Shown here: piece after piece, positions 1-64,000 of the stretch
Layout: every line of letters starts with the position of its first letter
Position numbering within the stretch: the stretch's first letter is position 1
Source of the DNA: Salinisphaera sp. T31B1
Lineage (GTDB): Bacteria > Pseudomonadota > Gammaproteobacteria > Nevskiales > Salinisphaeraceae
Direction of reading: 5' to 3'
DNA length: 64,000 bases
Assembly: GCF_040361275.1 (NCBI RefSeq)
Contig: NZ_APNH01000001.1
Coordinates: forward strand, 1,213,001 to 1,277,000
Notes under the pieces: generated by a model
The model's database searches: none
Told to the model about the DNA's origin: nothing
Seen by the model: only the letters and a program-made list of their open reading frames with translations
Program-made: the position numbers and the translations under genes

Positions 1-1
1 C

Positions 2-1252
2 TATATCCAGCGTTGTACCGACAAATACGATCTGCGTCGGCATATCCGCTTCAATACCACCATCGTCTCGGCACGCTTTGACGAGGACGCCGGCGTGTGG
101 ATATCCCGCACTGCCGACGGCGAAGAGCTGACCGCGCATTTCGTGATCTCGGCGGTGGGCGCGCTGGCCGATCCGGCCTGGCCGAACATTCCGGGTCTGG
201 ACGAATTCACCGGCAAGCTGATGCATACCGCGCGCTGGGACGACGACTACGATCTGGCCGACAAGCGAGTGGCGGTCATCGGCTCCGGCGCCAGCGCGAT
301 CCAGGTCGTACCCGAAATCGCCAAGGCCGCCGGCGAGCTGACCGTGTTCCAGCGCACGCCCAGCTGGATCATGCCCAAGCCCGATCGGCCGATTCCTGCC
401 TCCGAACAGGCCGAGTATCGCGAATCCGCCTACAAGCTGAAAAAGCGTCGCCTGCGGATCTACTGGGTGAGCGAGTTCTTCGCGCCGTTCGTCATTTCCG
501 ATCTGGGCTTTTTCAAGAAACAGGCCGAGGCGATGGCGCTCAAGCACATGCGCAAACAGGTGGCCGATCCGTCCCTGCGCGCGGCGGTTACGCCCGACTA
601 CCGCATCGGCTGCAAGCGCGTGTTGATTTCCAATGACTGGTATCCGGCACTACAGCAGGACAACGTCACGCTGATCGCCGACGGCCCGGCCCGTATCGAG
701 GGCAATATCGTGATCACGCACGACGGGCGCCGGATCGAAGTGGATGCCATCGTCTGTGCCACCGGCTTCAAGGTACCCAGCAAGGCCGCGCCGTTCCCGG
801 TCACCGGACGTCAGGGGCGTGATCTGAACACCGCCTGGGACGATGGCGCTGAAGCCTACAAGGGTGTGACGGTATCCGGCTTTCCCAACCTGTTCTTCCT
901 GATGGGGCCGAATACCGGGCCCAGCCACACGTCGGTGCTGGAGTTCACCGAACAGCAGATGGACTATGCCCTGCAGGCCATAGCCCACGTTGCACGCCGC
1001 GGACTGAAGTTCATCGATGTGAAGAAGAAAGTGCAGGACAAGTTCAATCGCGGTATCCAGTGGCGAATGAAGCACACGTCGTGGACCTCGGGCTGCAACA
1101 GCTGGTATCTAACCGATTCCGGCAAGAACACCACGCTTTATCCGGGCTTCAACTGGGAGTACCGGCTGCGTTTGATGCGCTTCAAGCCGAGTGAATACGA
1201 CGAGGTCAAGCGCGATAACGCAGTGTCCGCGCGTACCGATCGAGCCGCCTGA
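2..1252 (+). CDS. Baeyer-Villiger-type flavin monooxygenase, 5' end outside window
   Basis: The reading frame is open from base 2, so the N-terminal FAD-binding part lies outside the window and 416 residues remain. The family inserts one oxygen atom from O2 into ketones or related carbonyls, using FAD and NADPH. Visible features are the F-x-G-x3-H-x3-W fingerprint (FTGKLMHTARW), followed at once by the second Rossmann motif VIGSGASAIQ for NADPH. Further on are a CATGF segment and the FLMGPNTGPSHTS segment typical of this family. The first in-frame Met (base 95) is internal and is not the true start. A bidirectional terminator follows. The substrate cannot be told from sequence. Confidence 0.88.
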   Translation, partial: YIQRCTDKYDLRRHIRFNTTIVSARFDEDAGVWISRTADGEELTAHFVISAVGALADPAWPNIPGLDEFTGKLMHTARWDDDYDLADKRVAVIGSGASAIQVVPEIAKAAGELTVFQRTPSWIMPKPDRPIPASEQAEYRESAYKLKKRRLRIYWVSEFFAPFVISDLGFFKKQAEAMALKHMRKQVADPSLRAAVTPDYRIGCKRVLISNDWYPALQQDNVTLIADGPARIEGNIVITHDGRRIEVDAIVCATGFKVPSKAAPFPVTGRQGRDLNTAWDDGAEAYKGVTVSGFPNLFFLMGPNTGPSHTSVLEFTEQQMDYALQAIAHVARRGLKFIDVKKKVQDKFNRGIQWRMKHTSWTSGCNSWYLTDSGKNTTLYPGFNWEYRLRLMRFKPSEYDEVKRDNAVSARTDRAA

Positions 1253-1275
1253 ACACCACCTGCGCGGGCGCATAA

Positions 1276-1305
1276 AAAAGCCGGGGCGCACGCGCCCCGG
1301 CTTTT
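1276..1305. terminator. Bidirectional intrinsic terminator
   Basis: Perfect inverted repeat AAAAGCCGGGGCG / CGCCCCGGCTTTT (1276-1288 and 1293-1305) with a 4-nt loop. It has a T run on either strand. It lies between the convergent monooxygenase and sugar dehydrogenase genes, so it can stop transcription from both sides. Confidence 0.9.
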
Positions 1306-1344
1306 CCATCGGCATTCGCCGACGACGGATCAGCCCCGATCGGC

Positions 1345-2622
1345 TTATCCCGCTTGACCGCGGGTAACACGAAAGATCGTGCTGCCGGCGTCGTCACTGA
1401 TGTACAGCGCGCCGTCGGCTGCCTGGGCCAGCCCGGCCGGCCGATGCTCGGCCTCGCCCGGCGAACGGATGGTGTCACTGCCGGTGAATCCCTTCGGTCC
1501 GGCGAAGGTCTTGTAATCGCCGCTGGGTTTACCGTCGGCGAACGGCTGGAATATCACACGATAGCCGGCCTGGGGGCTGGGCGCCCGGTTCCACGACCCG
1601 TGGAAGGCGATGAATGCGCCGTCGGCATAGCCTTTGCCCAGGCCCTCGCCTTGGCTGAACTGAATTGCCATTGGTGCCCAGTGGGCGGGATAAGCTGCGA
1701 TCGGGTCCTCGAAGTTCTTACAGCGGCCAACCTTGTCACCGTCCCCGCCGTACTCGGGCCCGAGCACCTTCTTCTTCTGCTTCGGGTCGTAATAGCAGAA
1801 CGGCCAGCCGAAGTTGTCACCTTCATCGACGGCGAACAGTTCCTCGGCCGGTAGATGGGCGCTTTGTTCCTGGGTGAACTCGTCCGGCCAGTTCGAATGC
1901 AGTTGGTCGCGCCCGTGCTGGGCCCCGTAGAGCTGGCCGTCGTGCCAGGCCAGCGCGAACATGTTTCGAATCCCCGTGGCAAAACGGGCATCCGGTGAGA
2001 ATTTCTGTCCGGTATCGCTGGCCGAAAAACGCCAGATACCGCCATGTTCTTCTAGCAGGGGGCAGGGGTCCTGGCCTTTGGATCCGGGCGAGCGATCCTG
2101 TGCCTGACAGGCGTTGGACGGCGCGCCGATATTCACGAACAGCGAACCGTCATCGCTGACTGCCAGGCCTCGGGCCGAATGCGCGCTCTGCTGGGGCAGG
2201 CCGCTGACCAGATGTTCGGGCTCGCCCTCGGGCACGAGCGATTCGCCGAGTTTGTAGCGATAGATATCGGTGAGCGTGGCCGCATACAGCCAGCCGTCAT
2301 GGATTGTCAGCCCGGTGGCACCGCCCTGACCGAAACTCTTGCGAGTGTCTGCCACTCCGTCGCCGTCGGTATCGCGCAGCGCCAACAGGGCGTGGCCGTC
2401 CACCTCGGTAGCCAGATTCACGTAGACGACGCCGTTGTCGGCGACCGCGAGATGCCGAGGCTGGCTGGCATCGGCGGCGAACTCGGTGGCACAGAAACCG
2501 TCCGGCAATGCCAGGCCTGCGGTATCGCAGCCTTCAGCGGCGAGGGCCGCGGGCACGGCCGCGAACGTGCCGGCAGCCAGCAGCGTGCCGCCGCACAGGA
2601 TCCTGAAGGGCAGGTGTTTCAT
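1345..2622 (-). CDS. PQQ-dependent sugar dehydrogenase family protein, secreted
   Basis: Protein of 425 residues with a signal peptide ending ALA-AEG near residue 29. The body is a six-bladed beta-propeller of the soluble aldose / sorbosone dehydrogenase family, which oxidises sugars or other alcohols in the periplasm with bound PQQ. Supporting motifs are GIRNMFALAW, AQHGRDQL, EGDNFGWPFCYYD and AFHGSWNRAP; the last is highly typical of the family. The C-terminal half ends in the usual ADGALYISDDAGSTIFRV blade. It is a single-gene unit convergent with the monooxygenase. No PQQ synthesis genes are in the window, so cofactor supply and true substrate remain open. Confidence 0.85.
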   Translation of the reverse strand: MKHLPFRILCGGTLLAAGTFAAVPAALAAEGCDTAGLALPDGFCATEFAADASQPRHLAVADNGVVYVNLATEVDGHALLALRDTDGDGVADTRKSFGQGGATGLTIHDGWLYAATLTDIYRYKLGESLVPEGEPEHLVSGLPQQSAHSARGLAVSDDGSLFVNIGAPSNACQAQDRSPGSKGQDPCPLLEEHGGIWRFSASDTGQKFSPDARFATGIRNMFALAWHDGQLYGAQHGRDQLHSNWPDEFTQEQSAHLPAEELFAVDEGDNFGWPFCYYDPKQKKKVLGPEYGGDGDKVGRCKNFEDPIAAYPAHWAPMAIQFSQGEGLGKGYADGAFIAFHGSWNRAPSPQAGYRVIFQPFADGKPSGDYKTFAGPKGFTGSDTIRSPGEAEHRPAGLAQAADGALYISDDAGSTIFRVTRGQAG

Positions 2623-2705
2623 GACTCGTGGTCTGGGTTGAGTGTCGGCCCGGTTATAGCAGTTACCGTGAATGGTCGCAAAAAGCCAAAAAAACGATCA
2701 AGCAA

Positions 2706-2735
2706 CTGTTGAAACGTTGCAGGGCGTCCCTATCT
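2706..2735 (+). promoter_or_regulatory. Sigma-32-like heat-shock promoter of hsp20
   Basis: The -35 element CTGTTGAAA (2706-2714) is followed after 13 nt by CCCTATCT (2728-2735). The E. coli RpoH consensus is CTTGAAA-N13-15-CCCCATNT. It sits about 60 nt upstream of an Hsp20 gene, where such a promoter is expected. A second match occurs upstream of htpG. Confidence 0.72.
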
Positions 2736-2793
2736 CTTCTGTCGTAATCAACGGGCCCGGCGGGTCGGGCCCGGCCAGACAGGAGGAATCATC

Positions 2794-3261
2794 ATGTCCC
2801 TATCGCGTTATCAGCATCCGGCTTCCCCGGGCAGTCTGCTCGCCCAATTCAACGACGAGATCAACCGCATGTTCCTGCAGGACAACAACAGCTTTCCGTC
2901 TTTGACCGGCGGAAACTGGACACCGGCTGTGGATGTCCGTGAGACCGACCAGGCCTATTTCATCGAGGCCGAAGTGCCGGGCGTTGACCCCAAGGCGATC
3001 GAAATCACGCTCGACAAGGGCGTGCTTACGCTCAAGGGCGAGCGGCAGGACCATGACGCATCGGCAGATGCCGCCGATGATCGTGGTGCCGGTCAGGCCC
3101 GTTACCGCGAGCGCCGCTTCGGTGCCTTCGTACGACGTTTTTCGTTGCCCGAAACCGCCGACGAAGAGAACATCGTGGCGCAGGCCGACCACGGCGTGCT
3201 GCGTCTGACCATCCACAAGAAGCCGCAGCTGGAGCCGCGTCGGATCACCGTGCAGGTCTAG
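2794..3261 (+). CDS. Small heat-shock protein, Hsp20 / alpha-crystallin family
   Basis: Protein of 155 residues, a normal family length. It is an ATP-independent holdase that keeps unfolding proteins soluble in the cytoplasm. The alpha-crystallin domain spans roughly residues 44-140, with the VDVRETDQAYFIEAEVPGV strands, KGERQ, and the hallmark A-x-x-x-GVL-x-L/I motif (DHGVLRLTI). The start is fixed by a strong AGGAGG ribosome site six to eight bases upstream. A sigma-32-like promoter lies upstream and an intrinsic terminator follows, so the gene is monocistronic and heat-inducible by inference. An unusual Asp/Ala-rich insert (DHDASADAADDRGAGQ) interrupts the middle of the domain where the loop between strands varies. 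Confidence 0.93.
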   Translation: MSLSRYQHPASPGSLLAQFNDEINRMFLQDNNSFPSLTGGNWTPAVDVRETDQAYFIEAEVPGVDPKAIEITLDKGVLTLKGERQDHDASADAADDRGAGQARYRERRFGAFVRRFSLPETADEENIVAQADHGVLRLTIHKKPQLEPRRITVQV

Positions 3262-3286
3262 ACCGGATCGCCGCCGAACGGCACGA

Positions 3287-3311
3287 GCGGGGCCTTGCGG
3301 CCCCGCTTTTT
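3287..3311 (+). terminator. Intrinsic terminator of hsp20
   Basis: GCGGGGCC / GGCCCCGC stem (3287-3294 and 3299-3306) with a TTGC loop, followed by five T. It lies 26 nt after the hsp20 stop codon. Confidence 0.9.
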
Positions 3312-3336
3312 CCTGTATGACGCGTGGTCGGCGGCT

Positions 3337-5874
3337 TCAGTCGGCCGCGCGCAGGCTCGTCCAGGCCGGCTGGCGCAGGATATCGCGCAGGGCGATTACG
3401 CCCGAGGCGGTGATCACCAGCGTGGCCACGGCGATGGCGGCCAGCCACACCTCGCTGCGCCAGCTATAGCTCAGATCCAGTACCTGCGTGGCCAGTACGA
3501 TGGCTGCTGCCTGGGCGACGATGGCCGCGAGCATCGATGAGCAAAGGCCGATCAGCGCACATTCGACCAGTGTGGCCTGGACCAGCCAGCGCGAACGCGC
3601 GCCCAACGCGCGCAGCAGGGCGGCTTCGCGCCGACGCTGGCCGAGACTGGCCTGCATCGCGGCCACCAGCACCACCAGACCGGCGGCCAGGGTGAAGCCG
3701 AAGACCAGTTCGACGGCCAGGCTCACACGGTCGACGAGCGTGGTCAGCTGATCGAGGATGGCATCGATATCGATCACGCTCACGTTCGGAAATGTTCGTA
3801 CGAGGTCGACAATCAGCCCATGCCGTTCCGGCGGCAGGTAAAAGCTGGTGATATAGGTCGCCGGAAACCCGGCCAGGGTCTCCGGGGCGAACAGCACATA
3901 GAAATTGGCCTGCAGACTGGACCAGTCGATCGACCGGATACTGGTCACCTCGCCGGCGATCTCGCGTCCGGCGATATCGAAGCTCAGTCGGTCACCGAGG
4001 CCGGCATCCAGGCGCTCGGCCACCGACTCGTCGATCGACACACGTGGGGTGCCGGCATCGTTGGGATCGAACCAGCGCCCGGCGACGATTCGGTTGTCGG
4101 GCTTGAGCGTGGCGGTCCAGGACAGGTTGAGTTCGCGTCGGGTCAGTTCGCCGGCAGCTTCGGCACGCTGCGGGTCCGCATCGATGGCCTGCCCGTTCAC
4201 CGCCGTCAGCCGGCCGCGCACCAGCGGATAGAACTGCGCATCGATTCCCTGGCCGTGCAGGTAGTCGGCGACCTGTGTGCGCTGGTCCGGCGTGATGTTG
4301 ATCAAGAACCGGTTTGGCGCATCGGCGGCGATATCGGTCTGCCAGCCGGATAACAGATCGCCGCGTACGATCACCAGCATGAACAGCATGATCAGGCCGA
4401 CGCCGAAGGCCACGATCTGCAGGATGCTGGCCGCTCGCCGTCGGCCGGTGGCGGCCAGTCCCAGGCGCAGGCCGGGGCCAAGACGAGCGCCCAGGCGTCC
4501 CCGCAGCCAGGCGACGCACCACAGCAGGGCGAACGCGCCCGCGCCGAGCAGCGCGATGCCGGTTGCGGTTGCCACCACGACCCAGACCGTGAGCATCACG
4601 TCGCCCGTGGCCGCAGCGGCCAGCACCAGGGTCGCTGCGATGGCGGCCAGATATACCGGCCAGGGCCCGCCGCCGGTGCCATCGAGCGAACGCGCCAGCA
4701 CGCGGGCCGGCGGGGTGCGCCGGGCGCCGGCGAGTGCCGGCCAGGCAAAGCCGGCCAGAAGAACCGCCCCGGTCAACGGCGCCGCTGCGTAGGCCGCCCA
4801 GCCGGCCGCCGGCAGGTCGATCTCGAAGGCACGTGCGATGATTACCGAGATGCCGGCCTGGGCCAGGCTGCCCAGCGCCAGCCCCAGTCCGATACCCAGT
4901 ATCCCGACGATCGCCAGCTGCCAGGCGAGCATGCGCGTAATCAGCCCGCGGGGTGCGCCCAGAGTTTTGAGCAGGGCGATCTCGTCTAAACGCGAGGTGG
5001 CATGCTGGCGGGCGGTCAGTGCGATCGCGACGCCGGCAAGCACCACGGCCACCAGAGCCGCCAGATCGAGAAAGACATCGGCGCGTTCAAGCGCGCGTGC
5101 CAGCGCCCGGTTGGATTCGGCCGGTGTACGCAGCCGTTCGCCGGTGCCCAAACTCCCTGCCAGCCGCTCGCGCAACGCCGAGACGGCGGCCGGCGGTCCG
5201 GCCAGCAGTTCGGCATATTGCGCCCGGCTGCCCGGGCCGAGCAGGCCGGTGGCTTTCAGATCGGCCGCGGCCATCATCACGCGCGGCGCGATATTGGCAA
5301 AGCCCGGCCCGCGGTCGGGCTCGACCACGAGCACCGCATCGATGACCAGTCGCGCCTCGCCCAACGTCAGCGTATCGCCAACGCCAAGGCCCTGGGCATC
5401 GAGCACACGCTGTTCGACCCAGACATGGCCGGGTGGTGGCGCCTGCCGTATGCGGGTCTGCGGGCTGCCCGGCGCACCCCGACGCAGGGTCACATCGCCA
5501 CGCAGCGGGTAGTCGGGTGTGACCGCCTTGACCGATACAAGCGTAACCTGATCGTCGCCGCTGACCACGCTCGGGAAGACCGTCGTCGCCGCCCGGTGCA
5601 CGCCGGCCTCGTCGATCCATGCAGCGCGCCGGGCATCCAGCGGCTCGCGCAGATCAAGCTTGAGATCGGCCGCGATGGTGACCCCGCCCTGGCGGGTCAT
5701 GCCGGCTCGTACACGATCGGTCATCTGGTTGACTGCCGTGACCGCTGCCACCGCCACGATCAGTGCGACGAGCAAAATCGTCCATGCACTCTTGCCCTGG
5801 GCACGCGCGCCGTGGCGCCACGCCAGGCCGAACGCGCTCGTGCGTGGCCGGCTACTGGACATGGAGCCGCCCAT
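3337..5874 (-). CDS. ybbP: ABC transporter permease of the YbbP/FtsX type
   Basis: Protein of 845 residues that partners the ATPase encoded just upstream; the two genes overlap by 23 nt. One transmembrane helix follows the N-terminus (AWTILLVALIVAVAAVTAV). Two FtsX-like permease blocks follow, each with three to four helices (about residues 270-390 and 720-840), plus a central hydrophobic pair near residues 410-500. Large extracytoplasmic domains lie between. The two-block layout and neighbourhood with ybbA and tesA match E. coli YbbP, a MacB-like permease thought to move lipids or hydrophobic molecules in the envelope rather than import a solute. The substrate is unknown. Confidence 0.9.
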   Translation of the reverse strand: MGGSMSSSRPRTSAFGLAWRHGARAQGKSAWTILLVALIVAVAAVTAVNQMTDRVRAGMTRQGGVTIAADLKLDLREPLDARRAAWIDEAGVHRAATTVFPSVVSGDDQVTLVSVKAVTPDYPLRGDVTLRRGAPGSPQTRIRQAPPPGHVWVEQRVLDAQGLGVGDTLTLGEARLVIDAVLVVEPDRGPGFANIAPRVMMAAADLKATGLLGPGSRAQYAELLAGPPAAVSALRERLAGSLGTGERLRTPAESNRALARALERADVFLDLAALVAVVLAGVAIALTARQHATSRLDEIALLKTLGAPRGLITRMLAWQLAIVGILGIGLGLALGSLAQAGISVIIARAFEIDLPAAGWAAYAAAPLTGAVLLAGFAWPALAGARRTPPARVLARSLDGTGGGPWPVYLAAIAATLVLAAAATGDVMLTVWVVVATATGIALLGAGAFALLWCVAWLRGRLGARLGPGLRLGLAATGRRRAASILQIVAFGVGLIMLFMLVIVRGDLLSGWQTDIAADAPNRFLINITPDQRTQVADYLHGQGIDAQFYPLVRGRLTAVNGQAIDADPQRAEAAGELTRRELNLSWTATLKPDNRIVAGRWFDPNDAGTPRVSIDESVAERLDAGLGDRLSFDIAGREIAGEVTSIRSIDWSSLQANFYVLFAPETLAGFPATYITSFYLPPERHGLIVDLVRTFPNVSVIDIDAILDQLTTLVDRVSLAVELVFGFTLAAGLVVLVAAMQASLGQRRREAALLRALGARSRWLVQATLVECALIGLCSSMLAAIVAQAAAIVLATQVLDLSYSWRSEVWLAAIAVATLVITASGVIALRDILRQPAWTSLRAAD

Positions 5875-6532
5875 CGCTCAGACGGGCGGTACGATCGCAG
5901 CGTGCGGCCAGCCCTTCGTCGTGGGTGACCAGCACCAGCGTGGTCTGCTGGTCGGCGTTGAGCGCGAACAGCTGATCGATGATCGCTGCACCCGTGGCCC
6001 GATCGAGATTGCCGGTCGGCTCGTCGGCGAACAGGATCTGCGGGCGGCAGGCAAAGGCCCGTGCTAGGGCGACGCGCTGTTGCTCACCGCCGGATAGCTG
6101 GCGCGGCGTATGCGCGATTCGATGGCCCAGACCGACCTGCTCGAGCAGCGTGCGTGCGGTAGTCCGTGCCGTGGCCGGATCGCTGCCGGCCAGTTCCAGT
6201 GGTAGCAGCACGTTATCCAGCGCCGACAGCCCGGCCAGCAGCTGGAACGACTGGAACACGAAGCCCACGCGCGCAGCGCGCCAGGCCGCCCGCTCGTCTT
6301 CGTCCATGCCCGACAGGTCGGCCCCGAGCAGTTCGACGCGGCCGCGCGTGGGCAGGTCGAGCCCGGCCAGCAGCGCCAGCAGCGTCGATTTGCCGGAGCC
6401 GGACGTACCGACGATGGCCAGGCTGTCGCCGGTATTCAGGTCCAGTTCGACCGCCTCGAGGATACTCAGGCGTTTGTCGCCACTGGCGACCGTCTTGGCC
6501 AGATCGATTGCTTTGATTGCAGGAGAGGACAT
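5852..6532 (-). CDS. ybbA: ABC transporter ATP-binding protein YbbA
   Basis: Protein of 226 residues, LolD/MacB-type ATPase. The Walker A motif is GTSGSGKST, the ABC signature [14 protein letters not shown], and Walker [13 protein letters not shown], followed by the H-loop VTHD. It powers the permease encoded downstream. Its ATG lies at 6530-6532, and the best start for the divergent tesA begins at base 6532, so the two 5' coding ends meet. Promoters for each gene must therefore lie inside the other gene or be unusually compact. Confidence 0.95.
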
Positions 6533-7227
6533 TGACCACCGTGTATGAAAGCCGGCGTAACCGCCGTCGTGACAGTATCTTGCGCGCTCGGCTGATCGCG
6601 CTGTTCGTGGCCTTGGCGGCCCTGACCGTGTCGCTGCCGGTATACGCCGCGCCCACGGTTCTGGTTTTCGGCGATAGCCTCAGCGCCGGCTACGGCCTGG
6701 CGCGCGACGCCGGCTGGGTGGCGCTGCTCGAACGCCGACTGGCCGAACGCGACACGCCGGTCCGGGTGGTCAACGCCAGCGTATCCGGTGAGACCACCGC
6801 TGGCGGTCGTGCCCGCCTGGAGGGCGAACTGGCGCGAACCGAGCCGGATATCGTTATTCTCGAACTGGGCGGCAACGACGGACTGCGTGCGTTGCCGGTC
6901 GCGGACATGCAGACCAATCTGGCCGCCATGATTGCGGCCAGCCGCGCAGCCGGCGCACGTGTGCTGCTGCTGGGCATGCGTATCCCTGCCAACTATGGCA
7001 AGCGCTACAGCGAACAGTTCCACCGTGCGTTCGAACAGACCGCTGATAAACAGGATGTGGCCTACGTGCCGTTCTTTCTCGCGCCAATCGCCAACGATCG
7101 GGCCAATTTCCAGGACGACGGTATCCACCCGAACGCCGAGGCGCAGCCAGCCATGCTCGATGCGGTCTGGCCGACGCTCAAGCCCCTGATCGACCAAACG
7201 CTTAGCCAAACGCCGGCGGCGGGGTGA
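6532..7227 (+). CDS. tesA: Periplasmic acyl-CoA thioesterase / lysophospholipase L1, TesA
   Basis: SGNH hydrolase of about 231 residues, exported by a signal peptide ending in VYA-AP. Block I is [11 protein letters not shown] (nucleophile Ser49), block III LGGND and block V DGIHPN (catalytic Asp and His). In E. coli the homologue hydrolyses thioesters, lysophospholipids and some peptides' esters in the periplasm. I chose the TTG at 6532 because AGGAG (6521-6525) is spaced six bases before it; a GTG at 6541 and a TTG at 6517 are also in frame. The 3' end overlaps the convergent amidase gene by 26 nt. The pairing with divergent ybbA-ybbP is a conserved proteobacterial arrangement. Confidence 0.92.
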
Positions 7228-8671
7228 AGTCCAGTCCGGCCGCGGCCAGGTGTCGGGCGAAGGCAATCGTGGTCAGATCCTGGCCGTAGCCGGCTACGAT
7301 CTGCAGTCCCACCGGCAGACCGTCGTCGGACAGGCCCACCGGGGCGCTGGTCGCCGGCAGCCCGGCCACCGTAGCCGGTGCGATCCAGCGGAACAGGTGG
7401 GTATAGCCGTGGCTGTCGCCGTCGATATCGATCTTGCGTGACAGCACGTTGCCGCCGTGGTCATGGGGGATGGCAGGCACGCATACGCCGGGCAGAAGCA
7501 CCACGTCGTAGTCGGCGAACAACGCCTGCCATTCGTCGCGCAGCCGATGCCGCTGCTCGTTGGCGTCCGCCCAGTCCCGATGACTGGCAGTCGCCCGCTG
7601 GCCAAAACCGCCAAGGGTGCCCGGCTTGGTACGGCCGAGCAGGCCCAGCAGTGCGGCACCACGTCGTGCCTTGGCATAGAGCTTGTCGGGAATCGCCGCC
7701 CCCACCATGCCGTTGAGCAGACGGTCGTAGATATCGTAACCGGCCTCGAACCCACCCGGCAGATCGTTCAGGCGGGTCACGTTGGCGCCGGCCCGTCGTG
7801 CGCTTTCAAGCGCCTCTTCGAGCCGGGTTCGGGTGGCGTCGGCCAGCGGACAGAATGCGTGTTCGAAACAGTAGGCGATACGGAAGTCCGCCAGGGTGAC
7901 CGGTTTGGGCGCGGGCAGGTGGGTCTGCCAGAGCGTGCTTTCAATGGTGTCAGGGCCGGCAAGTACCTCCAGCGCAAGCGCGAGATCGTCGGCACTGCGA
8001 GCCAGCGGTCCGGCCACGCACAGGTCCGGTTCGGCGCGCGTGCCGGGCGGGCCGGGGATATGCCCGCGCAGCGGGATCAGCCCGTAGGATGCCTTGTGGC
8101 CATACACGCCGCACCAGCTGGCCGGCGTACGGATCGAGCCGGCCAGGTCGGAGCCGATCTCGAGCGCGGTGAAACCCGCCGCCAGAGCGGCGGCCGCGCC
8201 GCCCGACGAGCCGCCCGACGTGCGTTCGGCGTTCCACGGGTTGTTCGTGGTGCCGTAGATGCTGTTGAAGCTCTGTACGTCCTGGGCCAGGCGCGGCGTG
8301 TTGGTCTTGCCGAAGATCACCGCGCCGGCACTCTTCAGGCGGGCGACGGTCACCGCATCGTGCGTACTGACATAGTCCTTGAGACGCGGTTCGCCTACGA
8401 CGGTGGGCAGTCCGGCCGCCTCGAACGTGTCCTTGACGGTCATCGGTACGCCGTGCAGCGGCCCCCAGCGTTCGCCAGCGGCAATCGCCGCATCGGCGGC
8501 ATCGGCGCGCGCACGTGCGGCTTCCACATCCATGGCGATCACGGCGTTCACGGCCTCACCCATGTGTTCGATACGCGCCAGAAAATGATCCAGCGCCACA
8601 CGGCTGGTTATCTGGCCGTCTGCGATGGCGGCTGCCAGGGCGGTGGCGGACAGTCGATGTATGTCGGTCAT
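7202..8671 (-). CDS. Amidase, amidase-signature family
   Basis: Protein of 489 residues. The amidase-signature triad is visible: Lys80 in MTVKDTFE, cis-Ser155 in TSGGSSGGAAAALAAG, and nucleophile Ser179 in GSDLAGSIRTPA. The family hydrolyses carboxamides to acid and ammonia; members include acylamidases and enantioselective amidases. It lacks gatB and gatC neighbours, so it is not the tRNA amidotransferase subunit GatA. No signal peptide is seen, so it acts in the cytoplasm. Its 3' end overlaps tesA by 26 nt in convergent orientation. The natural amide is not predictable. Confidence 0.88.
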   Translation of the reverse strand: MTDIHRLSATALAAAIADGQITSRVALDHFLARIEHMGEAVNAVIAMDVEAARARADAADAAIAAGERWGPLHGVPMTVKDTFEAAGLPTVVGEPRLKDYVSTHDAVTVARLKSAGAVIFGKTNTPRLAQDVQSFNSIYGTTNNPWNAERTSGGSSGGAAAALAAGFTALEIGSDLAGSIRTPASWCGVYGHKASYGLIPLRGHIPGPPGTRAEPDLCVAGPLARSADDLALALEVLAGPDTIESTLWQTHLPAPKPVTLADFRIAYCFEHAFCPLADATRTRLEEALESARRAGANVTRLNDLPGGFEAGYDIYDRLLNGMVGAAIPDKLYAKARRGAALLGLLGRTKPGTLGGFGQRATASHRDWADANEQRHRLRDEWQALFADYDVVLLPGVCVPAIPHDHGGNVLSRKIDIDGDSHGYTHLFRWIAPATVAGLPATSAPVGLSDDGLPVGLQIVAGYGQDLTTIAFARHLAAAGLDFTPPPAFG

Positions 8672-8795
8672 GCGGTCGGGCTCGTGGCGATAGTCGTTGG
8701 TCGGCGCGACGGGTTGGCCGCGACTCGTTCGAGCCGTGCCCCGACGAGATGGCGGATGGCCGGCCAGGCTGTGCGCCGGTGAATCAGCGGGCTTT

Positions 8796-9881
8796 TCATT
8801 GTGACTGCCCGGCGGGTTTGAGGGCCTTGAACAGCGCGGTCTTGAAACGCGCCGGCGCTTCGATCGGCGGCAGATGACCGATGCCCTCGAAGCTGACCAG
8901 TTCGGCGTTCGGCATGCGCCGGACCGCTTCGTCGGCCAGCTGCGGATAGTCGCCGAGCGTGGCGGCGACGTCCTTGCTGACCAGATCCTTGCCGAGCGCG
9001 GTCCTGTCGCGGGTGCCGATCATCAGCGTGATGGGCATGTCGAGCTGCTCGAACTCGTAGAACACCGGCTGGGTATAGATCATGTCGTAGGTTGCGGCCT
9101 GCGACCAGGCGACCTCGGCCTTGTCATCGCCGGCATACATGCCCGCCAGCAGTCGTGCCCAGCGGTCGTAGTCGTCATTCCATGCGCCGTCGTAGTAGCT
9201 CTTGATCTGGTAGGCCTTGATCGCGGCGTAGTTCTTGTTCATCTCACGGGCATACCAGGCATTCATGCCGCGATAGGGCACGCCCTTGGCCTTCCAGTCC
9301 TCCAGGCCCAGCGGGTCGACCAGCACCAGCTGGTCGAGCGTGTCCGGATACATCAGGGCGTAGCGCATGGCCAGCATGCCGCCCATCGAGTGGCCCACCA
9401 GGGTGAAGTGCTCGATATCCAGCGAGCCGAGCAGGGCGCGGGTGTTTTCGGCCAGATGGTGGAAGGTATAGCTGTAGGCGGCGGGCTTGTCTGATTTGCA
9501 GAACCCGATCTGGTCGGGAACGATCACTCGGTAACCGTTGTCGGTGAGCGCCTCGGCGGTGTCTTGCCAGTAGGCGCCGCAGAAGTTCTTGCCATGCAAC
9601 AGCACCACCACCGGCGGGTCGACGATCTCATCGTCGGGTGCGATATCCATATAGGCCATCTCGACTTCGCCGTTCGGACTGTCGATGGCAAACCGCGACA
9701 CCGGCCAGGGGTAGTCGTAGTTCTGAAGATTGGCCCCCAGGGCGGGGACATCGGCCGTATCGCCGGTATCGCTCGACGCCGCCGTTGCGGCCTGGGCCGG
9801 CAGCAGCACGGCGGACAGGGCCAGCGCGGCCAGGCCGGTCCGGACCCACGACTGGCAAGGCAAGGCAATTGATGGAGGCAT
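8796..9881 (-). CDS. Secreted alpha/beta hydrolase
   Basis: Protein of 361 residues from the ATG at 9881. The longer frame upstream lacks a ribosome site, while this start gives a clean signal peptide (TGLAALALSAVLLPAQA). The fold is supported by the oxyanion segment VVLLHGKNFCGAYW, the nucleophile elbow GHSMGGM (Ser165), Asp in MIGTRDRTALG, and the C-terminal His in GIGHLPP. These are the marks of an esterase, epoxide hydrolase or C-C hydrolase-like enzyme. It is likely periplasmic. The gene is divergent from the RND unit across a 158-bp gap that must hold both promoters. The substrate is not predictable. Confidence 0.85.
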   Translation of the reverse strand: MPPSIALPCQSWVRTGLAALALSAVLLPAQAATAASSDTGDTADVPALGANLQNYDYPWPVSRFAIDSPNGEVEMAYMDIAPDDEIVDPPVVVLLHGKNFCGAYWQDTAEALTDNGYRVIVPDQIGFCKSDKPAAYSYTFHHLAENTRALLGSLDIEHFTLVGHSMGGMLAMRYALMYPDTLDQLVLVDPLGLEDWKAKGVPYRGMNAWYAREMNKNYAAIKAYQIKSYYDGAWNDDYDRWARLLAGMYAGDDKAEVAWSQAATYDMIYTQPVFYEFEQLDMPITLMIGTRDRTALGKDLVSKDVAATLGDYPQLADEAVRRMPNAELVSFEGIGHLPPIEAPARFKTALFKALKPAGQSQ

Positions 9882-10039
9882 GACGGTTTTGCGGTTGAAC
9901 GATACCGCCGCAGGATACCCAGTTGTCGCCATCGATCGCCAACCGGCGCGGAACATTCGGCATCCGGCGGGGTTCTAAGTGCGTAGTCGTTGGGACTGAC
10001 GGACCGGGCACCGCCGGATTGCTGCGGCCAGGGGGTTTC

Positions 10040-11239
10040 TTGTCGATATCCGATAGCACGCGCGTCGTGCGCGCTGGCTGCGCGCTGTGCCTGAGTCTGC
10101 TTGGCCTTGCTGTGACGGGGCTGGCTGCCGAGCCGGCGCTGGTGAGCGTGGCCGAGGTCGAGCAGCGCCGATGGCGCCAGACCGTGCCGCTGCACGGCAC
10201 GCTCACCTCGCCGCGTGACGCGCGGCTGACCCCGCGGCTTGCCGGGCTCGTCGAACGGGTCGACGTGGACGCCGGCGACCGGGTGCGCGCCGGTGACACG
10301 CTGATCGTGCTCGACCGCCGGCTGGACGAGCTCACTCTCGACACGCTCATCGCCTCGGTCGCCGAAGCCCGTGCCGCGCGCGACGAGGCCCGACGACTGC
10401 TGCGCGAGTCACGCCAGCTCGGCGACCGTGGTGCGGTGTCGGCCACGGAACTGGCCGCCCGGCGCTCGCAGCTGGCGATCCGACAGGCGAATCTGGATCG
10501 TCTGGAGGCGGAGGCTGCACGCCAGCGAGAACGGCTCGAGCGCCATGCCGTGCTGGCCCCGTTCGACGGCGTGGTACGTGAACGCCTGGTCGAACCGGGC
10601 GAATATGTCGCCGAGACCACGGCTGTGGTCGGGCTGGTGGCGATCGATCGGCTGAGGCTGGATGTGGCCGCCCCGCAGCAGTATTACGATCTGATCCGGC
10701 CCGGCATGCCGGTACGTATCCTGCCCGAGGCCGGTTCCGAACGGGTGATCGAGGCCGCCGTGGATGTGACCGTGCCCGCCTCCGATGCGCAGGCGCGCAG
10801 TTTCCTAGTACGTATCTTCGTGGACAACGACGCTGCCCGCCTGACGCCCGGCATGTCGGCCCGGGTCCTGTTTGATCTGCAGACCGATGAGCACGTGCGC
10901 GTGGCGCCGCGGGATGCGCTGGTGCGGATGCCGGGCGGCGGCGGCACGCGTATGTGGGTCATCCGGGACGATACGGCTGGCGACGGCGTGCGCGCGGTGA
11001 TGCGTCAGGTCAGCCTTGGCCGCAGCGCCGATGGCTGGGTAGAGATTCTCGCCGGTGTACAGGCGGGCGAGCAGGTCGTGGTACGTGGCAATGAAAGCCT
11101 GGGCAGCGACCAACCCGTACGCGTACGCCAGGATCGCGGTGTGCACACCAGTGCCGCGGATCCGCCCGCTGTCGACACGGGCGGGGCGCCTGGCGCCGAG
11201 CGACGCTCGCTGCGCCTGTCAGCGCCAGACCCGCAATAG
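10040..11239 (+). CDS. RND efflux membrane-fusion (periplasmic adaptor) protein
   Basis: About 399 residues from a TTG at 10040, which has a GGGGG ribosome site close upstream and opens a signal peptide (CALCLSLLGLAVTGLAA). An alternative ATG at 9923 would add 39 non-export-like residues. Domain order is a lipoyl half-motif (TPRLAGLVERVDVDAGDRVRAGDTL), a helical hairpin of about 80 residues (EARAARDEARRLLRESRQL), the second lipoyl half (APFDGVVRERLVEPGEYV), then beta-barrel and membrane-proximal domains. It links an inner-membrane RND pump to an outer-membrane channel. The pump gene starts nine bases downstream. No outer-membrane factor is encoded nearby. Confidence 0.9.
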   Translation: MSISDSTRVVRAGCALCLSLLGLAVTGLAAEPALVSVAEVEQRRWRQTVPLHGTLTSPRDARLTPRLAGLVERVDVDAGDRVRAGDTLIVLDRRLDELTLDTLIASVAEARAARDEARRLLRESRQLGDRGAVSATELAARRSQLAIRQANLDRLEAEAARQRERLERHAVLAPFDGVVRERLVEPGEYVAETTAVVGLVAIDRLRLDVAAPQQYYDLIRPGMPVRILPEAGSERVIEAAVDVTVPASDAQARSFLVRIFVDNDAARLTPGMSARVLFDLQTDEHVRVAPRDALVRMPGGGGTRMWVIRDDTAGDGVRAVMRQVSLGRSADGWVEILAGVQAGEQVVVRGNESLGSDQPVRVRQDRGVHTSAADPPAVDTGGAPGAERRSLRLSAPDPQ

Positions 11240-11248
11240 GACGCCACG

Positions 11249-14200
11249 ATGTTCGAGGCCATTGCCCGTCGCGGCACGCTGGTAACCATTGTCGTGCTGC
11301 TGATCTGTCTGTTCGGCGTGCTCGCGGCCATGCGCATTCCGGTACAGATGATCCCCGATCTGGCGGTTCGCACGATCACCGTCACCACCAGCTGGCCCGG
11401 GGCGACGCCACAGGACGTCGAGAACGAGATCCTCATCGAACAGGAGGAATATCTGGCCAACATCATCGGCCTGCAGCGCATGGTCGCGACCGCGCGCACC
11501 GGCGAAGCCGAGGTCGAGCTGGAATTCGCCTTTTCGGCGGATATCAACGAAGCGTTGATCCGGGTGACCAACGCGCTCATGCAGGTGCCGAGTTATCCCG
11601 AGGACGTGGACGAACCGGAGGTGGTGGCGGCTTCGTTCTCGCAGAACTCGTTCATGTATTTCAACGTCGCGCCCGTGGCCGGCAACCCGGCCGGGCTGGA
11701 TATGGACTTCATGCGTGATTTCGTCGACGACGAAGTGCGGCGGCGCATGGAACGTGTTGAAGGCGTGGCCGATGTCGAAGTGCGCGGCGGCGCCGATCGC
11801 CAGATTCAGGTGCAGATCGATCCGGCCCGGCTGGCGGCGCGCGGGCTGACCCTGACCGACGTGCGCGAGGCCATCCGGGCGCGCAATCGCGATATTTCAG
11901 GCGGCGACATGGACGCCGGCAAGCGTCGTTACCTGATCCGCACGGTTGGCCGCTTCGACGATGTCGAGGGTCTGTCCGGCGTGGTACTGGAGCGTACCGG
12001 CGATACGATCACCACCCTGGGCGACGTCGCCCGCGTCCGGCTGGATCATGCCGAGGTGCGCACGCTGGCCTACTACAACGATCAGCGCATCGTTCGTCTG
12101 CTGGTGCGTCGCCAGCCCGGCTCCAACGTCATCGACATCAAATCCGCGATGCTCGCACTCATGCCCCGCCTCAACGACGAGGTGCTGGCGCCAGCTGGCA
12201 TGCGGATGACGCTGTCGTCCGACGACGTGCGCTACGTCGCCGCCTCGATCGCCAGCGTCTGGCGCAATCTGGCCATCGGCGCGGTGCTGGCCGCGCTGGT
12301 GATGTTCGCCTTCCTGCGCTCGGGGTATGCCACGCTCATCGCGGTGGCGGGGATTCCGATCTGTGCCATCTCGGCGTTCATCGGGCTGCTGGCGTTCGGT
12401 CGCACGATCAACGTGATCTCGCTGGCCGGCATCGCGTTCGCTATCGGCATGACGCTGGACAACGCCATCGTGGTGCTCGAGAACATCGCCCGGCTGCGCG
12501 AGGCCGGACGCAGCCGCTGGCAGGCCGCCATCGAGGGTGTGCGCGAGGTCTGGCCGGCAGTGGCTGCCTCCACGCTGACCACGATCATGGTGTTCGCGCC
12601 GGTGTTGTTCATTACCGAGAAGGCTGGCCAGCTGTATTCCGATATCTCGATCGCGATCTCGGCTGCGATCGCGACCTCCATGCTGGTGGCGATTCTGGTG
12701 GTACCCACCGCGGCGGCGCGGGTACTGGCCGCACCGGCGGTCAACGGCGGCGGCCGGGGGCGTTTTTCACGCGTGGTGCTCGGTTTGTGCGACTGGATCG
12801 TGGCCCGCCGTGCCCGTCGTTACGCCACGATGGCCACGATCGCCGGCGCGCTGGGCCTGGGCCTGTTCACGCTCACCCCGCCGGCGGAGTATCTGCCGGA
12901 CGGCGAGGAGGCCAAGACGTTCTCCTCGATGCTGCCCCCGCCTGGCTACAACCTCGCCGAACTGGCTGCGGTGGGCGAGGACCTTCGTACTCGCTTCATG
13001 CGCTACGTGCCGGACGAACACGGCGAGATCGCGGCCACCGACGGCGCTATGCCGGCCATCGCCTACATGAACATGGACATCTCGACCGACGAGCTGCGCA
13101 TCATCGCCGAGCCCGTGGATGCGGCACAGATCGGCGCGCTCATGAACGCTTTCAACACCGCCTTCGAGGACGTGCCCGGCATGCGTGCCTTTTCCACCAA
13201 GGGCTCGATCATCTCGTCCAACGACGGCGGTACCCGCGCGATCAATATCGATATCTCGGGGACGGACCTGGCCGGTCTGTATGCGGCCGCCAGTGCGATC
13301 TACGACCGGGCCGGCGATGTCTTCGACAATCCCCAGATACTGGCCGAGCCGTCCACGCTGACGCTCGGCCAGCCGTTGTTGCGCATCGAGCCCGACCATG
13401 CCCGGATCGCCGAGCTCGGTTTGTCCGCCGAGGAGATCGGCTATGCGATTGCCGCGCTCGTCGACGGTGCGTATGTCGACGAGTTCTTCTTCTCGGACGA
13501 CAAGGTCGATATCTATCTCTATGACGCGTCCGGCAAGCCCGATGACGTGGATAGCATTTCCCGGCTGCCCATCTATACCCGGGCTGCGGGCGTGCTCCCG
13601 GTGATCGCGCTGGCCGACGTCGTTCCGACCGTCGATACCGACGTGATCCGGCGGCTGGACAGCCGTCGTACCGTGACCGTCCGCGTGATTCCGCCGCCCG
13701 ACGTGCCGCTCGAGGCCGGCGTGGCACGCGTCAACCGTGACGTGATCGGCGCATTGCGCGACGAGGGCGTGCTCGATGCGTCGCTGGCGCTCGACATCTC
13801 CGGGGCCAGCGACGAACTGGATACCACCCGTGCCGCTCTGACCGGCAATTACCTGGTGGCGCTGGCCGTATGTTATCTGCTGCTGGTGGCGATCTTCTCG
13901 CACTGGGGTTATCCGTTGCTGATCCTGACCAGCGTGCCGCTGGGCATTGCCGGCGGCATCGTCGGCCTGGCCGCGCTCAACGCCGTGGGCGGGTGGCTGC
14001 CGGCGATCGGGCTGGCCCCACTGACCCAGCCGTTCGATCTGATCACCATGCTGGGTTTTCTGATCCTGGTGGGCACCGTGGTCAACAATCCGATCCTCAT
14101 CGTCGAGGCCGCGCGCGCCAATCGGGCCGCCGGGCTGGCACCGGCTGTGGCTGTCCGCGAGGCCGTGGCCGTGCGCCTGCGCCCGATCCTGATGACCACG

Positions 14201-14389
14201 ATCACGACCACCTTCGGGCTGGCACCGCTGGTGTTCCTGCCGGGCGCGGGCACCGAGCTCTACCGTGGACTCGGGGCCATCGTGATGTTCGGGCTGTTGT
14301 TCACCATGGCTACCACGGTGACCTTTCTACCGGCGATGCTGACCTCCGTGATGGAATATGGTGAGCGGCGATTGCGGTCGTCGACATAG
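11249..14389 (+). CDS. RND efflux transporter permease (AcrB/HAE1-type)
   Basis: Protein of 1,046 residues, the normal length for a 12-helix RND pump. The first helix follows the N-terminus (VVLLICLFGVLAAMRIPVQMIPDL), then the porter domain, then the TM4 region with the proton-relay motif GMTLDNAIVVLENIARLREAG. The C-terminal half repeats the design and ends with VNNPILIVEAARANRAAG and the TTITTTFGLAPL segment. It exports drugs, detergents or solvents using the proton gradient. It forms an operon with the adaptor gene nine bases upstream. The second half has Asn (VNNPI) where the first has Asp (LDNAI), as usual for these pumps. Substrates are unknown. Confidence 0.93.
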   Translation: MFEAIARRGTLVTIVVLLICLFGVLAAMRIPVQMIPDLAVRTITVTTSWPGATPQDVENEILIEQEEYLANIIGLQRMVATARTGEAEVELEFAFSADINEALIRVTNALMQVPSYPEDVDEPEVVAASFSQNSFMYFNVAPVAGNPAGLDMDFMRDFVDDEVRRRMERVEGVADVEVRGGADRQIQVQIDPARLAARGLTLTDVREAIRARNRDISGGDMDAGKRRYLIRTVGRFDDVEGLSGVVLERTGDTITTLGDVARVRLDHAEVRTLAYYNDQRIVRLLVRRQPGSNVIDIKSAMLALMPRLNDEVLAPAGMRMTLSSDDVRYVAASIASVWRNLAIGAVLAALVMFAFLRSGYATLIAVAGIPICAISAFIGLLAFGRTINVISLAGIAFAIGMTLDNAIVVLENIARLREAGRSRWQAAIEGVREVWPAVAASTLTTIMVFAPVLFITEKAGQLYSDISIAISAAIATSMLVAILVVPTAAARVLAAPAVNGGGRGRFSRVVLGLCDWIVARRARRYATMATIAGALGLGLFTLTPPAEYLPDGEEAKTFSSMLPPPGYNLAELAAVGEDLRTRFMRYVPDEHGEIAATDGAMPAIAYMNMDISTDELRIIAEPVDAAQIGALMNAFNTAFEDVPGMRAFSTKGSIISSNDGGTRAINIDISGTDLAGLYAAASAIYDRAGDVFDNPQILAEPSTLTLGQPLLRIEPDHARIAELGLSAEEIGYAIAALVDGAYVDEFFFSDDKVDIYLYDASGKPDDVDSISRLPIYTRAAGVLPVIALADVVPTVDTDVIRRLDSRRTVTVRVIPPPDVPLEAGVARVNRDVIGALRDEGVLDASLALDISGASDELDTTRAALTGNYLVALAVCYLLLVAIFSHWGYPLLILTSVPLGIAGGIVGLAALNAVGGWLPAIGLAPLTQPFDLITMLGFLILVGTVVNNPILIVEAARANRAAGLAPAVAVREAVAVRLRPILMTTITTTFGLAPLVFLPGAGTELYRGLGAIVMFGLLFTMATTVTFLPAMLTSVMEYGERRLRSST

Positions 14390-14701
14390 CCTGTATTCGC
14401 TGCTTCTCGATCAACTGCCTGGATTGATTCGGTCTCGGGATTTCGCGCGGTTGCGCGAGCTAATCCTCTCTGCTTGTTCACATGGAAGCGACCAAAGCAA
14501 TGGACACCCTCGCTCGCGTCGGCGCTACGCGCTGATGCCCTGCGCTGCCCGCGCGGCCGGGGCACCGCCGGAACCCGCCGCGCGGCGCGCGACTCAGATA
14601 TCCAACGTCTCGATCCCCGTCCGCGCTCCGCCGCTCGGCGCGCCGCCAAGGGAATAGGTACAGCCGAGCTCGCCAAGGCTCACTCGATGGCATGATTTTT
14701 C

Positions 14702-14734
14702 GTAGGTGGCGTAAGCCGACAGGAACGCAGCTAC
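14702..14734 (+). repeat. REP-like palindromic unit
   Basis: Starts with GTAG and ends with CTAC. The sequence between forms an imperfect palindrome (GTAGGTG near the left end, CAGCTAC at the right). REP elements mobilised by TnpA-REP (RAYT) transposases carry such a GTRG head before a palindrome. Only one copy is visible in the window, so the label is tentative. Confidence 0.3.
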
Positions 14735-14943
14735 AGGCGACGATTCAGTTCGTCACGGTAGCGACTCAGGACTCCGGGCTAAGCCGCCTGTATTCGGGTC
14801 CCGTGCGGAGCGACGAGAAGCGCAGGGCCGAAGGGTGTCCGGCGCACGGCGCCGGGCCGGCCGGCTGTCTGAGGATCGCCAAAGCGATCCGAGCCTAGTT
14901 AACAGACTAGGGCCGCATCGCTTCGGCACGAGCATCGCAGTAT

Positions 14944-15118
14944 CGCCCCGAGAGGCGGAGCAGGGTCTTCCCACAGCGTGCTGTGGGATGCGACCCTCGG
15001 CGGCGCGAACCGTACGAGTAGTCGCCTCGGGGCGTCTGCCGAACGCCGGCGGTCGCATCCCAGCGATGCTGGAAACGCCCTGCTCCTCGCCTCGTACGAC
15101 CGGCGTGCTTCACGCCGG
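14944..15118. repeat. Large imperfect palindrome with a terminal hairpin
   Basis: The left arm from about 14952 (GAGGCGGAGCAGGGTCTTCC) pairs with the right arm ending at 15092 (GGAAACGCCCTGCTCCTCGC). Inside, GTGGGATGCGACC (left) mirrors GGTCGCATCCCAG (right). A further inner segment CGCCCCGAG (14944-14952) can pair instead with CTCGGGGCG (15025-15033), so alternative folds exist. Immediately to the right is a perfect 8-bp hairpin, CCGGCGTG-ctt-CACGCCGG (15100-15118). Confidence 0.6.
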
Positions 15119-15141
15119 CGCGCAACCCGGGTGACCTTTTC

Positions 15142-15173
15142 TTTGCTTGCATTCGTTTGGACAAGCAAACGAA
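15142..15173. repeat. Two overlapping, mutually exclusive inverted repeats
   Basis: TTTGCTTG (15142-15149) can pair with CAAGCAAA (15162-15169), and TTCGTTTG (15152-15159) can pair with CAAACGAA (15166-15173). The two right arms share four bases, so only one stem can form at a time. Similar TTTCTTTGCTT...AAGCAAAGAAA elements are common between genes of xanthomonads and relatives (from memory). Confidence 0.55.
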
Positions 15174-15337
15174 AGTGTGTCGCACAGCCGTACGAAACAG
15201 ACGGTTCGACAAACCCGTGGGTGCCGACCGGTCCGGGGCAACAAGGCGTGCTTGAAAACAGTCAACGCCGGGCCGATATACATTGCACGCAACCGAGTCC
15301 GGCAAGTGTGGAGGCCGGACGCCTCAAGGAGCTTCGA

Positions 15338-16405
15338 GTGAGCGATCTATTCCAGCCCTGGACGATCGGCGACGTGACGTTTCGCAACCGTATCTTCGTA
15401 TCGCCCATGTGCCAGTACTCGGCCGAGAACGGTTTTCCCAACGACTGGCATTTCGTGCATCTGGGCAGCCGGGCGGTCGGCGGTGCAGGGCTCGTGATGA
15501 TGGAGGCCACGGCCGTCACCCCCGAGGGCCGTATCACGCCTGGCGATCTGGGTATCTGGTCTGACGAGCACATCGCGGAGTTCAAGCGCAATGCCGATTT
15601 CATCAAGGCCCAGGGCGCTGCCGTGGGCGTACAGCTGGCCCATGCCGGACGCAAGGCGTCCTGCGATGCGCCGTGGCGCGGCGGCGCGGCGCTGACCGCC
15701 GAGCAGGGGGCCTGGCAGACGGTGGCCCCGAGCGCGATCGCGTTTTCCGACAACGCGCCGACGCCGAAGGCATTGAGCACCGACGAGATGGCCGAGATCG
15801 TGGACGCGTTCGTGGACGCGGCCCGCCGGGCCGACGAAGCCGGCATGGACATGATTGAGGTCCACGGCGCCCACGGCTACCTGCTGCACGAGTTCGTCTC
15901 GCCGTTGTCCAACCGGCGCGAAGACGAGTACGGCGGCAGCCTGGAAAACCGTGTGCGCTTCCCGCTGGAGGTCGTGCGTGCGGTACGCCGCGTCTGGCCC
16001 AAGCACAAGCCGCTGTTCTACCGGGTATCGGCCAGCGATTGGGAAGACGGCGGTTGGGATATCGAGCAGACCGTGCAGTTGGCCCACTGGCTCAAGGCTG
16101 AAGGCGTCGATCTGATCGACTGCTCGGGTGGCGGCAACACGCCGACGGCCAAGATTCCGGTCGGGCCGGGCTACCAGACCGGGTTCGCCGCGCGTATCCG
16201 GCGCGAGGTGGGTATCGCCACCGGGGCAGTCGGCCTGATCACCGATCCGGTTCAGGCCGAGCATATCCTGCATTCCGGCCAGGCCGACTGCGTGCTGCTG
16301 GCGCGCGAAATGCTGCGGGATCCGTATTTCCCGCTGCGAGCAGCCTCCGAACTGCACGGGGAACAGGGCGACTGGCCCGTCCAGTACGAACGCGCCGCGC
16401 GCTGA
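15338..16405 (+). CDS. Old yellow enzyme family NADPH:flavin ene-reductase, YqjM type
   Basis: Protein of 355 residues starting with GTG at 15338, six bases after AAGGAG. The FMN-binding TIM barrel begins DLFQPWTIGDVTFRNRIFVSPMCQYSA. The Cys25 in SPMCQYS is the redox-tuning cysteine of the YqjM ('thermophilic-like') subgroup. The substrate-binding HGAH motif is at 176-179 (EVHGAHGYLLHEFVSPLSNRR), with the phosphate-binding region near TGAVGLITDPVQAEHIL. It reduces activated C=C bonds of enals, enones or quinones with NAD(P)H and is often linked to oxidative or electrophile stress. The ORF extends upstream to 14978, but that part is repeat sequence and not coding. Confidence 0.92.
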   Translation: MSDLFQPWTIGDVTFRNRIFVSPMCQYSAENGFPNDWHFVHLGSRAVGGAGLVMMEATAVTPEGRITPGDLGIWSDEHIAEFKRNADFIKAQGAAVGVQLAHAGRKASCDAPWRGGAALTAEQGAWQTVAPSAIAFSDNAPTPKALSTDEMAEIVDAFVDAARRADEAGMDMIEVHGAHGYLLHEFVSPLSNRREDEYGGSLENRVRFPLEVVRAVRRVWPKHKPLFYRVSASDWEDGGWDIEQTVQLAHWLKAEGVDLIDCSGGGNTPTAKIPVGPGYQTGFAARIRREVGIATGAVGLITDPVQAEHILHSGQADCVLLAREMLRDPYFPLRAASELHGEQGDWPVQYERAAR

Positions 16406-16733
16406 CCGGCCCGGACCGCACCGGCGATCGGTCGTCGGGCGGCCGGGTTCGGTTCGGCCTCCTGTTCGACCGTCTGGCCGCCTGCGGCCTCGGCTCGTGC
16501 TCTGGATGGATCGGGCGGGTCGGCCAACCCGGCAGCGGGTTGACCCGCCGTCCGGCGTGTCGGGATTTGGTCGGCCCCGGCGCGGTCGAGCCCGGCCCTG
16601 GCGTGCCGGTCCTCGGGAGTGCGTCGCGCCGCCATGGTCGGGCACTCGCGCGAATCATCAACAGTCCCTAGAATCCCGGTTCGGTTTCGTGCTGCGTTGC
16701 GGCAGACGGCGCGCCAGCGGTTAGAATTGTATT
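16406..16733 (+). other. Intergenic region with a strong hairpin
   Basis: No gene is seen in these 328 bases. A hairpin pairs GGCGGGTC (16514-16521) with GACCCGCC (16542-16549). It is strengthened by an inner AACCC/GGGTT pair (16526-16530 and 16537-16541). It has no T run, so it is at best a Rho-assisted or structural element for the reductase transcript. Just before the next gene the sequence turns AT-rich, with a possible -10 TAGAAT (16722-16727) only seven bases before the start codon, which would give a nearly leaderless message. Confidence 0.5.
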
Positions 16734-17747
16734 ATGAAGCGACCGGCATTCATCCCCGATAATTTCATCATCGCCCTGGTGGGGGCGATCGTTCTGGCCA
16801 GCTTCCTGCCGATTTCCGGCATGGCCGCGACGATCTACGGCCACGTCACGACAGCGGCCATCGCACTGCTGTTCTTTCTGCACGGGGCCAAGCTGTCGCG
16901 CGAGGCGGTCTATGCCGGGGCGACCAACTGGCGGCTGCATCTATGCGTGCTGATCGCGACCTTCGCGCTGTTTCCGCTGATCGGGCTGGCCTCGCGGCCT
17001 CTGCTGCTGGGCTGGCTGACGCCGGAACTGTTCGCCGGTCTGTTGTTCCTGTGCGTGCTGCCTTCCACCGTGCAGTCGTCCATCGCCTTCACATCGGTGG
17101 CCCGGGGCAACGTGCCCGCTGCGGTCTGCAGTGCGAGCCTGTCGAATCTGCTGGGCGTGTTCATCACGCCGCTGCTGGCCGGCCTGTTGATCTCGACCCA
17201 AGGCAGCGCCGGCGTGTCGCTGGACGCGGTGACGTCCATCTTTCTCGAGATCCTGCTGCCGTTCGTGCTCGGCCAGGTCGCACGCCGCTGGGTCGGTGGG
17301 TGGGTGGCTGCACACCCGAAGCTGGTGAAGTTCGTCGACCAGGGTTCGATCGTGCTGGTGGTCTACGGTGCGTTCAGTGCGTCCGTCCATGAAGGGTTGT
17401 GGCAGCAGCTGCCGCTGAGCGCGCTGATCGTGCTCGCGGTGGTGGTGACCGTTCTGCTCGCGATCGTGATGCTCGTGACCTTCGCCATCGGGCGACGTTT
17501 TTTCGCCCGTGAAGACGAAATCGTTTTGCTGTTCTGCGGCTCGAAGAAGAGCCTGGCCAGTGGTATTCCCATCGCCAAGGTGCTGTTTGCCAGCGGCACG
17601 CTCGGCAGCGTCGTGTTGCCGCTGATGCTGTTCCATCAGATTCAGCTGCTGGTCTGTGCCTACGTTGCGCGCCGCTACGGACTCGCCGCCGATGCCGCGG
17701 ACGCGGCGCGCGCCGGCAAGACCGCGCCGGTGGCCGGGCGCTCCTGA
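16734..17747 (+). CDS. Bile acid:sodium symporter-like transporter (YfeH/SBF-like)
   Basis: Protein of 337 residues with about ten hydrophobic helices and no signal peptide. It matches the SBF-like group to which E. coli YfeH belongs. Typical segments are FLHGAKLSREA near residue 43, CVLPSTVQSSIAFTSVARGN near residue 105 (the crossing-helix region of BASS proteins), and the late motif LLFCGSKKSLASGIPIAKVLF. The BASS superfamily moves organic anions, often with sodium. The physiological substrate of YfeH-like members is not established. The start codon is ATG at 16734 with little upstream leader. Confidence 0.85.
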   Translation: MKRPAFIPDNFIIALVGAIVLASFLPISGMAATIYGHVTTAAIALLFFLHGAKLSREAVYAGATNWRLHLCVLIATFALFPLIGLASRPLLLGWLTPELFAGLLFLCVLPSTVQSSIAFTSVARGNVPAAVCSASLSNLLGVFITPLLAGLLISTQGSAGVSLDAVTSIFLEILLPFVLGQVARRWVGGWVAAHPKLVKFVDQGSIVLVVYGAFSASVHEGLWQQLPLSALIVLAVVVTVLLAIVMLVTFAIGRRFFAREDEIVLLFCGSKKSLASGIPIAKVLFASGTLGSVVLPLMLFHQIQLLVCAYVARRYGLAADAADAARAGKTAPVAGRS

Positions 17748-17773
17748 GCGCGGACCGGGCCATCGCCGGTTCC

Positions 17774-19003
17774 GTGCACGAACAAACGATCGCCCGGCGC
17801 AGCTGGGGGATTGCGGCGATCGCGTTCGTCGGCGGCGTCGGTGGCGGCGCGGTGTTTCCGATTCTGCCCGTGATCGGACGGGATCTGGGTATCTCGGGTT
17901 TCATGATCGGGCTGATCCTGTCGGCCAATCGCATCACCCGGCTCGGCTTCAACCCAATTACCGGCAGCCTGCTGGACCGTTTCGGGGCACGCTGGCCCGT
18001 CACGGCCGGTTTGGTGATCGAAGCCGCAGGCACGCTGATGTTCTCGATGGCGCTTTCTGCCTCTCACCCCGAGGCATGGTTTCTGGCCGGGCGGATCGTA
18101 TGGGGTATCGGCTCGTCGTTGCTGCTGGTCGGCGCGCTGGCCGCGATCATGGCGGTCGCCCCGGCGGCCCGTCGTGGCGGCATGACCGCGCGTGTGCGTA
18201 CCGCGGTCAGCCTGGGCCTGCCGGCGGGCCTGGTCATCGGTGGACTGGTGGCCGATCGCATTTCGGTCAACGCCGCCTTTCTGACGGCCACCGGCCTGAG
18301 TCTCGTCGGCGCGGTGGGGGCGCTGTTCCTGCTGCCCGATCGGGCGCGCATCGAGCAGGCGCCGCCGACCACGCGAGGCCGCGGCAGCCCACGCGTCCAG
18401 GCATGGCGCGAGCTGCTGGCCATGCCCACGCTGCGAATCATCTTCGCTGCCAACGCGCTGCTGTTCTTTACCGTATCGGGCGTGCTGCTGGCTACCGTGG
18501 CATTGCTGGTCGACGCACGCGGCCTGTATGTGTTCGGGCTGGGCGCCGAAGGCAGCAGCGGCCTGCTGATGGCCGTGTTGATGGCCGCACGCGCGACCAG
18601 CGCGCTGGCCAGTGGCCGCTATCTGGATCGCAGCGCCCGGCGTACTGGTCTACTGCTGCCGGCCATGGGGTTGCTGGCCGCCGGATTCGTTGCCCTGGGT
18701 CAGGCGAGGCACCCGGGCATGGCCGCGCTCGGATTGCTCGTCATCGGGGCGGGTGCCGGCGGATTGACCATTCCCATGATCACCCTGCTGGGCGATATCG
18801 CGCCGCGTCCGCTGCATGGACGGGCGTTGTCGATCTACCAGTGGTCCAGCGATTTTGGCGGTGCCCTGGGCCCAGCCGCCGGTCTGGAACTCGGGCGCTG
18901 GCTGGGCTTCGGCTGGACCTATGCGGTGATGGGCGTGGCCGTCCTGAGTATGGCGTTTCCGCTGCGCTGGCTGGCGGCGGGCGAACCCAAGCGCCCTGGT
19001 TAA
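17774..19003 (+). CDS. Major facilitator superfamily transporter
   Basis: Protein of 409 residues with twelve predicted helices and a GTG start. The motif-A-like loop between helices 2 and 3 reads GSLLDRFGARWPV, a standard MFS marker, and a long cytoplasmic loop near residues 190-215 separates the two halves. It is a secondary transporter, most likely an exporter of the DHA type, but the substrate cannot be read. It begins 26 bases after the symporter gene and may be co-transcribed with it. Its TAA stop shares bases with the stop of the convergent phosphoesterase gene. Confidence 0.85.
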   Translation: MHEQTIARRSWGIAAIAFVGGVGGGAVFPILPVIGRDLGISGFMIGLILSANRITRLGFNPITGSLLDRFGARWPVTAGLVIEAAGTLMFSMALSASHPEAWFLAGRIVWGIGSSLLLVGALAAIMAVAPAARRGGMTARVRTAVSLGLPAGLVIGGLVADRISVNAAFLTATGLSLVGAVGALFLLPDRARIEQAPPTTRGRGSPRVQAWRELLAMPTLRIIFAANALLFFTVSGVLLATVALLVDARGLYVFGLGAEGSSGLLMAVLMAARATSALASGRYLDRSARRTGLLLPAMGLLAAGFVALGQARHPGMAALGLLVIGAGAGGLTIPMITLLGDIAPRPLHGRALSIYQWSSDFGGALGPAAGLELGRWLGFGWTYAVMGVAVLSMAFPLRWLAAGEPKRPG

Positions 19004-19893
19004 CCAGCCACGGCATCGGCCTCGATCGGCATCTGCTCGACGATCCGGCCTGTGGCGTCCACGAATCGTGTTTCGGCTTCTATGCCGTGACCGGTGATGT
19101 TGAGCATCAGGTGGTGGCGACGGGTGCCGGCCTGCTCGATACGGGGAACCCGCGCACAGTTGAGAAAAAGCGTCTGGCCGTCGTCGACCGCGGTTCGGCG
19201 CCACTGACCCGTATGCTTGCTGCGATGGTGCATGTGCCCGGCCAGTACGGCACGCACCCGGCGGCCGGTCGCCCTCGCATGGGTGATCGCGTCGCGCAGG
19301 TCCGGATCGCCGAAATCGCCGTGGTCGGGGTTGAAGTCGCAGCCGAATATATCCGCCGGCGTTGTACCCAGACCGGCCGGGCCGTTATGAGCCAGCAGAA
19401 TCAGATCCCGCGGGCTATCGTCGACCAGGCGTTTGAGACGCTCGGCGCTACTCTGGAAATCGTGCACGCCGTAGTGGCGTTTCAGATAGTGACGATAATA
19501 GAACCGGTCCGGGCCCATCGCATGTGGCCGAGCCACGATCAGCCCCAGATCGTCACCGAGCCGGGCGAGGGTGTAACCGCCCAGGCGCACCGGCGCCATG
19601 GCCCGCTCCATGCGTCGCACCCGGCGTGCCATGCCCAGGGCGCCGATTCGCTGCACCAGCCGGCGCCGCTTGATCTCGGCCAGCAGCTGGGTCAGCGTCA
19701 CGCCATCGTGGTTGCCGGCAATCGCCCAGGCCGGCGTGGTCAGGCCCGACAGGCGCCGGGCCACCGGCGTGGCGGCGGTTACACGGGCGAAGTCACCCAC
19801 GAACAGCAGCATGTCGTAGCCGGCCGTGTTGAAGAACGCGGTATCGGCCGCGTCCCAGCAGCCGTGAATATCGCCGATGACGCCGAATTTCAT
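19000..19893 (-). CDS. Calcineurin-like metallophosphoesterase
   Basis: Protein of 297 residues. The dinuclear metal-binding motifs are all present: GDIHG (7-11), GDFAR (33-37), GNHD (60-63), LLAHNGPAG and GHMHHRS. This is a cytoplasmic phosphoesterase with a long linker between GNHD and the C-terminal GHxH. Substrates in this superfamily range from nucleotides to phosphoproteins. The 3' end overlaps the convergent MFS gene by four bases; the palindrome TTAA supplies both stop codons. Confidence 0.85.
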   Translation of the reverse strand: MKFGVIGDIHGCWDAADTAFFNTAGYDMLLFVGDFARVTAATPVARRLSGLTTPAWAIAGNHDGVTLTQLLAEIKRRRLVQRIGALGMARRVRRMERAMAPVRLGGYTLARLGDDLGLIVARPHAMGPDRFYYRHYLKRHYGVHDFQSSAERLKRLVDDSPRDLILLAHNGPAGLGTTPADIFGCDFNPDHGDFGDPDLRDAITHARATGRRVRAVLAGHMHHRSKHTGQWRRTAVDDGQTLFLNCARVPRIEQAGTRRHHLMLNITGHGIEAETRFVDATGRIVEQMPIEADAVAG

Positions 19894-20038
19894 GCCTGTC
19901 TTTTACGGGCATGCATGGCTGCGGTCAAACCCTGCACCGGGCCGTGTCTGTTCGGCCGCCGGATGCTGCGGCGATCCGTCGCATGGTCGCTGGTCCGTGG
20001 CGTGGCTAAGGTGGCGGTTTTGATTTGCAGGGGGCGGT

Positions 20039-22174
20039 ATGCGAGGTATCGGATGGTTGATCGGGCTCGGCGGGCTGGCGATCGTTGGGCCTGCCTCGGC
20101 ACAGACGGCCGCGCCTGGAACGAGGGCGGGCCAGACGGGCCTGGCCCCGATCGCAGTGGTCTCCGACCGGCCGGAGGGACGCTCGATTACCGCCAATCCA
20201 CCCGTGCAGGCGGCGGATACCGCGGCTGCCCTGCAGGACGTGCCGGGGGCCGCACTGCTCGATAACGGGCGGGTCAGCGGCCAGGCTCAGTATCGAGGCC
20301 TGTCAGGCTATCGCAACAACGTACGTATCGACGGCATGGGCATCGACAGCGGGGGGCCCAACTGGATGGACCCGCCGCTGCACTATGCCCCGGCGGCGCT
20401 GGTCGAGCGGGTTCGGGTGACGCGCGGCATTCCATCGGTCGCCGACAGCGTCGATGCGATCGGCACCGTCGTTGAAGCCGAGACCGATCGCGGCGATTAC
20501 GCTGCCGACGATCGACTGAGTTTCGGCGGCCGGCTCTCGTCGACCATCCGCAGTGTCGATAACGGCCACAGTGTAGGGGGGCGGGTACAGGCGGCCAGCC
20601 GCCGGACCAAGGTTGGCCTGTCCGGCGCGACCGACCGCGCCGGCGATACCCGCACACCGTTCGGCCGGATTCGCGCATCGAGCGTGGCGCGTGACCAGTA
20701 CGGCCTGGATTTCGGTCATCGCAGCGGCCTCGGTGAGACCACCGGTTTCGTTCGTCATCAGGATACCGGCCGCACCGGCACGCCGTCTCTGCCGCTGGAT
20801 ATCGAGTTCTTCGATACCACGCTGGCCCAGCTCGGCCATCGTGCGACCCTGGGCCGGACCACGATCGAGACCCGGGTGTCGTTCGACCATGTCGATCACC
20901 GCATGACCAACTTCGAGCTGCGTCGGCCGCCCGACTTCAGTCCGCTCAACGGCACGGCGGCCGATCGCCGATTCATCGATGCGCGCAGCCAGGGTTACGG
21001 CGCCGAGGTCGATATCGATCATCGCCTGTTCGGGGGCACGCTGTCCGGCGGCTTCGATACGCATCTGGCCCAGCATGATGCGACCGTCGGCAACCCGGAC
21101 AATCCGATGTTCTTCGTCGATGCGTTCGATGCCATCCGGCGCGACTACTACAGCGGCTATACCCAGTGGGCCGGCCCGCTGACCGGCCGCTGGACCGGCG
21201 AGCTGGGCGCGCGCTATACGCACGTGGTCATGGACGCCGGGCCAGGCGGCGTGGCCGCCGGTCTGCCGCGGCCGGCGCAGAATCTGGCGGCCGGATTCGC
21301 CAGCGCGGACCGGCACACGACCGACGACAACGTCGATGTGGTCGCCCGGCTGGCGCGCGGCTTCGGCCAGCGCTGGACCGGTTATCTCGGGCTCGGGCGC
21401 AAGACCCGCTCGCCGTACTATATCGAGCGCTATGCTTATATCCCGCTCGAGGCGACCGCCGGGCTGGCTGATGGCAACAATCATGTCGGCGATATCGGAC
21501 TGGCGCCCGAGGTGGCCTACGAGATCAATCTGGGCACGGATTTCGAAGGCCAGCGGCTGACGTTTTCGCCGCAGTTGTTCTATCGCCGTGTCAATGACTA
21601 CATCACCGGCGTGGCCGTGGACGACACGCCGGGCATCGTTGACAGCGATGTCGAACGGGTGAGCGCAGTCAACGGCGATCCGACGCCGCTGCGCTATGCC
21701 AACGTCGAGGCCGAGCTCTACGGCGCGGACCTGTCGGCCGGCTACGCGCTCGCCCCGACCTGGCAGCTCGAAGGCGGCGGTGGATACACGCGCGGCCGGC
21801 GGGTCGACACCGGCGACGACCTGTATCGTATCGCGCCGGCCAATCTGCGGGCCAGACTCATCTGGTCGCCGACCGACTGGAGGCTGGCGCTGACCCAACG
21901 CTATGTCTTCGCCCAGCACCGGGTATCCGAGACCCATGCCGATGCCCGGCTCGCCGAGCCCGAAACCGCCGGCTATGCGCTGACCGACGTATCGGCCGCC
22001 TACCGGCTCAGCCAGGCGCTTACCCTGACTTTTGGCATCGACAATCTGTTCGACAAGGGCTATCGCGACTTCCTGGCGGGCTACAATCGGGCCGGTGGCG
22101 GCGATATCCCGGTCGGTGCGCGTTTGCCGGGGGCCGGTCGTAATGCGTATGCGAGTCTGGCCGCCCGGTTCTAG
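20039..22174 (+). CDS. TonB-dependent outer-membrane receptor, copper-receptor-like plug
   Basis: Protein of 711 residues with a signal peptide (ASA-QTA) and an AGGGGG ribosome site. The plug domain (about residues 45-165) includes QYRGLSGYRNNVRIDGMGIDSGGPNWMDPP, followed by LVERVRVTRGIPSV. The C-terminus ends in aromatic Phe (LAARF) as expected for a 22-strand barrel. The PN-x-MDPP element resembles the metal-binding plug segment of OprC/NosA copper receptors, but the cysteine found there is absent. The two-component pair starts 35 bases downstream in the same direction. Copper is a reasonable but unproven ligand. Confidence 0.85.
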   Translation: MRGIGWLIGLGGLAIVGPASAQTAAPGTRAGQTGLAPIAVVSDRPEGRSITANPPVQAADTAAALQDVPGAALLDNGRVSGQAQYRGLSGYRNNVRIDGMGIDSGGPNWMDPPLHYAPAALVERVRVTRGIPSVADSVDAIGTVVEAETDRGDYAADDRLSFGGRLSSTIRSVDNGHSVGGRVQAASRRTKVGLSGATDRAGDTRTPFGRIRASSVARDQYGLDFGHRSGLGETTGFVRHQDTGRTGTPSLPLDIEFFDTTLAQLGHRATLGRTTIETRVSFDHVDHRMTNFELRRPPDFSPLNGTAADRRFIDARSQGYGAEVDIDHRLFGGTLSGGFDTHLAQHDATVGNPDNPMFFVDAFDAIRRDYYSGYTQWAGPLTGRWTGELGARYTHVVMDAGPGGVAAGLPRPAQNLAAGFASADRHTTDDNVDVVARLARGFGQRWTGYLGLGRKTRSPYYIERYAYIPLEATAGLADGNNHVGDIGLAPEVAYEINLGTDFEGQRLTFSPQLFYRRVNDYITGVAVDDTPGIVDSDVERVSAVNGDPTPLRYANVEAELYGADLSAGYALAPTWQLEGGGGYTRGRRVDTGDDLYRIAPANLRARLIWSPTDWRLALTQRYVFAQHRVSETHADARLAEPETAGYALTDVSAAYRLSQALTLTFGIDNLFDKGYRDFLAGYNRAGGGDIPVGARLPGAGRNAYASLAARF

Positions 22175-22209
22175 TTATCCGGCAGCTGTGGCCTCGAGGT
22201 AGCGATGTT

Positions 22210-23490
22210 GTGCTGAATCATGCCTTCACCCTGAATGCGACCCAGGTCCTGGGGCTGCTTGCCCGGCTGCGGCTGGTCGTAGCCCTGGCCTATGCCGCGG
22301 CACTGGCGGTAGCGGCCCTCGTCGGCCAGGCGCTGGCGCCATGGGTCTGGGCCGTACCTGCGGCATTGCTGGTGTTCAACGCCCGGGTCTCGGCCGATCG
22401 CGGAACCGCCACGGCCGGGCGAATCGCTCGGCATCTGGGGTTCGACACGCTGGCCCTGTTCATCGTGCTTTGGGCCAGTGGCGGGGCGACCAACCCGTTC
22501 GTGTCGCTGTTTCTGGTGCCGGTGGCCATTGCCGGGGTCACGCTGCCGCCGCGCCCGGCCGCCGGTCTCACCACTGCCGCGATCGCGGCCTATACATTGC
22601 TGCTGCTGCGCTACCTGCGCAGCGGCCACGGCAGCAGCGCCATGGGCGGTTTCGAGACTCATGTCATCGGCATGTGGCTGAATTTCGTGCTGGCCGCGAT
22701 CCTGCTGTGCGTATTCCTGCTGGCGGTCACCGCCGCGCTGCGTGTCCGCGAGCGTGAACTGGCCGCCCAGCGGGAACGCCTGCTCCGGGACGATGCCATC
22801 GTGTCCGTCGCCACGCTGGCCGCCGGCGCCGCCCACGCCTTGAACACGCCGCTGGGCACGATCGCGCTGGCGGCCGAATCGCTGGAAGCGCATCCGGACC
22901 TGCCCGACGACGCCCGGGCCGAGGTCGACACCATCAATGCCCAGGCCCAGGTCTGTGCCGCCCAGCTGCGCCAGCTCGTCGACGCCCACCGGCCGGACCC
23001 AGACGCGCAGGCGAGCGTGGCCGGTTTCGCGACCGGCGTGATCGAGCGCTGGCGTGCGCGCCGGCCGGAGATCGACAGCGCGGTCACCGGCCTGGACCGG
23101 CTGCCGGCCGCGCCGCTGCGCAACGATCCGGCGCTGGCCCAGGCGTTTCAGAACCTGCTGGATAACGCCGCCGACGCCTCGCTGGCCGCCGATTGCGCGC
23201 GGGTGGCCATCGACTGGGGCTGCGAACCGGGCGAGGACGACGGCCCGGCTACCTTACGGCTGTCGATTGACGACAACGGTCGTGACGGCGATCCGGGGTT
23301 CATCGACGGTGTCGGACTCACCAGCACCAAGCCCGGCGGGCTCGGCCTGGGGGTGACCCTGGCACGGGCGAGCATCGTGCGGCTGGGCGGACGGCTGAGC
23401 TGGCACTCGCGCCCGGGCGGCGGCATGCGCACCGAGGTACGTCTGCCGATGGCCGCGCTGGCCAACGACCTGCGCGTGCTGTCGTCATGA
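22210..23490 (+). CDS. regB: Redox-sensing histidine kinase of the RegB/PrrB family
   Basis: Protein of 426 residues with a GTG start. Six N-terminal helices contain GGATNPF (91-97), the quinone-site heptapeptide of RegB. The phospho-acceptor is His209 in AAHALNTPLGTI. Cys249, exactly 40 residues later, matches the spacing of His225 and Cys265 in Rhodobacter capsulatus RegB, where the cysteine is redox-active (from memory). N-box NLLDNAADAS and G boxes DDNGRDG and GGLGLGVTLA complete the catalytic domain. The residue after the His is Ala, where RegB and most HisKA kinases have an acid. It should control the response regulator encoded downstream with a four-base ATGA overlap. Confidence 0.9.
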   Translation: MLNHAFTLNATQVLGLLARLRLVVALAYAAALAVAALVGQALAPWVWAVPAALLVFNARVSADRGTATAGRIARHLGFDTLALFIVLWASGGATNPFVSLFLVPVAIAGVTLPPRPAAGLTTAAIAAYTLLLLRYLRSGHGSSAMGGFETHVIGMWLNFVLAAILLCVFLLAVTAALRVRERELAAQRERLLRDDAIVSVATLAAGAAHALNTPLGTIALAAESLEAHPDLPDDARAEVDTINAQAQVCAAQLRQLVDAHRPDPDAQASVAGFATGVIERWRARRPEIDSAVTGLDRLPAAPLRNDPALAQAFQNLLDNAADASLAADCARVAIDWGCEPGEDDGPATLRLSIDDNGRDGDPGFIDGVGLTSTKPGGLGLGVTLARASIVRLGGRLSWHSRPGGGMRTEVRLPMAALANDLRVLSS

Positions 23491-24014
23491 GCCTGAAGGT
23501 GCTGCTCGTCGAAGACGATACGGCCTTCGCCGCCACGCTCGCGCGCTCGCTGACCCGGCTGGGCCACGACCCGACGACGGCGTCCACGCCGGAGGCGGCC
23601 TTGGCGGCGGTGGAAAACGCCCGTTTCGATGCCGCCGTGGTGGATCTGCGTCTGGGCGAACGCAGTGGCCTGGCCCTGATCGAGCCGCTGCTGGCCGCCG
23701 ACGCGGAACTGCGCATCCTCATGCTCACCGGCTTTGCCAGCATCGCGACGGCGATTCATGCGATCAAGCTCGGGGCGTGCAACTATCTGCCCAAACCCGC
23801 TACTGCACGCCAGATCCTGGCCGCGCTGGACGAGCCGGCCGATACCCCGGCCCCCGAACCGCCCGGTCAGACATCGCTGCGGCGACTGGAGTGGGAGCAT
23901 ATTCAGCAGGTGCTGGCCGCGCACGAGTACAATATCTCGGCGACGGCGCGCGCGCTGGGCATGCATCGGCGCACGCTCCAGCGCAAGCTGGCCAAGAAGC
24001 CGGTACGCGAGTAG
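23487..24014 (+). CDS. regA: Response regulator of the RegA/PrrA/ActR family
   Basis: Protein of 175 residues, the typical short length of RegA. The receiver domain has the acidic pair VEDD, phospho-acceptor Asp53 (VVDLRLGERSG), Thr81 and Lys103 (YLPKPA). A Fis-type helix-turn-helix fills the C-terminus (HIQQVLAAHEYNISATARALGMHRRTLQRKL). RegA family members control respiration, carbon or nitrogen genes in response to redox state. The start overlaps the kinase stop by four bases (ATGA), so the two are translationally coupled. Confidence 0.92.
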   Translation: MSLKVLLVEDDTAFAATLARSLTRLGHDPTTASTPEAALAAVENARFDAAVVDLRLGERSGLALIEPLLAADAELRILMLTGFASIATAIHAIKLGACNYLPKPATARQILAALDEPADTPAPEPPGQTSLRRLEWEHIQQVLAAHEYNISATARALGMHRRTLQRKLAKKPVRE

Positions 24015-24027
24015 GCCGGCTTCCGGC

Positions 24028-25803
24028 TCAGTCGCCCGCCGCCTCTCGAGACCGGCTGTTGCAGTATTCCACCATGCCGGCGTCCGAGCTGGCCCGGCGT
24101 TCGGGCCGCGCGACGCGCTCGTCTTCGCGGTAGAGCGGACACTCGCGCAGCCGGCCGTCGTCATCGTAGACCGCCCATAATCCAGTACGCCGGCCCGTGT
24201 CGTCGTAGTCGCCTGCCTCGACCGGATAGCCCCACGGGTTGATCGCCTGCCAGTGGCCGACCCGCTTGCCGTGGTCGTAGCGGCCGTGCCAGGTCCTGCG
24301 GCGCGCCGTGGTTTCGATCCAGGCGCCTTGCTTGGCGCCGTCGGCATAGCGGCCCTGTTCGAGCAGGTCGCCGTTTTCGTCGTAGCGGGCGTAGTCGCCG
24401 TCTTGGGTGCCGTGGTCGTAGTGGCTGCGCTCAATGAGTTGGCCGTCGCGGCTCACGGTGAATACGCCCTCGCGCCGCCCGTTGGCATAGGTGCCGATGC
24501 TCTGCTGGCCGTTGTAGGCGATCTCGATGAACGGGCCCTGGCGTGTGCCGTGTACCCAGGTGGTCGCGCGCAGGGGCTTGCCGTCGAGCGTTTCGTATTC
24601 GCCGCCGTGGCGCTGTCCCTGATCGTCGTACTGGATCGTCGTGGTGCGGTGGTTTTCGTCGGCCTCGAAGAAGCGGCCCACGCGATGATGGTGGCGCAGC
24701 TCGCGGCGATAGACCAGCTTGCCCTCGCCGTCGAAACGGACTTCGATTTCCCGCGCCTGGCCGGGGAAGCCCGTGATGTGCGCGTAGACATAGCCGTGAT
24801 CATCGAAGTATTCGCGCACCTCGCGCGGCGGCTCGGCGTCGCGCAGATGACGTACGCGGATCTTCGGCCGGCCGTCGTCGTATTCGGTCTTGGCCAGGAG
24901 GTTGTTGGCGCTATCGAACACGGTCTTCACGGTCACCCGGCTGTTTACGTCGTAGCGCTTGACGATCTGTTGGCCCACGCGTTCGCCGTGACGGTAATGG
25001 GCGATTTCGCTTAGCTGGCCGGCGGCCTGGTCGTGCCAGTAGCGCTCAGGGCCGTCTTTCTTGCCGTCGATATAATGGGTTTCGCTGATCGTGGCGCCGG
25101 CTTCGTATTGGCGAAACCAGCCCTGCGGTTCCCCGTGGCGATAATGGCCGCGGCTGGTCAGGCCCGGCTGCATGCCCGTGGTGTACTGCTCGGTCAGGCC
25201 GTCGAGCTGATCGTCGCGATAGTCCTCGATACGCCAGACCTGGCCCTGCACGTACTCGACGTGCACGCCGTTGCGCTGATCGTTTTTATAATGGGTGATG
25301 CTATTGAGCTCGCCGTCGACATACCGGCGGGCCTGGCCGTCGCGCTTGCCGTCGCGATACGGGGTTTCGCTTTCGAGCCGGCCCTGGTCGTCGAAGGTCG
25401 TGACCAGACCCTGCTGGCGGGCCTGGGCATCGGTGGTGCCGACTTCGGCCAGGCGGTGTTCGCCGGTCATGCGATAGAGCTGATAGGCGCCGACCCAGGT
25501 GACGTCGGTGTCGCCGGCTTCGGGTTGTTCCACGTAGCCGCGCATACGCAGGGCATCGTCTTCGATCCGGCGCAGCTCGGCCGGCCAGCCGATGCCGTCG
25601 CGTTCATCGGCCACGCTCAGCCGATAGCTGGCGCGCGCCTGGCTGTCGACCGGATACAACCCGTCGTCGAACCAGAACACGGTCGCGGCCCGGGCCGTGA
25701 GCGCGTAGCCCAGCACGGCGGCGGCGATTAGCAGCGTCCGGGCGAGGGCGGTCAGCCGCCGGGCGTGGCTCGGCCGGTTCGCATTTGGCGCGGCGGCGAT
25801 CAT
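24028..25803 (-). CDS. Exported MORN/YwqK-repeat protein, paralogue 2 (last gene of novel operon)
   Basis: About 591 residues from the ATG at 25803, which overlaps the upstream stop by four bases (ATGA); this supports the start over a longer upstream frame. A signal peptide ends ARA-AT near residue 40. Residues 41-130 form an N-terminal domain shared with the next protein upstream (DERDG-x-GWP, WVGAYQLYR-x-x-GEH). The rest is a series of 20-25-residue units of the type Y-x-D/N-G-x-x-x-G-x-x-x-x-Y, as in YwqK/MORN repeats. These fold into beta-hairpin solenoids. Databases sometimes call the family 'antitoxin', but nothing here shows a toxin partner. Function unknown. Confidence 0.8.
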   Translation of the reverse strand: MIAAAPNANRPSHARRLTALARTLLIAAAVLGYALTARAATVFWFDDGLYPVDSQARASYRLSVADERDGIGWPAELRRIEDDALRMRGYVEQPEAGDTDVTWVGAYQLYRMTGEHRLAEVGTTDAQARQQGLVTTFDDQGRLESETPYRDGKRDGQARRYVDGELNSITHYKNDQRNGVHVEYVQGQVWRIEDYRDDQLDGLTEQYTTGMQPGLTSRGHYRHGEPQGWFRQYEAGATISETHYIDGKKDGPERYWHDQAAGQLSEIAHYRHGERVGQQIVKRYDVNSRVTVKTVFDSANNLLAKTEYDDGRPKIRVRHLRDAEPPREVREYFDDHGYVYAHITGFPGQAREIEVRFDGEGKLVYRRELRHHHRVGRFFEADENHRTTTIQYDDQGQRHGGEYETLDGKPLRATTWVHGTRQGPFIEIAYNGQQSIGTYANGRREGVFTVSRDGQLIERSHYDHGTQDGDYARYDENGDLLEQGRYADGAKQGAWIETTARRRTWHGRYDHGKRVGHWQAINPWGYPVEAGDYDDTGRRTGLWAVYDDDGRLRECPLYREDERVARPERRASSDAGMVEYCNSRSREAAGD

Positions 25804-27107
25804 GCCGGGCGCGTCCGGTCCTGGCGCGCGCGTACGGCCTGATCGTCTTGCAATGCCCGGGCGGCGGCGTCGGCCGGCTTGCCGTGGGTCATCTGCCAGC
25901 GATGAATCGTGCCGTCGCGTCGATGGTCGGCCTGTTCGCCGTGCAGCCGGCCTTCGTCGTCGTAGCGACGCCATTCGTAGCCGCCCTCGTAGGTCTCATC
26001 GATCTGCAGGCCGGTCTTCTTGCCGTCCACGACTTCCTCGCGATATATGATCCCGCCGTCGACGGCATAGCGCGTGACGATCCGGTGCGGCGTGTCGGCG
26101 AAGATGATCCGGCGGGCCACGAGATGGCCGGTGTTGGAAAAGTTCTCGGTAACGCGCTGCTCGCGGCCTTGATCGTCGGTTTCGATCCGCTCCTCGACCT
26201 TGCGCGGGCTGCCCTTGATCGGCCAGAACTGGGTTCGGCGCAGTCGGCGCTTGTCATCCCCCAGCACGCGTTCTTCGTCCAGACGCCCGCCGCTGTACTC
26301 CTGCAGCAGGCCGTATAGCTTGCCGTCGCGATAGTGGTATACCGCGTCAAGATGGCCCGCCGCCTGGTCTTCCCACCGCCGCTCGACGCCGTTCTTCTTG
26401 TCGTCGACGTACTGGGTTTCCTTGAGCAGCGCACCGTCGAGCGACCATATACGTTCCCAGCCGTTGAGCTTGCCGGCGCGATAGTGGGCACGCCGGGTGA
26501 GCACCTGCGGCGAGCGGCCGTAGCCGTATTCTTCGACCACACCGTCGATCTTGCCGTCGTGCAGTTCCATGAGCTTGCGAATACGCCCGTCGCGATAGGT
26601 GGTCTGAATGCCTTCCGACTTGCCGTCGACCAGCGGGGTGAGATGACGCAGCTCGCCGCGGACATAGCGCCGGCCCATGCCCTGCATCACGCCGTCGACA
26701 TAGGGGGTTTCGTAGGCGAGATCGCCGTCCCGGCTGAATCCGACGGCCAGGCCGTTGAGTTCGCCGGCCAAGTTGCGGGTACCCACTTCCTCGAGTTTGT
26801 GCTCGCCGGCGAATCGGTAGAGCTGGTAGGCGCCCACCCATGTCTGATCGGCATCGCGCAGGTCGGGGGTGGAGCTATAACCGCGAAAATGCAGCTGGTC
26901 GTCGCGGATACGACGGATCTCGACCGGCCAGCCGGGCCCGTCGCGCTCGTCGGCCACGATGGCCTTGTGCGTGGCGTTGGCCTTGGCCACGGCTTCGAAG
27001 TCGTCGTCGAGCCAGTAGGTCTGGGCCGCGAACGCGCCGGCGGCCTGTAGTATCAGCCCGGCAACGAGCGCGGTCTGCAACGCGTAGCGATAAATCGAGC
27101 GATTCAT
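25800..27107 (-). CDS. Exported MORN/YwqK-repeat protein, paralogue 1
   Basis: 435 residues from the ATG at 27107, which overlaps the preceding stop as ATGA. A signal peptide ends AFA-AQ near residue 28. The N-terminal domain (residues 29-115) closely matches that of the downstream paralogue (VADERDGPGWP, WVGAYQLYRFAGEH), then about ten YwqK-like units follow (YRAGKLNGWERI, YVDDKKNGVERRW, YRDGKLYGLLQEY). It is shorter than its sister by about 150 residues, all in the repeat region. The two genes look like a tandem duplication. The product should be periplasmic or surface-exposed. Its role is unknown; co-translation with the four large paralogues upstream suggests a shared complex. Confidence 0.8.
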   Translation of the reverse strand: MNRSIYRYALQTALVAGLILQAAGAFAAQTYWLDDDFEAVAKANATHKAIVADERDGPGWPVEIRRIRDDQLHFRGYSSTPDLRDADQTWVGAYQLYRFAGEHKLEEVGTRNLAGELNGLAVGFSRDGDLAYETPYVDGVMQGMGRRYVRGELRHLTPLVDGKSEGIQTTYRDGRIRKLMELHDGKIDGVVEEYGYGRSPQVLTRRAHYRAGKLNGWERIWSLDGALLKETQYVDDKKNGVERRWEDQAAGHLDAVYHYRDGKLYGLLQEYSGGRLDEERVLGDDKRRLRRTQFWPIKGSPRKVEERIETDDQGREQRVTENFSNTGHLVARRIIFADTPHRIVTRYAVDGGIIYREEVVDGKKTGLQIDETYEGGYEWRRYDDEGRLHGEQADHRRDGTIHRWQMTHGKPADAAARALQDDQAVRARQDRTRPA

Positions 27108-29467
27108 TGCAGGCCCTCGAGATGGGTATGCCAGCGTTTCTCGATTGGCTCGCCCGAGAACGTCACCGACTTCACCCGCGCGATCCGGCCCCAGAAGCGG
27201 ATACGCCCGGCATCGTCCAGATAATCGGCCACGGCGTGGTTCGCACCTTCGACGCGCCAATCGTCGAGCTGGATGTCCGGTGTCATGTCCTTGAGCATGG
27301 GCCGTACGAGCTTGCCGCGGGCGTCGAGAAAACGATGGCTGTCGAAAAAGCGCTTGGCTTTCTGATCCGGGTCGATTTCGCCATCGAACACGGTATCGAC
27401 ATCGACCAGCCACGGTTTGTCGCTGTCGGCATTCACCTCGCGTACCTGCCAGGCGGGCCGGCCGGGGCAGCGCAGCGTGGTAATGACATCGATGCCGTAG
27501 AAATAGATGCGCACACCATCGTCGGTCATCAGCTGCCACGGCGCGGTATCCGGATGTTCGCCCGTGCGACGGCTGCCGATGCCGAAACCGGCCGCCCGCT
27601 CGTCGTCGGGCCGCCAGACCAGGGCATGGCCGGATTCGGTCGGGGCGTCGGCGCTCAGCTCACAGGCCGAGCCCACGCCGATGGGCAAACGCATGGCCAG
27701 CTGATTCTCCTCCACGCCTTCGGGGGCAACGTCGTTCAGGCTCAGCGACGCATCGTCGGGAACCTCGTCGATATACAGTTCGCGCGTCTCCGGCGGCGGC
27801 AGTTCGCGGTTGGAATAACGCTGCTGCCGGCTGGTGAACGTCACGTCGTGCGTGCTCGGCCCGGGCATGTTCTTGTATAACTTCAGCCCGAAAGCATTGC
27901 CCGTGCCTTCGACGAGAATCTGCTGCACCCAGGCATCGGGGGCGTCGACGCGCGCCAGCAGGGTGCGATCCGAAGGCGTCAAACCCTCGTGGGCTTTTTG
28001 GCTGATCCGTGCCGACAGGTCGCGCGCAAAGACCGCACTGCTGTCAAAGATATAGAACGTCTGCTCGGTGCCCGACAGGATCAGCCGCCAGCCGTCGTCG
28101 GTGGGCACCGCGCGTGCCTGTGCGGCGCCGGCGTGCAGTTCGGTGGGCGTATCGGCCAGTGGAATTTCGACATGCTCGGGTTCGGCGGGTACGGCGTAGT
28201 CGAATTGGGCCTCGACCTCGGTGATGCGATCCAGCCCGGCATCCTGCCAGCCCAACGGCAGCAGGCGCACGGTGGTGTTCATGCTGCCCTGTGCATAGTC
28301 GGGCCCGATGGACTCCAGCACCAGCGGGATATCCAGCGTCTTGCCGTCGGCGTCGCGCAGGGTGAGGCCTTTGAGCGTCGACATGCCCAGGTTTTTGTCG
28401 ATGCCGATATCGTGCGCGAGCGTGAGCACCAGCGCGTTGTCGGCCTCGTCGATCGAGAAACTCGGGTCGGCGTCGGCATACGGCGTCTCGGCCGGGTTGA
28501 ACCCGCGCCCGCGGTCGGCTTCACTCGGTCGGTGCGCCAGGGGCAGCTCGACCTCGTCCGATCGTTGGCCCATCTGTCCCGTGGCGCGTAGTTGATCCAG
28601 ACCGTTCGCCAAGGAACCGAGCGCGGGATCGTCGACGGCGTGCATGGTCATGATCGTATGCATATGGCCGCTTCGGTCGTCGGTCTGGACGTCCTGATCG
28701 CTGATCAGGGTCATCGCATCGATCCAGCCGCCGTCGCGATCCACGCGCATGCGCCCGTGCACCGCGGTGACGCGCATACGGGCGTTGTCGTCGGAGCCGC
28801 CGATCGGGGTATAGGCGCTGTCGGCATCGTCGGCGCGCTCGAGTGTGACGGTCACGCTGTCGTCGGTGACCGTATCGACGGTCAGGGTAAGCGCGGGCAT
28901 GCCCTGAAACGCATCGACCGTGATCTGTGCGCCCTCGCGGGCCGGCAGTTTCTCGGTGAGTGACGGGGCAGCCAGTTGTTGCGTGAACTGATCGGTCTGC
29001 GTTGTGCCGGCGCGTTCGCTGAACTCGTCCCAGGCGCGCTGGTTGACCGCGTCCAGGCGTGTGTCGCCGTTTTTGCGATCCATGATCAGTTCGAAGCCGT
29101 CGCTCATCAGATCGGCGATCGGCATGCGGCGGTGCTTGTCCGGCCTGGCGCTGGAAAACAGCGTATGCCCGTCACCGTCGGCGACATCGATGAAGCGCGG
29201 CTGGACATGCAGCTTGAGCGTCGGGCCCGCGCCGTCGACGCGATATCGCATCACGCTCTGCATCACCAGCGACTGGCTGTTGAAGGCGGTGGGCGGGTCG
29301 TCACCCTCGCGGATCTGTGCAATCACGCCGACCCGGTAATCGCGCGTCTCGCCCTTGGCCGGGTCGAAGGTCACACCCGACGGCGCCCACAACAACATCG
29401 CGGCCATGCCGGCCGCGATGAGCGCCAACAGGGCGACAAGGGCCAGAACCAGTTTTTTAGTCGACAC
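27104..29467 (-). CDS. Membrane-anchored exported protein of novel family, long form (D)
   Basis: About 787 residues. I prefer the GTG at 29467, six bases after GGGGAG, over a TTG two codons earlier. A signal anchor (LVLALVALLALIAAGMAAMLLW) leads to domain 1 with the family marks SVMRYRV (71-77), PAREGAQI (175-182) and GWIDAMT (247-253). Domain 2 carries LTLRDADGKTLDIPLVLESI and ends DDGW. A C-terminal domain of about 150 residues is shared only with protein A and begins near a Cys (GSACEL). It continues through LRCPGRP and RIRFWGRIARV. These two cysteines are the only ones in the protein, suggesting a disulfide. No known family recognised. Confidence 0.72.
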   Translation of the reverse strand: MSTKKLVLALVALLALIAAGMAAMLLWAPSGVTFDPAKGETRDYRVGVIAQIREGDDPPTAFNSQSLVMQSVMRYRVDGAGPTLKLHVQPRFIDVADGDGHTLFSSARPDKHRRMPIADLMSDGFELIMDRKNGDTRLDAVNQRAWDEFSERAGTTQTDQFTQQLAAPSLTEKLPAREGAQITVDAFQGMPALTLTVDTVTDDSVTVTLERADDADSAYTPIGGSDDNARMRVTAVHGRMRVDRDGGWIDAMTLISDQDVQTDDRSGHMHTIMTMHAVDDPALGSLANGLDQLRATGQMGQRSDEVELPLAHRPSEADRGRGFNPAETPYADADPSFSIDEADNALVLTLAHDIGIDKNLGMSTLKGLTLRDADGKTLDIPLVLESIGPDYAQGSMNTTVRLLPLGWQDAGLDRITEVEAQFDYAVPAEPEHVEIPLADTPTELHAGAAQARAVPTDDGWRLILSGTEQTFYIFDSSAVFARDLSARISQKAHEGLTPSDRTLLARVDAPDAWVQQILVEGTGNAFGLKLYKNMPGPSTHDVTFTSRQQRYSNRELPPPETRELYIDEVPDDASLSLNDVAPEGVEENQLAMRLPIGVGSACELSADAPTESGHALVWRPDDERAAGFGIGSRRTGEHPDTAPWQLMTDDGVRIYFYGIDVITTLRCPGRPAWQVREVNADSDKPWLVDVDTVFDGEIDPDQKAKRFFDSHRFLDARGKLVRPMLKDMTPDIQLDDWRVEGANHAVADYLDDAGRIRFWGRIARVKSVTFSGEPIEKRWHTHLEGLQ

Positions 29468-29580
29468 GTGCAACTCCCCATGGGGAAAAAGAAAAACAAG
29501 ACAGGGCGCGGTCGCCCGATGCGGCGCGCCGCACGATACGCCGCGCCGGTGCGCCGGCTTCTTGGCAACGCCCGGCCACG

Positions 29581-29610
29581 ATCGCTATCGCCATCGCCAT
29601 CGCCATCGCC
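29581..29610. repeat. Five-unit hexanucleotide tandem repeat
   Basis: ATCGCT followed by four perfect copies of ATCGCC. It lies in the 150-bp gap between the stop of gene C (29618) and the start of gene D (29467), seven bases after the stop codon of gene C. The neighbouring gap sequence has no reading frame of interest. Confidence 0.85.
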
Positions 29611-29617
29611 TTCGGGC

Positions 29618-31216
29618 CTAGCGGGTGAACGTCAGCTCATGCGTGCTCGCGTTCGCTTCGGCCGCATACAGGCTGAGCGCGAACGCCTCGATATCGCCCT
29701 CGAGCTCGTACTGCTGGATCCAGACATTGGGGTCGTCGACGCTGTCGAGCAGCACCTGATCCGTGGGTGCGGCGCCGCCGTCGGCGCGGTCGCTGGTGAT
29801 GGCCGAGCGGCCCTTGAACACGGTCGTGTGGTCGTAGGTGTAGTAGGTGCTGTATGAGCCGATCAAGGTGACGAGCCAGCCGTCGTCGACGGGCACGGCC
29901 CGGGCATGGGCCGGCCCGTGTTCGAGTTCGGTGGCGGTATCGCGCAACGGCAGGCTCACGTAGGTGGGCGCGCCGACCGGCTGATAGGTGAAGCTGGCCT
30001 GGACTTCGGCGATCTCGTCGAGCCGGTCGGGCTGTGGCCCCAGGGCGAGCAGACGTATGCGCGAGGTGTTGTCTTCGTCGCGGTTCTGCCCGATCGATTC
30101 GAGCACGAAGCCCAGATCCAGGGTGTTGCCGTCGGCGTCGCGCAGCGTGAGCGTATCCAGCGTGATCTGGTCGATGCCGATGTTCTCGCCGTTGTGATGA
30201 CGGATGTCGAGGACCAGCGCGCCGTGTTCGTCGTCGATATGAAACACGGGTTCGGAATCGGCAAGCGGGTTTTGTGGCGGCTCGATTTCCCGGCGCTCCG
30301 GGGCGTCGGCGGCACTTTCGGGCAGGTACATGTCGGCGCCGGCCAGCGCGGCGAGCATGGCATTGGTCTTGAATTGACGGAGACTGTCGTACAGGCCGCC
30401 GATGGCCGGATCGTCGACGGCGCGCAGGGTTACGGCGCTGTGCAGGCGCAGGGTCCGCCCGGCGCGCCCGACCTGTCGATCGCTGATCAGCGTCATGGCC
30501 GTGATCCAGCCGCTGCGCCGGTCGATACGCAGGCGGCCGGTGACATCGGTCACCGGGATGTCGGCGGTACGGGAATCCGGGGCTCTGTTCTCGGCCCGGC
30601 CTATGGTCGCGGTGACGCTGTCGCGATCCACCTGCTCGACGGTCAGGCGCAAGGCGGGCATGCCGTGCCAATGGTCGATCGTGACCTGCGCGCCGGGCTT
30701 TGCCGGTATGGCTCGGGTCACGGCCGGGGCGAGTATCAGCTGCCCGAGCTGCTCGAGCGGAATGTCGGTCTGGGCGGCGATCGCCTGCCAGGCCTGCTCG
30801 TCGCCGGTCTTGAGCCTTGTCGCGCCGGTTTCGCGCGTGATGTCGAGCTCGAAACCGCTGTCCATCGCGCGCGCCAGCAGGGCGTGTTCGGGCCCGCCGG
30901 GCCGGGCGCTGGAAAACACGACCCCGTCCTGATTATCGGCCTGCAGGAACCGCGGTTCGGCGTGCATCGTCAGCGTCGGCTCGTCGGCGCCGGCACGGAC
31001 GCGATAGCGCATCACGCCCTGGAGCGCGAGCCACTGGCCGCTGGAGGCATACCGGGTGCCCTCGGTCTGTGTTCGCATGGCCACCCGATACGCGTGTGGC
31101 GCGTCCTGGGCCGGGTCGAAGGCGACCTGGGCGGACGCGGCGGCCGCGACCGGGCCGTGGGCAGCGATCAGTATCCATAGGGCGATCAAGATCAGCGCCG
31201 ATTTTCCTGTGTTCAC
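29618..31216 (-). CDS. Exported protein of novel family, short form (C)
   Basis: 532 residues from the GTG at 31216, six bases after GGGAG, the same start design as gene D. The frame also extends upstream into gene B, without a ribosome site. A signal peptide (SALILIALWILIAAHGPVAAAASA) leads to domain 1 with GVMRYRV, PAKPGAQV (171-178) and GWITAMT (236-242). Domain 2 has LTLRDADGNTLDLGFVLESI and VPVDDGW. It ends after domain 2, without the C-terminal cysteine domain of proteins A and D, and contains no cysteine. It is closest to D, with which it shares FSSARP, GFEL and MTLISD. Function unknown. Confidence 0.75.
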   Translation of the reverse strand: MNTGKSALILIALWILIAAHGPVAAAASAQVAFDPAQDAPHAYRVAMRTQTEGTRYASSGQWLALQGVMRYRVRAGADEPTLTMHAEPRFLQADNQDGVVFSSARPGGPEHALLARAMDSGFELDITRETGATRLKTGDEQAWQAIAAQTDIPLEQLGQLILAPAVTRAIPAKPGAQVTIDHWHGMPALRLTVEQVDRDSVTATIGRAENRAPDSRTADIPVTDVTGRLRIDRRSGWITAMTLISDRQVGRAGRTLRLHSAVTLRAVDDPAIGGLYDSLRQFKTNAMLAALAGADMYLPESAADAPERREIEPPQNPLADSEPVFHIDDEHGALVLDIRHHNGENIGIDQITLDTLTLRDADGNTLDLGFVLESIGQNRDEDNTSRIRLLALGPQPDRLDEIAEVQASFTYQPVGAPTYVSLPLRDTATELEHGPAHARAVPVDDGWLVTLIGSYSTYYTYDHTTVFKGRSAITSDRADGGAAPTDQVLLDSVDDPNVWIQQYELEGDIEAFALSLYAAEANASTHELTFTR

Positions 31217-31250
31217 GCGAAACTCCCAACTCAAATAAAATCTGAACGGT

Positions 31251-32915
31251 TCAGGGCCGGTCGCCGCCCTCGTCTGGTGGCGTGTCGTGGCGTTTGAATT
31301 CAACGGTATAGGTCCGCGTCGAGCCCGGCGTGGTACGCATCAGCGGGTAGGCGGCGGGCGCGTGATCGGCCTGTACGCGTATGGTTTCGATCTCGGCGTC
31401 CGGGCTGTCGACCCTCGCCAGAAGCTGGGCTTCGGCGGCGCTCAGCCAGCTATCGTGCGGCGCGACGCCGGCCATGGCGTGCACGCCGGGTGCGGCCTGT
31501 GCCCAGCTGCGCTTATAGGCGTAGCCATCGCGATTTTCGATCTGCAGCCACCACACGTTGTCGGTGTCTGCATCGGGCTCGACGCTGACCCGCGCTGGGC
31601 CGTGGGTCAGTTCGTGGCGGGTGTCGTCGAGTGCGATCGTGACGCTCTGCGATTGCAGCGTGCGATAGGTCAGCGTCGCCTCGGCGCGGGCGACCGGTTC
31701 GAAGATCGCGGGATCGCCGGCGAGCGGTGAGTAGATGAACAGACGCCCGGGCTCGAAGGTGCGGTAATCCCAGGACGGCAGGATGTTGCTCAGTTCGATC
31801 GGCAATTCCACCGGCCGGTCCTCGCGGTCGTAGAGCGTGAGATCGGTCAGCGCCACGGTGTTCAGCGGCAGGCGCGCGTGCTCGTCGTCGTAGCGCACGC
31901 CCAGATGCAGCACGCTCAGTTCCACGCGTAACGCGGTTTCGCGCGTGTCGAACGCCGGGTCGTCGATGGCCGGGTCGGGCTGGCGTGTATTGGCCGGGCT
32001 TTGTCGCACTTCGACGTCGTCGGGGCTTTCGTCGGTCACGCCCCAGAACGGGTCGGACGTGTCGTTCATGTCGCCGGTGAGCAGGTCGCGCTTGCGCAGC
32101 GCCCGGGTGACGTGGTCGATGGCCACGGCCCGGCCGTCGCGGGTGGCGTAATCGCGGCGCACCCGCGTCATGGACTCGATCCAGCCGTCGTGGCGGTTCA
32201 CACGCAGGCGCGCGAGCAGGCGCGGCCTGTCGGCCGTTTCAGGGGCACCGTCGGCCACGGCTCGGGAGCGCTCGGTGGTTTCCAGGCGGACCGTGAACGT
32301 GTCGTCATCGACCCGTTCGACGGTGGCCCGGATATGGCTCAGCCCGGCATAGCGTTCGAGCCTATGCGTCGCACCGACGCGCACGGGTAGATGAGCGGCC
32401 AGTGCCGGCGGCAGGGCCGGTACGATGAGCTGGTCGAGGACCGGGTTGCCGTCGGGCGCATCGATCTGTTCGGCCAGTGTGGCCAGCGCCGGGCTGCGCG
32501 GGCGTTCGAGCGCGAGCGCGCCGTCGCTGTCGAAGGGCATATCGAAGCCGCGCTTCTGGACGCGGCGCAGCTCGCCGGACGGATACAGCGCGGCCAGCTG
32601 TGAGGTGAACACGGCCCCGTCCTGGTTGCGGGCGACGAGCGTGAGCGGGCTGATATGTAGCTGGCGGGTGTCGCCGAAATCCTCGGCGCGATAGCGCATC
32701 AGGCCATAGGTCTGGGCCCAGCGGTCGGTCGGCCCGTTCTCGTTTGCGGCCTCGCGCATCACGACCCGATGGCCGACCCGGTATACCACCGTCGTGCCGG
32801 CGGACGGCGAGAAGCGGTCGCCCTGCGCGCTTTGTATGATGCCGGTCTGCCAGACGATCACGCCTGCCACGACGACAGCGCACGACGCGCCGGCCAGAAT
32901 GATCGCGCGTTTCAC
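31251..32915 (-). CDS. Membrane-anchored exported protein of novel family, short form (B)
   Basis: 554 residues from a GTG at 32915 that overlaps the upstream stop as GTGA; the long frame to 34190 is a shadow of gene A. A signal anchor (AIILAGASCAVVVAGVIVW) precedes domain 1, with YGLMRYRA, PVRVGATH and GWIESMT (244-250). Domain 2 carries LTLYDREDRPVELPIELSN and ELTHGPARVSVEPDADTDNVWWL. It stops after domain 2, like protein C. The only cysteine is in the anchor. It is the most diverged of the four paralogues. The overlap implies fixed ratio with protein A. Function unknown. Confidence 0.75.
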   Translation of the reverse strand: MKRAIILAGASCAVVVAGVIVWQTGIIQSAQGDRFSPSAGTTVVYRVGHRVVMREAANENGPTDRWAQTYGLMRYRAEDFGDTRQLHISPLTLVARNQDGAVFTSQLAALYPSGELRRVQKRGFDMPFDSDGALALERPRSPALATLAEQIDAPDGNPVLDQLIVPALPPALAAHLPVRVGATHRLERYAGLSHIRATVERVDDDTFTVRLETTERSRAVADGAPETADRPRLLARLRVNRHDGWIESMTRVRRDYATRDGRAVAIDHVTRALRKRDLLTGDMNDTSDPFWGVTDESPDDVEVRQSPANTRQPDPAIDDPAFDTRETALRVELSVLHLGVRYDDEHARLPLNTVALTDLTLYDREDRPVELPIELSNILPSWDYRTFEPGRLFIYSPLAGDPAIFEPVARAEATLTYRTLQSQSVTIALDDTRHELTHGPARVSVEPDADTDNVWWLQIENRDGYAYKRSWAQAAPGVHAMAGVAPHDSWLSAAEAQLLARVDSPDAEIETIRVQADHAPAAYPLMRTTPGSTRTYTVEFKRHDTPPDEGGDRP

Positions 32916-35248
32916 GATGGCGGCTCCTCGAGATCTCGAGCCCGGCGTCTGGCGGCGTTCGGCCAGGTCTTCTTCACCACCGGTGGTTCGTAATCGAGCA
33001 TCACCACCCGGGCCACGTCGCCCCAGATACGGATCACGCCGTTGTCGCCCACGTAGTCGTCCACGCTGTGCTGGCGCGACTCCTCGGCCCAGTCGCCGGG
33101 CGTGTCCTCGGCGGCGGCGCCGCGCAGCCGGGGCCGCAGCGGTTGGTCGTTGGCATCCAGAAACTGCACGTGATCGAAATAGTCGGCGGCCGAGCCGGTG
33201 GACTGCGGCCAGCGGCCGGTCAGCCTGCGTAGATCCAGCTGCCAGGGCCGGTCCCCGGTCACCGCGATGCTGCGCCATACCGGCGTGCCCGGGCAGGTGA
33301 GTATTGTGTCCAGCGGCAGTTCGCTGACGTCGGCATGGGCGCCGTCGGCCAGGGTCAACTGCCAGCGTTGCATGCCGGTTGGCGGGCCGGCGTCGTCGGG
33401 CCGCGGCAGCTTGCGCCAGAGCCGGACCGGCCGATCCGGGCGCGCGACCCAGGCGGCCAGCCCGCACTGGCCGTCCAGACCCAGCGGCAGATCCATCTGC
33501 AGCCCGCCGCGCCCGTCCGGCTCGGGGGCGCGTTGCGCCAACGACAGGTCGCGTTCGCTGTATGGCGGCTGGTCGATATGGCGCGTGGTGGGCGCCACCG
33601 CCAGCGGGTTGGTGAAGCGCACGGTCTCGGTCTGGGTGATCCGGCCGTTGCCGGCATCCAGCAGGGTGAGCGCCAGCGACGGGCGGTCGGCCTCTATTCG
33701 CAGCGTGTTGTGCCAGGCGCCGGGATGTTCGGTACGCGCGAGCATGATCTGGTCGGCCGGGGTCAGCCACGTGTCCGGATCCTGGACCCAGCCGGTGCCG
33801 TGCACGCCGTCGGGCAGGGTCGTCGGGTCGAGCCAGTATTGGCGCTGGCCGCCGCTGGTCAGGGTCACACGCCAGGCGTGGGTTTCGCCCGCGATCGGCT
33901 CGGCCACGGCCCGGGCGTCGCCGTGTTCCAGGACATGGCGACGGTCGTCGAGTACCAGGGTCACCGGTTCGCCCGTTTCGCGCCGGCGATAGCCGATATC
34001 GGCGCGGACCTCGGCGATGTTGCTCAGTTCCGGGCTCTCCCAGCCGAGTGCAACGAGGTCGAACAGCCAGCCGCCGCCGTCCGCGTCGTCGTAATTCATT
34101 CGATTGTAGGCCAGCGGTATATCGACCGGTTTGCCATTGGCATCGAGTGCGGTCGCATTCTGCAACTCGAGGCTGCCATACGGCAGCCACGGCGTATCGC
34201 CGTCGTTGAGATACATCATCACGTGCCCACGCGCACTCATCAGGATCTGCGTGCTGTCGATCGGTTCGATCCGGGGCGGCGGTTCGTGCATGGGCGGTGG
34301 CGCGAACACGCCGCTGTACTGAGCCTGCATCAGATCGCTGCCCTGAACAGCTTCGATGGGCAGCATGCTGAAACCGTCGAGCGGTGTGCGTGTGCTGCCG
34401 GCCAGCAGGTGGTCGTCGCGGTGGGCGTAGGTGATCGAGCGCATCGTCGCGGCCCGCTCACCAACGGCCATACGCAGGTGGATGACCAGCGTCATGTCCT
34501 CGATCCAGCCGTGTTCGCGGTCGACGTTCATGCGAGCAGCGACCCGGACATCGGAGATTTCGATCGCATCGGTGGGCGGCGCCATCCGCTGGATCAGCGG
34601 CGAGTCGGCGGCCAGTGTGTCGAACTCGCCGGACACGCTGAGCCGGGCGCTCGTCTCGTCCAGTGCGTCGACCGTGACGGTCAGCCCGTCGAAGCCCTGA
34701 AAACCGTCGAGCTTGACGCGGGCCCCCTCGCGAGCGGGGATGCCGGGTGGCACGGCCGGGCCGAGCACCGCCTGCGAAAATGGATCGCCACCGAATCGGT
34801 CGAACTGCTTGGTAAGCTCCTGCATGGCGGCCTTGTTGACCGCCGTGATTTGCATTCGGCCGTCCCTGGCCTGGCGCAGGTCGAAGCCGGCGTCGAGGGC
34901 TTCGGCCACCTGCGTGGTGTAGGGAGCGCCGGGATCGAGATCGAGGCTGGATAACACCGACCGATAGTCGAACTGCAGGTCGAGCAGGTCGATATCGGCG
35001 TGCAGATGCAACGGTTCGCCGGCATCAACCACGCGATAACTGACCAGGCCGTAGGCGGTTGCCTTGTGATCGAGGCTACGGCCATCGATCTTCACGTTCA
35101 CGCGATTGCCCACCCGGTAGCGGTATTGGTCGCCGGCCGATGGAACGAACACGAGCGACGGCGTCGATTCGCGCAGATTGAAGAACACTGCCGCACCCGC
35201 GGCCACACTCAGCACGAGCGCGGCCACGATTACGTGTCGGCGACTCAT
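32912..35248 (-). CDS. Membrane-anchored exported protein of novel family, long form (A, first gene of operon)
   Basis: 778 residues from the ATG at 35248; the open frame runs further up but without an export signal. A signal anchor (VIVAALVLSVAAGAAVFF) is followed by domain 1 with YGLVSYRV, PAREGARV (171-178) and GWIEDMT (247-253, the same position as in protein D). Domain 2 has ATALDANGKPVDIPL and LEHGDARAVAEP. The C-terminal domain contains Cys in GQCGL, LTCPGTPVW (Cys near 652), PW-x-LD, and VIRIWGDVARV, aligning with protein D. These two cysteines are the only ones. It should sit on the periplasmic face of the inner membrane. No known family recognised. Confidence 0.72.
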   Translation of the reverse strand: MSRRHVIVAALVLSVAAGAAVFFNLRESTPSLVFVPSAGDQYRYRVGNRVNVKIDGRSLDHKATAYGLVSYRVVDAGEPLHLHADIDLLDLQFDYRSVLSSLDLDPGAPYTTQVAEALDAGFDLRQARDGRMQITAVNKAAMQELTKQFDRFGGDPFSQAVLGPAVPPGIPAREGARVKLDGFQGFDGLTVTVDALDETSARLSVSGEFDTLAADSPLIQRMAPPTDAIEISDVRVAARMNVDREHGWIEDMTLVIHLRMAVGERAATMRSITYAHRDDHLLAGSTRTPLDGFSMLPIEAVQGSDLMQAQYSGVFAPPPMHEPPPRIEPIDSTQILMSARGHVMMYLNDGDTPWLPYGSLELQNATALDANGKPVDIPLAYNRMNYDDADGGGWLFDLVALGWESPELSNIAEVRADIGYRRRETGEPVTLVLDDRRHVLEHGDARAVAEPIAGETHAWRVTLTSGGQRQYWLDPTTLPDGVHGTGWVQDPDTWLTPADQIMLARTEHPGAWHNTLRIEADRPSLALTLLDAGNGRITQTETVRFTNPLAVAPTTRHIDQPPYSERDLSLAQRAPEPDGRGGLQMDLPLGLDGQCGLAAWVARPDRPVRLWRKLPRPDDAGPPTGMQRWQLTLADGAHADVSELPLDTILTCPGTPVWRSIAVTGDRPWQLDLRRLTGRWPQSTGSAADYFDHVQFLDANDQPLRPRLRGAAAEDTPGDWAEESRQHSVDDYVGDNGVIRIWGDVARVVMLDYEPPVVKKTWPNAARRRARDLEEPPS

Positions 35249-35657
35249 AATGTGACCGGGCGGGTGGAAAGACAAAAGGGCCGCGACGCGATGACGGCGT
35301 GTCCGGCCTGCACGGCGTATGCGCATGGGGTGAACGATGAGCCCGGCTGGGCGTCGGAGGCCCCCGTGAATGGCCGGCTTGCCGGTTCGGTCGCGACGGG
35401 CACCGACCATAGAATTTTCATTCCGGCGCGCCGGCGCCTCTTTCGCATACTCAAACCAACCCCCTTGCACGTCGTTGGACGGCGCGACAAAGCCGTCACA
35501 CAGTGCGGCCATTTTCGGCAGGCCGCGGTCGTATGAGCGGCGCGCCGACCGCTACGACAGGGAAAAAAGAATTAAGCGTTAAATATAGCAAAAAAATAGG
35601 GCAACCGACTGTACTGGAATACAATTACAGTTCGGATAAACCATTTCGGGAGTTTGT
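35249..35657. other. Divergent intergenic region, 409 bp, with an AT-rich island
   Basis: No credible gene. The region lies between the start of the six-gene operon (minus) and an acetyltransferase gene (plus), so it must contain both promoters. A 12-bp perfect palindrome CCGGCGCGCCGG sits at 35423-35434. Bases from about 35560 to 35645 are sharply AT-rich in an otherwise G+C-rich window, and contain a dyad and a -10-like TACAAT facing the acetyltransferase gene. I could not pick a convincing minus-strand promoter. Confidence 0.6.
35608..35631. promoter_or_regulatory. Dyad operator-like site over a -10 element
   Basis: ACTGTA (35608-35613) and TACAGT (35626-35631) form a perfect dyad with a 12-nt spacer. 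Within it, CTGT-N8-ACAA (35609-35624) is one base short of the LexA core CTGT-N8-ACAG, and TGTA/TACA form a second dyad. TACAAT (35620-35625) could be the -10 of the acetyltransferase gene, so a bound repressor would block it. I see no good -35. Confidence 0.4.
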
Positions 35658-36251
35658 ATGAGTGTCTGGATCGAACCCGTCACACTGGGCGGCCGGCATG
35701 TCCGGCTCGAGCCCTTGAGCCACGAACACGCGCCCGCGCTCGCCGAGGCCGTACTGGACGGTCAACTCTGGCGGCTCTGGTACACCTTCGTACCGGCCCC
35801 CGATGGCGTCGAGGGCTATATCGAGTCCGCGCTGGCCGAGGGCGAACGCGGCGGGCTGGCATTCGCCGTCCGTGATTTGGCCAGCGACACCGTGGTCGGC
35901 TCCACGCGGTTCTGTCATGTCGATAGCACTCATCGACGCGCCGAGATCGGCTACACCTGGTATGCGCGCCGCTTCCAGCGCAGCGCGATCAATACCGAAT
36001 GCAAGCGGCTGATGCTGGCGCATGCCTTCGAAGACCTGGAGGCGATCGCGATCGAGTTCCGCACCCACTGGCACAACCGGGCGTCGCGGGCGGCGATCGC
36101 TCGATTGGGTGCGAAACAGGATGGCGTATTGCGCAACCACCAGGTGAGCGCCGACGGCATCCTGCGCGATACCGTGGTGTTTTCGATCATCGCTGCCGAA
36201 TGGCCGGCCGTGCGCCAGAACCTGGACTTCCAGCTCGAGCGCTTCGAGTAG
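35658..36251 (+). CDS. GNAT-family N-acetyltransferase (RimJ/RimL-like)
   Basis: Protein of 197 residues with GGGAG five bases before ATG. It resembles the RimJ/RimL-type group of GNAT proteins (LEPLSHEHAPAL at the start; IGYTWYARRFQRSAINTECKRLMLAHAFE for the acetyl-CoA site; HNRASRAAIARLGAKQDGVLRNH). These enzymes acetylate protein N-termini, amino acids or antibiotics. It is divergent from the novel operon and convergent with the siderophore receptor. The dyad described upstream may regulate it. The acceptor is unknown. Confidence 0.87.
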   Translation: MSVWIEPVTLGGRHVRLEPLSHEHAPALAEAVLDGQLWRLWYTFVPAPDGVEGYIESALAEGERGGLAFAVRDLASDTVVGSTRFCHVDSTHRRAEIGYTWYARRFQRSAINTECKRLMLAHAFEDLEAIAIEFRTHWHNRASRAAIARLGAKQDGVLRNHQVSADGILRDTVVFSIIAAEWPAVRQNLDFQLERFE

Positions 36252-36255
36252 TACT

Positions 36256-36282
36256 CCGCCCGCTCGAGCTACAAGCGGGCGG
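36256..36282. terminator. Hairpin between convergent genes
   Basis: Perfect 9-bp stem CCGCCCGCT / AGCGGGCGG (36256-36264 and 36274-36282) with a 9-nt loop. It fills the 41-bp gap between the convergent acetyltransferase and receptor genes. There is no T run, so termination by it alone is uncertain. Confidence 0.55.
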
Positions 36283-36292
36283 GGGGAGCCGG

Positions 36293-38473
36293 TCAATCCC
36301 ATCGGTAGGTGATGCTGCCCACCACGTTCCGCGTCGTGCCGAAGTCGCAGAGCGAGTTCGGCGCGCTGCCGTTGCAATAGAGCTTGACCTCGTCGAGCAG
36401 GTTGTTCGCCGAAACCTGCAGCCGGACATTGTCGAAGTCGTAGCGCACCGCGGCGTCCACGAGCGTGGCCGACGGGAAACGTGCCGTGTTGTCGGCGTTG
36501 GCGAAGGACGAGCTGGTATAGCGTACGCCTGCCCCTGCGCCCAGGCCGGCCAGGGCGGACGACTGGAAGTCGTAGTTCAGCCAGAGTTTGGCCAGATGAT
36601 CGGGCCGATCAACTACGCGCTTGCCGTTGATTGCCTGGCTGCCGCCGGCTTCGACGACTTCGACCTCATTATAGGTATAGCTGGCGATGGCCGAGAGTCC
36701 GGCGCTCAGGTCTACTTCGGCACCAAGCTCGACACCGCGTGAGCGCGTCTCGCCGACCTGCGACTGAATAGTGGGCTGCAACGGATCGGCGACGAGTTCG
36801 TTGTTGCGCGACAGCTCAAACGCAGCGATCGAGAACGTTGCGTCAAACCCGTTCGGGCGATAACGCAGCCCGGCTTCGTACTGTTCGCCGGTGATCGGTT
36901 CGTATTTCTGGCCGGTGGCGTCGTTGACACCGTACTGAGGCGAGAATGATTCCGAATAGCTGAGGTAGGGCGCCAGACCGTTGTCGGCGAGATACACCAG
37001 ACCGGCGCGCCAGCTCAGATTGTTCTGTGTGTTCTTCCTGGCGTCGGTCGTCTGTTCGTCGACCCAGTCCTGGCGGGCGCCCACGGTCAGCGCCCAGCGA
37101 TCGTCGAAGCGTACGTGATCCTGCAGGTACAACCCGTACTGATTGGCGTCGGTGCTGCGTGGCGTGAAGCCGGTCGGGCGCGAGAACGCCTGATTGTAGT
37201 CGGGGTCGTAAAGATCCAGCGGCGGAATATCGGCGGTGGGGTCGGTGAATGATGTGCCGCGCGAGTCGTAGTTTATGTGCTTGTAGTCGAAGCCGGTGAG
37301 CAGCTGGTGTTCGAACGCGCCGTGCTCGAATTCGGTAACCAGCTGGTTGTCTGCCGTAACCGTTGACCCGTCGTCGTAGCGCAGGCGCATGCTTCGCGCA
37401 AGCGTACGCAGATCGTTGCTGACCGGGTCGGCCACGGCGTAGTCGCGAAAGATATCGGTGACGTCGTACTCGATCTCGCGGTAGCGCACGTTCTGCCGGA
37501 AAGTCAGCCGATCGCCGATGAGCTGCTCGAACAGATAGCCAACGCTGTAGACCTCCGAGTTGTAGCCGTCCTCGCCGGGAATGCCGATATATCGGTCTGA
37601 CGGGATGCGCCCGTAGTCGCTGTCGCGCTTCGTGCCTTCGAGCGGAAAACCGGTCCAGCGATAGGTGGCCTCGTTTTTCTGGTAGTGCGAGAGCAACGTC
37701 AAGCTCGTACGCTCGCTGGGCGTCCAGGACAGGGCCGGGGCGACGTAGATGCGATCGTTGAAGCCGTAGTCGTAGTCGGTTTCCGAATCCTGAATCAGCC
37801 CGGTCAGGCGATAGCGCCAGTGGCCGGCGTCGTCGATCCGATCGCTGATGTCACCGGTGAGCTGTTTATGGTGATAGCTGCCGAACTCGGCGCCGAATTC
37901 ACGCAGCGGCGTGGCTGTCGGGCGCTTGGTCACAAGGTTGATGATGCCGCCGGGGTCACCCTGGCCATAGAGCACCGACGACGGCCCGCGCAGCACCTCG
38001 ACGCGCTCCAGGCCATAGGTTTCGGTGGGCGCATCGTAGGGCAGGCCGGAATAACTGCGGCTGCCATCACGGTAGACCGAATCGCGCGCCTGGAAGCCAC
38101 GCACGACGATGCCGATATCGTCGATCACCTCGTTGTTGTTGCGATTGAGTACGGCTACGCCCGGGCTGTATTCCACGGCCTCGGTGAGCGCATCGGCGCC
38201 CCGATCTTCCATCTGTTTGCGTCCGATCACGCTGATGGACTGCGGCGATTCGATCAGCGGGATATCGGTCTTGGTCGCTGTCAGGCTGCGCTCGGCCACG
38301 TAGCCGTCTACCGGCGCATCGCCGCGCGTCACGCCTACGCCCCGGATATCGATCGGGGCCAGCTCGGACGTCGTCGGATGGTTGGTTTGGGCGAATACGG
38401 GCAGCAGGGCGCCCGTGCTCAGCGCGAGACCCAGCGCCCATTGGTGGCGTGTGGGCGTATTGTGAAAGATCAT
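36293..38473 (-). CDS. TonB-dependent siderophore receptor
   Basis: Protein of 726 residues with a signal peptide (VFA-QTN) and GGGGA six bases before ATG. The plug has the siderophore-receptor marks TDIPLIESPQSISVIGRKQMEDRGA, VVRGFQARDSVYRDG and ERVEVLRGPSSVLYGQGDPGGIINLVTKRP. The barrel ends with an aromatic-rich strand (VVGSITYRWD). It imports ferric siderophores across the outer membrane using TonB. The gene lies 84 bases after the reductase fusion in the same direction, consistent with a two-gene operon. Two cysteines near the C-terminus (LYCNGSAPNSLCD) probably form a loop disulfide, as in other receptors of this class. Confidence 0.93.
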   Translation of the reverse strand: MIFHNTPTRHQWALGLALSTGALLPVFAQTNHPTTSELAPIDIRGVGVTRGDAPVDGYVAERSLTATKTDIPLIESPQSISVIGRKQMEDRGADALTEAVEYSPGVAVLNRNNNEVIDDIGIVVRGFQARDSVYRDGSRSYSGLPYDAPTETYGLERVEVLRGPSSVLYGQGDPGGIINLVTKRPTATPLREFGAEFGSYHHKQLTGDISDRIDDAGHWRYRLTGLIQDSETDYDYGFNDRIYVAPALSWTPSERTSLTLLSHYQKNEATYRWTGFPLEGTKRDSDYGRIPSDRYIGIPGEDGYNSEVYSVGYLFEQLIGDRLTFRQNVRYREIEYDVTDIFRDYAVADPVSNDLRTLARSMRLRYDDGSTVTADNQLVTEFEHGAFEHQLLTGFDYKHINYDSRGTSFTDPTADIPPLDLYDPDYNQAFSRPTGFTPRSTDANQYGLYLQDHVRFDDRWALTVGARQDWVDEQTTDARKNTQNNLSWRAGLVYLADNGLAPYLSYSESFSPQYGVNDATGQKYEPITGEQYEAGLRYRPNGFDATFSIAAFELSRNNELVADPLQPTIQSQVGETRSRGVELGAEVDLSAGLSAIASYTYNEVEVVEAGGSQAINGKRVVDRPDHLAKLWLNYDFQSSALAGLGAGAGVRYTSSSFANADNTARFPSATLVDAAVRYDFDNVRLQVSANNLLDEVKLYCNGSAPNSLCDFGTTRNVVGSITYRWD

Positions 38474-38557
38474 GGATTTCCCCTTGCGTGATGTATGCCG
38501 TAATCGGCGGTTCGGTACTGCGGCGAGTGCGCTCCCTGACGCCCGCCGCGATGAAGA

Positions 38558-41086
38558 TCAGTAGACGTCGATATGGAGTCGGCCGGTCTCGTCGAGCTCG
38601 GACAGGGCCGCCGCGCCCAGCGCATCGACGAGCGCTGCGGTCACGCCCGGCGCCATGCCGTCGTGGCTGCCGCAGACGAACAGCTGCGCGCCGTGTTCTA
38701 CCCAGTCGCGCACGCGCTCGGCGTGCTCTGCGAGTACGGTCTGTACATAGCGGCCGTCGTCTTTGTCGCGCGAGAACGCCAGATCGAGATGGGTGAGTTG
38801 CCCGGCCGCGTGCCAGGCGTTGATTTCGTCGGCAAAATAGAAATCCGCTTGGCGTTGGCGTTCGCCGAACACCAGCCAGTTGGTGCGCTGGCCGGCGGCG
38901 ATACGCTGCTGCAGGTGGGCGCGCAGCCCCGCGAGGCCGGTGCCGTTGCCGATGAAGATCGCAGGCGCGGACCGGCTGGCCGGCGGGGCGCGAAAGCCGG
39001 GATTGGCCCGCAGCCGCAGATCGATCGTGCCGCCGACGGGCGCCCGCTCGACGAGCCACCCGGAGGCCAGGCCGAGGCCACCGTCGTGGCGCGCCAGCCG
39101 CACGAGCAGTTCGATGCCGTGCCCGGTATCGTGGTTCGCGATCGAATAGTCCCGTGGCGCAAGCGGCGGCAGACTGTTCCAATCCATGTCCGCGGCGTTA
39201 GGGTCCGGCGAGTCCGGCAACTGCCGGTCGCTCAGCGCCTCGATGAGCGGCGTCGCGGCCGTTTCACTTGCGGCCGCTGCCCCGACCAAGCCGTGCCGGC
39301 CCAGCCAGCGGCGGATTCGCGTGGCCGGCTGGCGTGGCCGGATTTCAGCGATATCGCCTGGCAGCCATGTGGATGTGCGGCTTTCGGTCGCCACGAGGCG
39401 CAGCCAGGCCGTGGGTGCGCCGAGGCTGTCGGGGTTGAGAATGCGCCGTTCGACCAGACGCCAGCGCTCGAAAACGGGTTCAGCGCTGACCACTGCCGCG
39501 CCGAACAGCGCGGTCAGTGCGCCGTGCCACTCGGCCAGCGCCTGCTGATCGCCCTTGTCGACTTCGATCGGGGCCAGCAGGGTGCGTGCGCCGCGTTCGC
39601 GCAGCGCTCGGTCGAGCCGGCGACCGAACGCACAGTAGCTGTCGCCGTAGTCGGTATCGCCGAGTGCGAGCAGCGCATAGTCGAGCTGCTCCAGGCTCGG
39701 CGTGTGCGTGGCGCACAGGTGTCGGTCGAAGCGGCGTGCAGCCACCGGCGCATCGCCGTCGCCGTGGGTGCTGACCACGAACATTGCCTGCCGGTGGGCG
39801 CTCAGACAGGCGGGCGTGAGTTCTCCCAGCCCGGCCATGCGCACCGGCCGGCCCGTACCATGCAGGGCATCCGCTGTCTGTGCGGCCACGCGCTGGGCGA
39901 GGCCGCTCTGGGAGGCATAGGCGATGAGAACGGCCGCCGTGCCCGGCTCGGCGCGGTGTCGTGCTCGGGGTAAGGGCACCGGTGTGACCCGGCGTTTCAT
40001 GCGGCGCCGCCGTAGATAGAGCAACAGGCCGGTCACGAAGAATACCGGCATGGACAGGCTGGCCAGCATCATCAACACGATGCCCGGCAGGCCGAAGAAA
40101 GCGCCCATATGCAGCGCGTAGACGCTGGCCAGCAGCTGGTCGCCCGCGGCCAGGTCCGCGAACGGGTGGAACCCGAGCACGGCGCCGGTGCTTGGGTGCA
40201 GAAACAGTTCGTCGGCGGCATAGACATGGGCCGCATCGGCCGGCACGGAGCGCACTGCGACCGCGTCGGTCGGTTGGTCGGGAAACCGGATGAATACCGA
40301 ACGGGCGTCTGCGACCCGCGGCGCCAGCGATCGCCATAGGCTGTCCAGGTCGAGGCCGGGCGCGGGGGCCGCGAGGATGGGGGCGGCATCGTCGTGCGAT
40401 GCAAACAGCGCGCGGGCGCCGTCGCGATACCAGTCGAACGACCACCACAACCCGGTCAGGGCGGCGATCAGATAGGCCGCCAGCGCCCACAGGCCGAGTA
40501 CGGCATGCCATTCGCCGGCTCGTTTGCCGCCGAGCGCGCGTGGCCAGACCCAGCGCCATCCCTGGCGGGGGCGTCGTTGCCAGCGGATCCAGAGTCCGGT
40601 GATCGACAGCCCGACCAGCGCGATTGTGGCCACGCCCACGATGAACTGACCGACGGCGCCGGCCGCCAGACGCCGATGAATCGAGCGGATCAGGCCAAAC
40701 GTGGTCTGGCCATGTGCCGGGGGCAGGGGCTCCGCGGTAAAGGGATCGACGACATCGCGTGTCGCGCGCTGCCCGGCGCTGTCCGGCGTCCGATAGGCGA
40801 TGAGCATCGGGTAGGGCCGGTCGCCCCGCCAGAACACCCAGTCGATCTCGCGCTCGGGATGGGCGCGCCGATAGCGGGCCAGTAGTTCGGGCGGCGTCAG
40901 GCGCGGCGTGTCGCGCTCCAGCCGCTGGGTGGTCTCGGTATTGATCCATTCGAGAATGTCCTGCTCGAAGGACATCAGGCCCCCAGTCACGCCGACCACG
41001 GCCAGTACTGCGCCGGCCGTGATCCCCACGAACCAATGCAACTGGAACAGCAGGTCGAGCTGTCGCAGTCGTCGGATCAGGCCCAT
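38558..41086 (-). CDS. PepSY-TM / flavodoxin / FAD-NAD(P) reductase fusion (putative ferric-siderophore reductase)
   Basis: Protein of 842 residues joining three modules. Residues 1-375 form a PepSY-associated membrane domain with His17 in LHWFVGITAG and at least four helices. Residues about 380-530 are flavodoxin-like (LIAYASQSGLAQRVAAQ for FMN phosphate; STHGDGDAP; ALGDTDYGDSYCAFGRRLD). Residues about 540-842 are a ferredoxin-NADP+ reductase-like part with FIGNGTGLAGL for nucleotide binding. It should move electrons from NAD(P)H across the inner membrane, most likely to reduce imported ferric siderophore. The receptor gene lies just downstream. No strong ribosome site precedes its ATG; a short upstream frame overlaps it. 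Confidence 0.88.
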   Translation of the reverse strand: MGLIRRLRQLDLLFQLHWFVGITAGAVLAVVGVTGGLMSFEQDILEWINTETTQRLERDTPRLTPPELLARYRRAHPEREIDWVFWRGDRPYPMLIAYRTPDSAGQRATRDVVDPFTAEPLPPAHGQTTFGLIRSIHRRLAAGAVGQFIVGVATIALVGLSITGLWIRWQRRPRQGWRWVWPRALGGKRAGEWHAVLGLWALAAYLIAALTGLWWSFDWYRDGARALFASHDDAAPILAAPAPGLDLDSLWRSLAPRVADARSVFIRFPDQPTDAVAVRSVPADAAHVYAADELFLHPSTGAVLGFHPFADLAAGDQLLASVYALHMGAFFGLPGIVLMMLASLSMPVFFVTGLLLYLRRRRMKRRVTPVPLPRARHRAEPGTAAVLIAYASQSGLAQRVAAQTADALHGTGRPVRMAGLGELTPACLSAHRQAMFVVSTHGDGDAPVAARRFDRHLCATHTPSLEQLDYALLALGDTDYGDSYCAFGRRLDRALRERGARTLLAPIEVDKGDQQALAEWHGALTALFGAAVVSAEPVFERWRLVERRILNPDSLGAPTAWLRLVATESRTSTWLPGDIAEIRPRQPATRIRRWLGRHGLVGAAAASETAATPLIEALSDRQLPDSPDPNAADMDWNSLPPLAPRDYSIANHDTGHGIELLVRLARHDGGLGLASGWLVERAPVGGTIDLRLRANPGFRAPPASRSAPAIFIGNGTGLAGLRAHLQQRIAAGQRTNWLVFGERQRQADFYFADEINAWHAAGQLTHLDLAFSRDKDDGRYVQTVLAEHAERVRDWVEHGAQLFVCGSHDGMAPGVTAALVDALGAAALSELDETGRLHIDVY

Positions 41087-41208
41087 ATGTGCGCCGTCCG
41101 CGAAGCGCCGATTACATCACCTGCCCGGCGCGCCACTGTCGAGGGCATGGCCGCGTCCAGGCCCGGACCGGGCACGCGTGGCACGGTATCCGTCTGATTG
41201 ATGGTCAT
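41077..41208 (-). CDS. Possible 43-codon leader ORF coupled to the reductase gene
   Basis: Begins MTINQTDTVPRV with ATG at 41208, closely preceded by GGGGCTGGGG. Its TGA lies ten bases inside the reductase gene, which has no clear ribosome site of its own. That layout would suit translational coupling. The peptide has no recognisable domain, no signal and no helix, and it could simply be a chance frame. Confidence 0.3.
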   Translation of the reverse strand: MTINQTDTVPRVPGPGLDAAMPSTVARRAGDVIGASRTAHIWA

Positions 41209-41241
41209 TTCCCCAGCCCCTAAGCGGCGTTGCCGCGACTC

Positions 41242-41267
41242 AAAAAAGCGCGCCCGGTCGGGCGCGC
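41242..41267 (-). terminator. Intrinsic terminator upstream of the reductase operon
   Basis: On the minus strand GCGCGCCC-GACC-GGGCGCGC (41267-41248) is followed by six T (41247-41242). There is no minus-strand gene to its right that it could serve; the only upstream promoter is the one near 41340. It sits 33 bases before the leader ORF start. Confidence 0.85.
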
Positions 41268-41330
41268 AATTCCACCGATCCACCGATCGATACAATCTCT
41301 CTCATTTGGAAACGAATACAAATGAGAATG
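41242..41330 (-). ncRNA. Candidate Fur-regulated small RNA or attenuated leader, about 89 nt
   Basis: On the minus strand a perfect -10 TATAAT (41342-41337) predicts a start near 41330. The transcript would open with a hairpin, TCTCATTTG / CAAATGAGA (9 bp, 10-nt loop; 41327-41319 and 41308-41300). An unpaired linker with a tandem octamer GATCGGTG GATCGGTG (41288-41273) follows, and it ends at a strong terminator with six T (41267-41242). A Fur-like site overlaps the start. Length and layout resemble RyhB-type iron-sparing RNAs. Alternatively it is the leader of the reductase-receptor operon downstream. Either way, the early terminator needs explaining. Confidence 0.45.
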
Positions 41331-41342
41331 ATTCGTATTATA
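41323..41342 (-). promoter_or_regulatory. Fur-box-like operator overlapping a perfect -10 element
   Basis: Bases 41323-41337 match TGATAAT-N-ATTATCA at 10 of 14 positions (TGAGAAT-G-ATTCGTA on the plus strand), in an AT-rich island. The minus-strand -10 TATAAT (41342-41337) abuts it, with a weak -35 TTGCGG 16 bases upstream. Fur bound here would cover the transcription start of leftward transcripts, toward the siderophore genes. An added inverted pair ACGAAT (41312-41317) / ATTCGT (41331-41336) flanks the core. Confidence 0.6.
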
Positions 41343-41564
41343 TTCAAATGAGCAGACGCCGCAAGGTCTTAGACCGCGGGTGCGGTGTCCCGCGTGGTCG
41401 CGGTATCGGTGGTAGTTATCGATATGGATTCGACAGCCATGGCGTATTGCCTGCCCCAGTCGGCCACGGCCCGACGCGCGCGCTCGCGATCGCGTCGACA
41501 AGCCCGCCACGCCGGCAGGGCCGACGCACCACCCGTATTCGCGCGACGAAAGACAGCGGTCGCT

Positions 41565-41915
41565 ATGCTCTATTTTCTGGTCAAGGCACGGCGTTCGGGC
41601 GTCATCGTCGCGGCCGTTTCGACGCGGGCGAGACGCAACCCGGCGTTGGGCCCGCTTGTGGCCTGGCTGCCGCTGAACTCGATTCTCGGCATGATCTGGT
41701 TATGGCACGACACGCATGACGCGCTGCGCACGGCGGAACCTATCTGGGCGACATTCTGGTTCGTGCTGCCGTCGCTTCTTATGTTCCTGTTCATGCCCTG
41801 GCGGATGCTGTGCGGCGTACCGTTCTGGCTTGCACTGGTCTCAGGCTGTCTGCTCACCGTGCTGATGTACTCCGGCCTCGTGTTATCCGGCCGCACCTTC
41901 GGGATTCGTCTCTAG
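41565..41915 (+). CDS. DUF3147 family small membrane protein
   Basis: 116 residues with about four hydrophobic helices. I chose the ATG at 41565 because the family starts MLYFLVKA; the open frame upstream (from 41385) is Arg-rich and does not look coding. Recognised family segments are ARRNPALGPLVAWLPLNSILGMIWLWHDT and WATFWFVLPSLLMFLFMPW. DUF3147 proteins are uncharacterised inner-membrane proteins. The ribosome site is weak. It lies to the right of the Fur-like site but about 225 bases away. Confidence 0.82.
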   Translation: MLYFLVKARRSGVIVAAVSTRARRNPALGPLVAWLPLNSILGMIWLWHDTHDALRTAEPIWATFWFVLPSLLMFLFMPWRMLCGVPFWLALVSGCLLTVLMYSGLVLSGRTFGIRL

Positions 41916-42135
41916 CCCCGGCCGCGCGCCAGAACCTCGAAGACCGGCCGCCGGCATCACCGGTCGGTATTGCAAGCGCAGTCGCGGCGGCGATGGATCG
42001 GGTCGAGCGCGTATGCGTGCCCGTTGCCTTGGCGGGCTCGTGTAGGCTGACGGCAAGCCTGACCCGCCCCGCGGCGTGCCACCGGCCCGCCGGAGCGAGA
42101 CGCCGCAGCTACAGATACAACAGGAGCATGGCGCG

Positions 42136-42603
42136 ATGACAGACTTCACCCGCGGTTCGAAGACGCGGCAGACGGTGCCGCCGCCGCGCTGGCCGATCCA
42201 GTGCCTTATCGTCGGCGTACTGGCGCTCGCGCTTTCCGGCTGCGATAGCAACGACAATGCCGAATCACCGGCTTCCGACGCCGAACAGCCGTCGGCCACG
42301 ACGGCCGATGGCATGGCGACCGAGGCCACGATTCGCGCGCGGATCATCGGCAATACGGTGGCCGGTACCATGTCGCCGGACAGCCGTTATACCGAGTACT
42401 ACGCGCCCGACGGCACGATTCATGGTGCCGGCTATACCGCGGACTGGCGCATCGAAGGCGACCGGATGTGTTTCGACTACGACGAAGCGCCGACCGCCGA
42501 CTGTTACAGCGTGCGTATCCAGGCGGACGCCGTGGAATGGCACCGTGGCAACGAGATCCAGGGCAAGGGCACGATCGTCGAGGGTAACCCGCACGATTTC
42601 TGA
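42136..42603 (+). CDS. Putative lipoprotein, hypothetical
   Basis: 155 residues from ATG at 42136, nine bases after AGGAG. A lipobox LALSGC puts the lipidated Cys at residue 36, followed by an Asp/Ser-rich linker typical of outer-membrane lipoproteins (residue +2 is Asp, which in enteric bacteria would favour inner-membrane retention). The folded part (residues about 65-155) reads RARIIGNTVAGTMSPDS, then YYAPDGTIHGAGYTADWRIEGDRMCFDYD, a pattern seen in small secreted beta-rich proteins. Two Cys (CFDYDEAPTADC) may form a disulfide. Function unknown. Confidence 0.78.
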   Translation: MTDFTRGSKTRQTVPPPRWPIQCLIVGVLALALSGCDSNDNAESPASDAEQPSATTADGMATEATIRARIIGNTVAGTMSPDSRYTEYYAPDGTIHGAGYTADWRIEGDRMCFDYDEAPTADCYSVRIQADAVEWHRGNEIQGKGTIVEGNPHDF

Positions 42604-42694
42604 ACTCATCCGGCTCGAGGGCGGGATGGGTTTTGCGCGCGGCTGTGGGACAATCCGGCGCTCGTGATTTGTCCCGATCTGCTGGAACAGCCTG

Positions 42695-43906
42695 ATGAAT
42701 GAACCGGATCCGCGCCAGGGCGCCCAGACAGCCGGCCCCCGGCGCGAAGTCGTGGTCGGCGATCATCGCTATCTGTTGCTGGGCACCGCCCATGTCTCGC
42801 GAGCCAGCGCCGAAGAGGTTCGGCGCGAGATCGAATCCGGCGCCTACGACGCCGTGGCCATCGAGTTGTGCGACGCCCGGCATGCCGCGCTGACCAACGC
42901 CGGCGAGCTGGCGCAGATGGATCTGTTCCAGGTGCTTCGGCAGGGCAAGGCCGGCATGGTTGCCGCCAATCTGGCGCTGGGCGCTTACCAGCAACGCTTG
43001 GCCGATCAGTTCGGCATCGAGCCGGGAGCCGAAATGCGGGCCGCGATCGAATCCACCGCGGCGGCGGGTCTGCCACTGGCGCTGATCGATCGCAATATCG
43101 GCATCACATTGAAACGTGTCTATCGGCGGATTCCCTGGTGGCAGCGAATCAGCACGATGGGCGCGCTGTTCGCCAGCCTGTTGTCCAGCGACAAGATCGA
43201 AGAATCGGATATCGAAAAACTCAAGGAGGGCGACATGCTTGAGTCGACCTTCAACGAGTTCGCCAGCGAATCCGCAGCCATGCATGAAGCGCTCATCGAC
43301 GAGCGCGATCGCTACATGGCCGCCAAGCTGCTCGCAGCTCCGGGCGCGCGGCATACGCTCGTCGTGGTCGGCGCCGGCCATCTCAAGGGGCTGGCGGGCT
43401 ATCTCGAAGCCGGTATGGACGCACCGCGCGAGACCATTGAGCGCCTCGACCATGTCCCGCCCGGCGCACGCTGGGTGAAATGGCTGCCGTGGGCGATCGT
43501 GGTGCTGGTGTTCGCCGGTTTCGCGCTCGGTTTTTCCCGCAGCACCGGGCTTGGCCAGCAGATGGTGGTCGAATGGGTGGTCATCAACGGTGCACTGTCC
43601 GCACTCGGCGCGCTGATCGCGCTGGGCCACCCATTGACCGTACTTACCGCGTTCGTCGCCGCGCCGATCACCTCGCTTAATCCGACCATCGGGGCGGGCA
43701 TGGTCACCGCGGCCGCGGAGCTCTGGCTACGCAAGCCGCGGGTCGGGGATTTCTCGACGCTCAAGTCCGATGTCACCCGGGTCAGTGGCTGGTGGAAGAA
43801 CCGGGTGTCGCGCACGCTGCTGGTGTTCGTGCTGTCGACCGCCGGCTCTGCGGCGGGCACCTATATCGCCGGTTTCCGAATCTTCGGTCAGCTGTTCGGC
43901 GGCTGA
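42695..43906 (+). CDS. TraB/PrgY family membrane protein
   Basis: 403 residues. The N-terminal TraB domain opens LLLGTAHVSRASAEEV and carries the later VVVGAGHLKGL motif, which with conserved acids forms the putative metallo-active site of this Tiki/TraB/GumN superfamily. Residues about 265-400 are a membrane domain with four to five helices (PWAIVVLVFAGFALGFS, TLLVFVLSTAGSAAGTYIAG). PrgY in enterococci blocks a peptide pheromone; the role of the chromosomal bacterial and archaeal versions is not known. The 3' end overlaps the convergent next gene by 19 bases. Confidence 0.88.
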   Translation: MNEPDPRQGAQTAGPRREVVVGDHRYLLLGTAHVSRASAEEVRREIESGAYDAVAIELCDARHAALTNAGELAQMDLFQVLRQGKAGMVAANLALGAYQQRLADQFGIEPGAEMRAAIESTAAAGLPLALIDRNIGITLKRVYRRIPWWQRISTMGALFASLLSSDKIEESDIEKLKEGDMLESTFNEFASESAAMHEALIDERDRYMAAKLLAAPGARHTLVVVGAGHLKGLAGYLEAGMDAPRETIERLDHVPPGARWVKWLPWAIVVLVFAGFALGFSRSTGLGQQMVVEWVVINGALSALGALIALGHPLTVLTAFVAAPITSLNPTIGAGMVTAAAELWLRKPRVGDFSTLKSDVTRVSGWWKNRVSRTLLVFVLSTAGSAAGTYIAGFRIFGQLFGG

Positions 43907-44586
43907 TCCGTATCGTCGTTGGGCACCGCGACTCCGGACGACTTCAACAACGCCCGCGCGTCGCGTGCCCCGATTCTCGCACTCGCCCGGTCGGCGCGTA
44001 TGGCATCCGTTTCGCCGATGGCGCGGCCATCGGTGTCGAAGATCGGCACGGCGTCCGATGCATACTGGAACAGGTAGCGCTGGATGACGCCCCATGGCGG
44101 CAGGTGACCGCCGCTGTGTCGATAGTGCGCGATGACACGTTCGCGGGCGATCTCGAACTGCATGGCAAGGTCGTGTTCGACGAAGTCGCGCTCGAAACCG
44201 AGCCATCGACGGGGCTCCATCAGCCCCAGGGCGAAGATCGGTTCGTGACGACGCTTGAAGCCGGTATCGACGAACAAGCACGGCCGAAATGCGGTATTGC
44301 GGTGGTGCACCCGTGCACGAATACGCTGATGTACCGGCTCGCGTAGCGCCGGGTCGATCGCCAGCGCGTCGCACATCGCGACCAGGAATTCGTCGCGCGA
44401 ATAACGGAAATCGAAGGCGCTGCTGTCCAGGCCGAGCCACGTATCGCCCAGGACATGCTCGATGCGGGCGAGCAGTCTCTCATCGACCCGACGATAGCCC
44501 ATGCGGCGGGCCAGCTCTGCGCGCGTCACGCCGTGGGCACGACGTCTCAGGGTACGGTGCAGACAGGTGTCGGCGTCGTCGTTCAT
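43888..44586 (-). CDS. Conserved-looking hypothetical cytoplasmic protein
   Basis: 232 residues without signal or membrane segment. I recognise no family. The N-terminal 85 residues are Arg-rich and helical (RRRAHGVTRAELARRMGYRRVDERLLARIEHVLGD), which could be an HTH-like domain. The middle (residues 110-175) has MEPRRWLGFERDFVEHDLAMQFEIARERVIAHYRHSGG in a mixed helical pattern. Codon use matches neighbours and the frame is open throughout, so I take it as real. It overlaps the TraB gene by 19 bases tail to tail. Confidence 0.65.
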   Translation of the reverse strand: MNDDADTCLHRTLRRRAHGVTRAELARRMGYRRVDERLLARIEHVLGDTWLGLDSSAFDFRYSRDEFLVAMCDALAIDPALREPVHQRIRARVHHRNTAFRPCLFVDTGFKRRHEPIFALGLMEPRRWLGFERDFVEHDLAMQFEIARERVIAHYRHSGGHLPPWGVIQRYLFQYASDAVPIFDTDGRAIGETDAIRADRASARIGARDARALLKSSGVAVPNDDTDQPPNS

Positions 44587-44606
44587 CGCGCGGCAACCGG
44601 TATGGC

Positions 44607-45299
44607 TCAGTAGCAGATTCGCATCGGCAAGCCGCAGACGTCCAGCGGTGGCGGGTCGGGCAGCGTCACATGTCGGCGGGCTGCGATCCGTTCGGCGGTG
44701 AACAGACAGGCAAAGGCATCGGCGAGGTCGTCATCAGCGGCATCGGCACGGGCAATCGACGCGCGGGCGGCTGGGAATGCGTGCGGGCCGAAAACCGCCG
44801 CGATCAGCGCCTGCCGTTGCGCTCGTCCGGCCGGCGTCTTCTTGGACGCGACCACCGGCGTATCGTTGTTCATGCACGCGAAACTGACTTCCGGATGAGT
44901 CTCGAAGACAGCATCCCGCCAGCGTGCCGATTCGGCGAGCAGGCGATCGACCTCGCGGATCTTGGGTAGCAGATTGAAGGCCTGGACAGAAATGCGCTTG
45001 CCGCACACCGCTGCATTGAGATCGCCGGCCCGAGCATGCGAGCGCCCGGCCAGGGCTGCCCGTGTGGGCGTCGGAAAGACACTCGATCCCCGCGGTCGAC
45101 CGAGCAGGCGACGGGCCGCGGTATCGCAGCCACGCGACGGGTCACAGCCCAGGCCGATCGGCATGTCGAGAGCGACGATCCCGGGCGCCAGCCGATCCAG
45201 CAGCACGCCGAGCTCGGAACCAACCCACACACCATGGCGCGATACGGCCACCCACCCCGCGGGGCAACCGTCCACGCCTGTGACCTGCCGTATGTTCAT
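44607..45299 (-). CDS. DUF429 family protein (predicted RNase H-like nuclease)
   Basis: 230 residues from ATG at 45299; the frame extends 19 codons upstream without a ribosome site. It begins VTGVDGCPAGWVAV, then VALDMPIGLG, FPTPTRAAL, KRISVQAFNLLPKIREVD, ETHPEVSFACMN and DDDLADAFACLFTA. This is the ordered acidic motif set of DUF429, predicted to have an RNase H-like fold (Asp in GVDG, Asp in LDMPIG, Glu in ETHPE, Asp near the end). No enzymatic activity is established. It lies 20 bases downstream of the hypothetical gene's start and reads in the same direction. Confidence 0.86.
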   Translation of the reverse strand: MNIRQVTGVDGCPAGWVAVSRHGVWVGSELGVLLDRLAPGIVALDMPIGLGCDPSRGCDTAARRLLGRPRGSSVFPTPTRAALAGRSHARAGDLNAAVCGKRISVQAFNLLPKIREVDRLLAESARWRDAVFETHPEVSFACMNNDTPVVASKKTPAGRAQRQALIAAVFGPHAFPAARASIARADAADDDLADAFACLFTAERIAARRHVTLPDPPPLDVCGLPMRICY

Positions 45300-45473
45300 G
45301 TGCTCAGGGTAGCCGAACGGCCATGGGCCAATCAGGCAGCAGGGACGGCGCGCCAATCATCCGCGTCCGCACGGCCGGCGACCGGGCTATTGTCTGCGTG
45401 TCGCAAACGGCAAGCGATCGGCGCAGGCTGGCCGGGGTGTGGCCGCCGCGGTCGGCGAGACCGGCCTGGTCGC

Positions 45474-46916
45474 TCAGCCGTCCAGCCCGCCGATACAGTA
45501 ATACTTGGTCTCCAGGTATTCCTCGATACCGATATGGGCGCCTTCACGGCCGAGCCCGGACTGCTTGACGCCGCCAAACGGCACATGCGGACCGGTGATG
45601 TCCATGGTATTGATGCCCACCATGCCGTACTCGAGCCCGCGCAGGAACTTGCGGATTCGCGCATCGCGATGGGTATATACATAGGCGGCCAGCCCGTAGA
45701 TGGTGTCGTTGGCGGCCGCGATCACCGCGTCGTCGTCGTCGAACGCCGTGATGGGCGCCACCGGCGCGAACGATTCCTCGCTGGACACGCGCATGGCCGG
45801 TGTAAAGTCGGCAACGACTGTTGGCATGAAGTAGTTGGGACCGGGCGCGTCGCCCTGATCGCGCCCGAGCACGCGCGCGCCTCGCTCGGCGGCGTCGGCG
45901 ACCAGCGAACGGGCCTTGTCGACCGCATCGGTGTTGATGAGCGGGCCGATCGCGGTGTCCTCGTCCAAACCGTTGCCCACGGTCATGGCGTTCATTCGAG
46001 TCGTGAATCGATCGACGAATTTGTCGTACAGGCGTCGGTGCACATAAATCCGGTTGGCCGCCACACAGTCCTGACCCGAGGTCTGGAATTTCGCCGCGAT
46101 CGCGCCATCGACGGCGGCATCGATCTCGACATCGTCACAGACGATGAACGGCGCGTTGCCGCCCAGTTCCATGGACGTGCACTTGACCGTATCGGCCGCC
46201 TGGCGCAGCAGTGAGCGGCCGACCTCGGTGGAACCGGTGAAGGACAGGGCGCGTACGCGATCGTCGGCACAGACCCGCTCGGCGAATTGCCGGCCAGACC
46301 CGGTCACCACATTGAATTCGCCGCGATCGAGCCCGGCTTGTTCGGCCAGCACCGCCAGTGCAAGCGCGCAGAACGGTGTCTGGCGGGCCGGATTGACAAG
46401 CGTGGTGCAGCCGGCGGCCAGTGCTGCGGCCGCCTTGCGGGTGATCATCGCCAGCGGAAAATTCCAGGGCGTGATCACTGCGGCCACGCCGACCGGTTCG
46501 CGGAGGGTGCCGATCGACACGCTCGGGTCCTCGGGCGGGATCGTGGCGCCGGTCGTTCGCCGAGCCTCCTCGGCGAACCAGCGCAGAAAGCTGGCGGCGT
46601 AGTCGACTTCACCGCGTGCTTCGTCGATCGGCTTGCCCTGTTCGGCCGTCATCAGCCGGGCGAGCGCCTCGCGGTTATCCAGCATCTGCCGGTACCAGGC
46701 CAGCAGCCGGTCGGCACGCTCGGCAACGGCCGTGTCGCGCCAATCGGCAAAACGAACCACCGCGGCTTCAATCGCCCGGTCCATTCGGTCGGCGTCGAGT
46801 TGAGGCACGTGGCCGATGGTTTCGCCGGTCGCGGGATTGTCGATCGCTGCATGGCTGTCCGGGCCCGGATCGATCCATTCGCCGCCGATATAGGCCTGTT
46901 CTCGAAACAGTGTCAT
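45474..46916 (-). CDS. gabD: NAD(P)-dependent succinate-semialdehyde dehydrogenase-like aldehyde dehydrogenase
   Basis: 480 residues, the normal length. Catalytic Glu250 lies in MELGGNAPFIV and nucleophile Cys284 in TSGQDCVAANR; the nicotinamide-pocket motif TPWNFP is at 149-154. End-to-end similarity to GabD (LSFTGSTEVGR, GGVKQSGLGREG) supports oxidation of succinate semialdehyde to succinate in GABA breakdown. No gabT is nearby, so other aldehydes remain possible. The adenosine-ribose loop, usually KPASQTP in GabD, reads NPARQTP here (Asn175, Arg178), an unusual change of the conserved Lys. It is monocistronic. Confidence 0.85.
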   Translation of the reverse strand: MTLFREQAYIGGEWIDPGPDSHAAIDNPATGETIGHVPQLDADRMDRAIEAAVVRFADWRDTAVAERADRLLAWYRQMLDNREALARLMTAEQGKPIDEARGEVDYAASFLRWFAEEARRTTGATIPPEDPSVSIGTLREPVGVAAVITPWNFPLAMITRKAAAALAAGCTTLVNPARQTPFCALALAVLAEQAGLDRGEFNVVTGSGRQFAERVCADDRVRALSFTGSTEVGRSLLRQAADTVKCTSMELGGNAPFIVCDDVEIDAAVDGAIAAKFQTSGQDCVAANRIYVHRRLYDKFVDRFTTRMNAMTVGNGLDEDTAIGPLINTDAVDKARSLVADAAERGARVLGRDQGDAPGPNYFMPTVVADFTPAMRVSSEESFAPVAPITAFDDDDAVIAAANDTIYGLAAYVYTHRDARIRKFLRGLEYGMVGINTMDITGPHVPFGGVKQSGLGREGAHIGIEEYLETKYYCIGGLDG

Positions 46917-47191
46917 GTCGTCGCCTGTCTGACGAGTGAGGCGGCGACGCTAACAATATGCGCTATACACACAATCCGTAATACTCCGGAACGTGGCCGC
47001 CCGGCCGGCGCTGTCGAACCGCTTCGCAGCTGACGGGCCGGTGAGATCGGCGCCATCACATGACTCAGGGTGGCTGAAGAAACGGCTGGCGGTGACGCGC
47101 CGGGGCGCCGCGTGCGGCCAATGCGTTCCGGTTTCGCATGAACGTCCGATACCCTCTAAGCTGGACTCGAGCCTGTTCGACGGAGTGTGTC

Positions 47192-48208
47192 ATGTCGCAG
47201 ATGAAAGTTGCCCAGATCAGCCGCGCCGGCGCCGATTTCGAGCTCGTGGATCGGCATGTGCCCGATCCAGGGCCGGAACAGGTGCGTGTGCGTGTCCAAG
47301 CGTGCGGGATCTGTCATTCCGATGCCTTCGTCAAGGACGGCGGCTTTCCGGGGCTGGAGTATCCGCGCGTGCCGGGCCACGAGGTGGCCGGTGTCATCGA
47401 TGCGGTCGGCGACGACGTCGACCACTGGCAGCTCGGACAGCGGGTCGGGGTCGGCTGGCACGGTGGCCATTGTCACGATTGTGCATCCTGCCGCCGTGGC
47501 GACTTCGTCACCTGCGCGCGTCAGCAGATCTGCGGCATCAGCTACGACGGCGGCTACGGCGAGTACATGCTCGCCCCGGTCGAGGCGCTGGTGGCGATTC
47601 CCGATACGCTGTCGTCGGTGGCGGCCGCGCCCCTGCTTTGTGCCGGAGTGACGACCTATAACAGCCTGCGCAATTCGGGCGCGCAGGCCGGCGACGTGGT
47701 CGCCGTGCTCGGCGTGGGTGGGCTCGGCCACCTGGGCGTCCAGTACGCACATGCGATGGGGTTTCATACCGTGGCGCTGTCGCGCGGTAACGACAAGCAA
47801 ACGCTGGCGCTCGAACTCGGCGCTGATACCTATATCGATACCGAGGCCGAAGACGCCGCCCAGGCGTTGCAAAAGCTGGGCGGCGCGCGCGTGATCCTGG
47901 CGACTGCGCCCAATCCGAAGCTGATGAGCTCGGTGATCGACGGCCTGGCGGTCAATGGGCGGCTACTGGTGGTCGGAGCGTCGCCGGAGCCGATCGAGGT
48001 TTCGCCGCTGCAGCTGCTCATGGCCCGTCGCAGCATTGCCGGGCATCCCAGCGGCACGCCCAAGGACTCCGAGGACACCCTGGATTTCTCGGCGCTGCGT
48101 GACATCGCCACTCGTATCGAGACGTTCGACCTGGCTGACGTCAACACGGCCTATGAGCGGATGATCAGCAACAAGGCGCGTTTTCGCGTGGTGCTCACCA
48201 TGAGCTGA
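47192..48208 (+). CDS. Zinc-dependent alcohol dehydrogenase (medium-chain)
   Basis: 338 residues from ATG at 47192, with GGAG seven bases upstream; an ATG at 47138 is an unlikely start. Catalytic zinc ligands are in CGICHSD and GHEVAG. The structural-zinc lobe has His-Cys-x2-Cys and later Cys (GGHCHDCASCRRGDFVTCARQ). The Rossmann motif is VLGVGGLGHLG. It oxidises alcohols or reduces aldehydes with NAD(P). It resembles AdhP/propanol-preferring enzymes. Divergent from the aldehyde dehydrogenase gene across 275 bases, so the pair could act in sequence on an alcohol, which is only an inference. Confidence 0.9.
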   Translation: MSQMKVAQISRAGADFELVDRHVPDPGPEQVRVRVQACGICHSDAFVKDGGFPGLEYPRVPGHEVAGVIDAVGDDVDHWQLGQRVGVGWHGGHCHDCASCRRGDFVTCARQQICGISYDGGYGEYMLAPVEALVAIPDTLSSVAAAPLLCAGVTTYNSLRNSGAQAGDVVAVLGVGGLGHLGVQYAHAMGFHTVALSRGNDKQTLALELGADTYIDTEAEDAAQALQKLGGARVILATAPNPKLMSSVIDGLAVNGRLLVVGASPEPIEVSPLQLLMARRSIAGHPSGTPKDSEDTLDFSALRDIATRIETFDLADVNTAYERMISNKARFRVVLTMS

Positions 48209-48577
48209 GAGCGGCCGTCCACCCGGATGACGACGAGCCGGGCGTGGCCAGGGGCCGCCAGCCGGCGCGCCGCCGCGGCGGCCAGGCTGCCCGATCGCCT
48301 CAGCCAACCCTTTGCCAGACGGTGCCCCCGGGCGTCTCGGTCCTGCACGGCGGTCGTCGCGTTTTGGCGCCAGGATCTAGATCACCGTAGAGCGGGCGCG
48401 CGGCGCCGATTGATCGCTGGAAGACGGACATTCCGGTACGGCTATCCGTCGGAGCGGATCCTCGCCGGGTGGTCACCCGGCCTGCCAGACCGCTTGAAAA
48501 CACCGGCGCCCGGCCGCATTACGCAGCCAAGGGTGGCGAGGGCGCCACGGTCATCTTCCATCAAACCGAATACCGTC
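48209..48577 (+). other. Intergenic region before htpG, 369 bp
   Basis: No gene seen; the long upstream extension of the htpG frame is Arg-rich and has no family similarity. It contains a perfect 7-bp hairpin CCGGGTG-gt-CACCCGG (48465-48480) and the sigma-32-like promoter described separately. A normal sigma-70 promoter is not obvious. I see no terminator for the alcohol dehydrogenase gene. Confidence 0.6.
48493..48521 (+). promoter_or_regulatory. Sigma-32-like heat-shock promoter of htpG
   Basis: A perfect -35 CTTGAAA (48493-48499) is followed after 14 nt by CCGCATTA (48514-48521), against consensus CCCCATNT. It lies 57 bases before the htpG start codon. The hairpin CCGGGTG / CACCCGG sits just upstream. 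Confidence 0.75.
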
Positions 48578-50530
48578 ATGAGCGAAAACCAGACGAACGA
48601 GACTGAACAGGGGCAGGCCACCGGCCAGCACACCGAGACCCGCGGTTTCCAGGCCGAGGTCAAGCAGCTGTTGCAGCTGATGATCCACTCGATGTACTCG
48701 AACAAGGAGGTGTTCGCGCGCGAGCTGATCTCGAACGCCTCGGATGCCCTCGATACGCTTCGTTTCGAAGGCCTCAAGAACGATGCCCTGTTCGAAGGCG
48801 ATTCGGAGCTGCAGATCTGGCTCGACTTCGACAAGCAGGCCCGTACCGTGACCATCGCCGATAACGGTATCGGCATGACCCGCGAACAGGTCATCGATCG
48901 CATCGGCACCATCGCCAAATCCGGCACGCGCGCCTTTCTGGATTCGCTGTCGGGTGATGAAAAGGCCGATGCGCATCTGATCGGACAGTTCGGCGTCGGT
49001 TTCTATTCGGCGTTCATCGTGGCCGACAAGGTTGTGGTCGAAACCCGTCGCGGCGGCGAGCCCACCGGCGTTCGCTGGATTTCCGACGGCGGCGGCGAAT
49101 ACACGATCGAGGAAATCGAAAAGCCCAACCACGGGACGTCGGTGACCCTGCACCTGCGCGAAGACGAGGATGAATTTCTCGACGCGTATCGCCTACGGCA
49201 TCTGGTACGTACCTACTCCGACCATATCGCCTTCCCGATCAAGATGAAGGAAGAGCTTTCGGAAGAGGATGAAAAGGAAGGCAAGACGCCCGCCTGGGAA
49301 CAGGTCAACCGCGGCGCTCCGCTGTGGACGCAGGCCAAATCGGATATCTCGGACGCAGATTACGCCGAGTTCTACAAGCATGCCTGTCACGACTACGAAG
49401 ACCCGCTCGCCTGGACTCACAACAAGGTCGAGGGCAGCCAGGAATACACATCGCTGCTGTATGTACCCAAGCGCGCGCCCTACGATCTGTTCGACCCGAA
49501 CGGCAAGCAGCACGGCGTGAAGCTCTATGTACAGCGCGTGTTCATCATGGACGACGCCGAAAAGCTCATGCCGCGCTATCTGCGCTTCGTCAAGGGCGTG
49601 ATCGATTCCAACGATCTGCCGCTGAACGTCTCGCGCGAGATCCTGCAGTCCAATCGTATCCTCGACAAGATCCGGGCCGGCTCGGTCAAGAAGGTGCTGG
49701 GGCTGATCGAGTCGCTGGCTCGCGATACCGAGGAGCCCGAGAAGTTCAAGACCTTTTGGAACGAGTTCGGTCAGGTGTTCAAGGAAGGCATCGTCGAGGA
49801 CGCCGAAAATCGCGACAAGATCGCGAAGCTGCTGCGTTTCCGGACCACCACCGACGAATCGGCCGATCCGGGCGTATCCCTGGACGACTACATCGCGCGC
49901 ATGCAGCCGGGCCAGGACAAGATCTACTACATCACCGCGGACACGCTGGCCGAGGCCAAGCACAGCCCGCATCTGGAGATCTTCAAGAAGAAGAATATCG
50001 AGGTGCTGCTGCTGACCGACCGGGTGGACGAATGGGTCATGGCGCATTTGACCGAATACGAAGACAAACCCCTGTCGTCGGTGGCCAAGGGCGCCCTCGA
50101 TCTGGGCGAAGCCGAATCCGAAGAGGAAAAGGCCGAGCAGAAGAAGCTTGAGGAAGAGTCCAAGGATCTGGTCGAACGCATCAAGGAGGCGCTGGGCGAA
50201 CGCGTCAACGAAGTGCGGGTCACCCATCGGCTGACCGACTCGCCGGCGTGTCTGGTTGCCGACGAGCACGGCATGTCGGCCCACCTGGAGCGCATCCTCA
50301 AGGAAGCCGGGCAGGCCATGCCGAACACGGCACCGCATCTGGAGATCAACCCGACCCATCCGCTGGTCGAGCGTCTGGCCGATGAACAGGGCGAGGACGA
50401 ATTCGAAGCCTTCTCGCAGCTGTTGTTCGAACAGGCCATCCTTGCCGAAGGCGGCGAGCTGGACGATCCGGCGACATTCGTGCGCCGTATGAACCAGATG
50501 CTGCTCGCGGTATCGCGCGGCGCGGCCTGA
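48578..50530 (+). CDS. htpG: Hsp90-family molecular chaperone HtpG
   Basis: 650 residues from ATG at 48578 (MSENQTNETEQGQ), matching the usual HtpG length. The N-terminal ATPase domain shows YSNKEVFARELISNASDALDTLRF, DNGIGMTREQVI, and GQFGVGFYSAFIVADKV. The middle domain has YVQRVFIMDDAEKLMPRYLRFVKGV and SREILQ. The C-terminal dimerisation domain follows an acidic linker (EAESEEEKAEQKKLEEESKDL). It folds or stabilises client proteins in the cytoplasm with ATP. A sigma-32-like promoter upstream implies heat induction. No lineage-specific insert is seen. Confidence 0.97.
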   Translation: MSENQTNETEQGQATGQHTETRGFQAEVKQLLQLMIHSMYSNKEVFARELISNASDALDTLRFEGLKNDALFEGDSELQIWLDFDKQARTVTIADNGIGMTREQVIDRIGTIAKSGTRAFLDSLSGDEKADAHLIGQFGVGFYSAFIVADKVVVETRRGGEPTGVRWISDGGGEYTIEEIEKPNHGTSVTLHLREDEDEFLDAYRLRHLVRTYSDHIAFPIKMKEELSEEDEKEGKTPAWEQVNRGAPLWTQAKSDISDADYAEFYKHACHDYEDPLAWTHNKVEGSQEYTSLLYVPKRAPYDLFDPNGKQHGVKLYVQRVFIMDDAEKLMPRYLRFVKGVIDSNDLPLNVSREILQSNRILDKIRAGSVKKVLGLIESLARDTEEPEKFKTFWNEFGQVFKEGIVEDAENRDKIAKLLRFRTTTDESADPGVSLDDYIARMQPGQDKIYYITADTLAEAKHSPHLEIFKKKNIEVLLLTDRVDEWVMAHLTEYEDKPLSSVAKGALDLGEAESEEEKAEQKKLEEESKDLVERIKEALGERVNEVRVTHRLTDSPACLVADEHGMSAHLERILKEAGQAMPNTAPHLEINPTHPLVERLADEQGEDEFEAFSQLLFEQAILAEGGELDDPATFVRRMNQMLLAVSRGAA

Positions 50531-50615
50531 ACCTTCGCGTGTCGCGTTGTCGACGCGGCAGCGGTGGGCGCATAGTGGCCAGAGTGTGAGTAGCAACGAG
50601 TACAGGAGAGGATGG

Positions 50616-51194
50616 ATGAATCTCGATCGACTGAGGAAAAGTGCCCCGTGGGCGCTGGCGTTGACGATCGCACTGGCCACCCAGGCGGCCCTGGCCCAGA
50701 GTGTGGATATCGGTGGCACCAGCCTTGAATTGGGCGCGTCGCGCGCCGATACGCTGGCCGTGGCCAACGCCCAGTTCGAACTCGCTCCGACGGCAGTACG
50801 CGACCAGTACACCATCTATCCCAAGCGCCAACCGGGCTCGATGGATCAGGGCGACTATCCGACGGCCATCGGCACGCTGACCATTCAGAACGACCGACTG
50901 GTTCGAGTAACGCGCAATCTTGGCTCGTTCCGCAGCGTCGAAGGCGAAGCGGCCATCGAGAACCTGATCGCCGCGTTCGCCGATGCGCCCAACGCCGGCC
51001 GTACGCCAGCGGTGCATACCGACAGCGGACTGTCGGGCGATGCGAGCACGTCGCGGGTATATTTCTCCTACCCGGATCGCGCGATCCAGGTGGTGATCTA
51101 TCGGCCGGCCGATCAGCGTGATATGGCCACCGTGGATATCACCGAGCAGTATGCGCTCAGTGGTTCCGGTCAGCCCGTGCCGGGCACGCGCTAA
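50616..51194 (+). CDS. Periplasmic hypothetical protein
   Basis: 192 residues from ATG at 50616, with AGGAGAGG just upstream. The signal peptide ends ALA-QSV near residue 28. The mature part looks beta-rich (VDIGGTSLELGASRADTLAVANAQFELAP; RVYFSYPDRAIQVVIYRPADQRDM). The GxTxxEVxxxLG-like opening resembles small secreted proteins that read a 'marginal' signal, but I recognise no family. It is followed seven bases later by the DUF2489 gene, suggesting an operon. It has no cysteines. Confidence 0.7.
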   Translation: MNLDRLRKSAPWALALTIALATQAALAQSVDIGGTSLELGASRADTLAVANAQFELAPTAVRDQYTIYPKRQPGSMDQGDYPTAIGTLTIQNDRLVRVTRNLGSFRSVEGEAAIENLIAAFADAPNAGRTPAVHTDSGLSGDASTSRVYFSYPDRAIQVVIYRPADQRDMATVDITEQYALSGSGQPVPGTR

Positions 51195-51200
51195 CCGCGG

Positions 51201-51719
51201 GTGACGGCCTTGTCGAACGGCCCATGGGTCTGGCTCGGCGCCGGCGCGATCGTCATCGTGATCGCGCTGGCCGCCTATGCCGGCTGGCTATGGTGGCGCG
51301 TGGGCGCTCAGAGGCGTGAGCGCGAAGCCCACAATGCCGGGGTGCTTGCCGAAACCGAAGCCGATCTTGCAGCCAGCATTTGCATCATCGCCGACAGTCT
51401 GCTCACCGGCGAGTTGAATCTGTCCGAGGGAGCGATTCGCCTCAAGGTGCTGCTGGACCACTGGCATGCGCCGGCCAGCGGCCAGGCCGATTATCCCGCG
51501 ATCTATCGGCTGTATCTGGGTACGGCGACCATGCCGCGCGGCGAGCAGCGCGATGCCTACCCCAAACGCGAAATTCGCCGGCTCGATCGGGAACGCGAAG
51601 TGCTGGAAGTCGCTGCACGCGACGAGGTGCTGGCCGAAGCCGGGCGCCTGCAGGCTCGTTTCGGGGTCCCGGAAGGCCGTATCGGCCTGCATCGATTCGG
51701 CGCCGCGGGTCCGGCGTAG
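51201..51719 (+). CDS. DUF2489 family protein
   Basis: 172 residues with a GTG start. One N-terminal membrane helix (VWLGAGAIVIVIALAAYAGWLWW) is followed by a helical domain. Family-like segments are ASICIIADSLLTGELNLSEGAIRLKVLLDHW, PAIYRLYLGTATMPRGEQRDAYPKREIRRLDRERE. DUF2489 proteins are conserved in gammaproteobacteria and have no established role. It starts seven bases after the preceding periplasmic protein gene. Confidence 0.82.
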   Translation: MTALSNGPWVWLGAGAIVIVIALAAYAGWLWWRVGAQRREREAHNAGVLAETEADLAASICIIADSLLTGELNLSEGAIRLKVLLDHWHAPASGQADYPAIYRLYLGTATMPRGEQRDAYPKREIRRLDREREVLEVAARDEVLAEAGRLQARFGVPEGRIGLHRFGAAGPA

Positions 51720-51876
51720 GCCTCGGGTTACAGGCCATCGACCACGGCGGTCCGATCCGGTTCTCGCCATCCCGATGCCGATCGCCTGGCTGCCGCCAGC
51801 GCGCGCGGTACGCAGGGCGGTTGGCACGGCCGGTGTAACCCGCATATGACGCTGAAGACCCGCGCCGGCCGAGCGA

Positions 51877-53622
51877 TCAGTACATGACGCCGGAGCCGCT
51901 GGTTTCGAGCGTGTCGCAATGACTGTTATCCACGCCGACTTCGGCACAGCCGATACCGCGCGGGTCGGCGGCGGCGTCCACGGCGCCGGTCTGCCGGTTG
52001 CGAATCACGGCATGCATATCCCCGTAATGACGCCCCACATCCTTGAGCCGGTGGCCCAGCGCCTGTAGGCTGCTGATCGTCGCCGGCGACAGTGCCCCGG
52101 GTTCGTACTCGACCTGATCGGGCAGATACTGGTGGTGATAGCGCTTGTGGCCGACCACGCTTGCGGCATCGCCGCCGTGGGCGAAGTCGAGTACGCCCAG
52201 CAACACCATGGATATGATCCGGCTGCCACCGGGCGTACCAAGGGCGATCTCACGCTCGGGCCCGATCACGAAGGTCGGCGTCATGCTCGACAACGGCCGC
52301 TTGCCGGGCGCGATCGAGTTGGCTTCGGTGCCAACCAGGCCGTAGCCGTTTGGGGTCAGCGGTTTCGCGGCGAAGTCGTCCATCTCGTCGTTGAGAAACA
52401 CGCCGGTGCCGGCGGCCACCATGCCCGAGCCGAAAGGAAAATTGACCGACAGGGTCGCGGCCACGCGATTGCCCTGGCCGTCGATGATGGAAAAATGGGT
52501 GGTATCGGTGCCGGCGCTGGTATAGCCGGCGGTCACCGGGGCGAGTTCGTCGCTATGGGTGGCTCGATCCATGCGGATGCCCGTGCGCAGCCCCGCGGCA
52601 TAGCTTTTGTCGGCCAGCCGAGCCAGCGGCATGTCCACGAAATCGGGATCGCCCAGATACTGGGCGCGGTCCCGATAAGCGCGGCGCATGGCCTCGATGG
52701 TTACGTGTCGCCGCTGGACATCATCCAGCTGGGCCCAGTCGAAACCTTCCAGGATGTTGAGTGCTTCGACGAGCACCGGCCCCCCGGAGGACGGCGGCGC
52801 CGCGGAGACGATCGTAAAATCCCGCTCGTTGGCTCGGTAATGGCCGACGACAGGCTCGCGTTCGACCGCGCGATAGTCGGACAGGTCCTGACGTGTCCAG
52901 ATGCCGCCGGCCGACCGCACGGCCTCGACCAGTTGCCGGGCCACGCGGCCCGCGTAGAAGCCATCGTGCCCATGGTCGGCCAGCGCTTTAAGTGTAGCCG
53001 CGAGATCGGGCTGTCTGAGGATCGTGCCTTCGGCCAGCGGCTGGCCGGCGTCGTCGAGAATCAGTGCCGCACTGGCCGGATGCCGGGCGAGAACCTCGGC
53101 ACGATAGCCGGCGAGTTTGCGCATATGCGCATTGATCGGGAAACCCTCGCGTGCCAGTCGGATCGCGGGTGCCAGATCGGTGGCGAGATCCAGTGCACCG
53201 TAGGTCTCGGCGATATGCACGAGCGCGGCGGGCTCGCCGGGAATACCGGCCGCGAGCGCGCCATCGCGCGAGGCGTGTTCGATGAAGCGGCCGTCGTCGT
53301 CCAGATACATGTCATGGTCGGCCGCTGCGGGGGCTTTTTCGCGACCGTCGACCATGATGTCGCGCTGGTCCGAGGCGCTGTGAAGCAGCCAGAATCCGCC
53401 GCCGCCGAGCCCGGAGCTCTGCGGCTCGACCACCGCCAGGGCAGCCGATACGGCGACCGCCGCGTCGAAGGCGTTGCCGCCCTTGGCCAGAATCTCCATG
53501 CCGGCGGCCGTGGCCGCCGGGTGGGCGCTGGAAATGCCGGCCTCGGTCGGAGGGGCGGCCTGGCTGGCCGCAGACACGGCGACCAGCAACGAAAACACGA
53601 TCAGACGGGCAGGGCGACGCAT
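51877..53622 (-). CDS. ggt: Gamma-glutamyltransferase, periplasmic
   Basis: 581 residues from ATG at 53622, which opens a signal peptide (LIVFSLLVAVSAASQA). The long upstream frame is not coding. The precursor self-cleaves before Thr375 in GTDTTHFSIID, which then is the nucleophile of the small subunit. Substrate residues lie in SSGLGGGGFWL (70-79), EREPVVGHYR and PLSSMTPTFV. It hydrolyses glutathione or transfers the gamma-glutamyl group in the periplasm. The C-terminal SGSGVMY tail is slightly longer than average. A hydrolase of closely related type (cephalosporin acylase-like) cannot be ruled out. Confidence 0.9.
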   Translation of the reverse strand: MRRPARLIVFSLLVAVSAASQAAPPTEAGISSAHPAATAAGMEILAKGGNAFDAAVAVSAALAVVEPQSSGLGGGGFWLLHSASDQRDIMVDGREKAPAAADHDMYLDDDGRFIEHASRDGALAAGIPGEPAALVHIAETYGALDLATDLAPAIRLAREGFPINAHMRKLAGYRAEVLARHPASAALILDDAGQPLAEGTILRQPDLAATLKALADHGHDGFYAGRVARQLVEAVRSAGGIWTRQDLSDYRAVEREPVVGHYRANERDFTIVSAAPPSSGGPVLVEALNILEGFDWAQLDDVQRRHVTIEAMRRAYRDRAQYLGDPDFVDMPLARLADKSYAAGLRTGIRMDRATHSDELAPVTAGYTSAGTDTTHFSIIDGQGNRVAATLSVNFPFGSGMVAAGTGVFLNDEMDDFAAKPLTPNGYGLVGTEANSIAPGKRPLSSMTPTFVIGPEREIALGTPGGSRIISMVLLGVLDFAHGGDAASVVGHKRYHHQYLPDQVEYEPGALSPATISSLQALGHRLKDVGRHYGDMHAVIRNRQTGAVDAAADPRGIGCAEVGVDNSHCDTLETSGSGVMY

Positions 53623-53722
53623 GGTTGTGCCAACGACGAAGCGGATGCGCGCAACGATACCGCGTCGATCGTCTGCGGCCAACGCTCGATCGGCTTCGCG
53701 GCAACGATCGCCGACAAAGGCG

Positions 53723-54217
53723 TCAGCCGCCGGTCTTCTCGTGCAGCTTGTCGGCCACCAGACTCGGGACCAGCCCGCTGATACGACCGTCGAGGAAGGC
53801 GATTTCGCGCACCAGCGTCGACGATATATGGGCGAACTCCGGTGACGGCGCAAGGAAGATGGTATCGACCTGCGGGGCCAGATGCCGGTTCATCACCGCC
53901 ATCTGTTTTTCGTACTCGTAGTCACCGACCCCTCGCACGCCGCGTACCAGTACGCGTACATCGTGCTGGCGGGCGAAATCCACGATCAGGCCCGAGACCG
54001 GCATGACGACCACGTTGTCGACGTCGGCGAGCACGCGCTTGGCCAGCTCGACCCGTTCCTCGTGGTCGAATATCGATTTCTTCGAGGCGTTGCTGGCCAC
54101 CGCCACGATCAGCTCGGCGAACATGCCCGCCGCCCGGCGAATGACGTCGGCATGGCCATTGGTGATCGGATCGAATGTGCCGGTATAGGCGGCACGGATG
54201 TGTTTGGGATCATTCAT
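53723..54217 (-). CDS. coaD: Phosphopantetheine adenylyltransferase
   Basis: 164 residues, standard for CoaD, the penultimate enzyme of coenzyme A synthesis. It joins ATP and 4'-phosphopantetheine to give dephospho-CoA. The nucleotide motif GTFDPITNGH and the C-terminal ISSTLVREIAFLDG mark the family. Lys in ASNASKKSIF binds phosphate. Its start overlaps the stop of rsmD by four bases (ATGA), the same arrangement of the two genes found in many gammaproteobacteria. Confidence 0.97.
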   Translation of the reverse strand: MNDPKHIRAAYTGTFDPITNGHADVIRRAAGMFAELIVAVASNASKKSIFDHEERVELAKRVLADVDNVVVMPVSGLIVDFARQHDVRVLVRGVRGVGDYEYEKQMAVMNRHLAPQVDTIFLAPSPEFAHISSTLVREIAFLDGRISGLVPSLVADKLHEKTGG

Positions 54218-54846
54218 GGGGCGGTATCTTCGCTATCTGGGCGAATACGTGCAAGACAATAGCCGACCGCGCCGGTCTGCTTGTCGCGCAGAATCTCGAA
54301 TCCATTGGCTAGACAGGCCTGCACGCGCTCGCGCTCGGCGCGCGGATATTCGACATAGAGCTGCGTATGAGCGCCCAGATACGGCCGCAGCCGGCTCAGG
54401 ATTGCCGCGTGCAGTTGTGCTGCGAACGGTGGGTCGATGAACACGATATCGGGCGCGCGACCGGCGTTCGGATGCCAGGCCAGGGCATCCGTTTGCCGGA
54501 CCTCGGCGCGTGGCTCGGCCCCCAGCACGCGCAGTGCGTCCCGGATCGCGCCGGCCGCCTCGGCGTTGTGCTCGACGAACACTACGCGCCGCGCCCCACG
54601 CGAGAGTGCTTCCAAGCCGAGCGCGCCGCTGCCGGCGAACAGATCGATACAATCGGCGCCCTCGATACGCGCAGCGAGCCAGTTGAACAGGGTCTCGCGG
54701 ATCCGATCGCCGGTCGGACGCAGCCCGTCGAGCCGGGCGACCGGCAGCCGGCGGCCGCGCCACTGGCCGCCGATGATGCGCAGCGTCGAGGCCGGGCCCG
54801 GGCCGGTACGTCGGCGCGGCCCGGCCGGTGTCGCCCGGCCCCTCAT
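54214..54846 (-). CDS. rsmD: 16S rRNA (guanine966-N2)-methyltransferase RsmD
   Basis: 210 residues from ATG at 54846; the frame runs further upstream into tldD without similarity. The SAM-binding motif is DLFAGSGALGLEALSRGA and the catalytic motif DIVFIDPPF. It opens LRIIGGQWRGRRLPV and GLRPTGDRIRETLFNWL, typical of RsmD. It methylates G966 of 16S rRNA in the small subunit. Overlaps coaD by four bases, so the two are translationally coupled. The N-terminal Arg/Pro stretch (RGRATPAGPRRRTGPGP) is longer than usual. Confidence 0.95.
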   Translation of the reverse strand: MRGRATPAGPRRRTGPGPASTLRIIGGQWRGRRLPVARLDGLRPTGDRIRETLFNWLAARIEGADCIDLFAGSGALGLEALSRGARRVVFVEHNAEAAGAIRDALRVLGAEPRAEVRQTDALAWHPNAGRAPDIVFIDPPFAAQLHAAILSRLRPYLGAHTQLYVEYPRAERERVQACLANGFEILRDKQTGAVGYCLARIRPDSEDTAP

Positions 54847-54886
54847 GCGCAGGCGCGCAGGACCGGCAAACGCGCGTGCATGCCGA

Positions 54887-56344
54887 CTACTGGCTCTGCT
54901 GGGTGCCGCCGACGGTGATCGCGTCGACCTTGAGCGTGGGTTGACCGACGCCGACCGGCACGCTCTGGCCGTTTTTGCCGCAGACACCGATGCCCGAGTC
55001 CAGCGCCCAGTCGTTGCCGACCATCGAGATGCGCTCGAGCACGTCCGGGCCGTTGCCGATGAGCGTAGCGCCCTTGATCGGCGCGCCGACCTTGCCGTTT
55101 TCGATTCGATAGGCCTCGTCGGCAGAGAACACGAAGTTGCCGGAGGTGATATCGACCGAACCGCCGGAGAAGTTCACGGCATAGATGCCGTCATCCACCG
55201 AGGCGATGATGTCCGCCGGCGCCGAGTCACCCGGGCGCAGATAGGTATTGGTCATGCGCGGCATGACCGTATGCGCATACGACTCGCGACGGGCATTGCC
55301 GGTGGCGGCCATGCCCATGAGGCGGGCGTTGTGCTTGTCCTGCATGTAACCGGTCAGCACGCCGTCCTCGATCAGCGTGTTGGCCGCGGCCGGCGTGCCT
55401 TCATCGTCGATCGCCAGCGACCCGCGCAGGTTGTCGAGCGTGCCGTCATCGACCACCGTGCACAGATCCGATGCCACCTTCTGGCCGATGCGCCCGGCAT
55501 AGTTGGACGAACCGCGTCGGTTGAAGTCGCCCTCCAATCCGTGGCCGACCGCTTCATGGAGCAACACACCGGGCCAGCCGTTGCCCAGCACCACCGGCAG
55601 GCTGCCGGCCGGCGCGGCCTCGGCCTGCAGGCGTACCAGGGCACGGCGGACCGCCTCGGTCGCATAGCCGGCCACGCGATCGCCGTCGAGGCTGAAATAG
55701 TCGTAGCCCATACGGGCGCCGCCGCCGGCGGAGGCCGATTCGCGCACGCCGTTCTCCTCGACCTGAACGGATACGTTCACGCGGACCAGCGGACGTACGT
55801 CACCGGCGAGTGTGCCGTCGCTCGCGGCCACCAGCATGGTGTCCGACGAGCCGGCCAGGGAGACGGTTACACGCACCACGCGCGGGTCGGCGTCGCGCGC
55901 GATCCTGTCGGCATGATGCAACAGCGCGACCTTGGCATCGGCATCCAGCGTGGCGGCCGGATCGATCGGCCGGTAGCGGGCGATCGCCCCGCCGTGGGCA
56001 GGCGTCAGCGCGTGTGCGACGCCGCTACGGCCGGAGCGGGCAATGGCCGCGGCCGCCTTCGAGGCCTGGGTGAGCGCCGGGAATGCCAGTTCGTCGGCAT
56101 AGGCGAAGCCGGTCTGCTCGCCGGCCAGCGCGCGCACGCCCACGCCCTGGGCGGTGGAGGCGCCGGCGTTTCGGACTACCCCGTCTTCGAGCAACCAGGT
56201 TTCGTTTTTCAGAATCTGGAAATACAGGTCGGCGTAATCCACGCCCGGGACCATCAGCGCGGCCAGGGTCGCCTCCAGCTGATGGGCGTCGATGCCGGCC
56301 GCGCCGAGCAGGGTATCGCTTGCGATATCGATTGCGTTGTTCAT
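54887..56344 (-). CDS. tldD: Metalloprotease TldD
   Basis: 485 residues. The metal-binding HExxxH is in LLHEAVGHGLEGDF. The N- and C-terminal regions match TldD (YADLYFQILKNETWLLEDG; DKHNARLMGMAATGNARRESY; GNFVFSADEAYRIENGKVG). With TldE/PmbA it degrades unfolded peptides such as CcdA and helps process microcin B17-type peptides in E. coli. TldE is not encoded in this window. The start overlaps the preceding GNAT gene's stop by four bases. Position next to the nitrilase and yhdP genes is conserved. Confidence 0.96.
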   Translation of the reverse strand: MNNAIDIASDTLLGAAGIDAHQLEATLAALMVPGVDYADLYFQILKNETWLLEDGVVRNAGASTAQGVGVRALAGEQTGFAYADELAFPALTQASKAAAAIARSGRSGVAHALTPAHGGAIARYRPIDPAATLDADAKVALLHHADRIARDADPRVVRVTVSLAGSSDTMLVAASDGTLAGDVRPLVRVNVSVQVEENGVRESASAGGGARMGYDYFSLDGDRVAGYATEAVRRALVRLQAEAAPAGSLPVVLGNGWPGVLLHEAVGHGLEGDFNRRGSSNYAGRIGQKVASDLCTVVDDGTLDNLRGSLAIDDEGTPAAANTLIEDGVLTGYMQDKHNARLMGMAATGNARRESYAHTVMPRMTNTYLRPGDSAPADIIASVDDGIYAVNFSGGSVDITSGNFVFSADEAYRIENGKVGAPIKGATLIGNGPDVLERISMVGNDWALDSGIGVCGKNGQSVPVGVGQPTLKVDAITVGGTQQSQ

Positions 56345-56814
56345 GGGCTCAGGTTATCACCGCTGCGGGCGGCCAGTGGCTTGTGCATGAAGACCCGATC
56401 ACGGCCGTGCTCGCGGCCTCGCTCGGTCTCGATGAAGCCGAGGCTGGCGTACAGGGCCTGGTTTTCGGTCATCAGGGCATGGGTGTACAGATGGATATGG
56501 TCATGGCCGGCCCGACGTGCAAGGGTTTCGGCGTATCCGATCAGTGCGCGACCGATGCCGCAGCCCTGGGCCACGGGGTCGACCGCGACGTTGTCGAGCC
56601 AGAAGCAGGGCCCGCTCGCACGGACCGCGACCAGGCCGCGGATCGTATCCTCGATAACGGCCACGAATATGCCGCCGTTCGCCACCGCGCAACGATAGTC
56701 CACCGCCAGCGGGGCCGGTGGCTGCGGCAGGCGCGCGAGATAGGGCCGGTAGGCGGCCCGCACGACCTGACCGATCGACGTGCTGTCGTCGATGATTGCC
56801 GGGCGGATACGCAT
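56341..56814 (-). CDS. GNAT-family N-acetyltransferase
   Basis: 157 residues with one GNAT domain: LDNVAVDPVAQGCGIGRALIGYAETLARRAGHDHIHLYTHALMTENQALYASLGF carries the acetyl-CoA loop Q-x-x-GIGRAL and the Tyr/Leu C-terminal motif. It is a small soluble enzyme with unknown acceptor. Translational coupling to tldD (four-base overlap) is the only contextual hint. It begins MRIRPAIIDDSTSIGQVVRAAY and differs clearly from the larger GNAT encoded at 35.7 kb. Confidence 0.88.
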   Translation of the reverse strand: MRIRPAIIDDSTSIGQVVRAAYRPYLARLPQPPAPLAVDYRCAVANGGIFVAVIEDTIRGLVAVRASGPCFWLDNVAVDPVAQGCGIGRALIGYAETLARRAGHDHIHLYTHALMTENQALYASLGFIETERGREHGRDRVFMHKPLAARSGDNLSP

Positions 56815-56841
56815 ACCGGGCCGATCGCGGACGCGGGACGG

Positions 56842-57816
56842 TTAGAGCGTGAGAATCGTGGAACCGGTGGTCTGACGGTCGGCCAGCGCCTGCTGGGCCG
56901 CGCCCGCGTCTTCCAGAGGGAAGCGCTGGCCGATACGAATCTTGACGTCGCCGGATTCGATCACGCCAAACAGGTCGTCGCACATCATCTCGAAGCGCTC
57001 GCGTGTATCGGCATAGCCGCCCAGGCTCGGCCGGGTTACGAACAGCGAACCGCCCTTGTTGAGCTCGACCAGATTCACGCCCTCGACCGGGCCCGACGCG
57101 TTGCCGAACGACACCATCAGTCCCCGCGGCGACAGACAGGCCAGCGAGTCGGTCCAGGTATCGCGTCCGACCGAATCGTAGACGACCGGGACCATGGCGC
57201 CGTCGGTCAGCTCGCGTACCCGCTCGGGCACCGATTCACGCGTGTAGTCGATGGTCATCCAGGCACCGTTGCGCTTGGCGATATCGGCCTTTTCGTCCGA
57301 CGAGACCGTGCCGATGACGTGCGCGCCCAGCGCGTGCGCCCACTGACAGGCGATCGATCCGACCCCGCCGGCGGCCGCATGGAACAGGATCGTGTCGTCT
57401 TCGCCCACGCTATAGGTCTGGCGGATCAGATACTGGACGGTCAGGCCCTTGAGCATGGCCGCGGCCGCGGTCTCGAAATCGATCGCGTGCGGCAGGGCGA
57501 TGACGTTCGCGGCCGGCATGACCACGAAATCGGCATAGGCGGCCCGCGGGCCCTGGGCATAGGCCACGCGATCGCCTTCGGCGAAATCCTCGACGCCTTC
57601 GCCGACGGCCTCGATCACCCCGGCGCCCTCGGTGCCCAGCCCACTGGGCAGCTCGCTCGGATACAAGCCGGTACGGAAATAGATATCGATGAAATTCAGG
57701 CCGACCGCGCGGTTGGCGATACGGACTTCACCGCGGCCCGGGGCAGCCGGTTTGACGTCGGTCAGTTCCAGCACCTCGGGGCCGCCCGTGCGGCGGAATT
57801 GAATCTGTCGGGCCAT
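56842..57816 (-). CDS. qor: NADPH:quinone oxidoreductase (zinc-independent MDR)
   Basis: 324 residues, standard Qor length. It starts ARQIQFRRTGGPEVLELTDV and has YPSELPSGLGTEGAGVIEAVGEGVEDF, with the Rossmann motif AAAGGVGSIACQWAHALGA and QSVN-type region. The zinc-ligand cysteines of alcohol dehydrogenases are absent. It reduces quinones by one electron using NADPH in the cytoplasm. The gene lies 27 bases downstream of the GNAT gene's start in the same direction, and its product is probably independent of it. Confidence 0.92.
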   Translation of the reverse strand: MARQIQFRRTGGPEVLELTDVKPAAPGRGEVRIANRAVGLNFIDIYFRTGLYPSELPSGLGTEGAGVIEAVGEGVEDFAEGDRVAYAQGPRAAYADFVVMPAANVIALPHAIDFETAAAAMLKGLTVQYLIRQTYSVGEDDTILFHAAAGGVGSIACQWAHALGAHVIGTVSSDEKADIAKRNGAWMTIDYTRESVPERVRELTDGAMVPVVYDSVGRDTWTDSLACLSPRGLMVSFGNASGPVEGVNLVELNKGGSLFVTRPSLGGYADTRERFEMMCDDLFGVIESGDVKIRIGQRFPLEDAGAAQQALADRQTTGSTILTL

Positions 57817-57852
57817 GTCGGCTCCTTGGGTTCGTACTCGAAGGGTGTGTGT

Positions 57853-58698
57853 TCAGGCCAGGCGCCGATGTGACAGGCAGGGGAAACCGCCGCGCACCTC
57901 GGTCTGACGATTGCGATCGATCTCGGCGATGACTACCTCGTTGGCCTCGGAGCGGGCTTCGGCGATGACCTGTCCCCACGCATCGACGACCAGGCTGTGG
58001 CCATAGGTACGGCGACCGCTGGCATGGTGGCCGGCCTGGTTGGGCGCGACCAGCGTGACCAGATTCTCGATCGCGCGGGCACGGGCCAGCACATGCCAGT
58101 GCGCTCGACCGGTGGTATGGGTGAACGCCGACGGCGCCACGATGATTTCGGCGCCGGCGGCCGACAGCGCGCGATAGAGCTCGGGAAAACGCAGGTCGTA
58201 GCAGACCGTCAGTCCGATACGCCCGAACGGGCTGTCGAGCACTACCGGTGCGATCTCGCCGGCCACGAAGGTCGCCGACTCCCGATAGGCCTCGCGCGAG
58301 TCGGGCAGGCCGACATCGAACAGGTGAATCTTGTCGTAGCGGGCCACGCGCTGACCGCGATCGTCGTAGACCAGACAGGCGGCATAGACCCGGTCCGGCT
58401 CGGGGCTGGCCAGCGGGATCGTACCGGCAACGATCCACAACCCCAGCTCGGCCGCGGTTTCAGCCAGAAAATCCTGGATCGGCGTGGCGCCGTTGCCGGC
58501 CCCGTCGGGTTCGGCCACACCGAGCTTGTCGGTTTCATGCGCGCCCATCAGCGCGAAGTTCTCGGGCAGCACCGCGAGCGTTGCGCCCTGGTCGGCCGCG
58601 TGTCGCAACAGGTCGGCGGCGCGCGCCAGATTGGGCGCAACCTCGCCGAGCGAGTTCATCTGAATGGCGGCGATGCGCGGGGTGTCATGAGCAGGCAT
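57853..58698 (-). CDS. Carbon-nitrogen hydrolase (nitrilase superfamily, Nit1/YbeM-like)
   Basis: 281 residues. The Glu-Lys-Cys triad is visible in VLPENFALMG, YDKIHLFDV and GLTVCYDLRFPELYR. The ending is the usual GGFPCLSHRR. The Nit1-like group includes deaminated-glutathione amidases that repair a side product of transaminases. It is in the conserved rng-yhdP-nit-tldD neighbourhood, which is common in gammaproteobacteria. Likely cytoplasmic. The deaminated glutathione role is an inference from similarity. Confidence 0.92.
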   Translation of the reverse strand: MPAHDTPRIAAIQMNSLGEVAPNLARAADLLRHAADQGATLAVLPENFALMGAHETDKLGVAEPDGAGNGATPIQDFLAETAAELGLWIVAGTIPLASPEPDRVYAACLVYDDRGQRVARYDKIHLFDVGLPDSREAYRESATFVAGEIAPVVLDSPFGRIGLTVCYDLRFPELYRALSAAGAEIIVAPSAFTHTTGRAHWHVLARARAIENLVTLVAPNQAGHHASGRRTYGHSLVVDAWGQVIAEARSEANEVVIAEIDRNRQTEVRGGFPCLSHRRLA

Positions 58699-58756
58699 GT
58701 TCGATCTCTCGGCGGCATGCCCGGTCGACGAAATCTCGACCGGGCCAGCACATGGT

Positions 58757-61700
58757 TCATGGCTCGGGGCTGGGTTCGGCGCTCGGCTCGCTGATCGTCG
58801 GGTCGTCCCAGCTGCCCTTCAGGGTATACGCGATGCTGGAAAATTTCTGTATGGGTTTCTTGAACAGTTCCTGGAAGGCAAAAACGGCGGCACCGACCAG
58901 CGGCCCGCCGATCACACCGGAGGCGATCGCCACGCCGCTGCCCAGTTTGGGCATGATCGTCACGCGCTCGTCGTAGTCGCGGGCGGCCAGACCGATACGG
59001 CCACTCATGCGAATCTTGGACGACGGGGTCTCGATGGTCACACCGTCGCTGTATGCGTTGCCGTGGGCAAGATCGAAGCGGGCCCGGATGCTGTCGAAGG
59101 CCATGCCTTCGTCGACGACATCGCGAAAATCCAGCCGCAGCCGGCGCGGCAACACATACAGGTTCATCAGGCCGAGCACGCGCGCCGCACCCGGTTCGAC
59201 TGACAGCAGCGTGCCATCATCCAAGGCCAGCGAGACCTCGCCGTCGAGTGCGCGCAGATCCAGGCCGGCCCGATTCGGGGCGATGGCCAGCCGGGCATGC
59301 ACGTCGGCCGTACGCGCCCGCAGGGTCGGCACATAGCCGAGCGTTCGCATCAGCCGAGCCAGCCCGTGGCCCTGAAGCCGAGTCTCGGCGTTGGCCCGGG
59401 TCAGGCCGTTGTCGACCAGCCAGCGACCGGTGGTCCGGCCGGTCAGTGCACCGTCGCTCAGTTCGAAGCCATCCAGCTGCCAGCCGCCGGGCAGGGCACT
59501 GGCCTGTATGTCGGCATGGCCGAAATCGGTGTCATCGACTACCACCTGGGCGACCCGGATATCCAGGCGCGGCAGTTCGTCGGGCGAGACCCCCTGCCAG
59601 ATCACGGTCGAATCATCGACCACCGGCGGTGCCGCGTCCGGCGCGCGGGTCTTGAGCGCCAGTCGGGCCAGGCTGCCGCTGATACCGACCCGCCCGTGGG
59701 CCGGTTGCGCCCAGATGATCTGGCCCTGAGTGTTCGGCCCTTCGAAGTCGACCCGCCAGCCGGGTGCGGCGCTGGTGGGCTGGGCCCGGACCTGGACGGA
59801 CTCGAAATAACGATTGTCCAGCGTCAGCCGATCGGTGGTCAGATCGCCGCCAATGAAGGCCAGCGACGAGGTGCTGCCGGTCGCGCCGGCCGCGGCGTCG
59901 GCCTCGTCGAGCTGGGTACGAACGACGTTGAACCAGCCGATGCCGTCCAGCGAGCGCGCATGCCCGCCGATCCAGATGCCATCCACGTCTGGCGGCGTCA
60001 CCGCCCGATCGCCGACCCGCGCCTGGATACGCTGCGGCTGACCGTCGGCCAGCCGCAGATCGACGTCCAGGCGTTGGTCGTAGTCGACATCGATACGGCG
60101 GGCGTCCGGAGCAACCGTGATCTTCAACGGCGCGGGGGTGGCCGCGGGCTTGGTCAACGGGTCGGGCAGCGACAACGCCAGACCGGTCAGGTCGCTGGTC
60201 ATGACCACCGGCGAGAGCTCACCGCTGCGGGCAATATCGAACGCCACGCGGGCCCGGGTGCGGCCGCGGCCGTAGCGCAGCCAGGGCCGCGGCAGATAAT
60301 GGGCCAGGGCCTCGGCGTCGTCGGGCAGCGATATCGTGCCTTCCGAGACGATGCGCTGACGGCCGTTGGCCAGTGCCTGGATGTGGGTGTTCAGCTCGAC
60401 GCCGAGCAGGCGGCCCTTGAGCCCGCTCGCGTTGAGACCGCGGCCGTCGAACGACAACCGGCCCGTGATGTCTTCGATCGGGCCGGGCAGCACGGCCTGG
60501 CGCAGCGTATTGCCGTGGGCTGTGATCTGCCCCTTGACGTCGACCTCTCCGAGGCCCGGTTTGAGTGGAATACGCAGGTCGAGGGCCAGGTCCGCCGGGC
60601 CGGTGATCTTCACCGCTTCGACAAGGCGGGCGAACTTGTCACGCAGCGGAGAGGCGACCAGGAACGACAGCATCCGGTCGGCCGGGGCGCGGCGAGCGCC
60701 GCCGTCGAGCATGAGCACGGGTTCGCGAACGTTGGCGATGCGACCGGTCGCCGGGCCAATGGCCGTATCCAGCATGCGCGCTTCGGCCACGTCGACGCGC
60801 AGATCGTCGCCGTCGAGCGTGAGCGTGCCGCGGGCGTCCTCGAGCGCGGGCCAGCCGGGCTTGTAGTCCACGTCGACCCCGTCGCCGGCCAGGGCCAGAT
60901 GGAAGCGCTCGCCCTCGGCGGGCTGGGCGAATGGGAAGCGCTCCAGCGATCCGCTGACGGCCAGATCGGCCGATGTCAGACGCCCGGCGGTGATGGCCTT
61001 GCCCAGCCAGTCGCGCAGACGGTCGTTGGGCAGATCATCGGCCTGGGGAATCCGTTTGAGCAGGCGTACGACATCTGGCGCGCTGGCATGGCCAGTGATA
61101 TCCACGATCGGCGCGCCCGTTGCCGGCAGGATCACCGACCCGGCTGCCTCCACACTGGCTTCGCCGGTGGTCAGCGCCAGACGGCGTGCATCGATACGCC
61201 AGCGATCCTCGTCGTCGCGGTGCCAAGACAATGCCCCGTCGAAATCGTCCACGGCCAGTTCGCCGCGCAGGTATCGGGCCACCGCCAATGGGCCGTGCCC
61301 ATTGTGTAAGGCCAGTTCGTGATGACCGTCGCGCTGGTAGTAGGTGCCGTCGACCGGCCCGGCCGACACGCGCGCGTCATCGATCGTCAGGCCGGCGAAA
61401 TCGAAGCCGAGCTGCAGCGGCCGGGCACGGGCTGCGACCAGATGCAGGTTGTCCACTTCCGCACTCAAGTGCGTATCGGCCAGACGCGGGAACAGACGTC
61501 GGGCCCGCGCGAACACGGCCTCGACCGGCGGATGACGGACATCCATTCGCAGCGCGCTCCGGTCAGGGTCGATACGCCCGGAAATACGTGTTTGTGCCAA
61601 GCCGGGTAGCTCGCCCTGCAGATCGCGCACGACAAACCGCAGCCCCTCGACACGTTCGGAGGTCGGCTGATCGGCCGACGGTCCAACGGCCTCGATATTG

Positions 61701-62587
61701 GCCTTGAGTGCGGGCAAAAGCGGGCGGTCGTCTTTGGTGTCGTCTACCGCGGTGAGTGCGAGGCGCGCATCGCCGCGGCGAATATCGCCGTCGGCCAGCC
61801 GTAGATCGATGCGGGCGGTCAGCCGACCGCCGCGCAGGCGTGAGGTCAGGCGTTCGTCCAGCCGCTCGTCGGCTCGGGCCAGCGCGGCCAGGCCCAGCCC
61901 ATCGACGGTCAGATGCAGCCTGCCGCGCTGTGGATCGGGCAGACGGCCAGTGAATTCGCCGCTCGTCCGTGCGTCGCCGAACCAGTCCGGGCCGGTGGCG
62001 GCGGCCTGCCAGCGAAGCCGGCCGTCCCGATCCCGCCAGCTCAGCGAGGCCGGGTTCAGGTGGGCCCGGCCCCCGGGCAGCCGCGGCGAGCGGACATCGA
62101 TATCGGCATCGTCGATTCTTGCCCGGGAAAGCACATCGCGCAATTGGGCGACGGCGTCCCAGTCCAGTGGTGGGTCGCCAGGGCGCGACCAGTGAACCAG
62201 CCGCGGCCGGCCGTTGTCGTCCAGCCGTACGGCAAGCTTCGGGCTGTCGATGGCCAGGCCTTCGGGCAGGCGGCGGCCGGCGATCAGCGCGCGATAGCCG
62301 AACTCCAGGCCCAGGTGTTCGGCCACCACGGCCGGCTGTTGCTGGCCGTGACGGGTCACGCTGACGTCGCGCAGCTGTAGTACCGGGCCACGCCAGCGCC
62401 AGCGCAATTCGATCGCGCCGATTTCGATATCGGCATCGATACGGTTGCCGATGCGCTCGGCCAGCGCGTTGCGATAAGCGGGCACGAAATGATCGATCAG
62501 GCGTACGCCACCGACCAGCAGGCCGGCCAGAATGACCACGCCGGCGAGCGTGATCACCAGTATGCGTTTGATCAGAAGGCGCGGCAT
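58757..62587 (-). CDS. yhdP: YhdP family AsmA-like envelope protein
   Basis: 1,276 residues, matching the usual 1,250-1,300. A single N-terminal anchor (ILVITLAGVVILAGLLVGGVRLIDHFVPAYR) precedes a very long beta-rich periplasmic domain (DUF3971 and AsmA-like C-terminus). The C-terminal segment SKIRMSGRIGLAARDYDERVTIMPKLGSG is highly typical. In E. coli YhdP, with TamB and YdbH, forms a groove that carries phospholipids to the outer membrane. It lies 92 bases downstream of rng. Confidence 0.95.
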   Translation of the reverse strand: MPRLLIKRILVITLAGVVILAGLLVGGVRLIDHFVPAYRNALAERIGNRIDADIEIGAIELRWRWRGPVLQLRDVSVTRHGQQQPAVVAEHLGLEFGYRALIAGRRLPEGLAIDSPKLAVRLDDNGRPRLVHWSRPGDPPLDWDAVAQLRDVLSRARIDDADIDVRSPRLPGGRAHLNPASLSWRDRDGRLRWQAAATGPDWFGDARTSGEFTGRLPDPQRGRLHLTVDGLGLAALARADERLDERLTSRLRGGRLTARIDLRLADGDIRRGDARLALTAVDDTKDDRPLLPALKANIEAVGPSADQPTSERVEGLRFVVRDLQGELPGLAQTRISGRIDPDRSALRMDVRHPPVEAVFARARRLFPRLADTHLSAEVDNLHLVAARARPLQLGFDFAGLTIDDARVSAGPVDGTYYQRDGHHELALHNGHGPLAVARYLRGELAVDDFDGALSWHRDDEDRWRIDARRLALTTGEASVEAAGSVILPATGAPIVDITGHASAPDVVRLLKRIPQADDLPNDRLRDWLGKAITAGRLTSADLAVSGSLERFPFAQPAEGERFHLALAGDGVDVDYKPGWPALEDARGTLTLDGDDLRVDVAEARMLDTAIGPATGRIANVREPVLMLDGGARRAPADRMLSFLVASPLRDKFARLVEAVKITGPADLALDLRIPLKPGLGEVDVKGQITAHGNTLRQAVLPGPIEDITGRLSFDGRGLNASGLKGRLLGVELNTHIQALANGRQRIVSEGTISLPDDAEALAHYLPRPWLRYGRGRTRARVAFDIARSGELSPVVMTSDLTGLALSLPDPLTKPAATPAPLKITVAPDARRIDVDYDQRLDVDLRLADGQPQRIQARVGDRAVTPPDVDGIWIGGHARSLDGIGWFNVVRTQLDEADAAAGATGSTSSLAFIGGDLTTDRLTLDNRYFESVQVRAQPTSAAPGWRVDFEGPNTQGQIIWAQPAHGRVGISGSLARLALKTRAPDAAPPVVDDSTVIWQGVSPDELPRLDIRVAQVVVDDTDFGHADIQASALPGGWQLDGFELSDGALTGRTTGRWLVDNGLTRANAETRLQGHGLARLMRTLGYVPTLRARTADVHARLAIAPNRAGLDLRALDGEVSLALDDGTLLSVEPGAARVLGLMNLYVLPRRLRLDFRDVVDEGMAFDSIRARFDLAHGNAYSDGVTIETPSSKIRMSGRIGLAARDYDERVTIMPKLGSGVAIASGVIGGPLVGAAVFAFQELFKKPIQKFSSIAYTLKGSWDDPTISEPSAEPSPEP

Positions 62588-62679
62588 GACAGGGGCTTAC
62601 GGCGTGGCGGCGGCATAGCGGAACCGGCCGGGCGCCCCATCGCGCGCGCCGCGCTTGTCCCGCGCGATGAGCTCACAGC

Positions 62680-64000
62680 TTACAGCACCACCAGATCGAA
62701 CTGCTCGGGCGTATAGAGGGATTCGGCCTGTAGACGCACGCCCAGGCCCGTGTCGCGGCAGACCGCGTGAAAGGCCTCGGCCAGCTCGTCGAGCAGCAGG
62801 CCGATGATGTCGGGAGCCGCCAGTATCAGCAGCTCGGTGGTGCCGTTGCTGCGCGCCAGCCGGGTCATTTCGCGGAACATGGCAAAGCAGACGGTTTCGC
62901 CGGTCTTGATGAAGCCGCGCCCGGCACAGGCCTCGCAATCGGCACACATCAGGTGCTGTAGCGAATCCCGGGTGCGTTTTCGAGTGACCTCGACCAGGCC
63001 CAGCGGCGAGATCGCGCCGACGGTGGTCTTGGCCGGGTCGGCATCGAGCGCGGCGGTGAGGGCGGCGAGCACCTGCTGCTTGTGATCGGCATCGACCATG
63101 TCGATGAAGTCGATGACGATGATGCCGCCGAGGTTGCGCAGCCGCAGCTGGCGGGCCACCGTATGCGCGGCTTCGATATTGGTGCGCAGTACGGTCTGTT
63201 CGAGGCTGCGCGTGCCGACATAGCCGCCGGTATTCACGTCGACCGTGACCATGGCCTCGGTCTGTTCGATGATGAGGAATCCGCCCGAGCGCAACGGCAC
63301 CTTGGGCTGCAGGGCACGCTCGATGGCGTCCTCGACCCCGTACTGGGAGAACAGCGGCACGTCCTTGGTGTAGTGCACGGCGCGATCGGTGAATTCCGGC
63401 GCGAAACGCCGCGTGAAGTGCTGCATCTCGCGCCAGGCATCGGCGTCGTCGATGGCGATCGAGGCCACGTCGGGGGTCAGCAGGTCGCGCAGCATGCGAA
63501 TCGGCAACGGCAGATCACCATAGAGCAGCGTGCGCGGCGCCACCGTCCGGCTCTGGGCCTGGATGTCGTGCCAGACCGTGGCAAGAAACCGCATGTCGGC
63601 GGCCAGCGCATGATGCGGCGCGCCGTCGCCGACCGTGCGCACGATGAAGCCGCCGGTCAGACCGAGTTCGGCGCGCAACCCCGAGACGCATTCGGACAGC
63701 CGATGACGTTCGTCCTCGTTTTCGATACGCGCCGACACCCCGATCCGCGGCGTGTAGGGCATATAGACCAGAAAACGGGAAGGGATGGCCAGGTCGGTGG
63801 TCAGCCGCGCGCCCTTGGTACCCATGGCGTCCTTGGCCACCTGCACGAGTACTCGATCGCCCTGGGACAGGCGGTTCTGTATGCGGGGGGTGACTTCCTC
63901 GGTCTCGGCCGGGCGCTTGACCATGTCCGATATCTGCAGAAACGCGGCGCGTTCCAGACCGATCTCGATAAATGCTGCCTGCATGCCCGCCAGTACACGC
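62680..64000 (-). CDS. rng: Ribonuclease G, 5' end outside window
   Basis: The frame is open to the window edge; the bases beyond the first Met (63984) encode RVLAG, giving the conserved RVL-x-GMQAAF. About 50 N-terminal residues are missing. The catalytic acids lie in GIIVIDFIDMVD and neighbouring segments. The zinc-link cysteines are in CADCEACAGRG. The window holds about 440 codons and the protein ends without a long RNase E tail, so it is RNase G. It matures 5' ends of 16S rRNA and degrades some messages. Confidence 0.95.
   Translation of the reverse strand, partial: RVLAGMQAAFIEIGLERAAFLQISDMVKRPAETEEVTPRIQNRLSQGDRVLVQVAKDAMGTKGARLTTDLAIPSRFLVYMPYTPRIGVSARIENEDERHRLSECVSGLRAELGLTGGFIVRTVGDGAPHHALAADMRFLATVWHDIQAQSRTVAPRTLLYGDLPLPIRMLRDLLTPDVASIAIDDADAWREMQHFTRRFAPEFTDRAVHYTKDVPLFSQYGVEDAIERALQPKVPLRSGGFLIIEQTEAMVTVDVNTGGYVGTRSLEQTVLRTNIEAAHTVARQLRLRNLGGIIVIDFIDMVDADHKQQVLAALTAALDADPAKTTVGAISPLGLVEVTRKRTRDSLQHLMCADCEACAGRGFIKTGETVCFAMFREMTRLARSNGTTELLILAAPDIIGLLLDELAEAFHAVCRDTGLGVRLQAESLYTPEQFDLVVL

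Follow-up and report, generated by a model that had tools for sequence, protein, structure and literature searches.

A predicted exported barrel protein and a MORN-repeat protein encoded as a gene pair, tandemly expanded in Salinisphaera sp. T31B1: a candidate ligand-handling envelope module

Introduction

The YwqK antitoxin is the cytoplasmic partner of a YwqJ-type toxin. In the large lipid transfer proteins (LLTPs), which are animal proteins, an N-terminal beta-barrel is built around helices, and a helical domain comes after the barrel. A third set of proteins, LolA/LolB/RseB/LprG-LmcA/EPDR1, forms a fold superfamily of exported domains with a curved beta-sheet and helical insertions (PMC6363788), a description that also suits the modelled domain 1 of protein D of the present locus.

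The locus lies in a window of 64,000 nucleotides from Salinisphaera sp. T31B1. A sequence-only reading of this DNA had proposed a six-gene operon for two paralogue families, both exported and neither of recognised function, which might act as a periplasmic complex in fixed ratio. Here we compare the locus with the systems above and with its relatives in other bacteria.

Results and discussion

An ORF check of the window placed six minus-strand genes, A to F, at 24028-35248, all with the lengths and ends previously claimed. Gene A (32912..35248) encodes a protein of 778 aa with an N-terminal hydrophobic anchor or signal, a barrel domain 1 and beta domains 2 and 3; gene B (31251..32915), one of 554 aa with domains 1 and 2 and without domain 3; gene C (29618..31216), one of 532 aa with a signal peptide and domains 1 and 2 only; gene D (27104..29467), a three-domain protein of 787 aa; gene E (25800..27107), one of 435 aa with a signal peptide, an N-terminal domain and MORN-like repeats; and gene F (24028..25803), one of 591 aa with a signal peptide and a MORN beta-ribbon that is predicted to be one layer thick and to have about 40 strands. 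As also proposed, three junctions are four-base overlaps (GTGA at 32912 for A/B, ATGA at 27104 for D/E and at 25800 for E/F), and the remaining two are gaps of 34 (B-C) and 150 bases (C-D).

The same gene order with similarly tight spacing is seen in S. orenii, where the junctions from A-B to E-F are an overlap of 4, gaps of 35 and 113 and two overlaps of 4, and in Salinisphaera UBA6602, with an overlap of 4, gaps of 102 and 124, an overlap of 4 and a gap of 29 (the gap of 102 hinges on the trimmed start chosen for C). Judged from this spacing and conserved order, the six genes appear to form an operon. Their dN/dS values against S. orenii, 0.25-0.46, fit real, constrained genes. A scan gave one promoter site (vs 1.4 in shuffles) and seven terminator sites (vs 6.0 in shuffles).

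Proteins A-D are paralogues with 27-30% identity to A (30% for D), and a search of the T31B1 genome with A returned only A-D at E <=0.001. E and F share 38% identity. The two proposed families are thus borne out by identities, export having been judged by eye from the N-termini of the A-F products. The sequence motifs fared less uniformly. GWI-x-x-MT, assigned to all four large proteins, is indeed invariant in A-D, whereas P-A-R-x-GA, likewise assigned to all four, holds strictly for A and D alone, with P-V-R-V-GA in B and P-A-K-P-GA in C. The domain 2 motif had also been attributed to the whole family, but LTLRDADG-x-TLD and DDGW were seen in D and C and are absent from A and B; moreover, DDGW occupies an internal position and does not mark an end.

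In D, domain 2 (27818..28480, minus strand; about residues 330-550) is strand-rich in the model. A third domain, overlooked by the sequence-only reading, is common to A and D and missing from B and C; in D it corresponds to 27119..27715 on the minus strand (about residues 585-783), is strand-rich, and carries invariant cysteines at 602 and 667. The two cysteines are kept in all 26 three-domain proteins (26/26), and domain 3 is probably closed by a disulphide bond. The idea that domains 2 or 3 are repeats of domain 1 was rejected, as hhalign gave it no support. On a D1-D2 tree, B shares a clade with A and with the D2 copies found in UBA6602 and NP40, and C clusters with D and G284 (83/91).

That A-D have no recognised function was confirmed by the family searches: there were no Pfam matches at E up to 1 and no PADLOC family, and the sole NCBIfam match was at chance level (C, E 0.14). 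Twelve homologues gave three single-member Pfam matches only (E 0.007-0.02), none to a lipid-transfer family, and gene 1, as we call the A-D type of gene, gave only two weak matches at E up to 1 against PDB sequences, neither of them a lipid-transfer protein or LolA. A known anti-phage defence system was rejected, there being no PADLOC match, and so was a phage origin, since none of 81 pattern matches in viral contigs was confirmed as a relative. A lipobox pattern is present in 14 of the 18 gene-1 homologues outside the genus.

AlphaFold2 modelled domain 1 of D (28631..29371, minus strand; residues 33-279) as a barrel that has about 12 strands and contains helical insertions (pLDDT 82.7). Its best matches were apoB (Z 15.1 over 217 residues, 4.8 A), lipovitellin (Z 13.6 over 210 residues, 3.8 A), vitellogenin (Z 12.3) and MTP (Z 11.7), the lipid-transfer-protein alignments spanning 208-217 residues. 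Since matches to domain 1 took up the whole list for D, domains 2 and 3 were left without a fold match, which is no sign that their folds are new. The model, a single one built from 19 sequences, suggests for domain 1 of D a fold resembling the beta-barrel with which animal lipid-transfer proteins begin, without a sequence match to these proteins among A-D or their homologues (Pfam, PDB sequences). Unlike an LLTP, however, D continues past residue 279 mostly in strands, its longest modelled helix being of 12 residues, and the gene-1 protein is bacterial, exported and encoded with a MORN protein.

The LolA/LolB superfamily gave weaker fold matches, mostly middling on the program's scale (LmcA Z 8.2, LolA 7.2, RseB 7.0, EPDR1 6.1), and the gene-1 protein has two domains in addition. 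Domain 1 gave no Pfam LolA match, and its alignment to LolA_like by hhalign had Prob 0.06, 17 of the 27 loci read having entered the LolA_like alignment.

It is conceivable that domain 1 binds nothing and is a closed barrel of generic type, with an inserted helical part and a purely structural role in an envelope scaffold. In keeping with this, no sequence link to lipid binders was found, generic barrels (autotransporters, the best unrelated ones) reach Z 10.9, and the alternate-face hydropathy of the strands is only modestly two-sided and weak on several of them. Yet lipid-transfer-protein barrels take all five top places among the fold matches and exceed the best unrelated barrel by 0.8 to 4.2 Z, even if MTP at 11.7 and the autotransporter at 10.9 count as a tie under the program's own rule, and we consider an empty barrel unlikely.

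For E and F, the sequence-only reading had described a signal-led domain plus YwqK/MORN repeats. The signals were again judged by eye; as to the repeats, F exceeds the MORN_2 (PF07661) cut-off of 29.6 bits with 37 bits, whereas E, with 15.2 bits, stays below it. The F model (pLDDT 88.3, pTM 0.62) is a single-layer MORN sheet that matches MORN1 (Z 14.1), junctophilin-2 (Z 12.3) and OspA (Z up to 10.5). F thus passes the Pfam cut-off and shares the MORN fold with MORN_2/YwqK-type proteins, but E and F differ from them by a signal peptide and an N-terminal domain before the repeats, and they are encoded behind a large barrel protein rather than a YwqJ-type toxin. They do not have the features of a YwqK antitoxin: both start like signal peptides by eye, and A-D contain no toxin family in Pfam or NCBIfam. 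MORN proteins of only 336 aa (G284) and 384 aa (Rhodovulum) occur, so not every MORN protein of this kind has the long ribbon and the N-terminal domain.

Within NCBIfam, E and F match just one named family, that of the LIC20035 adhesin (NF033566; 35 and 66.4 bits), which has a similar repeat region. This raises the possibility of a surface or adhesion apparatus, in which the MORN protein would be exposed in the manner of OspA-like sheets or of the LIC20035 adhesin from Leptospira, with its outer-membrane anchor provided by gene 1; the likeness of the single-layer sheet to OspA and the frequent lipobox in gene 1 would agree with it. However, both scores are far under the 250-bit cut-off, and MORN1 and junctophilin match F better than OspA does, so that an adhesin seems quite improbable.

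Relatives outside the genus, searched for with D as query, showed that the core unit is a three-domain gene followed by a MORN gene, also found in Shewanella, Plesiomonas and other gammaproteobacteria and in Rhodovulum and Martelella; a novelty confined to the genus was therefore rejected. Two of the census scans scored at most two candidates per genome, and the counts from these scans are lower bounds; regions L088 and L105-L107 are left out of the comparison. Co-occurrence with YwqK-type partners was found: in 15 of the 17 non-Salinisphaera loci opened via gene 1, a MORN gene lies directly downstream. The junction ranges from a 4-base overlap to a 12-base gap in 13 of these 15, with larger overlaps, computed from longest-ORF starts, in two (G641, G782). 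One further MORN gene (G625), picked up by the MORN profile, lies directly behind a diverged gene 1 (E 4.7e-19, with a gene-1 HMM built without it). A second MORN-like match in the same genome (contig 32) has no gene-1 match within the 13 kb opened, and G720 holds another MORN-like match on contig 55. Gene 1 has no adjoining MORN gene at L072 and L103, outside the genus, or at L043, within it, and the gene behind A is B.

The two homologues with only two domains outside the genus (G446 and the short one of G720) have no MORN gene alongside, and domain 3 and the MORN gene appear to go together. Within Salinisphaera (14 genomes), six genomes match both genes at full length, seven neither, and one (gene-1 fragments only) has no MORN match. 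The three-domain and MORN genes are equal in number in five of the six carriers (2:2, 2:2, 1:1, 1:1, 1:1); in UBA6602 the ratio is 4:3, the fourth three-domain gene being a divergent lone copy. Because B and C are duplicates that lack domain 3, and because G072 and G082 carry the pair by itself, the unit consists of two genes and not of six. Distances in one family track those in the other (Mantel r 0.86 over 15 pairs, and 0.89 over the nine outside Salinisphaera; 0/20,000 permutations each), as expected of co-inherited genes, even though the nearest neighbour is identical in both families for only 10 of the 15 pairs. Equal gene numbers and correlated distances are in line with the proposed complex in fixed ratio, but for the pair rather than for a six-gene unit.

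A universal third component was rejected, as nothing is constant among the neighbours. In three of four alphaproteobacterial loci (L051, L055, L056), a DUF805 gene has a 4-base overlap with the MORN gene, the gene table of the fourth (L052), where none is listed, being possibly incomplete; L073 and L101 have a membrane gene without Pfam family ahead of gene 1.

In the comparison with S. orenii, dS inside the operon is 0.10-0.39, vs 0.65-1.01 in five flanking genes, and identity in 300-base bins is 0.86-0.97 inside, save 0.81 and 0.74 at the D-C junction, and 0.62-0.75 just outside. The operon thus looks as if it had been exchanged by recombination between the two genomes, over about 24900..35100 as judged from dS and the bins.

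Such an exchange of the whole block might be expected of a competition or immunity module, in which the envelope pair would guard against an antibacterial toxin or help to deliver it, and in which copies would multiply and recombine because the targets diversify. Annotation names such as 'YwqK family antitoxin' point in the same direction, as do the patchy spread (6/14 in the genus), the copies on plasmids, the decayed gene-1 remnants in G076, and a dN/dS above that of the neighbouring acetyltransferase gene (0.25-0.46 vs 0.105 against S. orenii). A T6SS effector/immunity cluster would be encoded together with an effector, and in a Plesiomonas plasmid, a gene annotated as toxin VasX and four related small membrane proteins lie upstream of the pair. 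This is, however, the only named toxin in the six annotated regions opened, the other loci carrying no annotation; those neighbours of the operon in the window that were tested with Pfam comprise TonB receptors, a two-component system, a reductase, an acetyltransferase, a phosphoesterase and an MFS transporter; and PADLOC gave no match. An immunity function is accordingly regarded as doubtful.

Conclusions

The gene pair itself is well supported, and no paper describing it was found in the open-access literature searched. From the evidence above we infer its binding and function as follows. The explanation we tentatively favour, at somewhat less than an even chance, is that the locus arose by tandem expansion of an undescribed envelope module of two genes, which is exchanged horizontally and whose products form a ligand-handling periplasmic complex. 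Gene 1 would encode an exported protein, usually a lipoprotein and here mostly with an N-terminal hydrophobic helix, made up of a lipid-transfer-type barrel, a strand-rich middle and a domain 3 probably closed by a disulphide; gene 2 would encode an exported MORN protein folded into a long one-layer beta-ribbon. The two products may bind each other, probably through domain 3, with the ribbon serving as an elongated periplasmic scaffold. The barrel would bind a hydrophobic ligand (a lipid, a lipoprotein acyl chain or a similar small molecule), to be carried, held or sensed, and B and C, lacking domain 3, would be extra ligand-binding subunits without a MORN partner of their own.

A more specific version appears improbable at present, namely a trans-envelope lipid or lipoprotein apparatus, spread horizontally, in which the barrel is docked by its disulphide-closed domain on the periplasmic MORN ribbon, with extra barrels in Salinisphaera. 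A ribbon of about 40 strands, near 190 A if straight, could span much of the periplasm.

Whatever its role, the pair is a conserved one that recurs in Alpha- and Gammaproteobacteria, including the laboratory strain Shewanella oneidensis MR-1 (SO_RS22780 and SO_RS22785), and its gene 1 matches no family model. If the barrel does bind lipid, it would be a bacterial protein that resembles, among solved folds, most closely the start of animal lipid-transfer proteins, and it would give a job to exported MORN proteins now annotated as 'antitoxin' or 'hypothetical'.

The six genes and their two families

The six minus-strand reading frames A to F (24028-35248), described in the sequence-only reading as one operon of two exported paralogue families, were found exactly as described in the window (positions 1213001-1277000 on contig 1, genome of 4.36 Mb). 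A-D form one paralogue family and E and F another; a third domain is present in A and D (the gene 1 type), while B and C are two-domain copies without it. A Pfam search of A-D gave no match, and an NCBIfam search only one, for C, at chance level. Both E and F matched the Pfam family MORN_2, F over the cut-off and E under it, as well as the NCBIfam LIC20035 adhesin model, with scores under its cut-off. The nearest named relative found was Salinisphaera orenii MK-B5 (88% for D). The surroundings are iron-uptake-like, with two TonB-dependent receptors and a PepSY/flavodoxin-type reductase flanking the operon (20204-22174, 36293-38473 and 38558-41086).

Occurrence within Salinisphaera

D-type matches came from 7 genomes and E-type matches from 6 among the 85 of the order, all belonging to one genus. 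In the genus sample of 14 genomes (that of the window and 13 others), six have full-length genes of both kinds and seven gave neither a D-type nor an E-type match. Genome G076 has only decayed gene-1 fragments, in two places (L042 4878-5828; L041 6237-7187), of which one is the chromosomal site corresponding to that of the operon, beside acetyltransferase and TonB receptor genes; no MORN match was found in this genome. G072 and G082 contain a single three-domain gene adjoining a single MORN gene and nothing more of the system, and the six-gene form is an expansion of this two-gene pair. Three-domain and MORN genes number 2:2 in the window genome and in S. orenii and 1:1 each in NP40, S. hydrothermalis and Q1T1-3. 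The ratio in UBA6602 is 4:3; its three-domain genes include a divergent copy with no MORN neighbour (L043), and its third MORN gene is deduced from two contig-edge pieces.

Occurrence and gene order outside the genus

When named genomes were scanned, a relative at 23% identity turned up in Shewanella xiamenensis, where a MORN gene starts 10 bases after it. When this protein was compared with plasmids by tblastn, nine records matched: Rhodovulum (3), Martelella (3), Plesiomonas, S. oneidensis MR-1 and one labelled Dysgonomonadaceae. The last (CP070278.1, Dysgonomonadaceae bacterium zrk40) is close to the Martelella lutilitoris plasmid NZ_CP066788.1 in length (246192 vs 246197 bases) and in match identity, and its label may be wrong or derived from a co-culture. 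On the Plesiomonas plasmid (L053 1-8025), the pair is preceded by a gene annotated as toxin VasX and by four genes for related small membrane proteins. Profile searches, in overlapping sets that include genomes previously known to match, matched at least 5 of 369 genomes of the class and at least 7 of 398 of the phylum (two candidates at most being scored per genome in these two), 7 of 197 in the order of G782 and 3 of 145 in the order of G625. The class match in G144 spans 57 positions only and was excluded from further counts.

Seventeen non-genus loci found via gene 1 were opened (L050-L056, L070, L072-L074, L076, L077, L101-L104), and in 15 of them gene 1 is immediately followed by a MORN gene in the same orientation; L072 and L103 have none directly behind gene 1. 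The two-domain homologues outside the genus (G446 and the short one of G720) have no adjoining MORN gene; in G446 a MORN match is absent genome-wide, and G720 has a further MORN-like match on contig 55. In Plesiomonas a frameshift splits gene 1; in G782 the MORN reading is split. In G625 the MORN gene was the starting point, and the gene immediately before it is a diverged gene 1; for the MORN-like match on contig 32 of this genome, no gene-1 match was seen within the 13 kb opened. Four-base overlaps occur at 12 of the 22 junctions tabulated (six in Salinisphaera, six elsewhere), a set including six junctions from Salinisphaera and that of G625; three further junctions (G641, G782 and G625) come out as larger overlaps as a consequence of choosing the longest ORF.

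In G855 (L101 3276-5496) a single gene 1 is followed by two consecutive MORN genes. A gene for a DUF805 membrane protein shares four bases with the MORN gene in Rhodovulum and in Martelella lutilitoris (L051 9275-9799, L055 9284-9769, L056 9797-10306), and is a possible third partner in alphaproteobacteria. In two congeneric species, the gene just before gene 1 encodes a multi-pass membrane protein (L073 9811-10731; L101 7860-8813); the two proteins have similar N-termini and no Pfam family.

Co-inheritance of the two families

A Mantel test, in which D of the window was matched to E by adjacency and S. orenii, the second Rhodovulum and Martelella, Plesiomonas, G625, G852, G855 and G1101 were omitted, gave r = 0.86 for 15 pairs and r = 0.89 for the nine pairs outside the genus (0 of 20,000 permutations in each case). 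The two families agree on the nearest relative for 10 of the 15 pairs and disagree for G284, MR-1, G641, G720 and G782; the MORN protein of G284 is closest to F, not E. Both trees, with long branches flagged, recover the Rhodovulum-Martelella-G718 group and the S. hydrothermalis-Q1T1-3 and UBA6602-NP40 pairs, and link MR-1 with G720. The Mantel result and the trees show co-inheritance of gene 1 and the MORN gene, which is distinct from binding.

Predicted folds and location

The model of D, built from 19 sequences (pLDDT 82.7, pTM 0.78), predicts for domain 1 (residues 33-279) a roughly 12-stranded barrel into which helices are inserted. In a second-look alignment of this domain, the five best chains were all lipid-transfer-protein barrels (Z = 15.1 and 13.6 for apoB, 13.6 for lipovitellin, 12.3 for vitellogenin, 11.7 for MTP), followed by an autotransporter (10.9), LmcA and DUF1849 (8.2), LolA (7.2) and RseB (7.0). 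Plain Foldseek gave a probability of 1.00 for MTP and LmcA, and its top rows ranked by E-value were mostly low-probability porins. Gene 1 is not classed with the lipid-transfer proteins because it has neither their helical domain nor a sequence match, nor with the LolA members because of a middling fold match and a failed profile test; a sequence link to either group could not be demonstrated. PMC6363788 assigns EPDR1 to the LolA superfamily and gives hydrophobic-ligand binding as the unifying feature of that superfamily. The open-access literature searched yielded no paper linking LolA with lipid-transfer barrels and none on the gene 1/MORN pair. Judging from its predicted fold, the gene 1 barrel may bind a ligand; a rival reading is a barrel without one.

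F was modelled as a long single-layer sheet (pLDDT 88.3, pTM 0.62) with MORN1 as best fold match and junctophilin a close second, and by score and predicted fold F is a MORN_2 protein. A surface scaffold is another explanation to be considered for the pair.

A lipobox pattern occurs in 14 of the 18 homologues outside the genus and, among Salinisphaera copies, in 1 of 19 by script (UBA_B) and by eye also in L043. This pattern, with the N-termini inspected by eye, suggests that the pair's proteins are exported. The cysteine pair of domain 3 is present in all 26 three-domain proteins and is compatible with a disulfide in an oxidising compartment.

Apparent recombination and proposed role

Synonymous divergence (dS) from S. 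orenii is 0.10-0.39 across A-F vs 0.65-1.01 across five flanking genes. Identity in 300-base bins is 0.86-0.97 over 24.9-35.1 kb, apart from lower values of 0.81 and 0.74 near the C-D junction, and drops to 0.62-0.75 in the adjacent bins, which fall within the initial ~50 codons of A and towards the end of F. Further out, the acetyltransferase bins show an identity of 0.83-0.84, yet dS for this gene is 0.65. One boundary of the apparent recombination tract (window 24900-35100) lies in A, no further in than about codon 50, and the other lies inside F; the operon appears to have been recently exchanged between the lineages of the window genome and S. orenii.

Beyond what has been established, i.e. 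the pair, its spread and co-inheritance, the cysteines and the predicted folds, we propose an envelope complex in which a hydrophobic-ligand barrel protein would be associated with a MORN scaffold. Contact between the two would involve domain 3, because most three-domain genes keep a MORN neighbour and the two non-genus two-domain ones do not; B and C would be additional barrel subunits. A competition or immunity module is a rival to this envelope complex. As for the operon itself, the apparent exchange, the patchy occurrence, the plasmid copies and the decayed remnants mark it as an accessory trait.
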